From: an uncultured Bacilli bacterium | GTDB lineage: Bacteria; Bacillota_I; Bacilli_A; RF39; UBA660 | Length of the DNA stretch: 32,905 bases | Assembly (NCBI GenBank): GCA_947627435.1 | Contig: CANQWB010000013.1 | Coordinates: forward strand, 1 to 32,905 | Direction of reading: 5' to 3' | In this document: piece after piece, positions 1 to 32,905 of the stretch | Layout of the letters: the number at the start of each line of letters is the position of its first letter | How positions within the stretch are numbered: the first letter of the stretch is position 1 | The notes under the pieces: model-generated | Told to the model about the DNA's origin: nothing | What the model saw: only the letters and a program-made list of their open reading frames with translations | The model's database searches: none | Position numbers and translations under genes: made by a program

Positions 1-2
1 GT

Positions 3-158
3 TTAAAAGAGGGTAAAAGTATTGGTTTAGAAGAAGGAAAGATAGAGAATCAAAAAGAAGTAGCAAGAGCGATGTATAAAGAAGGAATCCCAATTGAAGT
101 GATTTCAAAATGTACGTCACTATCGATTGCTGAAATTGAAGTGTTAAAAGAATCATAA
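3..158 (+). CDS. C-terminal tail of an Rpn-family (PD-(D/E)XK) nuclease/transposase-like protein, 5' partial
   Basis: The reading frame is open from the left edge and ends at TAA 156-158, giving about 51 residues. The tail has a charged stretch with repeated GK/EE (LEEGKIENQKEVA), then a helix followed by a small helix-turn-helix-like end (IPIEVISKCTSLSIAEIEVL). This matches the usual C-terminus of the Rpn/YhgA-like recombination-promoting nuclease family, whose members end in 'G..IE.IA..T.LS..EI..L'. The catalytic N-terminal domain lies outside the window, so activity cannot be judged. The family is mobile and often present in many copies; here it borders the secretion locus. The identification rests only on this tail. 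Confidence 0.6.
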   Translation, partial: LKEGKSIGLEEGKIENQKEVARAMYKEGIPIEVISKCTSLSIAEIEVLKES

Positions 159-169
159 GGTTCTTTTTA
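146..169 (+). terminator. Intrinsic terminator of the Rpn-like gene
   Basis: AAAAGAATC (146-154) pairs with GGTTCTTTT (159-167) around an ATAA loop, with one T-G wobble, and the 3' arm is T-rich. It overlaps the stop codon of the upstream gene, so it should separate it from the secretion locus. Confidence 0.6.
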
Positions 170-285
170 AATGTTTTGAAATTTTTAAAACAATAGTAAA
201 ATAATCATATATTTTCAAATCATATTTCAAAAAAAATCGAATAATATAAAAATATGTCAAAAATAGTAAAGTATTTAGTAAAAAA

Positions 286-314
286 TTGATAATTCAAATA
301 AAACGTGTTATACT
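286..314 (+). promoter_or_regulatory. Sigma-A-like promoter of the pseudopilin/TadZ-like operon
   Basis: TTGATA (286-291) and TATACT (309-314) are separated by exactly 17 bp. The promoter sits 32 bp before the ATG at 346 and is the first promoter of the secretion locus. The 127 bp before it (159-285) is very AT-rich and shows nothing else. Confidence 0.7.
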
Positions 315-345
315 ATTACTATAGAAAGTATAAGGTGGTGATAGA

Positions 346-522
346 ATGAAAGAAGTAACAGGAGAAGCAAATATGACTGTTGTAACCATCATTTTGATTG
401 GTGTTATTGTTGCAGTTGCTACACCAATTATTACAAATATGATGAATAATACAAGAGAAAGAAGTGAATGTCATAACAACGGTGGTATTTGGGAAAATGG
501 ACAATGTACTCAAGCTCAATAA
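346..522 (+). CDS. Small pilin-like single-pass membrane protein (58 aa), missed by the ORF track
   Basis: A 58-residue ORF preceded by the RBS AAGGTGGTG. It has a short polar N-terminus with Gly6-Glu7 (MKEVTGEANM), a hydrophobic helix at about residues 11-30 (VVTIILIGVIVAVATPII), then a polar tail with two cysteines (SECHNNGG, GQCTQ) that could form a disulfide outside the membrane. The layout resembles Flp/Tad-type or class III prepilins, but the classical G-xxxx-EY spacing is not present, so processing by a prepilin peptidase is an inference. It is the first gene of a run with two TadE-like proteins and a TadZ-like ATPase, which supports a role as a structural pilin subunit or secretion-locus accessory protein. 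The opposite-strand ORF 319-519 is its shadow. It was probably missed only because it is under 60 aa. Confidence 0.65.
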   Translation: MKEVTGEANMTVVTIILIGVIVAVATPIITNMMNNTRERSECHNNGGIWENGQCTQAQ

Positions 523-553
523 AAATCAGACATAATTTTAGGTGGTGTAGGAT

Positions 554-1000
554 ATGAGACAAGCGATTGGAAGTACTTTTCTCTATAATGTGATTATTAT
601 TTTTATTGTAATCACTTTTTGTTTCCTAGCGGCAACATTAAGTTATATGAAATCTTACAAAATGAATGGTAAGATTGCAAATTTATTGGAAAAGTATGAA
701 GGTTATAACACATTATCTGCAGCAGAAATTGAAACTTCACTTAGCAATTTAGGTTATCGTATCAGTAAAGATGGTAATATAAGTTGTTCAGAGAGAAAAC
801 ATAATGGAAAAACCTATTCTCCAATTAAAGAATTTGGAACAAATTATAAATATTGTATCTATGAATATCCAAAAAAAGATGGATATTTTACCTATGGAAT
901 TGTAACATATATTTATATGGATATTCCTATAGCAAGCGGTACATTTTCACTTCCTGTTTATGCAGAAACAGAACGTATTTATGAATTTACGCAGAAGTAA
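554..1000 (+). CDS. TadE/minor-pseudopilin-like membrane protein, paralogue of the next gene (148 aa)
   Basis: The RBS TAGGTGGTG precedes ATG 554. A short N-terminus (MRQAIGSTFLYN) is followed by a transmembrane helix (about residues 12-31) and a mostly beta-type extracellular domain. The helix-exit segment (LLEKYEGYN) and the end (YIYMDIPIASG, PVYAETER) are closely mirrored by the next ORF, showing tandem duplication. The pattern of an N-terminal hydrophobic helix plus a small C-terminal domain ending in an 'IP...VYAET' strand is like TadE/TadF-type minor pilins. Two cysteines (ISCSERK, KYCIYEY) may form a disulfide. It lies between the 58-aa pilin-like gene and its paralogue with short gaps, so it is almost certainly in one transcript. 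The pilin-like role is inferred from architecture and context. Confidence 0.6.
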   Translation: MRQAIGSTFLYNVIIIFIVITFCFLAATLSYMKSYKMNGKIANLLEKYEGYNTLSAAEIETSLSNLGYRISKDGNISCSERKHNGKTYSPIKEFGTNYKYCIYEYPKKDGYFTYGIVTYIYMDIPIASGTFSLPVYAETERIYEFTQK

Positions 1001-1011
1001 GAGGTGATGAA

Positions 1012-1434
1012 ATGAAAGAATCCATTGCAAATGCATATATATTCAACATCGTAATTGTTTTTGTTGTAATCTTTATTTTCTTTTTTGCAGGTTCATTAAC
1101 ATATTCAAAAGCATTTAAAGTAAAGAATAGAATTGTAGATATTATTGAAAAGTATGAAGATTATAACACAGATGCGGTTACTGAAATTTCTTCAACATTA
1201 GGAGAAATGGGTTATCGTGTAAATACAAGTAACAAAGGATGCGATATACGTAATGGAAAAGAATCATTGACTATGACTTTTAATTCTTATCGTTATTGTG
1301 TTTATGAATATGAAACACCAAAAGGTAAATATTATGGTGTTGCAGCCTACATGTATTTTGATTTACCAATCATAGGGCAGTCTTTAGAATTTCCTGTATA
1401 TGGGGAAACCAAAATACTAGGCATTTTAAGATAA
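1012..1434 (+). CDS. TadE/minor-pseudopilin-like membrane protein, second paralogue (140 aa)
   Basis: It starts 11 nt after the previous stop with the RBS AGAGGTGATG. It has the same architecture as its neighbour: a 12-residue N-terminus (MKESIANAYIFN), one hydrophobic helix (about residues 12-31), then a small domain. Matching blocks include IIEKYEDYN versus LLEKYEGYN, GYRV versus GYRI, RYCVYEYE versus KYCIYEYP, and FDLPIIG...PVYGETK versus MDIPIAS...PVYAETE. The CDIRNG/YRYCVYE cysteine pair is kept. Conservation of the folded domain together with divergence of loops suggests two distinct minor subunits rather than a recent copy. Followed after 20 nt by the TadZ-like gene. Function is inferred. 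Confidence 0.6.
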   Translation: MKESIANAYIFNIVIVFVVIFIFFFAGSLTYSKAFKVKNRIVDIIEKYEDYNTDAVTEISSTLGEMGYRVNTSNKGCDIRNGKESLTMTFNSYRYCVYEYETPKGKYYGVAAYMYFDLPIIGQSLEFPVYGETKILGILR

Positions 1435-1454
1435 AAAGGGAGGATATCAGTCTC

Positions 1455-2459
1455 ATGAATGTTATTATAGCAAACAAGCAGCAATCAATGTTACAAAATC
1501 TCGGTATTGATATCATTAAGACTTTAGAAGGAGAATTTGATGTTGATGATATTGTGTCACAATTTCGAAATTTCTTTTTTCAAAGAATGATTTTAGACAT
1601 TACTGCAATCAAAAATTATAAAGATATAAGAACATTACAAAAATTATCTATAGCATTAGATATGGATAAAGTTATTTTATTATTAGATGATTCTGAAGAA
1701 AGCGGTTCTAATGAATACTTGTCTAAATTGATTTCAATGGGAATTTATAACTTTACAAAAAATGTAGAAGGTATTATGTATTTATACAATAATCCAAATA
1801 CATATCGTGATGTTGCCCATATTCATCAAATCGACAATAACCAACCACAACAAGTAGTAGTAGAAAAACATGTTGAAGTAGAACCAATAGTTGGAACAAA
1901 AATTATTGGAGTAAAAAATGTAACCAAACAATCTGGTGCAACTACTTTAATTTATATGATGGTAAAACAATTAGAAAAAAATTATTCTGTGGTAGCTTTA
2001 GAGATCAATAAAAGCGATTTTCGCTATTTCAACGATAAAAAACTAATTTCTATTCCAAATACAGAACTCTCTGATACAATTTCTAAGTATAGCTATTGTA
2101 ATACGATTTTGATTGATATTAACGATAGCAAAGAAGCTGAAGACTTATGTGATGAAGTGCTTTATTTAGTAGAACCATCTATCATTAAATTAAATAAATT
2201 AATGCTTGTTAATAGTAATGCATTCAAAGAACTTAAAAATAAAAAAATCATTTTAAATCAAAGTTTATTAAATGCAAAAGATGTATTGGATTTCGAATAT
2301 GAATCTGGTTCAAAAATTTATTACAACATGCCACCACTTGATGAACGAGAAAAAAGCATTCATGCATTAAACTTATTATTAGTAAGATTAGGTTTTACAA
2401 AGCAACAAACAGATGAACAAGAAAAGAAAAATAGTATTTTAGGTTTGTTTGGAAAATAA
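1455..2459 (+). CDS. TadZ/CpaE-like SIMIBI (MinD-family) ATPase with degenerate P-loop (334 aa)
   Basis: The RBS GGGAGGATATC precedes the ATG. The N-terminal ~120 residues look like a pseudo-receiver domain (alternating strands such as MILDITA and VILLLDDSEE). A linker at about 125-150 leads to a MinD-like core that opens with GVKNVTKQSGATTL. Ser160-Gly-Ala-Thr-Thr replaces the usual GK(S/T): the P-loop lysine position is Ala162, as is typical for TadZ/CpaE proteins, which localise pilus assembly to a cell site. Further core strands are VVALEINKSD and CNTILIDIND, the latter in the Walker-B position. Placement directly after pseudopilins and before VirB2/VirB6 genes suggests it positions or licenses the secretion machine. 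Assignment to the Tad family comes from architecture and motif, not a search. Confidence 0.65.
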   Translation: MNVIIANKQQSMLQNLGIDIIKTLEGEFDVDDIVSQFRNFFFQRMILDITAIKNYKDIRTLQKLSIALDMDKVILLLDDSEESGSNEYLSKLISMGIYNFTKNVEGIMYLYNNPNTYRDVAHIHQIDNNQPQQVVVEKHVEVEPIVGTKIIGVKNVTKQSGATTLIYMMVKQLEKNYSVVALEINKSDFRYFNDKKLISIPNTELSDTISKYSYCNTILIDINDSKEAEDLCDEVLYLVEPSIIKLNKLMLVNSNAFKELKNKKIILNQSLLNAKDVLDFEYESGSKIYYNMPPLDEREKSIHALNLLLVRLGFTKQQTDEQEKKNSILGLFGK

Positions 2460-2463
2460 AACA

Positions 2464-2492
2464 TTGACAAACAAAGAAAAAAAAGGTATAGT
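2464..2492 (+). promoter_or_regulatory. Consensus sigma-A promoter of the first VirB2-like pilin
   Basis: A perfect TTGACA (2464-2469), a 17-bp spacer and TATAGT (2487-2492). It is the best promoter in the window. The leader contains a small hairpin AAAGC-AAAA-GCTTT and ends in the strong RBS ATAGGAGGT before ATG 2543. Together with the terminator at 2915-2953 it makes the first pilin a separately and probably highly expressed unit. Confidence 0.8.
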
Positions 2493-2542
2493 AATAGTGT
2501 TAAAGCAAAAGCTTTATAGAAAGTTTTATAGGAGGTTTTCAA

Positions 2543-2899
2543 ATGTTGAACGTATTAAAAATGGTAACTTGTAATGGATTAAATGGATCAATTGATTATA
2601 TTGTTCCTGGAACAATTAGTACAGTAATCACAATTATTAAAATTGGGATCCCAATTTTATTGATCATCTTTGGTATGATTGATCTTGGAAAAGCTGTTAT
2701 GTCAAATGATGAAAAGGAAATGAAGAGTTCCCAAACAAGATTAATTAAAAGAATTTTATATGCCGTAATTGTATTCTTCATTGTTGCAATTGTACAATGG
2801 ATATTCCAAATTGTAGATGCCGATGTTGTAGAAGAAAAAGGTGGAACAAAAAGTTGTCTTAACTGCTTTATCAACGGTAATTGTACTACTACTGAATAA
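2543..2899 (+). CDS. VirB2/TrbC-like pilin, first copy (118 aa)
   Basis: A small two-helix membrane protein: a polar N-terminus with one Cys, hydrophobic helix 1 (about residues 24-47, ISTVITIIKIGIPILLIIFG), a short charged cytoplasmic loop (AVMSNDEKEMKSS), hydrophobic helix 2 (about 68-90) and a Cys-rich polar tail (SCLNCF, GNCTT). This two-helix hairpin with a basic/acidic loop is the VirB2/TrbC pilin layout of type IV secretion systems. No cleavable signal peptide is obvious, unlike its neighbour. It has a consensus promoter, a strong GGAGG RBS and a dedicated terminator, as expected for a major subunit needed in excess. The antisense ORFs at 2360-2542 and 2596-2874 are shadows. Confidence 0.7.
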   Translation: MLNVLKMVTCNGLNGSIDYIVPGTISTVITIIKIGIPILLIIFGMIDLGKAVMSNDEKEMKSSQTRLIKRILYAVIVFFIVAIVQWIFQIVDADVVEEKGGTKSCLNCFINGNCTTTE

Positions 2900-2914
2900 T
2901 AAATTTCAAAATTT

Positions 2915-2953
2915 AAAAAGTAATAAGATAAATATTTCTTATTCTTTTTTTTT
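2915..2953 (+). terminator. Intrinsic terminator between the two VirB2-like genes
   Basis: AAAAAG plus AATAAGA (2915-2928, one bulged T) pairs with TCTTATT plus CTTTTT (2937-2949) around an 8-nt loop, followed by a long T-run. Partial read-through would give the first pilin excess transcript over the downstream channel genes. Confidence 0.75.
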
Positions 2954-2954
2954 A

Positions 2955-2963
2955 TGTTATAAT
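2955..2963 (+). promoter_or_regulatory. Extended -10 promoter for the second VirB2-like gene and the T4SS operon
   Basis: TGTTATAAT (TG 2955-2956, TATAAT 2958-2963) lies directly after the terminator T-run and 32 bp before ATG 2995. No good -35 box is visible at 17 bp, so activity would depend on the extended -10 motif. Confidence 0.5.
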
Positions 2964-2994
2964 GTATATGTGGAAAAATATATGGGTGATTGAG

Positions 2995-3378
2995 ATGAAA
3001 AAAACAGTGAAAATTATAAGTATTATTATCATGTTATTAATGATTTGTAATATAGAAAATGTAGGAGCAAGTGATCAAGTAACCGGTTGTAATCTTTTAG
3101 GCGATAACACTACTCCAATTGTACAGTGGATAATTGATCTGATTCAAATTGCAGTTCCAATAATAATTATTATTATGACAATCATTGATTTTACAGGAAT
3201 TGTATTATCTGGAGAAGAAAAAAATTTTAAAGCTGCAGGAAGCAAATTATTGAAAAGGTTAATTATTGGTGTTGTGATTATTCTATTACCGATGTTATTA
3301 GCATATATTATTGACTTAAGCGGTGTCTTAGTACCCTATGGTATTGATCGAGGCCAAATATTTTGTTCGTTATTTTAA
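2995..3378 (+). CDS. VirB2/TrbC-like pilin, second copy with signal peptide (127 aa)
   Basis: The ORF track begins at 2962, but ATG 2995 is preferred: it follows GGGTGATTGAG and opens a classical signal peptide (MKKTVKII, hydrophobic core, then VGAS, with predicted cleavage near residue 26). The mature part has two hydrophobic helices (about residues 39-66 and 80-106) joined by a charged loop (SGEEKNFKAAGSK). This matches the hairpin of the first copy, where the loop reads SNDEKEMKSSQTR. This is the standard VirB2 layout. It is followed by VirB6-, PrgI- and VirB4-like genes with tight spacing. The two copies differ enough to be distinct subunits, for example a major pilin versus a channel-base or minor component. 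Which copy forms an extracellular polymer cannot be told from sequence. Confidence 0.7.
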   Translation: MKKTVKIISIIIMLLMICNIENVGASDQVTGCNLLGDNTTPIVQWIIDLIQIAVPIIIIIMTIIDFTGIVLSGEEKNFKAAGSKLLKRLIIGVVIILLPMLLAYIIDLSGVLVPYGIDRGQIFCSLF

Positions 3379-3394
3379 AGAAAGGAGGGTTTAA

Positions 3395-5521
3395 ATGACA
3401 GAATCATGGATTTTAGACGGGGTTCGTAATGTATTTGGAGTAATTGATAATATTATTTTTTCATTAATTGCAATTGTATACGACATTATATTACAAATTA
3501 CCAAGATTGAAATATTTTCACCAGATAGCAAAAGTGTTCAAGATATTACAGGTAGAATTTATGGCTTACTTGCCATTATTATGTTATTTAAAGTTTCTTT
3601 TTCTTTAATTTCTTATTTAGTCAATCCAGATGGAATGACTGATAAATCTAAAGGTGCTCAAAAAATCATAGCGAATGTATTGATAGTACTGATGTTGATT
3701 ATAATAACTCCAACTGCTTTTACAAAATTATATCAAGCACAAAATGCCATTCTTGAAGATAATATTATTCCCAAATTTATTTTGGGTAGGCCAGAGGAAA
3801 CATTAGAGGGTAATAAGAGCTATTATATGTCATCCAAATGTGAGGAGGAAGGATTTAACATGTCTTCCACCAATACAGATGGAAATTTTATTTCTCTTTT
3901 AATTTTTAGACCTTTTTATCAAATAGAGTCATCAAGGGGGAATAGTAGAGATGACATTGCTTCTTATTGTGAAATTGGAACAAATGGAAATGCTCAAGTA
4001 GCACTATATACATTGAATCTTTCTATTTTAAATTCAGCACCAAATGGAATAAAAGATACATATGTTATAGATTATAAATTTTTTCTTTCAACTATAACAG
4101 GAATTATTGTTTTACTCATTTTCATTTCATTCTGTTTTGATATTGCCGTACGTTGTATTAAATTAGGATTTTTGCAAATTATTGCACCAGTGCCTATCAT
4201 ATCATATATAGATCCAAAATCTGGTAAAGATGGAATGTTTAAAAAATGGTTGAAAGAGGTAGGTAAAACATGGGCATCTTTATTTATACGTTTAGTAGGA
4301 TTGTTCTTTGCGGTTAGTATTATTGAATTGATTGTAAACCAAAATATATTTGCACAAGTAGGAAGTCATAAACTATGGGTAGAATTATTTGTTATTATCG
4401 GTGCTTTCATATTCGCAAAACAATTGCCAAAATTGATAGAAAATATTTTAGGTATTAAATTAGATAGTCATTTGATATTAAATCCAATCAAAAAAATCAA
4501 AGAAGAAGCTCTTGGAGGAAAAACAATTAGTAGTGTTCCAGGAAAAGCATTGGGTACTACAACTGGAATGATAGGTGGAGCGATTGCAGGACATATTGCT
4601 GGACAACAAGTAGGTATGGCTAAAAGAGGAACCATCATAGGTGCTGTAGGTGGTATGCAAAACGGTTTCAAAGAAGGTAAGTTCTCATTTACGAAAGGTA
4701 TGCAAGAGCAATATAAAAACCTAACGGGTAATGAGATGGCTAGACTTTCTGTATCCAAACTTTTAGTGCATGATGCAGCTGAACTTGAAGTTAAAAAAAT
4801 TAAAGACAACTTGAGTCTTGCTTACGCAAACTTAAATGATCGCCGATCTGCATTAAATGACTCTGAAAGAATGAGTTCTGAACTCGCATTGACACTTAGC
4901 AATAAGGGATACAATGTCCATGATATATCAGGTACTCAAAATCAAGTGAATCATAATATAGCAGATCAAACTGCTAAGATTGAAGAATTGAGAAAAAATA
5001 GTGCAAGTGAAATAGATAAATATCAAGATAGTATCAATAAATTTAATCAAGAAATGGAAAGATATAATTCGGCTAAAAAAATATTAAGTGAACCGTCATC
5101 TTCTGTTATCGACCCTAAAACAGGACGTTCTATTGATGCACCTAAACGTTTAGACGCAGAAAATATTATTAAACAATTTGAAAATAACGAAGGAGCATAT
5201 TTAAAACAGATTCAATTAGACCGTGATCGTGCTGAAGAATCTCATCGTCGATATCATCAAGACATTTCACGTGCAGAACAAGTGCTAGAAGGTTATAAAG
5301 AAGATTATAAGTTCCTTGAAAGATATGTATCAAATAAGAATTATGAAGATGAAATTAGAACTGAAATTAGTGCAATCGAAAAAGATATTGAGACATTCAA
5401 AAGTCAAAAAGGACAAACAGAAAGATTTGGACAATTGGATCGATCACCACAAGGAGATTATAGAAAGGCAGAAGCTAACCAAAGAAAGATGGCAAATAAA
5501 CATGGCATCAAACCAAGATAA
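3395..5521 (+). CDS. VirB6/TrbL-like T4SS inner-membrane channel protein with cytoplasmic coiled-coil tail (708 aa)
   Basis: The RBS AAAGGAGGG precedes ATG 3395. Membrane segments lie at about residues 19-40, 55-76, 90-108, 229-272 (long, probably two), 291-312 and 328-346. A polar loop with two cysteines occurs between the third and fourth groups. The central conserved-looking stretch (DIAVRCIKLGFLQIIAPVP) and six-plus helices are typical of the VirB6/TrbL/CD1112-type polytopic component. After the last helix comes a glycine/alanine-rich segment (about 375-415, e.g. GMIGGAIAGHIAG) and then roughly 270 residues of charged heptad-like sequence forming a long coiled coil to the end. Such a large cytoplasmic tail is unusual for the minimal family and may dock VirB4, VirD4 or substrate. 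ORFs at 4468-4809(-) and 5316-5621(+) are shadows. Confidence 0.75.
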   Translation: MTESWILDGVRNVFGVIDNIIFSLIAIVYDIILQITKIEIFSPDSKSVQDITGRIYGLLAIIMLFKVSFSLISYLVNPDGMTDKSKGAQKIIANVLIVLMLIIITPTAFTKLYQAQNAILEDNIIPKFILGRPEETLEGNKSYYMSSKCEEEGFNMSSTNTDGNFISLLIFRPFYQIESSRGNSRDDIASYCEIGTNGNAQVALYTLNLSILNSAPNGIKDTYVIDYKFFLSTITGIIVLLIFISFCFDIAVRCIKLGFLQIIAPVPIISYIDPKSGKDGMFKKWLKEVGKTWASLFIRLVGLFFAVSIIELIVNQNIFAQVGSHKLWVELFVIIGAFIFAKQLPKLIENILGIKLDSHLILNPIKKIKEEALGGKTISSVPGKALGTTTGMIGGAIAGHIAGQQVGMAKRGTIIGAVGGMQNGFKEGKFSFTKGMQEQYKNLTGNEMARLSVSKLLVHDAAELEVKKIKDNLSLAYANLNDRRSALNDSERMSSELALTLSNKGYNVHDISGTQNQVNHNIADQTAKIEELRKNSASEIDKYQDSINKFNQEMERYNSAKKILSEPSSSVIDPKTGRSIDAPKRLDAENIIKQFENNEGAYLKQIQLDRDRAEESHRRYHQDISRAEQVLEGYKEDYKFLERYVSNKNYEDEIRTEISAIEKDIETFKSQKGQTERFGQLDRSPQGDYRKAEANQRKMANKHGIKPR

Positions 5522-5553
5522 ACAAAAAAATATAAGTAAAAGGGGATGGATAA

Positions 5554-5871
5554 ATGAATTTTTTGATACCGGCAAATTCAAAAAAATCAATGATGATATT
5601 TGGGCTATTTTACCCATTTGATCTCATATTATTTGGAAGTGGCATTGGTATTACATTATTACTAATGATGTTTCTTCCAATTAGTGATACAATGTTGGCA
5701 CTTATTTCTATTGCACCAGCATTGATAACAGGTTTTCTGGTCTTTCCAGTGCCTAATTATCACAATGTATTGACAGTTATAATAGGGGTTTGGAATTTCT
5801 TTACAACACGACAAAGATTCGTGTGGAAAGGTTGGTGTGTAACAGATGAAGAACAAAAAGAACAGAAGTAA
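5554..5871 (+). CDS. PrgI/VirB3-like T4SS membrane protein (105 aa)
   Basis: The RBS AAAAGGGGATG precedes ATG 5554. A short polar N-terminus (MNFLIPANSKKS) leads into two adjacent hydrophobic helices (about residues 18-40 and 45-63) and a basic C-terminus with an aromatic stretch (YHNVLTVIIGVWNFF) ending in charged residues. This is the PrgI/VirB3 pattern found immediately upstream of VirB4 in Gram-positive conjugation modules. The end of the gene overlaps the next ORF by 26 nt, indicating translational coupling. VirB3-type proteins anchor VirB4 at the membrane and the gene order fits that role. Confidence 0.75.
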   Translation: MNFLIPANSKKSMMIFGLFYPFDLILFGSGIGITLLLMMFLPISDTMLALISIAPALITGFLVFPVPNYHNVLTVIIGVWNFFTTRQRFVWKGWCVTDEEQKEQK

Positions 5872-6394
5872 ATATACAGAACAATTTGTACCTATTAAAA
5901 GTATTACAAATGGTATGATTATATTGGACAGTAATGAAAAAGTAAGTGGAATCAAAATTATGCCAAGGAACATTTTCATTGCTGATTACGACACACAAAC
6001 AGCAATCATTAATAATCTAAAAAATGTGTATAACATGATTGATTATGAATTTTGGATTATTGCAGCAGATCGTCCAGTAGATATTAATGTATATTTATCA
6101 CAATTACAATTACTATTTAATTCTGTAAATGATCAAGTAAAGAGAAAATTGATTATGGAAGATATTAATAAAGCAAATTTGTTTATGAATAACAATATTG
6201 TAGATACAGAATATTTCTTATTGTTTAAAGAAAAAAATAATGATGTTATTGCTAAAAGAATTCGTCAATTGATTAATGCTTTTGCAAGTGCAGGACTAAA
6301 TTCTCATCAGGTTACCAATGATGACTTAAGAATTATACTAGACAATTTCTTAAATGGTGGTCAGACGACTACGTTTGGAACGGTGGTGGCATAA
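5846..6394 (+). CDS. TraC-like N-terminal VirB4 domain encoded as a separate protein (182 aa)
   Basis: ATG 5846 lies inside the end of the PrgI-like gene, and the stop overlaps the ATG of VirB4 by one base (TAATG, 6392-6396). The segment EQFVPIKSITNGMIIL, followed by a strand and helix module (FWIIAADRPVDINVYL), resembles the TraC-like domain that precedes or is fused to VirB4 in several Gram-positive and CPR-type systems. Its 182 residues plus the 594 of the next ORF give a normal full-length VirB4 (about 776). It may therefore be a naturally split VirB4 or the product of a frame change at the junction. The clean coupled start argues for a functional split. No transmembrane helix and no P-loop are seen; it is presumably a cytoplasmic VirB4 partner. 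Confidence 0.6.
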   Translation: MKNKKNRSKYTEQFVPIKSITNGMIILDSNEKVSGIKIMPRNIFIADYDTQTAIINNLKNVYNMIDYEFWIIAADRPVDINVYLSQLQLLFNSVNDQVKRKLIMEDINKANLFMNNNIVDTEYFLLFKEKNNDVIAKRIRQLINAFASAGLNSHQVTNDDLRIILDNFLNGGQTTTFGTVVA

Positions 6395-8178
6395 TGGATG
6401 TAAAAAGTCAAATTGCTCCAAAAGGTCTTGAATTTAAATCCAATTCCTTTATTATCAGTGATAAATATGCCACAATATTAACAGTAATTTCCTATCCACG
6501 ATATATTCAACCAGGATATCTATCTTCATTAACAAGTATGTCTGGAATCAAAGTTGTCATTAAACATATTCCTTTACCATTTAGTGTAATTAGTAAAATG
6601 TTAAACAAAGAAATTGCGGACTTAAAAGTAAGATTTCAAGATACAAACGATCGTACGATACAAGAAAGAATTCGTCAAGATTATGAATCTTTAGAACAAT
6701 TTATTTCACAATTGGCTGCATCACAAGCAAAAATTTATGATTTTCAAATGCATATTATGATTACAGCAAATAGTGAAGATGAATTAAACACTAAGAAATT
6801 ACAAGTACGCAGTTACTTAGAAGCAATGGAAATGAGAGCGTTCCCATTGCGATTTGAACAAGAAAAAGTATTAAAATCAATTTTACCAATTTTTCCGAGC
6901 CAAGATATTGAATCTAGAATCGGAACACCAATTCCAGCTCCTACTATTGCGGCTATGTATCCATTTATATTTGATAGTATTAAAGATCCAGGACTTTCTG
7001 CATTACTTGGTGTAGACTTTTCCGGAGGAGTTATTCTATTCAATCAATTTTTATATCAAATTCGAAAAGAACACAACCGTAATAATGCCAATATGATTAT
7101 TTTAGGAACATCTGGTAGTGGAAAATCCACTGCTGCAAAAATATTACTAAGAACACATATCCGTAACAATTGTCAGTTAGTAATTATTGATCCAGAAGGA
7201 GAACTAGAAGATATGGCACGACGTTATGGAGGAGATTTCATCGACCTTGGAAAAGGTGGAGAATTTGGTATGGTCAATCCACTAGAAGTTATTATTGATG
7301 CCGATGATGAAGAAATCGAAGGTGGCTTAGGTTATACAGTTTTAACGAGAACACTACAAAGTATTAAAGCGTTCATGAAATATTATGATCCTAGAATTGA
7401 AGAAGATGTTCTTAACATGTTTAGTGAAGTAGTACAAGAAACTTATAGACGTTTCAATATTAGTTTTGAATCAGATTTTACACAATTGAAATCAATAGAT
7501 TATCCAACCTTTAAAGATGTTTATGCAACTATTAAAGGACGTTTAGCTTCTATGACGGAACCAACCCATGAAAAAGAAATCATGGAAAAATTAGAATTGA
7601 AAGTTCGCCCAATCGTAAAAGAATTAAAATATTATTTTGATGGGCATACAACTATTACATCTCAAAGTGATTTCATTGTGTTCAATATTCGTGAACTTAT
7701 GAATGCAGATACAAATATAAGAAATGCATTATTCTTTAATATTTTGAAATATGCTTGGGGTCTTACATTAGATAAAAGAGTCAATACTGTATTAATGGTA
7801 GATGAAGCACATGTGTTATTAAGTGGTAATAATACACTTGGGGCTGACTTCTTGGCACAGATTCAAAGAAGATCTAGAAAATACAATACGGGAACTATTA
7901 TTATTACACAACAACCAAGTGATTTCAGTAATCCAGATGTAATCACACAAGGAAAAGCTATCTTTGATAATGCTTCTTATTATTTAGTCATGGGACTGAA
8001 AAAACAAGCCGTAGAAGATTTATCACAATTGATAGATTTAAATGATAATGAAAAGGAAAATATCAAAAGATACAATCAAGGGGATGCGTTATTTGTGTGT
8101 GGTAGTAGAAGAATGCAGATTAGTATAATTGTAACAGAACAAGAATTAGATTCCTTTGGAAGTGGTGGAGGACTATAA
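6394..8178 (+). CDS. virB4: VirB4-family T4SS ATPase (594 aa)
   Basis: It starts at the coupled TAATG junction. The N-terminal ~190 residues (SQIAPKGLEF, YATILTVISYPRYI) match the pre-ATPase region of VirB4/TraC-type proteins. Then come the Walker A motif GTSGSGKST with Lys244, the following strand and IDPEGELEDMARRYGG, and a Walker B motif VLMVDEAHVLL with Asp470-Glu471. The C-terminal RRSRKYNTGTIIITQQPSDF block is diagnostic of the VirB4/CD1110-type ATPase. It hydrolyses ATP to drive pilin handling and substrate translocation at the cytoplasmic face of the VirB3/VirB6 complex. All catalytic motifs are intact. Only the extreme N-terminal TraC-like part is missing, supplied by the preceding ORF. 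Confidence 0.9.
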   Translation: MDVKSQIAPKGLEFKSNSFIISDKYATILTVISYPRYIQPGYLSSLTSMSGIKVVIKHIPLPFSVISKMLNKEIADLKVRFQDTNDRTIQERIRQDYESLEQFISQLAASQAKIYDFQMHIMITANSEDELNTKKLQVRSYLEAMEMRAFPLRFEQEKVLKSILPIFPSQDIESRIGTPIPAPTIAAMYPFIFDSIKDPGLSALLGVDFSGGVILFNQFLYQIRKEHNRNNANMIILGTSGSGKSTAAKILLRTHIRNNCQLVIIDPEGELEDMARRYGGDFIDLGKGGEFGMVNPLEVIIDADDEEIEGGLGYTVLTRTLQSIKAFMKYYDPRIEEDVLNMFSEVVQETYRRFNISFESDFTQLKSIDYPTFKDVYATIKGRLASMTEPTHEKEIMEKLELKVRPIVKELKYYFDGHTTITSQSDFIVFNIRELMNADTNIRNALFFNILKYAWGLTLDKRVNTVLMVDEAHVLLSGNNTLGADFLAQIQRRSRKYNTGTIIITQQPSDFSNPDVITQGKAIFDNASYYLVMGLKKQAVEDLSQLIDLNDNEKENIKRYNQGDALFVCGSRRMQISIIVTEQELDSFGSGGGL

Positions 8179-8207
8179 AATAATATAAATAGTTTGGTGG
8201 TGGTACT

Positions 8208-10553
8208 GTGGAAGATGAAGAATTAGAACAAGAAGAGATTCAAGAAGAATCTCTTGAAATAGTTGAGGAAGAAATTGAACAACCAGAAGAAGAAATCGTA
8301 TCCTCTTCTTCCACTGCAGCCCCAAATTTTTTTCATGATTTCAGTTCTAAAATCAGCAGTGATACTGGTAAACGAATTGCAGACACGATTCGTGCACATA
8401 AAAATAATCAGATGCAAAAACCGCAATCTAATGTAGATTCTGCTGAAACACCAGATAGTAATTCTGATGCAAGTACAGATAACGATTCTGATACAAGAAT
8501 AGATATTAGTTCTAATAATAACCAAAATCAAAAACAGAGTACAGTAAAAAAAGTACATGATGCAGCAACAGAAGTAGCTGGACAAGCTGTTTCAAAAGCT
8601 GCTTCCGCGGCATTACAAGCAGAAGGTGTTCCAACTCCGGTTGCAGATATAGTAGGATCTGTTGCAGGATATGCTGTAGAAGAAAAATTAAATAAAAAAA
8701 CAATTTCTCAAAAAATATTAGAATTTTTGGGATTTCCTGATGTCATTACAGTGAGTCCTCGCTTGTCACGAATTATTGTTGGTGGTACCATCTCTACCAT
8801 AACAACGCTTATAGTATTCATACTTTTATTTTCGATTTTTAATAATAAAAATAGTAATAACAAATTTCCATTATTGAGTTATCTTGCATATGGTGTAGTA
8901 GATGATAACAATGTATCACAAACTCTAACAGAATATTTGATGTCAAGTGGCTATTGTAAAAGTACAACTAATTGCTGGCAAACACCTGCATATGAATTTT
9001 ATGCTAGTTTTCGTAGTAAAATTGAAGATAAAATCAATGAGTTAGATGAAAAGTATAAAGGCTGTAATGTAGATAGTACCATAGGACTAAATGAGGAAGT
9101 AGCTGCTACATGGTTAGCTACATTGCTCTTTCATCGTGCCGAAGATGAATTATTATCATCGTATGGTTCAGAAAAATCTACCTCATTGGCACAATATAAA
9201 CAAGAAATGGATTTTTTAATAGATTCTACTTTTGGATTCGATGAGACCAATGATGAAGAAAATAATGCAGCAGGAAACAGCTGCCCTATGATTGATATGG
9301 ATAAATATCATGATAATATTACTAAACTTTCAGGTTATATTGATTTATATCGTGATGATTTAGAAATTAGTACATGGTCATCTACAGAAAAAGAAGAAGC
9401 TTATGCAGAAATATTAAAAGAACGCGATGCTTATTTAGGTATTAATATTGGAATATCAGGAATTAGTGGTTATGCTGAATGTTCAGGTGTTACTGTAGGT
9501 AAGGTAGATAATAAGGGAAATATTATTGATATTATTGGAACATATTCATTAGAAGATTATATAGCTGGAGTTTTAACAGCAGAGTTTGATGGATATCCAA
9601 TAGAAGCTATGAAAGCCCAAGCTGTTGCAGCCAGAACATATGTGCTAAATAAAACTAACTCATGCCAAAATGTTATAGGTAATAGTTCATATACTCAAAA
9701 TTTCAAAGCAAATGCATCTGCTACTGCAAAACAAGCTACCAATGCAACTGCAGGGGAGATATTAGTAGATGCATTAGGAAATATTTTCTCAGCTGAATAT
9801 GATTCTTGGAATTGTAAAGGAAGTACTACATGTACATATACAAAAAAACCAAATGGTGAAAAACATACTGTAACAATTTCGAACAAATATCTATCAAGGG
9901 CAGCTGGTGGACATGGCCGAGGAATGAGCCAACTTGCAGCAGCCGATATGGCAGATAAGGGAAGTAATTATCGAGAAATATTATCATTCTTCTATTCGGA
10001 TGGGGTCCAAATCACAAATCTAACAAAAATGAGTGGACCTGGATTAAGTGCTGCAAATCCATATGGGTTCCGTAAACGTATTTCTCAACCAGCAAAAAAT
10101 AGCGAAGGCGCACAATTTTACTTTTCTAATTTGAATAGATCTTATAGTAGTGGATATACAGGACAATGTACCTGGTATGCCTATGGCCGTGCCAATGAAA
10201 TTTTATCAGATGTCGGTAGTAATCTAAAATGGGATATTGCCAATAATGCAGGATTGTGGTACAGCACGAATTTACAAAATGGTGCTAGAGGATTTCAGTC
10301 TTCATCAGATTATACCAAACCAAAAGTAGGTGCAATTGTGGTATGGAAAAATGCTGGAGCACCTGGGCATGTTGCTATAGTAGAGGAAGTTCATGCAAAT
10401 GGAACTATCACGATTTCAGAAGCAAATATACCTACCAAAAAAAGTAATTCTAACCCATATGGATGGCAAACCGTTACTTTAACATTAGAAGAAGTACATC
10501 GACGTTGGAAATCGTATATATTTGCGGGATATATTTACTTGTTAGAATCCTAA
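8208..10553 (+). CDS. Membrane-anchored SpoIID/LytB-CHAP peptidoglycan hydrolase of the T4SS (781 aa)
   Basis: The start is GTG 8208, preceded by TTTGGTGGTGG. Domains in order: a very acidic N-terminus (1-35), a Ser/Asn/Asp-rich low-complexity region (to about 125), an alanine-rich helix (about 130-165), one transmembrane helix (about 188-211), an extracellular region of unknown fold with several cysteines (about 215-435), a SpoIID/LytB domain (about 440-605) and a CHAP domain (about 640-775). The SpoIID part keeps the catalytic-type Glu459 (TAEFDGYPIEAMKAQAVAARTY region) and the GGHGRGMSQ signature. The CHAP part keeps GQCTWYAYGRA (Cys654) and PGHVAIVEEV (His721). The pair would cut glycan strands and stem peptides to open the wall for the channel, the role of VirB1 or CD1108-type hydrolases. 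Using a sporulation-type lytic transglycosylase domain in a T4SS is unusual. Confidence 0.85.
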   Translation: MEDEELEQEEIQEESLEIVEEEIEQPEEEIVSSSSTAAPNFFHDFSSKISSDTGKRIADTIRAHKNNQMQKPQSNVDSAETPDSNSDASTDNDSDTRIDISSNNNQNQKQSTVKKVHDAATEVAGQAVSKAASAALQAEGVPTPVADIVGSVAGYAVEEKLNKKTISQKILEFLGFPDVITVSPRLSRIIVGGTISTITTLIVFILLFSIFNNKNSNNKFPLLSYLAYGVVDDNNVSQTLTEYLMSSGYCKSTTNCWQTPAYEFYASFRSKIEDKINELDEKYKGCNVDSTIGLNEEVAATWLATLLFHRAEDELLSSYGSEKSTSLAQYKQEMDFLIDSTFGFDETNDEENNAAGNSCPMIDMDKYHDNITKLSGYIDLYRDDLEISTWSSTEKEEAYAEILKERDAYLGINIGISGISGYAECSGVTVGKVDNKGNIIDIIGTYSLEDYIAGVLTAEFDGYPIEAMKAQAVAARTYVLNKTNSCQNVIGNSSYTQNFKANASATAKQATNATAGEILVDALGNIFSAEYDSWNCKGSTTCTYTKKPNGEKHTVTISNKYLSRAAGGHGRGMSQLAAADMADKGSNYREILSFFYSDGVQITNLTKMSGPGLSAANPYGFRKRISQPAKNSEGAQFYFSNLNRSYSSGYTGQCTWYAYGRANEILSDVGSNLKWDIANNAGLWYSTNLQNGARGFQSSSDYTKPKVGAIVVWKNAGAPGHVAIVEEVHANGTITISEANIPTKKSNSNPYGWQTVTLTLEEVHRRWKSYIFAGYIYLLES

Positions 10554-10564
10554 GGAGGATTTAT

Positions 10565-11230
10565 ATGAAATATAAAAAATGGTATTTAATATTGCCAATA
10601 TGTTTGTTATTAGTAACTGGTTGTGATGTTACATATCAAATTGAGTTTCAAGATGATAAAATCATTGAAACCAATACTTTCTATTTACCCAATAGCGAAT
10701 TAGAGAATGATGACATTGTTACTACTTTAGAAAAAAAAGCACTAAATTATACCATGAATACGGACTTTTTGATTTCTCCTAAAACAGATATTATCAGGGA
10801 AGAAAATCAAACGGGATACGCAGTAACAAATGAATATAGTTATAATGATTATAGTACTATAGACAACTGTTATGATGCATTTAATATCATAAAAAAAGAT
10901 GGAACTGTAACAATAAGTACTTCTAATCAATTTCAATGTTTTCAGAATTATAATGAACTCAATCAAGTGAAGATCATGGCAAAAGTTAACTATAAAGTTT
11001 CGCAACATAATGCAGATGAGGTAAAGAAAAATACCTATATTTGGTATATAGATAAAAATAATGCAGCTAGTAAGCCTATTCATCTTGTATTCAATTTAAA
11101 TCAAAAAATAAATAATTTTGCATTCACAAATTGGCAAACTTATGTTATAGTAATTGCATCATTCGTTATAATTGTGTTATTAGTTATATGGATGATTTCT
11201 AAAATATCAAAGAAAAACAACCAAATATAG
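10565..11230 (+). CDS. T4SS-associated lipoprotein with C-terminal membrane helix (221 aa)
   Basis: The ORF track starts at 10463, but ATG 10565 follows TAAGGAGGATTTAT and opens a lipoprotein signal: MKYKKW, hydrophobic core, lipobox LVTGC with Cys at residue 19. After the Cys comes a beta-rich extracellular domain opening with DVTYQIEFQDDKI, a feature common to Firmicute lipoproteins of the LppM-like type. A second hydrophobic helix near the end (about 193-214, YVIVIASFVIIVLLVIWM) is followed by a basic tail (SKISKKNNQ), so the protein would be anchored at both ends with the tail in the cytoplasm. It sits between the wall hydrolase and VirD4, and probably is a structural part of the envelope-spanning complex. 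The exact role is unknown. Confidence 0.65.
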   Translation: MKYKKWYLILPICLLLVTGCDVTYQIEFQDDKIIETNTFYLPNSELENDDIVTTLEKKALNYTMNTDFLISPKTDIIREENQTGYAVTNEYSYNDYSTIDNCYDAFNIIKKDGTVTISTSNQFQCFQNYNELNQVKIMAKVNYKVSQHNADEVKKNTYIWYIDKNNAASKPIHLVFNLNQKINNFAFTNWQTYVIVIASFVIIVLLVIWMISKISKKNNQI

Positions 11231-11241
11231 GAGGTTTTGTT

Positions 11242-13329
11242 ATGAAATTAAAATTTAGAGCGGAAACAAAAGATGTCGTAATATTTATAATATTTTCAAT
11301 TGCCTTACTTTACTTTATTGCAATAGCAATTTTGAATGTAGTTGCATTCTTAAATGATTCGACCTTACATGGATTGAATCCGTTACCTGCTTTTCAAGGA
11401 CAATATTTAGCACCAACGATGGTATTCTATATTGCCTTCATGATTGCCATTATTACTGGTGTTTCATCTTACTTTTTTGAACGTGAAAAAGGTATTGGTT
11501 TTGCAACTGGAGGAAAAAAGGAAAATGGATATTCACATTGGGCAAAAGACAAAGAAATGAAAAAGCAATTAAAATTGGTTCATCCACATGATGAAAAAAG
11601 TGAATATGCTGGAATTCCACTAATCAATAATGGTCATGAACTGTGGGTAGACAATGGTGAGTATCACAATATTGTAATTGGTAGTACAGGATCTGGAAAA
11701 ACCGAAATGTTAGTACAACCAATGGTTAAAATATTAGCAAAAAAAGGGGAATCTATGATTATCACCGATCCAAAAGGTGAAATTTATGAAAACAATGCCA
11801 ATGAATTACGAGAAAGAGGATATAATATTGTATTATTGAACTTTCGTGATCCTCAAAACGGAAATTGTTGGAACCCACTTTCTTTACCATATGAATTATA
11901 CAAAAATGGAAATTCAGATAAAGCCAATGAGTTATTAGATGACTTAGCAAAAAATATTCTTTATGATGAATCTGCAAAAAATAACGATCCATTCTGGGAA
12001 AATACTTCAGCTGATTATTTTGCAGGATTGGCTTTAGCATTATTTGACGATGCCAAAGAAGAACAGATTAACTTAAATAGTATTAACTTAATGACAACTG
12101 TTGGAGAAGAAAAAATAGGCGGAACAACCTATATGAAAGAGTACTTTAGTGATAAAGATCAAAGTTCTCCAGCATACATCAATGTGGCAAGTACATTAAT
12201 GGCACCATCGGATACAAAAGGTAGTATTTTATCTGTATTTAAACAAAAGATAAAATTATTCTCTTCTAGAGAAAATCTATCAGAAATGTTATCTCGTAGT
12301 GATTTTGATATGGAGGATATCGGACGTAAAAAAACAGCGGTATTCATTGTTATTCAAGATGAAAAGAAAACATATCATTCACTTGTTACCATTTTCTTAA
12401 AACAATGTTATGAAACATTAATTCGAGTAGCACAAGAAACAGGTGGTAAACTATCTTATCGTACAAACTTCATTTTGGATGAGTTTGCCAATATGCCACC
12501 ATTAAAAGATGTTACTACTATGGTTACAGCAGCACGTAGTCGTCATATTCGTTTTACCTTTATTATTCAAAACTTCGCACAATTATATCAAGTGTATGGA
12601 AAAGAAAATGGTGAAACAATTAAAGGTAACTGTGGTAATATCATTTACTTAATTAGTAGTGAACTTGCTGCACTGGAAGAAATTAGTAAGATGTGTGGAG
12701 AAGTAAAATCCAAAAAAGATGATAAAACAGCAAGTACACCACTTGTAACTGTAAGTGATTTACAACGTATGAAATTTGGATCTATGATTTTACTTCGTAC
12801 TAGGTGTATGCCATTTAAGACTACATTAACACCAAATTATGATATGGTAAAACAAGGCCTTTGGGGACATGATTACGGAAAAGCTAAATATCCACAAAGA
12901 GAAAAACAACCAGTAAAATTATTTGATTTAAAAGCTGTAGTGAATGAAAAAAGACAAAAGAAAATGGATGATATGTTAAATGGAAAAGGTCCTATGCCAA
13001 ATATGTCAGGAATGCCAGGAATGCCGGGAATGGGATTTCCAAATATGCCAAGAATGTCAGGAATGGGTGTTCCAACACCAAATAATATGGGTAATAATAA
13101 CTTTAATGTGGATGATTTGGTAAAACGTATCGATGCTCAAATTGCAGCTTTAGAAGAAGAAGAGCGTAGAGAAAAAGAAGCACAAGAAAAAGCAAAGAAA
13201 GAAACAGAACAAACTACTATTATTTCGGAAGATTCTTCTATTAAAGAAATATCACAACCAAAATCAATTACCACAGATGAAATTACCGATGATCAGTTTT
13301 TTGATGATTTCTTTAGTGACGATGATTAG
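11242..13329 (+). CDS. virD4: VirD4/TraG-family type IV coupling protein (695 aa)
   Basis: The strong RBS ATAGGAGG precedes the ATG. Two N-terminal membrane helices (about residues 9-36 and 54-77) are followed by the TraG/VirD4 ATPase: Walker A GSTGSGKTEM (Lys153), ITDPKGEIYENNA, the FRDPQNGNCWNPL block typical of the family, Walker B FILDEFANMPP (Asp413-Glu414) and a RHIRFTFIIQNFAQL sensor-like segment. The protein selects substrates and feeds them to the VirB4/VirB6 channel. After the ATPase there is a Met/Pro/Gly-rich low-complexity linker (about 580-615, repeats of GMPGM type), then a charged helical region and a very acidic end (DDFFSDDD). The linker and acidic tail are not part of the core family and may bind substrate or a partner. 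Confidence 0.9.
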   Translation: MKLKFRAETKDVVIFIIFSIALLYFIAIAILNVVAFLNDSTLHGLNPLPAFQGQYLAPTMVFYIAFMIAIITGVSSYFFEREKGIGFATGGKKENGYSHWAKDKEMKKQLKLVHPHDEKSEYAGIPLINNGHELWVDNGEYHNIVIGSTGSGKTEMLVQPMVKILAKKGESMIITDPKGEIYENNANELRERGYNIVLLNFRDPQNGNCWNPLSLPYELYKNGNSDKANELLDDLAKNILYDESAKNNDPFWENTSADYFAGLALALFDDAKEEQINLNSINLMTTVGEEKIGGTTYMKEYFSDKDQSSPAYINVASTLMAPSDTKGSILSVFKQKIKLFSSRENLSEMLSRSDFDMEDIGRKKTAVFIVIQDEKKTYHSLVTIFLKQCYETLIRVAQETGGKLSYRTNFILDEFANMPPLKDVTTMVTAARSRHIRFTFIIQNFAQLYQVYGKENGETIKGNCGNIIYLISSELAALEEISKMCGEVKSKKDDKTASTPLVTVSDLQRMKFGSMILLRTRCMPFKTTLTPNYDMVKQGLWGHDYGKAKYPQREKQPVKLFDLKAVVNEKRQKKMDDMLNGKGPMPNMSGMPGMPGMGFPNMPRMSGMGVPTPNNMGNNNFNVDDLVKRIDAQIAALEEEERREKEAQEKAKKETEQTTIISEDSSIKEISQPKSITTDEITDDQFFDDFFSDDD

Positions 13330-13362
13330 TCAAATCTCATATGTATGATACATAGCCCTGCA

Positions 13363-13368
13363 TATAAT
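13363..13368 (+). promoter_or_regulatory. Possible -10 element before the rhodanese gene
   Basis: TATAAT lies 17 bp upstream of ATG 13385, but no clear -35 box stands at 17-18 bp. No terminator was seen after virD4, so the rhodanese gene may be reached by read-through as well as by this weak promoter. Confidence 0.35.
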
Positions 13369-13384
13369 GTAGTAGGGTGGTTAT

Positions 13385-13675
13385 ATGATATCTAATATTT
13401 CCATATCAGATTTGTTACAAATCACAAGTCCTATTCACTTAATTGATTTAAGAAGTGTACAAAGTTATAATAATAATCATATGGATGGAGCAGTGAATAT
13501 TCCTTATGAAAAATTAATTGCCAATCCAAGCCATTATTTAAATCCGAATATTCGTTATTATATTTATTGTCAAAAAGGACTTACTAGTAATAAAGTATGT
13601 CAAATTTTAACAAAAATGGGTTATAAAGTAACAAACATTATAGGTGGATATGAAGAATGGATATTGCATAATTAG
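13385..13675 (+). CDS. Single-domain rhodanese-like sulfurtransferase (96 aa)
   Basis: The length is typical of GlpE/PspE-type single rhodanese domains. Visible motifs are LIDLRSVQSYNNNHMDGAVNIPYE (first CH2 motif), the active-site loop YCQKGLTSNKV with the catalytic Cys followed by a short phosphate-binding-like loop, and NIIGGYEEW at the end (second motif). Such proteins transfer sulfane sulfur through a persulfide on the Cys, but the physiological acceptor cannot be told. The RBS is the weak GTAGGGTGG. It is the first gene after the secretion locus and is closed by a good terminator, so it may be the last gene of that transcript or independent of it. Confidence 0.85.
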   Translation: MISNISISDLLQITSPIHLIDLRSVQSYNNNHMDGAVNIPYEKLIANPSHYLNPNIRYYIYCQKGLTSNKVCQILTKMGYKVTNIIGGYEEWILHN

Positions 13676-13698
13676 ATAGAGATTTTCTCTATCTTTTT
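13674..13698 (+). terminator. Terminator after the rhodanese gene
   Basis: AGATAGAGA (13674-13682) pairs perfectly with TCTCTATCT (13686-13694) around TTT, followed by T-run; it begins inside the TAG stop codon. Confidence 0.85.
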
Positions 13699-13755
13699 AA
13701 AAATAAAAAAATTGTAAAAAAAATAGAAACAACATACAAAAAATAGGAAATAATC

Positions 13756-13785
13756 TTGTGAATTTGGTTCATAATGTATTATAAT
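13756..13785 (+). promoter_or_regulatory. Sigma-A-like promoter for the VTT protein-rmuC group
   Basis: TTGTGA (13756-13761), 18-bp spacer, TATAAT (13780-13785), 20 bp before ATG 13805. It stands alone after a strong terminator, so it probably drives the genes from 13805 to at least 15991. Confidence 0.6.
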
Positions 13786-13804
13786 AGAATAGAATGGTGA
13801 CCTT

Positions 13805-14389
13805 ATGGAAGCAATAATTCAAAATATAATTGAACTATTAAAAGATATTGTGGGAAACAGTAATTATCTGGTAAGTTTATTTACAGGAATTTTTATTATT
13901 GTGTTAGAATCAGTAATACCTGTTTTACCGCTTGCATTGTTTATCGCAATTAACATATTGGTATTTGGAAATTTAGTTGGATTTTGTTTATCTTGGTTTG
14001 CAACTATTTTGGGTTGTTCACTTAGTTTTGCAGTATTTCGTATTCTTAAAAACAAAATTCAACCAAAATTAAAAAAAAGACAAGTAATTGAAAAATGTAT
14101 GGATAAAGTAGGACATATGAAATTTAGTAACTTAGTTATTTTACTTTCGATTCCATTTACCCCAGCTTTTTCCATTAATATTGGAGCGGGACTTTCTAAT
14201 ATGAAATATATTAAGTATTTATTTGCTTTAATTATTTCTAAAATATTTTTAGTATACTTCTGGGGCTATGTTGGTACTACTTTTGTTGATAGTATTACAG
14301 ATATTGGAATATTACTCAAATTAGGAAGTATGATTATAATCGCGTTTGTATTATCTAAAATTGTAATGTATAAATTTGATATTGATTAG
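13805..14389 (+). CDS. VTT/DedA-like (TVP38/TMEM64) membrane protein (194 aa)
   Basis: It has about five hydrophobic segments: residues 20-45, 46-75, 105-125, 135-160 and 168-188. The central region carries the family hallmarks: a Gly in the first reentrant helix (FATILGCSLSFAVFRIL) and an R/P-containing second segment (LVILLSIPFTPAFSINIGAGLSNMKYIKYL) like the F/R-x-IP-x-x-P...GL/AG motif of VTT proteins. The family includes lipid scramblase/flippase-like proteins such as UptA and PopT that recycle undecaprenyl phosphate or other lipids. The precise substrate here is unknown. It is followed after 11 nt by rmuC. Confidence 0.75.
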   Translation: MEAIIQNIIELLKDIVGNSNYLVSLFTGIFIIVLESVIPVLPLALFIAINILVFGNLVGFCLSWFATILGCSLSFAVFRILKNKIQPKLKKRQVIEKCMDKVGHMKFSNLVILLSIPFTPAFSINIGAGLSNMKYIKYLFALIISKIFLVYFWGYVGTTFVDSITDIGILLKLGSMIIIAFVLSKIVMYKFDID

Positions 14390-14400
14390 GAGGACGTTGT

Positions 14401-15468
14401 ATGGAGTATATTATAATTGGACTATTGGTTATTATTTTAATATTCGTAGTTATCTCTTTTATGAAAAGTACAAATGAATCTAATATTACAGAACGTATTG
14501 GAAAATTAGAAACAACTACCATAAAAGAATTGGGAGAATTTAAAAGTGATTTATCGCAAAATTTGAACAATGATTTTAATTCTTTAACAGAACGCATGGA
14601 TAATAGACTTCGTTTCATCAATGATCATGTCAATGAAAGATTAGACCAAAATTTTGAAAAAACCAATCAAACATTTACATCCGTATTAGAACGTTTATCA
14701 AAGATAGATGAGGCCCAGAAACAAATTGATCATTTATCTAGTGACATTGTATCATTACAAAGTGTTTTAACTGATAAAAAAACAAGAGGAATTTTTGGAG
14801 AAGTAAATTTAAAACATATTCTTACTAATGTATTTGGAGAACAGAATACGAAAGTATATCAATTACAATATACTTTAGAAAATGGTACTATTGTAGATTG
14901 TGCTTTGTTTGCACCAGAACCATTAGGATTAATTGGGATTGATTCCAAATTTCCACTTGAAAACTATCGTACGATGGTAGATAAAAATGTATCAAATGAA
15001 ATACGCGAACAAGCAGAAAAGATGTTTCATTCTGATATGAAAAAACATATCGATGCGATTGCTTCTAAGTATATTATCCCAGGAGTTACTTCTGATCAGG
15101 CCATTTTATTTTTACCTGCAGAAGCAATTTTTGCAGAAATTACAGCTTATCATACAGATATTATCGAATATGCTTATAAAAAAAGAGTATGGTTAACCAG
15201 TCCTACCACTTTAATTAGTACTTTAACGACAATTCAAGTCATTATGAAAAATATGGAACGAGATGCTTATGCATCCATCATTCATCGTGAATTAAAGCTA
15301 TTAGATGAGGAATTCAAACGTTATAAGGATAGATGGGACAAGTTATCTAGAAGTATTGAATCGGTTGGTCGTGATGTCAAAGATATTCATACCACGACAG
15401 AAAAAATTACGAAACGATTTGAATCCATTAATGATGTTGAAGTAGAAAAAATCGATCATAAAGAATAG
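14401..15468 (+). CDS. rmuC: RmuC family protein (355 aa)
   Basis: The RBS TAGGAGGACG precedes ATG 14401. An N-terminal membrane helix (about residues 2-20) is followed by a coiled coil (about 25-130) and the RmuC core. The core holds the signature IDSKFPLENYRTMV, GIFGEVNLKHIL, ILFLPAEAIFAE and VWLTSPTTLISTL. The protein limits recombination at inverted repeats in E. coli and contains a nuclease-like (PD-(D/E)XK-like) fold. It is membrane anchored in many Gram-positives. Length and motifs are normal. The small overlapping minus-strand ORF at 14355-14621 is a shadow. Confidence 0.92.
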   Translation: MEYIIIGLLVIILIFVVISFMKSTNESNITERIGKLETTTIKELGEFKSDLSQNLNNDFNSLTERMDNRLRFINDHVNERLDQNFEKTNQTFTSVLERLSKIDEAQKQIDHLSSDIVSLQSVLTDKKTRGIFGEVNLKHILTNVFGEQNTKVYQLQYTLENGTIVDCALFAPEPLGLIGIDSKFPLENYRTMVDKNVSNEIREQAEKMFHSDMKKHIDAIASKYIIPGVTSDQAILFLPAEAIFAEITAYHTDIIEYAYKKRVWLTSPTTLISTLTTIQVIMKNMERDAYASIIHRELKLLDEEFKRYKDRWDKLSRSIESVGRDVKDIHTTTEKITKRFESINDVEVEKIDHKE

Positions 15469-15478
15469 GAAGTGTAAC

Positions 15479-15991
15479 ATGGAGGATATCAGGCAAAAAT
15501 ATATTCAAGATATGATATATGCAGAGCAATTACTGGTCTGTGTTATGAATGATAAAACCTTATTAGAAAATTTAGAAGTGACTCGTGAAGCAAAGAAGCT
15601 TCAAGATTGTCTTATGCTTCCTAAATCCATTGAAAATCTACTTACTTTAGAACAAGTTATTCAAACATTAAAACAAGCAGTAGAATCTTTTCATAAAACT
15701 CAATCTGATGGAGAAGCGGTAGGCTATATGAAAGTAAAAAAATCAGGAAATGGATTCGTATCAGTGGATGAAGAACCAAAAGATATTGAAGTTCCTAATT
15801 ATCATCCGTTTGATGTACAAAAATCTTCATTAAGACAAACTCCTGATTATATATTTCATGATAAAGTGATTCGAGTTTCTGGTGTAACACCTGCCAATAG
15901 AGGAAGTTCCCATGTACTGATGCTTGCCTTTTTATCCTTCTTCTTTGAATCTATTTTCTTAGTATTATCCTTTTTGCTATATAAGGGGTAA
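15479..15991 (+). CDS. Hypothetical membrane-anchored protein downstream of rmuC (170 aa)
   Basis: Not recognised. The start ATG 15479 follows TAGGAAGTGTAAC, 10 nt after the rmuC stop, so it is probably cotranscribed. The first ~85 residues are helical and charged (EDIRQKYIQDMIYAEQLL), the middle is polar with Pro-rich turns (EEPKDIEVPNYHPFD), and the last ~22 residues form a hydrophobic helix ending in YKG, giving a tail-anchored or single-pass topology with the bulk probably in the cytoplasm. The clean frame, RBS and operon position make it a real gene. No function can be assigned. Confidence 0.7.
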   Translation: MEDIRQKYIQDMIYAEQLLVCVMNDKTLLENLEVTREAKKLQDCLMLPKSIENLLTLEQVIQTLKQAVESFHKTQSDGEAVGYMKVKKSGNGFVSVDEEPKDIEVPNYHPFDVQKSSLRQTPDYIFHDKVIRVSGVTPANRGSSHVLMLAFLSFFFESIFLVLSFLLYKG

Positions 15992-16013
15992 TGAAAAGTG
16001 ATGAGGTGAAAAA

Positions 16014-16547
16014 GTGAAACTATTTATAGGTTGTTCTTCTAGCAATGATATTCCTAATATGTATTTTGATGACTGTAAGGAATTATTAAATGTTTTATTA
16101 AAAGATCATGATTTAATATTTGGTACTGCTCATTCTGGATTAATGGGACTATCCCATGATATTGCACTTGATCATCATAGAGAAATCACAGGTATATGCC
16201 CAGAAATATATCAAGATGATTTCAAAAAATTAAAGTGTAGTGTTGAGATAACTACAAAAAATATTGAGGAACGAACAAGTCAGTTAATTAATAAAAGTGA
16301 TGCCTTACTATTTTTACCAGGTGGTATCGGTACAATAGATGAATTATTTACTGCCATTGACCGTAAAAGGTGCCATGAATTTGATAAACCAATTATCATC
16401 TATAATTCAAATGGATACTTTAATTTATTATTAGAATTTATGGATAAACTATATCAGGAACATTTCTCTCCTTTGATAGATCAATCTAGTTATTTTGTTT
16501 CTGATTCCATTCCAGAAATTATAGAGTATATTAATCGTAATAAATAG
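16014..16547 (+). CDS. LOG-family nucleoside 5'-monophosphate phosphoribohydrolase-like protein (177 aa)
   Basis: The start is GTG 16014 with the RBS GATGAGGTG. A Rossmann-like protein opens with KLFIGCSSSNDIP. It carries the LOG ('Lonely Guy', formerly lysine decarboxylase-like) motif LPGGIGTIDELFTAID and the preceding SGLMGLSHDIAL glycine loop. Family enzymes cleave the N-glycosidic bond of cytokinin riboside 5'-monophosphate or AMP-like nucleotides. Many bacterial members are annotated TIGR00730. The PGGxGTxxE motif is complete. Its role in this organism is unknown; it stands after a 22-nt gap from the hypothetical membrane gene. Confidence 0.85.
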   Translation: MKLFIGCSSSNDIPNMYFDDCKELLNVLLKDHDLIFGTAHSGLMGLSHDIALDHHREITGICPEIYQDDFKKLKCSVEITTKNIEERTSQLINKSDALLFLPGGIGTIDELFTAIDRKRCHEFDKPIIIYNSNGYFNLLLEFMDKLYQEHFSPLIDQSSYFVSDSIPEIIEYINRNK

Positions 16548-16576
16548 TATGATAAAACTTATCAAATAGAGGGTTT

Positions 16577-16654
16577 ATGATGCAAATTAAAACGACAAAG
16601 GAATTAGAAAGTACAGGATATCGATGTTTATTTGAATGTATCAAACAAAAATAG
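16577..16654 (+). CDS. Possible 25-aa peptide
   Basis: ATG 16577 (or the adjacent in-frame ATG 16580) follows AGAGGG and encodes a 25-residue Cys-containing peptide ending ...CLFECIKQK. It is not recognised. It may be a remnant of a larger gene together with the next ORF, which is in another frame. Only the RBS and start support it. Confidence 0.25.
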   Translation: MMQIKTTKELESTGYRCLFECIKQK

Positions 16655-16671
16655 TTTAAAAAGAAAGAAAA

Positions 16672-16869
16672 ATGAATAGAACATTTCGTTATTTTACCAT
16701 TCCGTTTTGTTGTACCAATGCCTCATTCTTATTAGATGTATCTAATGCTGAAAAATTTTATCAATGTAGAAATATTCAAATCAAAGACTTTTCATTCAAT
16801 GGAAATAATTTACCAACTGAAGAAGAAATTCAAAGTTATGAAATACCAAAGGAGTTTATCAAAAAATAA
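16672..16869 (+). CDS. Small hypothetical protein (65 aa), possibly a gene remnant
   Basis: The ORF begins at ATG 16672 with only a weak purine-rich AAGAAAG upstream. It encodes a polar 65-residue protein with three Cys (FCCTNASF, FYQCRN) and no membrane helix or recognised domain. The stop is followed at once by an intrinsic terminator (16868-16893), which suggests it is the end of a real transcribed gene. The overlapping +ORF 16736-16978 has no RBS and crosses the terminator and lon promoter, so this frame is preferred. It could be the C-terminal fragment of a broken gene whose earlier part includes the 25-aa ORF. Function unknown. Confidence 0.4.
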   Translation: MNRTFRYFTIPFCCTNASFLLDVSNAEKFYQCRNIQIKDFSFNGNNLPTEEEIQSYEIPKEFIKK

Positions 16870-16893
16870 AAATCGCAATCAGCGATTTTTTTC
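16868..16893 (+). terminator. Terminator before lon
   Basis: AAAAATCGC pairs with GCGATTTTT around AATCA, followed by more T residues. Confidence 0.8.
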
Positions 16894-16914
16894 TTTTGAG
16901 TTTGTCAAATTCAG

Positions 16915-16942
16915 TAGACATTTTTTAATTTTGTGTTATAAT
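16915..16942 (+). promoter_or_regulatory. Sigma-A-like promoter of lon
   Basis: TAGACA (16915-16920), 16-bp spacer, TATAAT (16937-16942). It is located between a terminator and the lon start, 32 bp before it. No CIRCE or CtsR-type direct repeat is apparent around it. Confidence 0.65.
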
Positions 16943-16974
16943 AGGAATCAATTTAGTTTGGAGGTGTCATTTGC

Positions 16975-19308
16975 TTGAAATCAAATTTACCAGTTATTGT
17001 ACTAAAAGGCATTGTTTTACTTCCAAATAATGACATTCGTTTAGAATTTGAAAATGATGGAAGCAAAACTATTATAGATACAGCAGAACTATTCCATAAC
17101 AATAATGTATTATTAGTCAATCCCATTGATCCTTTAGAAGAAAAACCAAAAATTGGCGAACTACCAACGATTGGTGTCGTTTGTAAAATTAGTCATAAAA
17201 TGGAACTTCCAAACGGGAAAATGCGAGTTGTTTTAACAGGATTATATCGTGCACATGTAGTTGAATATTTGAATTTAAATCAAATGGAAGAAGCACTAGA
17301 ATCTATTGTTGAAAAACTAGAAGCACCATACTTAGATGAAAAAGAAGAAAAAGTATATCTTCATAAATTATATAAAGAATTAGAGGACTATACCAAACAA
17401 ATTCCATATGTTGGTAATAGTATTTTATCTTCTATTCAAGATGTTAGTTCTTTAAGCAAAGCAACGGATATTATTGTACCTTATTTACAAATTCCATTAG
17501 AACGTGGTAATTTATATTTAAATACAATGGATCCCAAAGAACGTCTAGAAATGATATTAAATGATCTTCACGAAGAAGAAGAAATGTTTGTGATTGAACA
17601 TCAAATTGATTTGAAAGTAAAAAAAACATTAGATGATAGTCAAAGAGAATATCTACTTCGTGAAAAAATGAAACTCATCAAAGAAGAATTAGGAGATTCT
17701 GCGATTAAAGATGACGAAACAGAGCAGTTAAAAAAGCGTATCGATGAATTAAATGCACCCGAAAAAATCAAAGATAAATTATATGCTGAGTTGCATAAAT
17801 ATGAAACATTATCTCCTATGTCACCAGAAATTAATGTGGTGAGAGATTATATTGAATGGCTATTATGTTTGCCTTGGAATTACAATACGATTGATAATGA
17901 TGACTTAGAGGATGTTAGAAAAAAATTAGATAGTTCTCATAATGGTCTTGAAGCTGTAAAAACACGTATTATTGAATATTTAGCGGTAAAGCAAATGACC
18001 AATAGTTTAAGAGGACCTATTATTTGTTTAGTAGGGCCTCCTGGTGTTGGAAAAACTTCTTTAGCATTTAGTATTGCCGAAGCGATGAATCGTAAGTTTG
18101 TGAAAATGTCAGTTGGCGGTATTAGTGATGAAGCAGAATTAATTGGACATCGTAGAACCTATGTAGGAGCAAGTCCTGGTCGCATTATTACAGCACTGAA
18201 AAAAGCAAAAAGTAGTAACCCTGTATTTCTAATTGATGAAATTGATAAAATGACTAAGAATTATCGTGGAGATCCTGCTAGTGTATTATTAGAAATTCTA
18301 GATCCCGAACAAAATAAATATTTCAGTGATCACTATATTGAAGAAGAATATGATTTATCAAAGGTTATGTTTATTGCAACCGCAAACTATATTGAAAATA
18401 TTCCAGAAGCATTAAAAGATCGTTTGGAAATTGTCAATTTATCTAGCTATACAGAATATGAAAAAATTGATATTGCCCAAAATTATTTGGTACCAAAGAT
18501 ATGTAAAGAACATGGTGTTAATCCCGTGGGTATTCAGTTTAAAAAAGAAGCAATTATTAAAATTATTCGTCATTATACAAAAGAAGCTGGGGTACGTGAA
18601 TTAGAAAGGCAAATCGCAACTATTATTCGTAAAATTATTACAACGATGGTTACCAAACGTATTGTTGTCAATAAATATATTATCGATATGAAAAAAGTAA
18701 AAGAATATTTAGGAAAAGAAAAATATACGGATATGCATATCAAAAGTGGTGAAGTAGGTGTGGTCAATGGACTTGCTTATACAGCATTTGGTGGGGATAC
18801 ATTGCCAATTGAAGTTAATTATTTTGAAGGAAAAGGAAATTTAATTTTAACTGGTTCTCTAGGCGATGTGATGAAAGAAAGTGCCATGATTGCTTTAAAT
18901 TATGTCAAATCAAATTACAAGATATTTGGAATTGATTATCAGAAATTGATTGAAAACGATATTCATATCAATGTTCCAGAAGCAGCGATTCCTAAAGATG
19001 GACCGAGTGCTGGAATCACACTTACCACAGCTATTATTAGTGCTTTCACAAGTAAAAAAGTAAGTAATAACGTTGCGATGACAGGAGAAATTACTTTACG
19101 TGGAAAAGTATTAGCGATTGGTGGCTTAAAAGAAAAAAGTATTGGAGCTCATCGAAATGGTATTACTACTATTTTCATTCCTGAAGAAAATAAAAAAGAT
19201 TTAGATGAAATTCCAGACGAAATTAGAAAGGATATTACTTATATTCCTATTAAACATTATAAACAATTATATACTTATTTATTTGACACCAATGATTTGA
19301 AGAGATAG
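16975..19308 (+). CDS. lon: ATP-dependent Lon protease (777 aa)
   Basis: The start is TTG 16975, placed 8 nt after GGAGGTG; no ATG is better placed. The product is full length for LonA: LON substrate-binding domain (about 1-200), helical region, AAA+ module with GPPGVGKTS (Lys360) and Walker B PVFLIDEIDK, then the protease domain with catalytic Ser678 in PKDGPSAGIT and Lys721 in GGLKEKSIGA. It degrades misfolded and regulatory proteins in the cytosol. It is monocistronic between its own promoter and terminator. It lies directly upstream of spoVID-ysxE, echoing the lon-to-spoVID region of Bacillus. Confidence 0.97.
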   Translation: MKSNLPVIVLKGIVLLPNNDIRLEFENDGSKTIIDTAELFHNNNVLLVNPIDPLEEKPKIGELPTIGVVCKISHKMELPNGKMRVVLTGLYRAHVVEYLNLNQMEEALESIVEKLEAPYLDEKEEKVYLHKLYKELEDYTKQIPYVGNSILSSIQDVSSLSKATDIIVPYLQIPLERGNLYLNTMDPKERLEMILNDLHEEEEMFVIEHQIDLKVKKTLDDSQREYLLREKMKLIKEELGDSAIKDDETEQLKKRIDELNAPEKIKDKLYAELHKYETLSPMSPEINVVRDYIEWLLCLPWNYNTIDNDDLEDVRKKLDSSHNGLEAVKTRIIEYLAVKQMTNSLRGPIICLVGPPGVGKTSLAFSIAEAMNRKFVKMSVGGISDEAELIGHRRTYVGASPGRIITALKKAKSSNPVFLIDEIDKMTKNYRGDPASVLLEILDPEQNKYFSDHYIEEEYDLSKVMFIATANYIENIPEALKDRLEIVNLSSYTEYEKIDIAQNYLVPKICKEHGVNPVGIQFKKEAIIKIIRHYTKEAGVRELERQIATIIRKIITTMVTKRIVVNKYIIDMKKVKEYLGKEKYTDMHIKSGEVGVVNGLAYTAFGGDTLPIEVNYFEGKGNLILTGSLGDVMKESAMIALNYVKSNYKIFGIDYQKLIENDIHINVPEAAIPKDGPSAGITLTTAIISAFTSKKVSNNVAMTGEITLRGKVLAIGGLKEKSIGAHRNGITTIFIPEENKKDLDEIPDEIRKDITYIPIKHYKQLYTYLFDTNDLKR

Positions 19309-19329
19309 TCATAATCTATCTTTTTTTTT
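19303..19329 (+). terminator. Terminator of lon
   Basis: AGATAG (19303-19308) pairs with CTATCT (19316-19321) around a 7-nt loop, followed by a run of nine T. It overlaps the lon stop codon. Confidence 0.8.
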
Positions 19330-19365
19330 CATATAGTTGAATGAATAGGAAAGGAGAACATAAAA

Positions 19366-20088
19366 ATGAAAAAAATAATTCCTTTTAAAAAAGATATTAT
19401 TTTTAAAACAAATATCGCAGAAATTACTAGTATTTCACTTGACCATACCTTACATATGGAAGAAAATAATTCCATCAGCGGAGATTTTACAGTGAGTGGA
19501 GACTATAAAATGACAGAAGCTAGTATTCATGTAGAACCTTTTTCATATAATTTACCATTTGATATTTCCATTGATGAAAAATATGAGGTAGATCAGGCAA
19601 GTATTGATATTAATGATTTTTATTATGAAATTGTAAATGAAAATGTACTTTCAGTAAATATTGAAGTGGTAATTGATGGGTTAAATGAATCCCTTATTTT
19701 GGAACAATCTCAAACAGATGAAAATGAGGAGGTGTCAGAAGAATTGGAACCAATTGTAATTGATCGATCTTTTGCCGAAGCTACATTAGATAACGAATTA
19801 CTAGAACCAGTTTCATCAGAAGCATGTGATGAAGAAGTTCCAGTAGAAGCAACAGAAGTCGATAGATGTATTGAACCAGAAGATGAAAAAATAAGTTCAT
19901 TATTTGATGCTATGGATGATAGTGTTGAAACATATCAAAGCTATAAAGTGTATATTGTAAGAGATGGAGATACTTTAGAAACAATTTTAGAAAAATACAA
20001 TATTACAAAAGAAGAATTAGAATCTTATAATGAAATGAAAGAAATTCATATTGGAGATAAAATGATTATTCCAACAGTACATGCGTGA
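19366..20088 (+). CDS. spoVID: SpoVID-like spore coat/encasement protein with C-terminal LysM (240 aa)
   Basis: The RBS AAAGGAG precedes ATG 19366. The N-terminal ~105 residues are a beta-rich domain (ITSISLDHTLHMEE, ISGDFTVSGDYKM, PFDISIDEKY) closely resembling the N-terminus of Bacillus SpoVID. It is followed by an acidic low-complexity linker (about 115-190) and a LysM domain at the end (YIVRDGDTLETILEKYNITKEEL...GDKMIIP). SpoVID tethers the coat to the outer forespore membrane and drives encasement; its LysM binds lipid II. At 240 aa it is far shorter than the Bacillus protein (575 aa), mainly through loss of the linker. The stop overlaps the next gene by 8 nt, reproducing the spoVID-ysxE pair. 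No sigma-E/K promoter was identified with confidence. Confidence 0.8.
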   Translation: MKKIIPFKKDIIFKTNIAEITSISLDHTLHMEENNSISGDFTVSGDYKMTEASIHVEPFSYNLPFDISIDEKYEVDQASIDINDFYYEIVNENVLSVNIEVVIDGLNESLILEQSQTDENEEVSEELEPIVIDRSFAEATLDNELLEPVSSEACDEEVPVEATEVDRCIEPEDEKISSLFDAMDDSVETYQSYKVYIVRDGDTLETILEKYNITKEELESYNEMKEIHIGDKMIIPTVHA

Positions 20089-20977
20089 GTTAAATGCCAC
20101 TTTAAAAAAATATCATTTAAAACCATATCATTATCAAAAACTAGGAAAAGCCAATTTAGTTGAAACCGATCAAGGTGCTTTTGTCTTTAAAGGAAAAACT
20201 AGAAATTATAATAGTTCAATATTTGATTATCTAGAGACAAGAAATTTCTCATATTATCCAAGAATAATTAGTGATAGTACCGATGATTATACAATTACAG
20301 AATATCAAGAATCAATTGATATGCCAGAAGAACAAAAAATGATGGATATGATTGATTTAGTTACGTTATTACATAATAAAACGACTCATTATCGTGAGGT
20401 AGATGAAGCTGATTATAAAAAAATATACGAAGATATTTCTAATAATATTGAGTACTTGAATAGTTATTACATAGATATTATTACTATGATTGAAAGCAAA
20501 GTATTTATGAGTCCTTCCGAATATTTATTAGCTCGTAATATATCTAAAATATTTTCAGCAATCAATTATTGTCGTCATGAATTAGAAAATTGGCTTGACA
20601 TGATCAAAGCAAAAAGAAAACAACGTTTTGTTGTTCTTCATAATCATCTTGAATTAGATCATTTTATTCGTAATAAAAATGTATATTTGATTAGCTGGGA
20701 TAAAGCTCGAATAGATTTACCAATTTATGATTTATATAAATTATATAAAAAACATGGATTGGATTATGATTTTGAAAGTATTCTCAGTCATTATGAAAAA
20801 AATTATCCTTTATTGGAAGAGGAAAGAAAATTACTATTTATTTTAATTTCTCTACCAGATAAAATAGAATGGAATATGACTGAATACGAAATGTGTAAAC
20901 AAATCAGTAGACAGATTGATTTTCTTTATAAAACAGAAATGGTTTTATCACCATATTATGTGAAAGATAAAAAATAA
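20081..20977 (+). CDS. ysxE: YsxE/CotS-family spore coat protein, kinase-like fold (298 aa)
   Basis: ATG 20081 lies within the end of spoVID (ATGCGTGA overlap), so translation is coupled. The protein has the aminoglycoside-phosphotransferase/CotS-like layout: an N-lobe with FVFKGKTRNYNSSIFDYL, a helical C-lobe and a catalytic-loop equivalent VLHNHLELDHF. The last reads His187-Asn188-His189, where kinases of this fold have HGD, so the catalytic Asp is absent. The later metal-binding-like segment is ISWDKARIDLPIYDLYKLY. CotS/YsxE proteins are spore coat or coat-maturation proteins in Bacillus, where ysxE also follows spoVID. The family call rests mostly on synteny plus the recognisable C-lobe; the loss of the Asp suggests a pseudokinase. 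Confidence 0.75.
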   Translation: MRELNATLKKYHLKPYHYQKLGKANLVETDQGAFVFKGKTRNYNSSIFDYLETRNFSYYPRIISDSTDDYTITEYQESIDMPEEQKMMDMIDLVTLLHNKTTHYREVDEADYKKIYEDISNNIEYLNSYYIDIITMIESKVFMSPSEYLLARNISKIFSAINYCRHELENWLDMIKAKRKQRFVVLHNHLELDHFIRNKNVYLISWDKARIDLPIYDLYKLYKKHGLDYDFESILSHYEKNYPLLEEERKLLFILISLPDKIEWNMTEYEMCKQISRQIDFLYKTEMVLSPYYVKDKK

Positions 20978-21133
20978 TAAGAAAAATATAAATAAACAAA
21001 GTAGAAATACATTGAATCTTGTAATAATGAAGAAAGTTAAAATTAACTGATAAAAAATAAGAACGGAACAAATAAATAAACCAATAAACCATTTTCCACG
21101 GATACCCCACCAATTATTATGTCTATTTGGCAT
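20948..21133 (-). CDS. Small two-helix membrane protein (61 aa), convergent to ysxE
   Basis: The minus-strand ORF is preferred from the ATG at 21133, which follows CTAGGTGATTC with AGGTG six bases upstream, the same pattern used by rodA here. It has a polar, Trp-rich N-terminus (MPNRHNNWWGIRGKW) and then two hydrophobic segments (about residues 18-37 and 41-60). Its 3' end overlaps the end of ysxE by about 30 nt. A TATACT -10-like hexamer lies just upstream on the same strand (21148-21153, minus strand). The overlapping minus ORF 20904-21113 is in a different frame without such an RBS and is rejected. It could be a small sporulation or membrane-stress protein, but there is no family evidence. 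Confidence 0.4.
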   Translation of the reverse strand: MPNRHNNWWGIRGKWFIGLFICSVLIFYQLILTFFIITRFNVFLLCLFIFFLLFFIFHIIW

Positions 21134-21142
21134 ATGAATCAC

Positions 21143-21300
21143 CTAGTATATCATATGAAATAGTCCAAAATGAAGCATGATAAAAACCTAAAAAGGGGTC
21201 TTATATAGCGAAATTGATATCATCATTTTATATTGCAAGATTACGTGTTATTATAAATCCATCTTAATTTTCATTTTGATAGGTGGGTTTTTTTATGGAG
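21143..21300 (+). other. Intergenic stretch with terminator-like hairpin; possible small RNA
   Basis: No ORF supports this part of the 479-bp gap between ysxE and yqeG. AAATCCATC (21255-21263) can pair with GGTGGGTTT (21282-21290), with two wobble pairs and a large loop, followed by a T-run to 21294. That is a plus-strand terminator with no obvious upstream gene. Nothing resembling a known riboswitch was recognised. Confidence 0.35.
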
Positions 21301-21400
21301 AAAAGACATAAAATATTTTTTAATTATTCTATATATGCAGTTTTATTGAGAATTTGAAAATATACCTCAAGTAGGATATTTATATATTCTTTGAAAGCAA

Positions 21401-21429
21401 TTGAAATTCATATTTTTATATGTTAAAAT
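21401..21429 (+). promoter_or_regulatory. Sigma-A-like promoter of yqeG-yqeH
   Basis: TTGAAA (21401-21406), 17-bp spacer and TAAAAT (21424-21429), preceded by TG at 21421-21422 (extended -10). It lies 27 bp before ATG 21457. Confidence 0.7.
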
Positions 21430-21456
21430 GAAATATAGTGGAAGTAGGTAGAACTT

Positions 21457-21978
21457 ATGGAAAAGTATATTCCTGATATATATCAAAAAAATATTTTCAG
21501 CATTGATTATATGAAATTAAAAGAAAAAGGAATTCAATGTCTTTTATTTGATTTAGATAATACACTCGTTCCTTATTCTGCAAAAAAACCAGATGATAAA
21601 ATTATAGAATTATTCTCGCAATTAAAAGAATTAGGATTCTGTGTTATTTTGTTTTCTAATAGCGGTAAAAAAAGATTAAGACCATTTAAAGAAGAGTTAG
21701 AAATCGATTGTTGTGCAAGCGCAAAAAAACCGCTTACCCAAAATTTTTATCGTATATTAAAGGAATATCGATTCAAAGAAGATGAAGTTGCTATTATCGG
21801 GGATCAAATGATGACGGATGTTTTAGGTGGAAACCGTGTGGGCATTACTACAATACTTGTAAATCCAATTAGTTTAAAAGAATCAATTTTTACAAAACCA
21901 AATCGAATGTTAGAACGACATATGATGAAAAAATTACGTGATCATGATCTCTTTTTCAAAGGAAGATACTATGAATAA
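21457..21978 (+). CDS. yqeG: YqeG family HAD phosphatase (173 aa)
   Basis: HAD subfamily IIIA. Motif I is LLFDLDNTLVPY, with the nucleophile and acid/base Asp pair. Motif II is ILFSNSGKKR, followed by the CASAKKPL lysine region. The acidic motif is AIIGDQMMTDVLGG. The length is normal for YqeG. The gene is conserved next to yqeH in Firmicutes, and here the stop overlaps the yqeH start by 8 nt. The physiological substrate of YqeG is not established; the pairing with a ribosome-assembly GTPase suggests a linked role. Confidence 0.93.
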   Translation: MEKYIPDIYQKNIFSIDYMKLKEKGIQCLLFDLDNTLVPYSAKKPDDKIIELFSQLKELGFCVILFSNSGKKRLRPFKEELEIDCCASAKKPLTQNFYRILKEYRFKEDEVAIIGDQMMTDVLGGNRVGITTILVNPISLKESIFTKPNRMLERHMMKKLRDHDLFFKGRYYE

Positions 21979-22960
21979 ATGTCTTGGCTGTGGGGCAGTA
22001 TTACAAAATAATGATCCTAAAAAAGAAGGATATGTTTGTGCAGATGCCAAACACAAAGATTTATGTGAAAGATGTTTTCGAATACAACATTATAATGAGT
22101 ATAAACGAATTACGAAAGACAATAATCAATTTATTGACAATTTAGAGTATATTAAAAAAACAGGGGATTTAACCGTTCTTGTGATTGATTTATTTCAAAT
22201 GAATCAGAATATTCAAATGATTTGTGAACATTGTTCTTCTAATTTACTTGTTGTATTTACCAAAAGAGATATTTTACCTCTCTCTGTTTCAGATGAAAAA
22301 TTAAAAGCATATACTGAGATTTTAGGGATAAAAGCCTTAGATACCATTATTATAAGTTCCAATAAAAATTATGGATTAGATGATTTATATGCAGCGATTC
22401 ATAAATATCAAGTCAGCCAGTATGTTTATGTCATTGGATACACCAATTCAGGAAAATCTACATTGATTAATCATATGATTCAAAATTATTCTGACTTGAA
22501 ACAAACGATTACAACCAGTATGTTATCATCTACTACATTAGGAAATTTGGAAATTCCCCTAACAGAAAATGTCATTTTAGTAGATACACCAGGAATATTA
22601 GAAGAAGGAAATATTTGTGAACAATTAAATGTTTCTGATTTAAAAAAAATTTTACCCAAAAAAGAAATCAAGCCAATTACTTATCAAATTAAAACCAAAC
22701 AAAGTATTTGGATTGAATCATGGGTTCGAATAGATACAGAATTAAATAATTTAACCATTTATGTATCTAACCAACTAAAAATAGTACGTACATTTCACAA
22801 TACTCCTATAACTCACTTCATTCCACATGTCATACGTGTCAAAGAACAGGAAGATATTGTCATTTCGGGACTTGGATTTATTAAGGTAGGTAAACCAGAA
22901 GTGATTACGGTGTATACATTACCAAATGTACTTGTTTATACCAGAAAGAGTTTAATATAA
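21971..22960 (+). CDS. yqeH: YqeH ribosome biogenesis GTPase (329 aa)
   Basis: The ORF track begins at 21938, but ATG 21971 (after AAAGGAAG) is preferred: it gives the usual start MNKCLGCGAVLQ. The N-terminal zinc-binding treble-clef (CLGCG ... CERCFR) is followed by a circularly permuted GTPase. G4-like VFTKRDIL precedes G1 GYTNSGKSTLIN, and G3 is VDTPGI. A C-terminal RNA-binding region follows. YqeH is required for 30S subunit assembly in Bacillus. The usual downstream partners (aroE, yhbY, nadD, yqeK) do not follow here; a terminator closes the unit. Confidence 0.95.
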   Translation: MNKCLGCGAVLQNNDPKKEGYVCADAKHKDLCERCFRIQHYNEYKRITKDNNQFIDNLEYIKKTGDLTVLVIDLFQMNQNIQMICEHCSSNLLVVFTKRDILPLSVSDEKLKAYTEILGIKALDTIIISSNKNYGLDDLYAAIHKYQVSQYVYVIGYTNSGKSTLINHMIQNYSDLKQTITTSMLSSTTLGNLEIPLTENVILVDTPGILEEGNICEQLNVSDLKKILPKKEIKPITYQIKTKQSIWIESWVRIDTELNNLTIYVSNQLKIVRTFHNTPITHFIPHVIRVKEQEDIVISGLGFIKVGKPEVITVYTLPNVLVYTRKSLI

Positions 22961-22972
22961 AACTCTTTTTTG
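22945..22972 (+). terminator. Terminator of yqeG-yqeH
   Basis: AAAGAGTTT pairs perfectly with AAACTCTTT around AATATA, followed by T-run. It overlaps the yqeH stop codon. Confidence 0.85.
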
Positions 22973-22974
22973 TA

Positions 22975-23003
22975 TAGATATTTTAATGAAAATAGTGTAA
23001 AAT
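22975..23003 (+). promoter_or_regulatory. Probable promoter of the HerA-like gene
   Basis: TAGATA (22975-22980), 17-bp spacer, TAAAAT (22998-23003), 27 bp before ATG 23031. The -35 match is modest. Confidence 0.45.
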
Positions 23004-23030
23004 AGAAATATAGAATAAAGGGTGAGGTAT

Positions 23031-24800
23031 ATGTTTGGAAAAATAATAGGAATTGATAATAATTTGGTTTTAGTAGAAATGAATCATTCCAATCAATATA
23101 AAGATATTATGAATAGACATGTATATTTAATCGATGATAGAACTGTAGTAGGCGAAATATCCGATATCAAAAATAATGTTGCATATATCATGTTACTAGG
23201 GGAAATGATAAACCAAAAATTTGTATTTGGAGTCATTAAAAAACCATCTTTTCAGTCAAAAGTGTCATTTGTATCTGATAAAGATGTTGAAAAAATCATT
23301 GGTGTTACAGATTATCATGAAGAAACAGATTTGTATATTGGTACGAGTCCTATCTATGAAAATATTCCAATTGGATTTCATATTAATGATTTTTTTAATA
23401 GTCATTTTGCTATTTTTGGATCTACTGGTGCTGGAAAGTCATGTGGAGTGGCGCGTATTATCCAAAATTTATTTTCTAAAAAAGTGCAAATTCCATATCG
23501 TGCCAGTTTGTTTATTTTCGATGCATATGGCGAATATCATAGTGCTTTTCATGATTTATATAAAACTGTTCCGGAAATTGCCTTTAAAGCATACACAACA
23601 GATATTCATTCACAGGATGAATTAATCAAAATCCCCTTATGGTTGCTTGGAGTAGATGACATTGCACTATTGTTAGGAGCAGAAAAACATTCACAATTAG
23701 TCATGATTGAAAAAGCTTTAAAACTTGTTACTGTATTTGCACGAGAAGAACAAATGGTATTAAAAATTAAAAATGATATCATCGCAAGAGCCATTTTAGA
23801 TATTTTATCGAGTGGTGGAACTTCTGCACAAATACGTGACCAAATATTCTCTGTTTTATCTCACTATAATACAAAAGAATTGAATTTAGAAACACCTGTT
23901 TTTCAACCTGGATATACAAGACCTTTGAAACAATGTTTGAATATTGATGCTAGTGGAAAAATTCGTGAAATGGAATTAATTGTTGATTTTATGGAGAAAT
24001 TTTTGACAGAAGATTACGAATTAACCTTACCAGATGGAAGTTTTTTATACACTTTGAAAGATTTACAAGATGCGTTTGATTTTGCTTTAATATCAGAAGG
24101 AATTTTTAGTAGTGAAAAAATTTATGATGAAGCCAATATCTTGAAAGTTAGATTACATGCTTTAGTAGCAAGTGATGATCGTTTTTATTTCGATTATCCT
24201 GAGTATATTGATCGTACTAGCTATATTAAAAAATTATTAACAGCATCTAATGGAAGAAAAGCCCAAATTATTAATTTTGACATTAATTATATTGATGATC
24301 GATTAGCAAAAAATATTACAAAAATTTATTCGAAATTACTATTTGATTTTTCTAAAAATATGAATCAACGTGCATCTATGCCTTTTCATATCATTTTAGA
24401 AGAAGCCCATCGTTATGTCCAAAATGATAATGATAAATTTTTATTAGGATACAATATATTTGAACGTATTACAAAAGAAGGTAGAAAGTATGGTGTCCTT
24501 TTAGGATTGATTTCACAAAGACCTTCGGAGCTTTCTGAAACTTCACTTTCTCAATGTAGTAATTTCCTCATTTTTAAGATGTTACATCCAGCTGATGTAG
24601 ATTATATTAAACAAATGGTGCCAAATGTAACGCAAGAAGTGATGAAACAATTGCGAATTTTACAACCAGGAACTTGTATTGCATTTGGTTCTGCCTTTCA
24701 TGTACCGGTATTAGTGAAAATGGATATGCCATCTCCTGAGCCATCTAGTAGTAATTGTAATATTTCTGCTTTATGGTTTGTACACAAGGATAAATCATAA
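23031..24800 (+). CDS. HerA/DUF87-type ATPase (589 aa)
   Basis: The ORF track starts at a GTG (23022), but that GTG is part of the Shine-Dalgarno GGGTGAGG; ATG 23031 is preferred. The N-terminal ~100 residues form the beta-barrel (HAS-barrel-like) domain, followed by the RecA-like motor. Walker A is GSTGAGKSCGVARI, then IFDAYGEYHSAFH, Walker B HIILEEAHRYV, and the LGLISQRPSELSETSLSQCSNFLIFKM signature. These are HerA features, shared by bipolar DNA translocases acting in end resection or in defence systems. No NurA nuclease is adjacent, so the partner is unknown. It is monocistronic by spacing. Confidence 0.85.
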   Translation: MFGKIIGIDNNLVLVEMNHSNQYKDIMNRHVYLIDDRTVVGEISDIKNNVAYIMLLGEMINQKFVFGVIKKPSFQSKVSFVSDKDVEKIIGVTDYHEETDLYIGTSPIYENIPIGFHINDFFNSHFAIFGSTGAGKSCGVARIIQNLFSKKVQIPYRASLFIFDAYGEYHSAFHDLYKTVPEIAFKAYTTDIHSQDELIKIPLWLLGVDDIALLLGAEKHSQLVMIEKALKLVTVFAREEQMVLKIKNDIIARAILDILSSGGTSAQIRDQIFSVLSHYNTKELNLETPVFQPGYTRPLKQCLNIDASGKIREMELIVDFMEKFLTEDYELTLPDGSFLYTLKDLQDAFDFALISEGIFSSEKIYDEANILKVRLHALVASDDRFYFDYPEYIDRTSYIKKLLTASNGRKAQIINFDINYIDDRLAKNITKIYSKLLFDFSKNMNQRASMPFHIILEEAHRYVQNDNDKFLLGYNIFERITKEGRKYGVLLGLISQRPSELSETSLSQCSNFLIFKMLHPADVDYIKQMVPNVTQEVMKQLRILQPGTCIAFGSAFHVPVLVKMDMPSPEPSSSNCNISALWFVHKDKS

Positions 24801-24850
24801 TCACTGTATGATTTAAATGATAAAAATGATATATAATATATTAAGTTACA

Positions 24851-24859
24851 TGTTATAAT
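24851..24859 (+). promoter_or_regulatory. Extended -10 promoter of the FemAB-like gene
   Basis: TGTTATAAT, 24 bp before ATG 24883, with the strong RBS TAGGAGG. There is no good -35. A hairpin AAATCATA/TATGATTT (24792-24814) at the end of the preceding gene lacks a T-run and is at best a weak terminator. Confidence 0.5.
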
Positions 24860-24882
24860 AATATTCAGTAGGAGGATATCAT

Positions 24883-26178
24883 ATGGAATTTATTTGCAAT
24901 CTAGATCGTGAAACCTATGAAACATTTGTAGAAAATAATCCTTATAAATCACATTATTTGCAAAGTTATGCTTGGGGAGAATTTTCGCGAAAAGCTAAAA
25001 ATTTTATTCCTCATTATGTTGGACTAAAAGAAAATGATTCCTTAATAGCAGCGACGTTATTGCTTGAAAAAAAATTACCAATGCATTATTGTTATTTCTA
25101 TATCCCACGTGGATTTGTTATGAATATGGATGATTCCAATTTATTAAATCAATTCGTAATGGAACTGAAAAAATATGCCAAGACGAAAAAGGCAATTTTT
25201 ATGAAACTGGATTCTGATATTGTATACCATCAGGAAGACTGTAATGGAAATCCAGTAAAATTACCTTATTCAGGAGATAAAATTTTAAAAGATTTAATTC
25301 ACTTAGGATTTCGTCATCTGGGATTTACCAAAAATTTTAATTTAAGTCAACCCCGTTATACATTTCGAATTGATTTCAAAAAACCATTAGAAGAAATTAA
25401 AAATAACTTTTCTAAAACAACCAAACAGCGTATTAAAAAAGCAGAAGAACTGGGTATCGAAGTAAAAATTGGCACAGAAAAAGATATTGAAACTTTCTTT
25501 CATCTTATGCGTGTTACAGAAGATAGAAAAGATTTTATTACACATGACATAGATTATTATAGAGATTTATATCATATTTGGAAGGAACATAATGATTGTA
25601 ATTTATTCTTAGGAATTGCCAATTTACAAAAAATTATCACAATATTACAAAGTAAAAAAGAAACAATACAAATCGAATTGAATCCACTGCTGCAATTGGA
25701 AAATGCAAGTAAAAGTCAAAATACGAAACGAAAAGAATTAGAAAGACAATTAGAAAAAATAGAAGAAGATATTCGTAAATATGAAGAATATCAAAAAACA
25801 TATGGAGATGAAGTTACATTAAGTGCCCATTTTATTATTGCATATGGAAATAAAGCTTGGGTTTTATATGCTGGAAATCATAATATTCTATCAGAAACTT
25901 ATACGAACTATAAAACTTATGAATCTCATATTGAATATTACTACCATAAGGGAATTGAAATTTATGATCAATTTGGAACCATTGGTGATTTAAGAAAAGA
26001 AAACCCATTATATGGATTACATGAGTTTAAGAAAAAATTTGGTGGAGATTATGTAGAATTTATTGGTGAATTTGATTTCATTTTAAATAAACCAATGTAT
26101 ATTATATTTCAAAAACTTGTTCCATTTTACCGAAAAATGAAATTTCATATGACAAAACACAATATAAAAAACCAATAG
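24883..26178 (+). CDS. FemAB/MurM-family aminoacyltransferase (431 aa)
   Basis: The gene has RBS GTAGGAGG. The product has a double GNAT-like fold. The first lobe includes HYLQSYAWGEFSR and CYFYIPRGFVM, and the second holds NFSKTTKQRIKKAEELGIEV and the family end GLHEFKKKFGGDYVEFIGEFD. The helical arm (about residues 250-310, coiled-coil charged sequence) is the hallmark of FemA/FemB/MurM, which add amino acids from aminoacyl-tRNA to lipid II to build interpeptide bridges. The amino acid used cannot be read from sequence. A single femAB-type gene here suggests a short or single-residue bridge, but others may lie elsewhere. Confidence 0.92.
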   Translation: MEFICNLDRETYETFVENNPYKSHYLQSYAWGEFSRKAKNFIPHYVGLKENDSLIAATLLLEKKLPMHYCYFYIPRGFVMNMDDSNLLNQFVMELKKYAKTKKAIFMKLDSDIVYHQEDCNGNPVKLPYSGDKILKDLIHLGFRHLGFTKNFNLSQPRYTFRIDFKKPLEEIKNNFSKTTKQRIKKAEELGIEVKIGTEKDIETFFHLMRVTEDRKDFITHDIDYYRDLYHIWKEHNDCNLFLGIANLQKIITILQSKKETIQIELNPLLQLENASKSQNTKRKELERQLEKIEEDIRKYEEYQKTYGDEVTLSAHFIIAYGNKAWVLYAGNHNILSETYTNYKTYESHIEYYYHKGIEIYDQFGTIGDLRKENPLYGLHEFKKKFGGDYVEFIGEFDFILNKPMYIIFQKLVPFYRKMKFHMTKHNIKNQ

Positions 26179-26191
26179 ATTGGTTTTTTTA
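26166..26191. terminator. Bidirectional terminator between femAB-like gene and tmcAL
   Basis: AAAACCAAT (26168-26176) pairs with ATTGGTTTT (26179-26187), with A-tract and T-tract on either side, so it can stop both convergent transcripts. It overlaps both stop codons. Confidence 0.8.
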
Positions 26192-27340
26192 TTTCATAAT
26201 TGGAGAATTTTTATACTCACTTTCTATTAATTTTATTTTTTCTCTTTCTTCTAATGTACTTGCATAGATAGCAGTTGCTCTTAACTCAAAATCCAACATA
26301 GGATGATGTATAGAAGAAAAATTGGTCACAATGGGAACTGGGATAGATGATTTTAATTCTTTCAGTAGGTTTCTACCTTTTTTACTAAAGCCAAGTACAC
26401 GTATGTATTCTATTTTTGTAAATTGTTTTATTTCTTTTTTTGTAACATTACAAAGAATATGCATAAACATACGGTTTAATTTGTTATAAGTATAACGTTT
26501 TGTTTTGGTTTTGAGAATCAACTCATCTAAGTTTTTGGAACTTACAATAAATTTACGAATACGATTTTCGATACCTTCATCGACTGTTTGATATTGTTCT
26601 AAATGATCCATATCTGTTAATATTTTATATTTTAATAAAGGAAAGTAGTCTTTGGTAAAATGTAGTGAAGTTAAATAATCTAATGTTTTAGCTGGAACAT
26701 AAGGCGCAATATCAACTCCATTTTCTAAAGCATGACGTATACTGGTAGCACTGCTCATGGGTCCTTCTAAATCAAGGGCATTATAATTGTTTTGTCGAGG
26801 AATACAAACAGGTTGGATAGAACTATTTGTTTTAAATATTTCACGAATATATGTAAGTCCTAAAATATCGTTTGGTTCTTTTATTTTTTTCCCAGATAAA
26901 TCATATAATGCTTTTGAAAGAGCAGTAGGATAATTGAAACCATCATCTAGGTATTGTTTCACAAGCGTATTGTATTTAGGATGGTCTAATTGTATTTTAG
27001 CAAGTTCAATCAAACGACTTATTTGATTGCATTCACTTCCAAAGACGAGATATTCAACTTGTAATAGATTGAGCAATTCAATACTTGCTTTGGCAAATAC
27101 ATCAGCACTCTGTGTGGCAAATACAAAAGGAAGTTCTACGACAAGATCTACACCATAGAAAAGTGCGATTTCTGTTTTATCCCATTTGTTCATAATGCTG
27201 ACATCTCCACGTTGTGTGAAATGACCGCTCATGACCAATACAATACTATGATGGGGAAATTTTTCTTTGATTTGTTCAAGATGAAATAAGTGTCCATTAT
27301 GAAATGGATTATATTCACAAATAATACCAACACTACGCAT
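26189..27340 (-). CDS. tmcAL: tRNA(Met) cytidine acetate ligase TmcAL (YlbM) (383 aa)
   Basis: A minus-strand gene. The nucleotidylyltransferase N-terminus has GIICEYNPFHNGHLFHLEQIK with the HxGH motif, then VMSGHFTQRGDVSIMNKWDK and DLVVELPFVFATQSAD, which are TmcAL signatures. TmcAL forms acetyl-AMP and makes N4-acetylcytidine at the wobble position of elongator tRNA-Met. Length and motifs are normal. The gene is transcribed divergently from yceD-rpmF, the arrangement found in Bacillus (ylbM versus ylbN-rpmF). The RBS is GGTGATTG. Confidence 0.95.
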   Translation of the reverse strand: MRSVGIICEYNPFHNGHLFHLEQIKEKFPHHSIVLVMSGHFTQRGDVSIMNKWDKTEIALFYGVDLVVELPFVFATQSADVFAKASIELLNLLQVEYLVFGSECNQISRLIELAKIQLDHPKYNTLVKQYLDDGFNYPTALSKALYDLSGKKIKEPNDILGLTYIREIFKTNSSIQPVCIPRQNNYNALDLEGPMSSATSIRHALENGVDIAPYVPAKTLDYLTSLHFTKDYFPLLKYKILTDMDHLEQYQTVDEGIENRIRKFIVSSKNLDELILKTKTKRYTYNKLNRMFMHILCNVTKKEIKQFTKIEYIRVLGFSKKGRNLLKELKSSIPVPIVTNFSSIHHPMLDFELRATAIYASTLEEREKIKLIESEYKNSPIMK

Positions 27341-27360
27341 ACAATCACCAATAACATCAT

Positions 27361-27389
27361 ATCATAAATTGATTGAAAAATATAGTGAA
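27361..27389 (-). promoter_or_regulatory. Promoter of tmcAL
   Basis: On the minus strand: TTCACT (27384-27389), 17-bp spacer, TATGAT (27361-27366). It overlaps the divergent yceD promoter, so the two may compete. Confidence 0.5.
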
Positions 27390-27401
27390 CCATGTTATAA
27401 T
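27373..27401 (+). promoter_or_regulatory. Promoter of yceD-rpmF
   Basis: TTGAAA (27373-27378), 17-bp spacer, TATAAT (27396-27401) with TG at 27393-27394 (extended -10). This is 18 bp before ATG 27419. A strong promoter suits a ribosomal protein gene. Confidence 0.75.
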
Positions 27402-27418
27402 GAGACAGGTGATTCAAT

Positions 27419-27904
27419 ATGCAAATAGATATCACAAAACTAAAAAGTGGACTTGTTTCCAAAATTATCATTGCTGAGATGAAAACATTTACAAAAAAAG
27501 AATTAGAAGGAACAGAACTTTTGGAACTACAAGATGTACATGTAGATGGAACTTTATATAAAAATAGCATAGATGGATATGAAATGGATGTAACGATTTC
27601 AGGTACTATGGTCTTGCCTTGTGCAATTACACTTGTACCAGTATCCGTTCCATTTACCACAACTGTGCAAGGTAATATAGAAGAAATGCTTTTAGAAATT
27701 GGAAAAATTGATAAAAAAATGGAAAATACTATTGATATTTTTCCAATTATATGGGAAAATATATTGGTAGAAATTCCTTCTCGTGTGATTAGTGAGGATG
27801 CTAAAAACGTTTCTTTAAAAGGAAATGGTTGGAAATTATGCACAGAGGAACAAAAAGAAGAAATCAATCCTGAACTTCAAAAACTAAAGGATTTGTTAAA
27901 ATGA
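27419..27904 (+). CDS. yceD: YceD/DUF177 family protein (161 aa)
   Basis: The RBS is ACAGGTGATTC. DUF177 proteins are about 170 aa and precede rpmF nearly everywhere. This one has the expected length, the family segment [18 protein letters not shown] in the middle (with the conserved Cys) and the PEL...L ending. The pairing with rpmF 19 nt downstream is strong support. YceD is linked to 23S rRNA accumulation in plants and E. coli. The large minus-strand ORF 27229-27867 is its antisense shadow. Confidence 0.92.
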
Positions 27905-27923
27905 AAAGCGAGGTGTGACTGAA

Positions 27924-28133
27924 ATGAAATTAGAATTACAATTATTTGCGGTACCTTTTCGAAAAGTAAGTAAAACAAGCGGTAGAAAACGTCGTACACA
28001 TTATAAAATAAGTGAAAATGCAACTGTAACTTGTCCAAAATGTGGAGCTGCAGTAAGAGGACATAGAGTATGTGCTAGCTGTGGTACATATAAAGGGAAA
28101 GAAGTTGTAGAAAAAAAAGAAGTAACAGAATAG
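27924..28133 (+). CDS. rpmF: Ribosomal protein bL32 with an N-terminal Prp-type leader (69 aa)
   Basis: ATG 27924 is preferred over the GTG at 27915 because that GTG is inside the RBS GCGAGGTG. The body is a standard bL32: [19 protein letters not shown] followed by a four-Cys zinc ribbon (CPKCG, CASCG). Canonical bL32 starts MAVP, but here the A-V-P is preceded by MKLELQLF. That looks like the conserved leader LNLQLF/LQFFA of Firmicute bL27, which the protease Prp removes. The Ala of LQLFA coincides with the Ala of canonical mature bL32. The C-terminal ~13 residues are an extra acidic/basic tail (VVEKKEVTE). Confidence 0.92.
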
Positions 28134-28145
28134 TTACTTTTTTTG
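28118..28145 (+). terminator. Terminator of yceD-rpmF
   Basis: AAGTAAC (28120-28126) pairs with GTTACTT (28133-28139) around AGAATA, followed by T-run. It overlaps the rpmF stop codon. Confidence 0.8.
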
Positions 28146-28196
28146 TGTACTATTTTTACAAATATAAAAATATAGATTTTATATTATAAAATGTGT

Positions 28197-28202
28197 TATA
28201 CT
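28197..28202 (+). promoter_or_regulatory. Possible promoter of the small prepilin
   Basis: The extended sequence TGTGTTATACT gives a TATACT -10, 20 bp before ATG 28222. No clear -35. It resembles the -10 region at 304-314 of the secretion locus (GTGTTATACTA in both). Confidence 0.4.
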
Positions 28203-28221
28203 AACAATAGGATGTGATGGT

Positions 28222-28617
28222 ATGAAGAAAAAAGGATTTACATTAATAGAAATGATTGGTGTTGTACTCATTATGGGTTTGCTTACATTACTAATATTAC
28301 CATCAATTGTAAACCAATTAAGCGCCAAAAAAGAAGAGATCAGTCAAGCATCATTAAAGCTAATTTATGATGCAACAGATTTATATGTGAAAGAAAGAGA
28401 AAGTACATATACAATGACAACAGGATCAACCTATTGTATTACATTAGAAACACTAGTAAATGATGGAAAATTAAAAAATACAATAAAAGATTTTACGACA
28501 GAAAAAGAAATTCCATTGAATAAAGTTGTAAAAGTGACAGTGAATGAATATGAAGAGGGAGAATATGTATTAGTCAATTCTGGAGAATGTGAATCGACTA
28601 TTGTGATGGAAAAATAA
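28222..28617 (+). CDS. Type IV prepilin-like protein with N-methylation motif (131 aa)
   Basis: It starts with MKKKG|FTLIEMIGV, a class III prepilin signal: basic leader ending in Gly, Phe+1 and Glu+5, followed by the hydrophobic helix (about residues 6-27). The mature domain is short with two Cys (TYCITLE, GECEST) that may form a disulfide loop. It resembles small type II/com-type or minor pseudopilins and needs a prepilin peptidase (PilD/ComC) encoded elsewhere. The first 30 nt are identical to those of the large prepilin gene at 28964, which points to gene conversion or domain duplication. A decayed glycine-rich domain begins 17 nt after the stop, so this gene may be the intact head of a formerly longer fibre protein. 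Confidence 0.8.
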   Translation: MKKKGFTLIEMIGVVLIMGLLTLLILPSIVNQLSAKKEEISQASLKLIYDATDLYVKERESTYTMTTGSTYCITLETLVNDGKLKNTIKDFTTEKEIPLNKVVKVTVNEYEEGEYVLVNSGECESTIVMEK

Positions 28618-28633
28618 TGCAAATAAAAGATTA

Positions 28634-28802
28634 GCAAAGGAATGGAAATTTACAGTACTATATACTGGAACTCATAAATTAGAAGTATGTGGAGCATAGA
28701 GAGGAAATGCTAATTACGGTGGAGGAGTTATCAATAGTGTTACACAATCAAAATATTGGAAATGAAAAAGCTAAAATTATTTTAATATCAATAGCCAAAT
28801 AA
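28634..28802 (+). pseudogene. Decayed copy of the glycine-rich C-terminal domain
   Basis: The translation FTVLYTGTHKLEVCGA-stop (28649-28699) matches FTVPCNGTYKLEVWGA of the large protein (30851-30898), with about 41 of 48 nucleotides identical by eye. After a stop and a frameshift, GNEKAKIILIS (28758-28790) matches the end of the large protein, GNGKAQITLVSLK. The middle of the domain is missing. This is a broken, internally deleted duplicate lying exactly downstream of the small prepilin. Confidence 0.75.
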
Positions 28803-28810
28803 TATAAGAT

Positions 28811-28842
28811 AAAAAAGAATCTTGAAATATAGATTCTTTTTT
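28811..28842 (+). terminator. Terminator before the large prepilin gene
   Basis: AAAAAAGAATCT and AGATTCTTTTTT form a perfect 12-bp stem around an 8-nt loop. The -35 of the next promoter lies at the top of this stem and in its loop. Confidence 0.85.
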
Positions 28843-28850
28843 GCTATAAT
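28822..28850 (+). promoter_or_regulatory. Promoter of the large glycine-rich prepilin gene
   Basis: TTGAAA (28822-28827), exactly 17 bp, TATAAT (28845-28850). The -35 is within the hairpin of the preceding terminator. The leader to ATG 28964 would be about 105 nt and contains the G8 tract. Confidence 0.75.
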
Positions 28851-28919
28851 TGAGATGTCAAATAAAATCATAGAATAGTTTGCGATAAGTATAGAATTTC
28901 AAGTATGCTATTTGTAAAC

Positions 28920-28944
28920 GGGGGGGGTACTCCCTTTTTTTATT
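28920..28944 (+). repeat. G8 homopolymer with downstream TACT-CCC-T7 hairpin in the leader
   Basis: Eight consecutive G (28920-28927), then TACT, CCC and T7. GGG/CCC plus G-T wobble pairs can form a short hairpin ahead of a T-run, like a weak attenuator whose strength would change with G-tract length. It lies 36 bp upstream of the start codon and is the only G8 seen in this AT-rich window. Confidence 0.6.
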
Positions 28945-28963
28945 GTCTAAAGGAGAGATGTAT

Positions 28964-31555
28964 ATGAAGAAAAAAGGATTTACATTAATAGAATTATTGG
29001 CAGTAATAGTGGTACTATCTGTAATCGCATTAGTGACAGTACCAATGATAGTAGGAGTAGTAGAAAAAGCCAGAATGGGAGCATTCAAAGATAGTGTATT
29101 GGGAGCAATTACAACTATAGATTACTATCTATTAGAAAATAATTTAAGTGAAATACCCGAAGAAGGAATAGAAGTAACAGATTTGGAATTAAAAAATAAT
29201 TCATTAAAATATGGAATGATTACAAAAAATAGTGAAGGCAAAATAGAGGTAGTGGATGTAAGTGATGGAAGATACTGTGCACAAGGAGAGCAAGCAAAAT
29301 TAGAAATATATAAAGGGAAATGTGATTTAACAGTACCAACATGTAAGTTAGAGATAAAAGGAGAAAAAGGAATTAATGAATGGTACGGAAGTAAAGTTAC
29401 AGTAGAAATGGAGACAAGTGAAGCCTTAACAGGAGGACTACAATTTGGAATAGGAAAAGAAGAGAAATATGATAAAAGAGTAGAAAAAGGAAAAAAAGGG
29501 AAAGCAGAGATAGAAGTAGAAGAAAAAGGGAAAATAAGTTGTTATGTAAAGAATGCCGGGAATAAAGCAGGAAGAAATGAAATAGAAGTGAAAATAGATA
29601 GAAGTGAACCAACAGAAGCGAACTTCAGTACAACAACGACAAGTAATAGTATAAAAGTAATAGCGAGAGGAAAAGACGAAGAAAGTGGAATTGTAAGATA
29701 TCAATTCAGTAAAGATGGAGGAGCTAGTTGGACAGAAATACAAGAAAGTGAGATATATGAATTTGAAGGATTAAAACAAGAAGAATATGAAATAAAGGTA
29801 AGAGTATATAATGGGACATATGTAGAGAGAAAGGGAGATAAAAATTTAAAAGCAGAAAGTGAAATTCAAAAAATAAAACCAACTGCAATCAATAATCCAA
29901 GTATAGAACAAACGAGTGCTACAATTGCAACAGGATATACATGGGCGACCAAAAGAGTAATGGAGATAACATATAATCATGAGAATATAACTAACCCAGA
30001 ATACTATTTAAAAAGTAGTGTCACTTCAACAGTAGAGGATGGAGTGATAGAAGGAAGATGTGGAGAAGGGAATACACCAAGTGAATGTAATACAGAAACG
30101 ATAACGACACTACAAGCAAATACATGGTATAAAACAAATCAAGAGACAGTAAGAGTAACATATCAAACGAATGGAGAATTATATGCAGTAACAAGTGATG
30201 GATTAAATATATCAGGGACTGCAACAGCAACCATAGGAGAAACGTCATCAGGGACACCAAGTAAACCCGTGATAACAGGAGGGAACAGTAGTAACTGGTC
30301 AAAAGTAGATATGACAATAAGTGTATCGACAGAATCAAAAGAGGCAAGTGGAATTAAAAAATATCAGTATTACGTAAGTACAAGTAATAGTAGTCAAGCA
30401 GGTGGACAATGGTTAGATTGTACAACAAGTCAAAAGAGTCAAAAGATAACGGTAGAAGGAACAAAATATATTTATTTTAAAGCAATAGCCAATAATGGAA
30501 AGGAAAGCGAAATAAGTGGAAATCAAGTAACGAAAATTGATAAAGGGAACCCAACAGTAAGTGTAAGTGTAAGTGGAAAGATAGCGACAATTACATTAAA
30601 AGATAGTTTAGCGTTAGCGGGCTATCAAGTAACCCAAAACACAAGTACACCATCTAGTTGGACTGCAATAAGTGGAACAAGTGTAAATAAAACATATACA
30701 GCAACAAGTGCAGGTACATACTATGTACATGTTAAAGATGGAGCAGGGAATACAAGTTATACAAATTTTGCGATAGCACAAAATGCATTTTGTGCATATA
30801 AAGCAGGAGATGTAGTAAAAGAATTTGCATATAAAGGCTCAGTAGAAACATTTACAGTACCATGTAATGGAACTTATAAATTAGAAGTATGGGGTGCTCA
30901 AGGCGGTTTAGGTTATAACAATTCTGGAGATAACATGAATAATAGAACACCGCCTAGTGCTGGAAAAGGAGGATATTCTTACGGAAATAAAATATTAACA
31001 AAAAATACTAAATTGTATGTAGTTGTTGGAGGAAGTGGTACTGGTAGTGCTTCAATAGTTAATGGTGGCTATAATGGAGGTGGCTCTAATGCTAGTGGAT
31101 CGTCTGCTTTTTATGGTGGTTCTGGTGGTGGTGCTACTCATATAGCTACAAAAACGGGAGTGTTATCATCATTATCATCTGCAACAGACCGAACGACTGT
31201 GCTAATTGTTGCTGGTGGAGGTGGTGGCTCTGGACAATTTGGAAGTGGTGGTGCCGGTGGTGGGAATACCGGTGGTAGTGGAACCGGAGGCTATTCAAAA
31301 CCAGGTACTGGTGGAGCAGGTGGAGGACTTTCTTCTGGTTATGCATTTGGCATCGGTCAAAATGGGACTTCATATTACGCCGGTGGCGGAGGCGGTGGCT
31401 GGTATGGTGGATATGCTGGTGGACAAGCTGAAGCCGGTGGAGGTGGTTCTGGTTACCTCAATGCAACTTTATTAATTGCAGGAACTACAGGAATGCAAAA
31501 TGGAAAACAATCCGGAAATGGTAAAGCTCAAATTACCCTAGTATCACTTAAATAA
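28964..31555 (+). CDS. Large prepilin-like surface protein with Ig/Fn-like modules and C-terminal glycine-rich domain (863 aa)
   Basis: ATG 28964 follows AAAGGAGAG, so the track start at 28943 is too far upstream. Domains: a class III prepilin leader MKKKG|FTLIELLAV with a hydrophobic helix (about 6-28), a pilin-like region, modular beta-rich segments (about 100-600) with GIVRYQFSKDGG- and GIKKYQYYVS-type strands, and a glycine-rich domain (about 612-863). The last opens with Cys...FTVPCNGTYKLEVWGAQGG and contains long GGG/GSG runs, like the Gly_rich domain family found in surface proteins. It would be processed by a prepilin peptidase and exposed on the cell surface, probably as an adhesin-like fibre tip or minor subunit. 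Codon use changes from A-ending (ATA, AGA, GGA) to GGT/GCT/ACT near 30880. Minus-strand ORFs here are shadows. Confidence 0.75.
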   Translation: MKKKGFTLIELLAVIVVLSVIALVTVPMIVGVVEKARMGAFKDSVLGAITTIDYYLLENNLSEIPEEGIEVTDLELKNNSLKYGMITKNSEGKIEVVDVSDGRYCAQGEQAKLEIYKGKCDLTVPTCKLEIKGEKGINEWYGSKVTVEMETSEALTGGLQFGIGKEEKYDKRVEKGKKGKAEIEVEEKGKISCYVKNAGNKAGRNEIEVKIDRSEPTEANFSTTTTSNSIKVIARGKDEESGIVRYQFSKDGGASWTEIQESEIYEFEGLKQEEYEIKVRVYNGTYVERKGDKNLKAESEIQKIKPTAINNPSIEQTSATIATGYTWATKRVMEITYNHENITNPEYYLKSSVTSTVEDGVIEGRCGEGNTPSECNTETITTLQANTWYKTNQETVRVTYQTNGELYAVTSDGLNISGTATATIGETSSGTPSKPVITGGNSSNWSKVDMTISVSTESKEASGIKKYQYYVSTSNSSQAGGQWLDCTTSQKSQKITVEGTKYIYFKAIANNGKESEISGNQVTKIDKGNPTVSVSVSGKIATITLKDSLALAGYQVTQNTSTPSSWTAISGTSVNKTYTATSAGTYYVHVKDGAGNTSYTNFAIAQNAFCAYKAGDVVKEFAYKGSVETFTVPCNGTYKLEVWGAQGGLGYNNSGDNMNNRTPPSAGKGGYSYGNKILTKNTKLYVVVGGSGTGSASIVNGGYNGGGSNASGSSAFYGGSGGGATHIATKTGVLSSLSSATDRTTVLIVAGGGGGSGQFGSGGAGGGNTGGSGTGGYSKPGTGGAGGGLSSGYAFGIGQNGTSYYAGGGGGGWYGGYAGGQAEAGGGGSGYLNATLLIAGTTGMQNGKQSGNGKAQITLVSLK

Positions 31556-31561
31556 AGTAAG

Positions 31562-31590
31562 AGATTCGAATACTTTTCGAATCTTTTTTA
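31562..31590 (+). terminator. Terminator of the large surface protein gene
   Basis: AGATTCGAA pairs perfectly with TTCGAATCT around TACTT, followed by T-run. Confidence 0.88.
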
Positions 31591-31621
31591 TTCGTTTTGG
31601 AAATTAAAAAATAGTAATATT

Positions 31622-32752
31622 TTAATTTGTATATCTAATATTTTCATTAGAAATACGAAAAATAATTCCTGCCATAATCATATAACTTAATAAACTTGAT
31701 CCACCATAGCTAATAAAAGGAAGCGTAATACCTGTAATTGGCATAATACCATAAGTCATTCCAATATTTTGAAATTGCTGGTAAATTAACATACCTACAA
31801 TACCAGAAATCATATATTTATAAATAGTTGAGTTTGTTTTGATTGCCATATTAATTAATTTAATATCAAAAAAAGCAATTAAAGATAGTAAAAATATAGA
31901 GCCAATAAATCCAAAATTACTTGCATATACAGCAAATATAAAATCAGTTTGTGGTTCTGGAAAATAAATTGGGGTATGTAAAAAACCATGTCCTAAAAGA
32001 CCAGCAGAACCAATTGCAGTCATACCATATTGTAATTGAAAGCCAGTTCCATTAGACCAATCGAGAAGACGATCGACACGCAAAAAGAAACTTGTCCCAA
32101 AAATTTGAATAAATAAATCCTTATTTAAAAAGTAAATAAGAAGTATACTACCGACAGATACTGAAAGTAAAATAAATAGGAGAATAAACCATCTGTACCG
32201 AATACCCGAAACAAATAACATAACAATTGTAATTAATAAATAAATTAAAACAACACCAGTATCTGGTTGTAAAAAAGTCAATATACTTGGAATCAAAACA
32301 ACACCAACAATTTTTAATAAAAATAAAAATTCTTCCCATAACGTTGGATTCGTATAATGACTATGAAATTCTTGTATTAACTTACCAATTAAAATAATCA
32401 GAATAATTTTCATAAATTCACTTGGTTGGATGGTTCCAATACCAGGTAAAGAATACCAACATTTTGCTTCATTGATTTCTTTACCAAAGAAAAATAGACC
32501 AAAAAGGGTAATATTTCCAATAATATAAAGAATCCATGCATTTTTGAGAATATAGGTAGTTCCCATTTTCAAGATAAAAAATGCGATAATAAATCCTACA
32601 AGATACCATAACAGTTGTTTGAAGGCTAAATCTTGCATATTGTCCGCTAAAAGTTTTTGTGCACTAAAAATAGTCATGACACTAATGATTGCGAATAAAA
32701 CCATGCAGGCGAGTAAAAATGGATCTACTTGATACTTTGATTTTTTTAACAT
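31622..32752 (-). CDS. rodA: RodA/FtsW-family peptidoglycan polymerase (376 aa)
   Basis: Minus strand. The track start at 32761 is a GTG inside the RBS (TTAGGTG); ATG 32752 six bases downstream is preferred. About ten hydrophobic segments are visible. SEDS motifs include YSLPGIGTIQPSEFMK, the LQPDTGVVLIYLLI loop with the conserved Asp, RVDRLLDW, the PEPQTDFIFAVYASNFGFIG signature and the terminal GITLPFISYGGSSLLSYMIMAGI. SEDS proteins polymerise glycan strands together with a class B PBP. Sequence of the PEPQTDFIFA and start region favours RodA (elongation) over FtsW, though SpoVE-type roles cannot be excluded in a spore former. Confidence 0.9.
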   Translation of the reverse strand: MLKKSKYQVDPFLLACMVLFAIISVMTIFSAQKLLADNMQDLAFKQLLWYLVGFIIAFFILKMGTTYILKNAWILYIIGNITLFGLFFFGKEINEAKCWYSLPGIGTIQPSEFMKIILIILIGKLIQEFHSHYTNPTLWEEFLFLLKIVGVVLIPSILTFLQPDTGVVLIYLLITIVMLFVSGIRYRWFILLFILLSVSVGSILLIYFLNKDLFIQIFGTSFFLRVDRLLDWSNGTGFQLQYGMTAIGSAGLLGHGFLHTPIYFPEPQTDFIFAVYASNFGFIGSIFLLSLIAFFDIKLINMAIKTNSTIYKYMISGIVGMLIYQQFQNIGMTYGIMPITGITLPFISYGGSSLLSYMIMAGIIFRISNENIRYTN

Positions 32753-32769
32753 AATTTTCACCTAATATT

Positions 32770-32798
32770 ATCTTACAAGAAAAAAATAAGAACTACAA
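32770..32798 (-). promoter_or_regulatory. Promoter of the rodA-like gene
   Basis: On the minus strand: TTGTAG (32793-32798), 17-bp spacer, TAAGAT (32770-32775), 17 bp before the ATG. The sequence from 32799 to the right edge shows no clear gene. Confidence 0.5.
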
Positions 32799-32905
32799 AC
32801 GAATACCGTTTCTTCGACAAAATTAGTGGCTCAAATGAAAAGTTAAATTTCAGAAGATAGTATTATATAGAATATGTAAGACTAAATTGGTAGAAATAGT
32901 AAAAA

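Follow-up and report, generated by a model that had tools for sequence, protein, structure and literature searches.

A SpoIID–CHAP hydrolase in the exchangeable hydrolase slot of a chromosomal T4SS locus of RF39 Bacilli

In the stretch of DNA analyzed here (32,905 nucleotides from a gut-type bacterium; hereafter the window), a membrane-anchored protein with a SpoIID and a CHAP domain is encoded amidst T4SS genes. How does a fold known from sporulation come to stand in such a machine, and what does it do there? A preliminary description, made from the letters alone, proposed that a sporulation-type enzyme had been recruited as the wall-opening enzyme of a T4SS module. Nearly all known monoderm T4SSs serve DNA transfer, and their hydrolases consist of a membrane anchor plus at least one extracellular hydrolase domain (PMC12857230). 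In the open-licence literature, we found no description of SpoIID in a T4SS hydrolase and nothing relevant on RF39 bacteria with a T4SS. In the following, we describe the protein and its operon, trace how the machine and its hydrolase are inherited, and weigh what the enzyme may do.

The hydrolase and its operon

Profile searches recognize both domains above the Pfam cut-offs: SpoIID (PF08486) at residues 440–520 (E 2.9e-14, 53.9 bits, cut-off 23) and CHAP (PF05257) at residues 646–740 (E 1.6e-19, 70.6 bits, cut-off 26). The NCBIfam SpoIID/LytB model TIGR02669 is passed just barely (85.5 bits against a cut-off of 83.3), and the equivalog model for stage II sporulation protein D, TIGR02870, gives 74.8 bits against a cut-off of 234.75. 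No SLT or lysozyme domain was matched by Pfam in the protein. Only one hydrophobic segment is clear (residues ~189–211), and the region before it begins with 45 residues of which 18 are acidic and none is basic. The membrane-anchored two-domain protein of the preliminary description is thus borne out, and E459, the GGHGRGMSQ motif, C654 and H721 all lie at the positions it gave. We also considered C536 and C542, which have the same spacing as C140 and C146 of the C. difficile enzyme, as a zinc site, but dropped this reading because their placement relative to the catalytic Glu differs and the ligand histidines are absent. A canonical-length SpoIID is encoded separately in the same genome, and the family of the host has retained both SpoIID and SpoIIP in canonical form.

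An AlphaFold2 model of residues 405–781 (mean pLDDT 84.4) yielded the SpoIID fold that had been expected. Its SpoIID part matches C. difficile SpoIID (5i1t) with a Z-score of 20.4 (rmsd 2.4 over 170 residues, 29% identity), and both B. anthracis SpoIID and C. difficile SleC (9h68) with 16.7. The CHAP part matches CHAP amidases and PcsB at Z 11–13, for instance S. aureus 5t1q at 12.7 and PcsB 4cgk at 11.7. Foldseek TM-scores for the whole model were low because any solved chain spans just one of the two domains, and we therefore used the per-domain Z-scores.

The gene is part of a T4SS operon and lies between virB4 and virD4 (Table 1). The T4SS context of the preliminary description is borne out by the split VirB4 and the TrbL-like protein upstream and by VirD4 downstream. 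Most of the relatives sampled show the order VirB4N–VirB4C–hydrolase–lipoprotein–VirD4, and in them, as in the window, VirB4N is preceded by small membrane proteins, the TrbL-like protein and a protein at the PrgI-like position. Two overlapping genes (5846–8178) encode VirB4 in halves, a split also present in the relatives that we examined. The VirB6/TrbL-like protein scores just under the cut-off with TrbL_4 (24.2 bits) and also under the cut-off with the pLS20_p028 family (3e-10). The lipoprotein adjoining the hydrolase diverges nearly as fast as the hydrolase itself, with about 30% identity where VirB4 has 75–94%; it could be a partner or regulator of the hydrolase.

Table 1. Features of the T4SS operon and of the slot hydrolase, in window coordinates
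Feature	Position	Strand	Description	Basis
Three conserved operon genes	554..2459	+	148, 140 and 334 aa; first two are small membrane proteins	without Pfam family
Two small membrane proteins	2543..3378	+	118 and 138 aa
VirB6/TrbL-like protein	3395..5521	+	708 aa	TrbL_4, pLS20_p028 family
Membrane protein at PrgI/VirB3 position	5554..5871	+	105 aa	assigned from position only
VirB4, N-terminal half	5846..6394	+	182 aa	NF045975, 3.4e-15
VirB4, C-terminal ATPase half	6394..8178	+	594 aa	NF045975, 2.8e-106
Slot hydrolase	8208..10553	+	GTG start, 781 aa; acidic N-terminal part, one TM helix, SpoIID, CHAP
Acidic N-terminal region	8208..8771	+	residues 1–188; predicted to be cytoplasmic	topology
Predicted transmembrane helix	8772..8840	+	residues ~189–211	Kyte-Doolittle maximum
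SpoIID-fold domain	9474..10025	+	residues ~423–606	Pfam, local HMM (443–602), fold match
E459 codon (SpoIID)	9582-9584	+
H569 codon	9912-9914	+	within GGHGRGMSQ (residues 567–575)
CHAP domain	10152..10547	+	residues 649–780	Pfam, local HMM, fold match
C654 codon (CHAP)	10167-10169	+
H721 codon (CHAP)	10368-10370	+
Lipoprotein	10568..11230	+	lipobox LLVTGC, C-terminal TM, fast-evolving	adjoins hydrolase; synteny
VirD4 coupling protein	11242..13329	+		NF045973, 297.8 bits (cut-off 250)

Inheritance of the machine and exchange of its hydrolase

The T4SS is a single-copy, fixed chromosomal locus that is inherited with the lineage. The C-terminal half of VirB4 is present in 251 of the 291 genomes of the GTDB family, usually in a single copy, and in a class-wide sample its clade (67–94% identity) was confined to the family: 34 of the 38 members sampled have it, against none of ~258 other Bacilli. 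Eight of the latter have a VirB4 relative of 30–33% identity. In a tree of 93 sequences, VirB4 is monophyletic in each of the 19 genera having at least two genomes, and across six genomes the identity of RmuC to the window ranks as that of VirB4 does. The downstream chromosomal neighbors rhodanese, VTT, RmuC and Lon recur in several genera. Accordingly, while the preliminary description was right about the T4SS genes, its module is not an ordinary conjugation module, but a family-wide locus with neither the horizontal spread nor the variable position of a conjugative element.

No relaxase was found among the scanned open reading frames of the window. A genome-wide search, confined to the classes MOBP, MOBT and MOBV, found no MOBP or MOBT relaxase in the window's genome; among 58 relatives, it returned strong MOBP matches in about eight, MOBT in one and MOBV in 34. 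Four MOBV (Mob_Pre) matches lie on other contigs of the window's genome (C1, C3, C20 and C26), and in trans the chromosomal T4SS may serve mobilizable elements with such relaxases.

Two other genes of the window should be mentioned. A spore-coat-type gene, encoding a SpoVID-N and LysM protein, adjoins Lon (19366–20088) in this genome of 1.2 Mb, and an 870-residue protein (28943–31555) combines a prepilin-type N-terminus (N_methyl) with an ALK/LTK-like glycine-rich domain (PF12810, 1.6e-26).

On the upstream side, the contig ends before a set of Tad-like genes is reached, which immediately precedes the T4SS genes in the ten relatives having sufficient sequence (among L159–L175). It includes an ATPase of the VirB11/TadA type (366–520 aa), which scores 111.9 bits with the VirB11 model and 91.8 bits with the TadA model, both under their own cut-offs, a weakly CpaB-like protein, a DUF5411 protein, two polytopic proteins at the TadB/TadC positions, assigned from position only, and, in most of the ten, a large variable protein. 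These genes are tightly packed, and in most genomes a gap of ~80–375 bases follows before the T4SS genes begin. Since Gram-positive T4SSs are without VirB11 according to a 2025 review (PMC12857230), an ATPase of this type beside a T4SS is unusual. The two sets may work jointly. In two distant Bacilli loci (L240 and L241), a CpaF-like ATPase is found beside a VirB4 of 30% identity.

To survey the hydrolases, we collected the proteins encoded between VirB4C and VirD4, a position we refer to as the slot, from 96 genomes, which were picked from the better-scoring VirB4 matches, so that the census leans to closer relatives. Local HMMs trained on the slot hydrolase families, which can mix up CHAP and NlpC/P60 (e.g. 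in L042) and overlook divergent copies, recognize at least one peptidoglycan hydrolase domain in the slot of all 96 genomes, in about 30 domain combinations. By Pfam, 113 of these proteins contain among them SpoIID (45), M23 (38), CHAP (31), C39 (13) and NlpC/P60 (12), next to glucosaminidase, phage lysozyme, VanY/M15 and others. SpoIID is found in the slot of 51 of the 96 genomes, about half of the sampled relatives thus being without it; in 48 it is fused to a peptidase, with CHAP, C39, M23, M15/VanY and NlpC/P60 as partners, and in 12, the window included, to CHAP. The SpoIID+CHAP fusion that had been singled out is present, but as one of many: at this locus, SpoIID is combined with no fewer than five types of peptidase. 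Three-domain hydrolases occur in the slot as well, and an M23–SpoIID–C39 form is encoded at two loci away from VirB4. Pairs of a SpoIID–peptidase protein and a lipoprotein, possibly spare cassettes, are likewise found away from VirB4 in L038, L040, L041 and L043.

Outside this clade, ten distant T4SS loci (30–33% VirB4 identity), which take in second T4SSs of two family members, have no SpoIID by the local HMMs; eight contain M23, NlpC/P60 or CHAP, and two no recognized domain. Plasmids and phages, whose records we searched for a SpoIID+CHAP relative, returned single CHAP matches only.

Mapped on the 93-tip VirB4 tree, the slot hydrolase domains are swapped much more rapidly than the machine itself changes. 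Architecture changes ~61 times, against a mean of 74 and a minimum of 69 for shuffled tips, and the presence of SpoIID changes 27 times, which lies inside the shuffled range. More than one slot architecture occurs in up to 11 of the 19 genera, some of which (e.g. genus 4) perhaps reflect a divergent domain missed by the HMMs. Judged by its sequence identities, the window protein is itself a case in which module exchange can be seen. With the CHAP domain of a species from another genus, which has it in a protein without SpoIID and whose VirB4 is 87% identical, its CHAP domain shares 66% identity, but with those of its congeners, whose VirB4 is 93–94% identical, only 38–42%. Its SpoIID domain, in turn, is 68–71% identical to those of its congeners and 60–63% identical to SpoIID domains paired with M15 rather than CHAP. 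In another relative (L004), the slot encodes two hydrolases, an NlpC/P60 and a CHAP protein (6981–8615 and 9320–10726 of that locus), and the N-terminal part of the latter, in the place of SpoIID, resembles by eye a double-psi beta-barrel (CGAC motif).

Origin and likely role of the hydrolase

Where does the SpoIID domain come from? Set against 25 cellular SpoIIDs, the slot SpoIIDs form one clan (support 0.998), and the window domain is placed apart from the SpoIID of canonical type found in its family. When weaker SpoIID-family matches were added, 12 SleC-like proteins among them joined the slot group (0.997 for slot plus SleC-like) and nested inside it, in a tree built on a short alignment of 138 columns. 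Because they fall within this group, we claim neither a single origin nor a single recruitment. SleC serves in spore germination; the SleC-like proteins have a compact SpoIID, together with PG_binding_1 in the three that were scanned. By these sequence comparisons, the slot domain appears less close to the engulfment SpoIID than to the compact germination-type branch. Of the proposed sporulation-type recruitment, the SpoIID fold within a T4SS operon thus stands, but the engulfment enzyme is not established as the donor, given that the slot SpoIID groups with proteins of the SpoIID plus PG_binding_1 type.

We consider it probable, by analogy with known systems, that the slot hydrolase is a VirB1-like wall-opening enzyme of this chromosomally fixed T4SS, with CHAP cutting peptides and SpoIID cutting glycan; since SpoIID takes the place of an SLT or lysozyme domain, we describe it as a variant working like VirB1. 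The single helix would anchor the protein, with the N-terminal part inside and both catalytic domains outside. Going by the biochemistry of the two families, CHAP would cleave the peptide part of peptidoglycan and SpoIID the glycan strand, via E459. CHAP might strip or loosen the peptides before SpoIID cuts the strand, which would repeat the SpoIIP–SpoIID sequence of engulfment within one chain, and the resulting local gap could provide passage for the T4SS and pilus-like parts.

This coupled sequence is not to be taken for granted, nor is the strand-specific cutting, coordinated with the peptide cut, that the preliminary description held possible and that would draw on what is known of the enzymes of two spore formers. 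The SpoIID enzymes of B. subtilis and C. difficile indeed require peptide-free glycan (PMC6221140), in line with the preliminary description, but that of Waddlia also cleaves peptide-bearing peptidoglycan (PMC6635528), so a dependence on denuded glycan should not be assumed. Likewise, in PrgK, which has the layout LytM–SLT–CHAP, only the middle domain is active, and LytM and CHAP are inactive and regulatory (PMC11323569); together with the Waddlia enzyme, this precedent cautions against assuming that CHAP and SpoIID are coupled.

As to whose wall is opened, the most economical role would be the one proposed for PrgK, the opening of the cell's own wall for assembly of the machine. The near-random turnover of domains counts against an enzyme that opens only its own, slowly changing wall, and the absence of SpoIID from about half of the relatives counts against the wall-opening reading as well. 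The fast exchange of domains on a stable machine suggests that a target varying more than this wall is tracked too, be it partner cells, inhibitors or phages. One may go further and picture the T4SS and the Tad-like pilus as a permanent cell-contact machine, whose wall-cutting heads are swapped like the tips of polymorphic toxins, SpoIID–CHAP being one such head; we offer this as a speculative and rather doubtful extension. It is unlikely that the enzyme acts mainly in trans on neighboring cells, its swapped domains matching the walls of partners or evading inhibitors much as those of polymorphic toxins and phage tail lysins. Slot architectures that vary within genera while VirB4 is inherited vertically, a window CHAP closer to that of another genus than to those of its congeners, and the Tad-like genes just upstream would fit such a role, as would the small genomes (~1.2 Mb), which recall the Patescibacteria, a group that cannot live on other cells without its T4SS (PMC12857230). 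However, the predicted helix suggests retention on the producing cell, PrgK is considered too short for reaching the recipient wall (PMC11323569), and a dedicated immunity gene was not recognized.

That SpoIID and CHAP are binding or regulatory modules instead of active enzymes seems quite improbable: the inactive domains of PrgK are a precedent, by which the window CHAP may be inactive as well, and several slot SpoIIDs lack the GHGxGMSQ motif, but every key residue is present in the window protein, and the catalytic Glu is kept in 47 of 50 slot SpoIIDs and the Cys–His pair in all 23 slot CHAP domains, across very divergent copies. Intact and widely conserved catalytic residues thus argue for activity. 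Finally, it is improbable that a conventional conjugative element (ICE) has by chance become widespread in the lineage and that the enzyme is its ordinary hydrolase, since the resemblance of VirB4 and VirD4 to ICE versions (NF045975, NF045973) and the MOBV relaxases elsewhere, with their scope for mobilization in trans, are outweighed by the single copy, the conserved neighbors, a VirB4 that is monophyletic by genus and restricted to the family among the Bacilli sampled, and a locus in whose scanned reading frames no relaxase was found.

Comparison with known systems

SpoIID is a glycan-cutting fold missing from the current review's list of T4SS wall-opening enzymes, and the T4SS described here, passed on vertically, behaves as part of the core equipment of an entire family, in contrast to the DNA-transfer T4SSs of monoderms. 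It is unusual that relatives nearly all keep the same machine with a different mix of hydrolases. The contrast between the conserved machine and its reshuffled hydrolase makes it a testable question whether the cell's own wall or that of another cell is cut, and the natural series of SpoIID–peptidase fusions lends itself to asking whether SpoIID needs a peptide-stripping partner.

The window domain shares its fold, catalytic Glu and GHGxGMSQ motif with the engulfment SpoIID, but is compact, ~165–185 of its residues aligning to the 285-residue chain of the latter, fused to CHAP and set in a T4SS context. It has the compact subtype in common with SleC-like transglycosylases (SpoIID plus PG_binding_1), which carry PG-binding repeats where the window protein has CHAP, and whose role lies in germination instead of in a T4SS. 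Among T4SS hydrolases, Orf14/CwlT of Tn916 is a two-domain enzyme, in which a glycan cutter precedes a peptide cutter. TraG of pIP501 (SLT plus CHAP) has the same order (PMC12857230), as does the window protein; both have SLT where the latter has SpoIID, and here the domains are exchanged between close relatives.

A close parallel in layout is PrgK of pCF10, a VirB1-like protein (LytM–SLT/MUR–CHAP) that is likewise membrane-anchored, with several extracellular domains including CHAP. The M23–SpoIID–C39 relatives are built likewise, except that their middle domain is a glycan-cutting module of a different fold. PrgK uses an SLT/muramidase module for the glycan where the window protein has SpoIID, its CHAP showed no activity whereas the CHAP residues of the window protein are intact, and it is encoded on a plasmid rather than in a lineage-wide chromosomal locus. 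In this last respect, a counterpart is found in the Patescibacteria (Saccharibacteria), monoderms with reduced genomes that also keep a chromosomal T4SS together with pilus genes (PMC12857230), although they differ from the lineage described here in phylum and pilus type.

Follow-up and report, generated by a model that had tools for sequence, protein, structure and literature searches.

A repeated leader element with a poly-G terminator arm ahead of surface-type genes in an uncultured Bacilli bacterium: candidate phase-variable attenuators

This locus raises the question of whether a run of eight G residues in the leader of a surface-type gene is a switch and, if so, which step of gene expression it would control. 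The window, i.e., the whole stretch of 32,905 nucleotides under analysis, is contig C13 of a 1.21-Mb genome in 55 contigs. A preliminary description of the sequence had placed a G8 run, followed by TACT, CCC and T7, between a strong promoter and a ribosome-binding site (RBS), and all of these elements are located at 28822–28955 (Table 1). The tract begins 70 bases past the –10 hexamer, in the leader RNA, and is followed by TACTCCC and T7 (28935–28941); as it ends at 28927 and the ATG lies at 28964, it is outside the coding frame. The –35 box, which had been described as lying inside the preceding terminator hairpin, overlaps the loop of that hairpin, as also occurs in at least nine of 30 leader copies (see below). 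With its T-run, this hairpin probably terminates the transcription unit that lies upstream. Between 27500 and 30000, seven terminator-like rows are present against 0.6 expected from shuffles, six of the seven being registers of one hairpin, the G-tract terminator.

The assignment of the downstream gene to a surface-type class holds: the 863-aa product includes a prepilin N-methylation motif at residues 2–24 (Pfam PF07963, E 2.3e-06) and a C-terminal ALK/LTK glycine-rich domain at residues 635–859 (Pfam PF12810, E 1.6e-26). An apparent decayed remnant of a glycine-rich domain (FTVLYTGTHKLEVCGA, with stops) is seen at 28617–28760, between a short pilin-like gene (28222–28617) and the window gene, suggestive of the breakdown of a longer sister gene. 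The position of the tract between –35 and –10 elements, as in tp0126 or porA, is not seen in the window, and a role of the tract as promoter spacer of the window gene was rejected, there being no suitable –10 hexamer downstream.

Table 1. Positions of the features of the window locus and of related elements elsewhere (C, contig of the window genome)
Feature	Position	Strand	Basis or remark
Hairpin AAGAATCT...AGATTCTT	28815–28838	+	read from sequence
Hairpin plus T-run	28815–28842	+	sequence
Sigma-70-type promoter TTGAAA-17-TATAAT	28822–28850	+	11/12 matches, TG before –10
Conserved 5' leader motif AATCATARAATAGTTT	28866–28881	+	near-invariant in aligned copies from five genomes
Leader hairpin H1, 3' arm CTATTTGTAAAC	28878–28919	+	fold; layout kept in sister genus
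G8 tract, terminator 5' arm	28920–28927	+	shortest among 33 copies
Intrinsic terminator: G tract, TA, CTCCC, T7	28920–28941	+	fold; pairing kept in relatives' interrupted tracts
RBS AAAGGAG	28949–28955	+	sequence
Pilin-like surface gene, 863 aa	28964–31555	+	ATG at 28964
Promoter-spacer poly-G tracts	C12:7473, C4:14001, C4:15238		window genome; G10
Acyltransferase-like ORF tract	L054 1526 (C32:3824)		
Acyltransferase-like ORF tract	L194 1501 (C18:11793)	–	
CCCCCTCTAAAAGTTGTCTAAAAAAATGATAACATCC-type ends	L012 1400–1490, L026 1–70, L037 1–58, L063 1–110		
CCCCCTCTAAAAGTTGTCTAAAAAAATGATAACATCC-type ends	L247, L263, L271; L189		sister genus; G043
Second promoter-like sites	L010, L013, L018, L019, L031, L033, L035, others		about 20–70 bases past tract

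The window tract is one of many. In the 1.21-Mb genome, 41 tracts of at least eight G residues are present, against 0.5 expected from base composition (computed with the window G+C content of 0.298), and the pattern GGGGGGTA occurs 34 times, the reversed pattern only three times. Sorting by hand assigned 33 of the 41 tracts to copies of one leader element, whereas the other eight comprise three in promoter spacers, two in acyltransferase-like ORFs, one on C14 and two on C47, a short, foreign-looking contig. The order of the element is AATCATARAATAGTTT, a loop of variable sequence, CTATTTGTAAAC (which is the 3' end of a hairpin), G8–11, TA, a C-run, a T-run and the gene. In all 30 copies that were parsed, a GC stem and a T-run lie between promoter and start codon, and a promoter scoring at least 9/12 is present in 23 of these. 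Homopolymers far longer than chance would produce stand ahead of these surface-type genes, as in poly-G contingency loci. The preliminary description had considered a switch at one gene; the tract is real, and what was missed is an element repeated throughout the genus.

The genes behind the 33 leaders are 22 type-IV-pilin-like (N-methyl) genes, eight genes of the GFATSAILYT class, two others, beginning MFAEFLVKNEF and MLSITTKSEY, and one that is cut off by a contig end, so that 30 of the 33 copies stand before pilin-like or GFATSAILYT genes. Judged by their predicted products, nearly all leader-controlled genes are of the secreted or surface type. The C-terminal tail of several pilin-like proteins is lectin-like and contains hypervariable residues (SGLWNW...GARLIKTN), and in the sister genus g2 the products of the leader genes are secreted and have variable ends resembling these. 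Such tails (GLW.W...GARLIK) are seen at the C-termini of L053, L056, L060, L062, L063, L065 and L066, and the hypervariable positions within their fixed frame resemble targets of diversity-generating retroelements. Among the downstream genes are paralogues whose 5' ends are nearly identical, as would be expected if the leader had merely spread together with duplicated genes and had no regulatory role. That explanation is highly improbable, since the genes behind the leader belong to two unrelated N-terminal classes, with two further genes outside both, and since another genus keeps the layout with a different hairpin sequence.

The leader is present in all five genomes of the genus that were searched. 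A covariance model gives 36 matches in the window genome and 29, 19, 29 and 16 matches in the four other genomes of the genus (these four relatives are MAGs of uncultured Bacillales/Bacilli), and three weak matches in g2, which has the same layout with a different hairpin sequence; a pure tract is absent from some of the matches. A search for the pattern G7/short loop/C-T arm/T-run through 193 genomes from 148 genera of the family yields matches only in the window genus and g2, the pattern being absent from the 146 other genera. The viral contigs searched contain no match, and no Rfam family corresponds to the leader (best E 2–9, all far under the gathering scores).

Several leader copies contain a conserved end (CCCCCTCTAAAAGTTGTCTAAAAAAATGATAACATCC and relatives) inside the loop of the first hairpin, H1. 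In L063, the inverted form of this end begins from the other half of the leader, and in G043 an end of this type lies just upstream of a poly-G promoter. These ends look like those of an insertion element with subterminal inverted repeats and a preference for these leaders.

The predicted fold of the leader consists of H1 followed by the G-tract hairpin. H1 is formed by GTTTGC/GTAAAC in the window genus and by GTGTGC/GCACAC in the sister genus, where it also directly precedes the tract and where a U-A pair is replaced by G-C. This is better evidence for H1 than the tests made within the genus. Shuffling of the H1 arms gives 255.7 pairs on average (sd 2.8, maximum 265 in 2000 shuffles) against 262 observed, a comparison that is weakly informative because the 3' arm is nearly invariant, and pair counts on the alignment alone are not significant.

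For the second hairpin, paired changes are found between relatives, in few cases. The interrupted tracts of relatives put A opposite U (GAGGGGG/CCCTC, GAGGGG/CCCCTC, GGGAGGGG/CCCTC and GGAGGGGGGG/CCCTC), and in g2 the TAT/ATA pairing beside the G/C stem has changed once to CAT/ATG. Pairing of the terminator stem is kept through these substitutions, while pair counts from the alignment alone do not reach significance. The hairpin had been called weak and terminator-like; the tract does belong to a terminator hairpin, which is real and conserved. The 3' arm is CCCTC in 20 of the 30 parsed copies of the window genome, and the tract is pure G in 20 of these 20, i.e., a perfectly pairing A is never used. 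This suggests that the purity of the tract exceeds the need of the stem.

These features bear on the main rival explanation, a conventional, regulated attenuator in which a controlling protein or ligand would attach to the 5' motif and H1, and the tract is a stable stem whose length is irrelevant. Such a device would account for the conservation of the 5' motif and the H1 3' arm far beyond the need of a stem, and for those copies in relatives that keep the hairpin despite an interrupted tract. It does not account for pure G in all CCCTC copies, given that GAGGG pairs better, nor for tracts longer than the C arm requires. Moreover, 29 of 30 leaders lack a CCC upstream of the tract, and hence a C-run for a competing antiterminator; the only exception is a copy with about 50 inserted bases. 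On this ground, a competing cis RNA that pairs with the tract was rejected as a means of antitermination. Taking into account also the length data and the other poly-G loci described below, we regard the conventional attenuator as unlikely, with a probability that is not negligible.

In about 12 copies, a further promoter-like site lies between the terminator and the gene. It is accompanied by an inverted repeat (AGTACACTGATAGTGTAT), perhaps an operator, and might let transcription bypass the leader terminator.

If the tract were a switch, its length should matter. Over the 30 parsed copies and those on C10, C22 and at C33:7009, the lengths are G8 in one copy (the window), G9 in six, G10 in 24 and G11 in two. 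The window copy and the copy on C35 are identical over 69 bases downstream of the tract and differ in its length, G8 against G10. In eight between-species pairs with similar upstream flanks, the length is equal in six and differs by one in two; two random draws from the length distribution would agree in 58% of cases, and the comparison is therefore neutral on slippage. The narrowness of the range does speak against free switching, unless the assembly consensus masks minority lengths; the comparison covers paralogues and other species. Narrow lengths are also what a conventional attenuator would show.

The same applies to the small effect of length predicted from folding. With the window arm, the predicted hairpin energy is –4.3, –8.8, –9.9 and –10.9 kcal/mol for G4, G8, G10 and G12, respectively, and the mean over the 30 copies follows this trend. 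Below G7 each further G has a large effect; within the observed range it contributes about 0.5 kcal/mol, so that stability alone does not predict an on/off threshold at G8–11. In these folds, every extra G adds one more G.U pair that extends into the U-tract. Loss of mismatch repair as a driver of slippage was rejected, as MutS and MutL are present in the genome, which thus gives no hint of raised slippage.

Repeats of variable length control surface genes in several other bacteria, and two of these systems suggest further explanations of the leader. In Streptococcus gallolyticus pil1/pil3, a leader peptide is translated whose length varies with GCAGA repeats, and the terminator is opened by the ribosome (PMC3894217). 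Here too a repeat would control a leader terminator, but it is the terminator's own stem, no leader ORF is preceded by an RBS and the element occurs about 33 times. A published mechanism thus exists for leader-peptide attenuation, in which a short ORF across the tract would shift frame with tract length and the ribosome would open the terminator. The codon preceding CTATTTGTAAAC is ATG or TTG in 28 of 30 window-genome copies; G9 followed by TAA would lead to an immediate stop after the tract, and the frame of the window G8 overlaps the pilin start. Yet an ATG-started ORF that crosses the tract and has a Shine-Dalgarno sequence, as a leader ORF of the pil1 type should, is found in 0 of 30 copies. 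In eight copies of relatives the start codon is replaced by TAA or TAG with the following bases unchanged, unlike coding variation. Translation of the leader is accordingly a very improbable basis of control.

In Helicobacter pylori tlpB, a variable G-repeat in the leader is bound by the small RNA RepG, with a graded effect of length (PMC8295292). The two leaders are alike in having a G-repeat with a C/U-rich pairing partner, but tlpB is a single operon whose partner is a separate RNA, whereas here the partner is in cis, namely the terminator arm. A C/U-rich small RNA acting in trans on the tract, as RepG does, would fit the layout of the tlpB leader (PMC8295292), and terminated leaders ending CCCTCTTTTTT, with their C/U-rich 3' ends, could serve as such. 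A C/U-rich arm in cis, however, already serves the tract as partner, no separate candidate RNA has emerged and Rfam gives no match; we give this explanation little credence.

Three other systems resemble the present one in scale or target. In the tpr surface family of Treponema pallidum, poly-G tracts of 7–11 residues are found, transcription of tprE, G and J requires a tract of no more than eight G, and a tprL reporter is active at G8 and near background at G10 (PMC7864442). There as here a surface-gene family is under poly-G control, but the tpr tract is upstream of the transcription start, within the promoter, whereas the present tract lies in the leader RNA, about 70 bases past the –10. 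In Mycoplasma gallisepticum vlhA, the slipping unit is GAA, placed about 40 nt ahead of the transcription start, and activity is reported at exactly 12 repeats (PMC6258824); many paralogous surface genes are each preceded by their own copy of a slipping repeat, as here, but the vlhA repeats lie outside any terminator. In Moraxella catarrhalis uspA1, a G tract is upstream of the adhesin ORF and expression differs over G8–G12; unlike the present element, it is a single locus, and the available part of that account describes no leader terminator (PMC7302503).

Poly-G tracts at other kinds of sites support the view that the lineage uses such repeats. Besides the three promoter-spacer tracts of the window genome, the two acyltransferase-like ORFs hold G8 and G10, and in both the frame breaks right after the tract. 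In related genera, poly-G promoter spacers of 15–17 nt stand ahead of gene families: one related genome has TTGACA-17-TATAAT close to TTGACA-15-TATAAT, and there G10 yields a spacer of 17 where other spacer bases are missing; another has poly-G spacers of 15 and 16. Because these spacer and ORF tracts occupy classic positions of phase variation, slippage-based switching in the lineage is plausible, if unproven. They also count against a conventional attenuator. Further loci in other genera of the family, L152–L163 (G008), L164–L171 (G040), L172–L180 (G051) and L187 (G046), have poly-G upstream at a fixed place, mostly G8, before many genes and in promoter spacers where these are recognisable; around the tracts of G008 and G040, no clear –35/–10 pair was recognised. 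Poly-G control on the scale of a repertoire may be a trait of the family.

We therefore consider it somewhat probable that the window tract is one of about 33 phase-variable poly-G attenuators that control the surface repertoire. In the proposed mechanism, RNA polymerase would start at the promoter, make a short structured leader (the 5' motif and H1) and then reach an intrinsic terminator in which the G tract forms the 5' arm. Slipped-strand mispairing that adds or removes G would shift the reach of the hairpin, via G.U pairs, into its own U-tract, thereby changing read-through into the pilin-like gene; with about 33 copies, a population of cells with differing combinations of surface proteins could result. 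The earlier proposal of a phase-variation candidate is strengthened to the extent that near-identical copies differ as G8 and G10 and that other classic poly-G loci exist in the genome. Pure tracts, the preserved terminator pairing, these near-identical copies and the poly-G in spacers and ORFs elsewhere point to the attenuator reading; the 24 of 33 copies at G10, the step of about 0.5 kcal/mol per G, the presence of MutS and MutL and the roughly 12 promoter-like sites that might bypass the terminator count against it. What we infer is that tracts slip within a strain, in which direction and how strongly this affects transcription, and that it is used adaptively. The full mechanism, in which the homopolymer is the stem of the leader terminator, each added G takes up one free U in a further G.U pair and about 33 such copies run the repertoire, is proposed tentatively and is to us slightly more doubtful than credible.

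No description of a homopolymer itself serving as terminator stem was found in the open-licence literature that was searched. If the mechanism is true, uncultured gut Bacilli with small genomes would run a large stochastic repertoire of surface proteins by poly-G, and the poly-G device would act on transcription termination, not on reading frame or promoter spacing. Because tract length and C arm vary naturally among the 33 copies, the rule that relates length to expression would be readable from one metatranscriptome.
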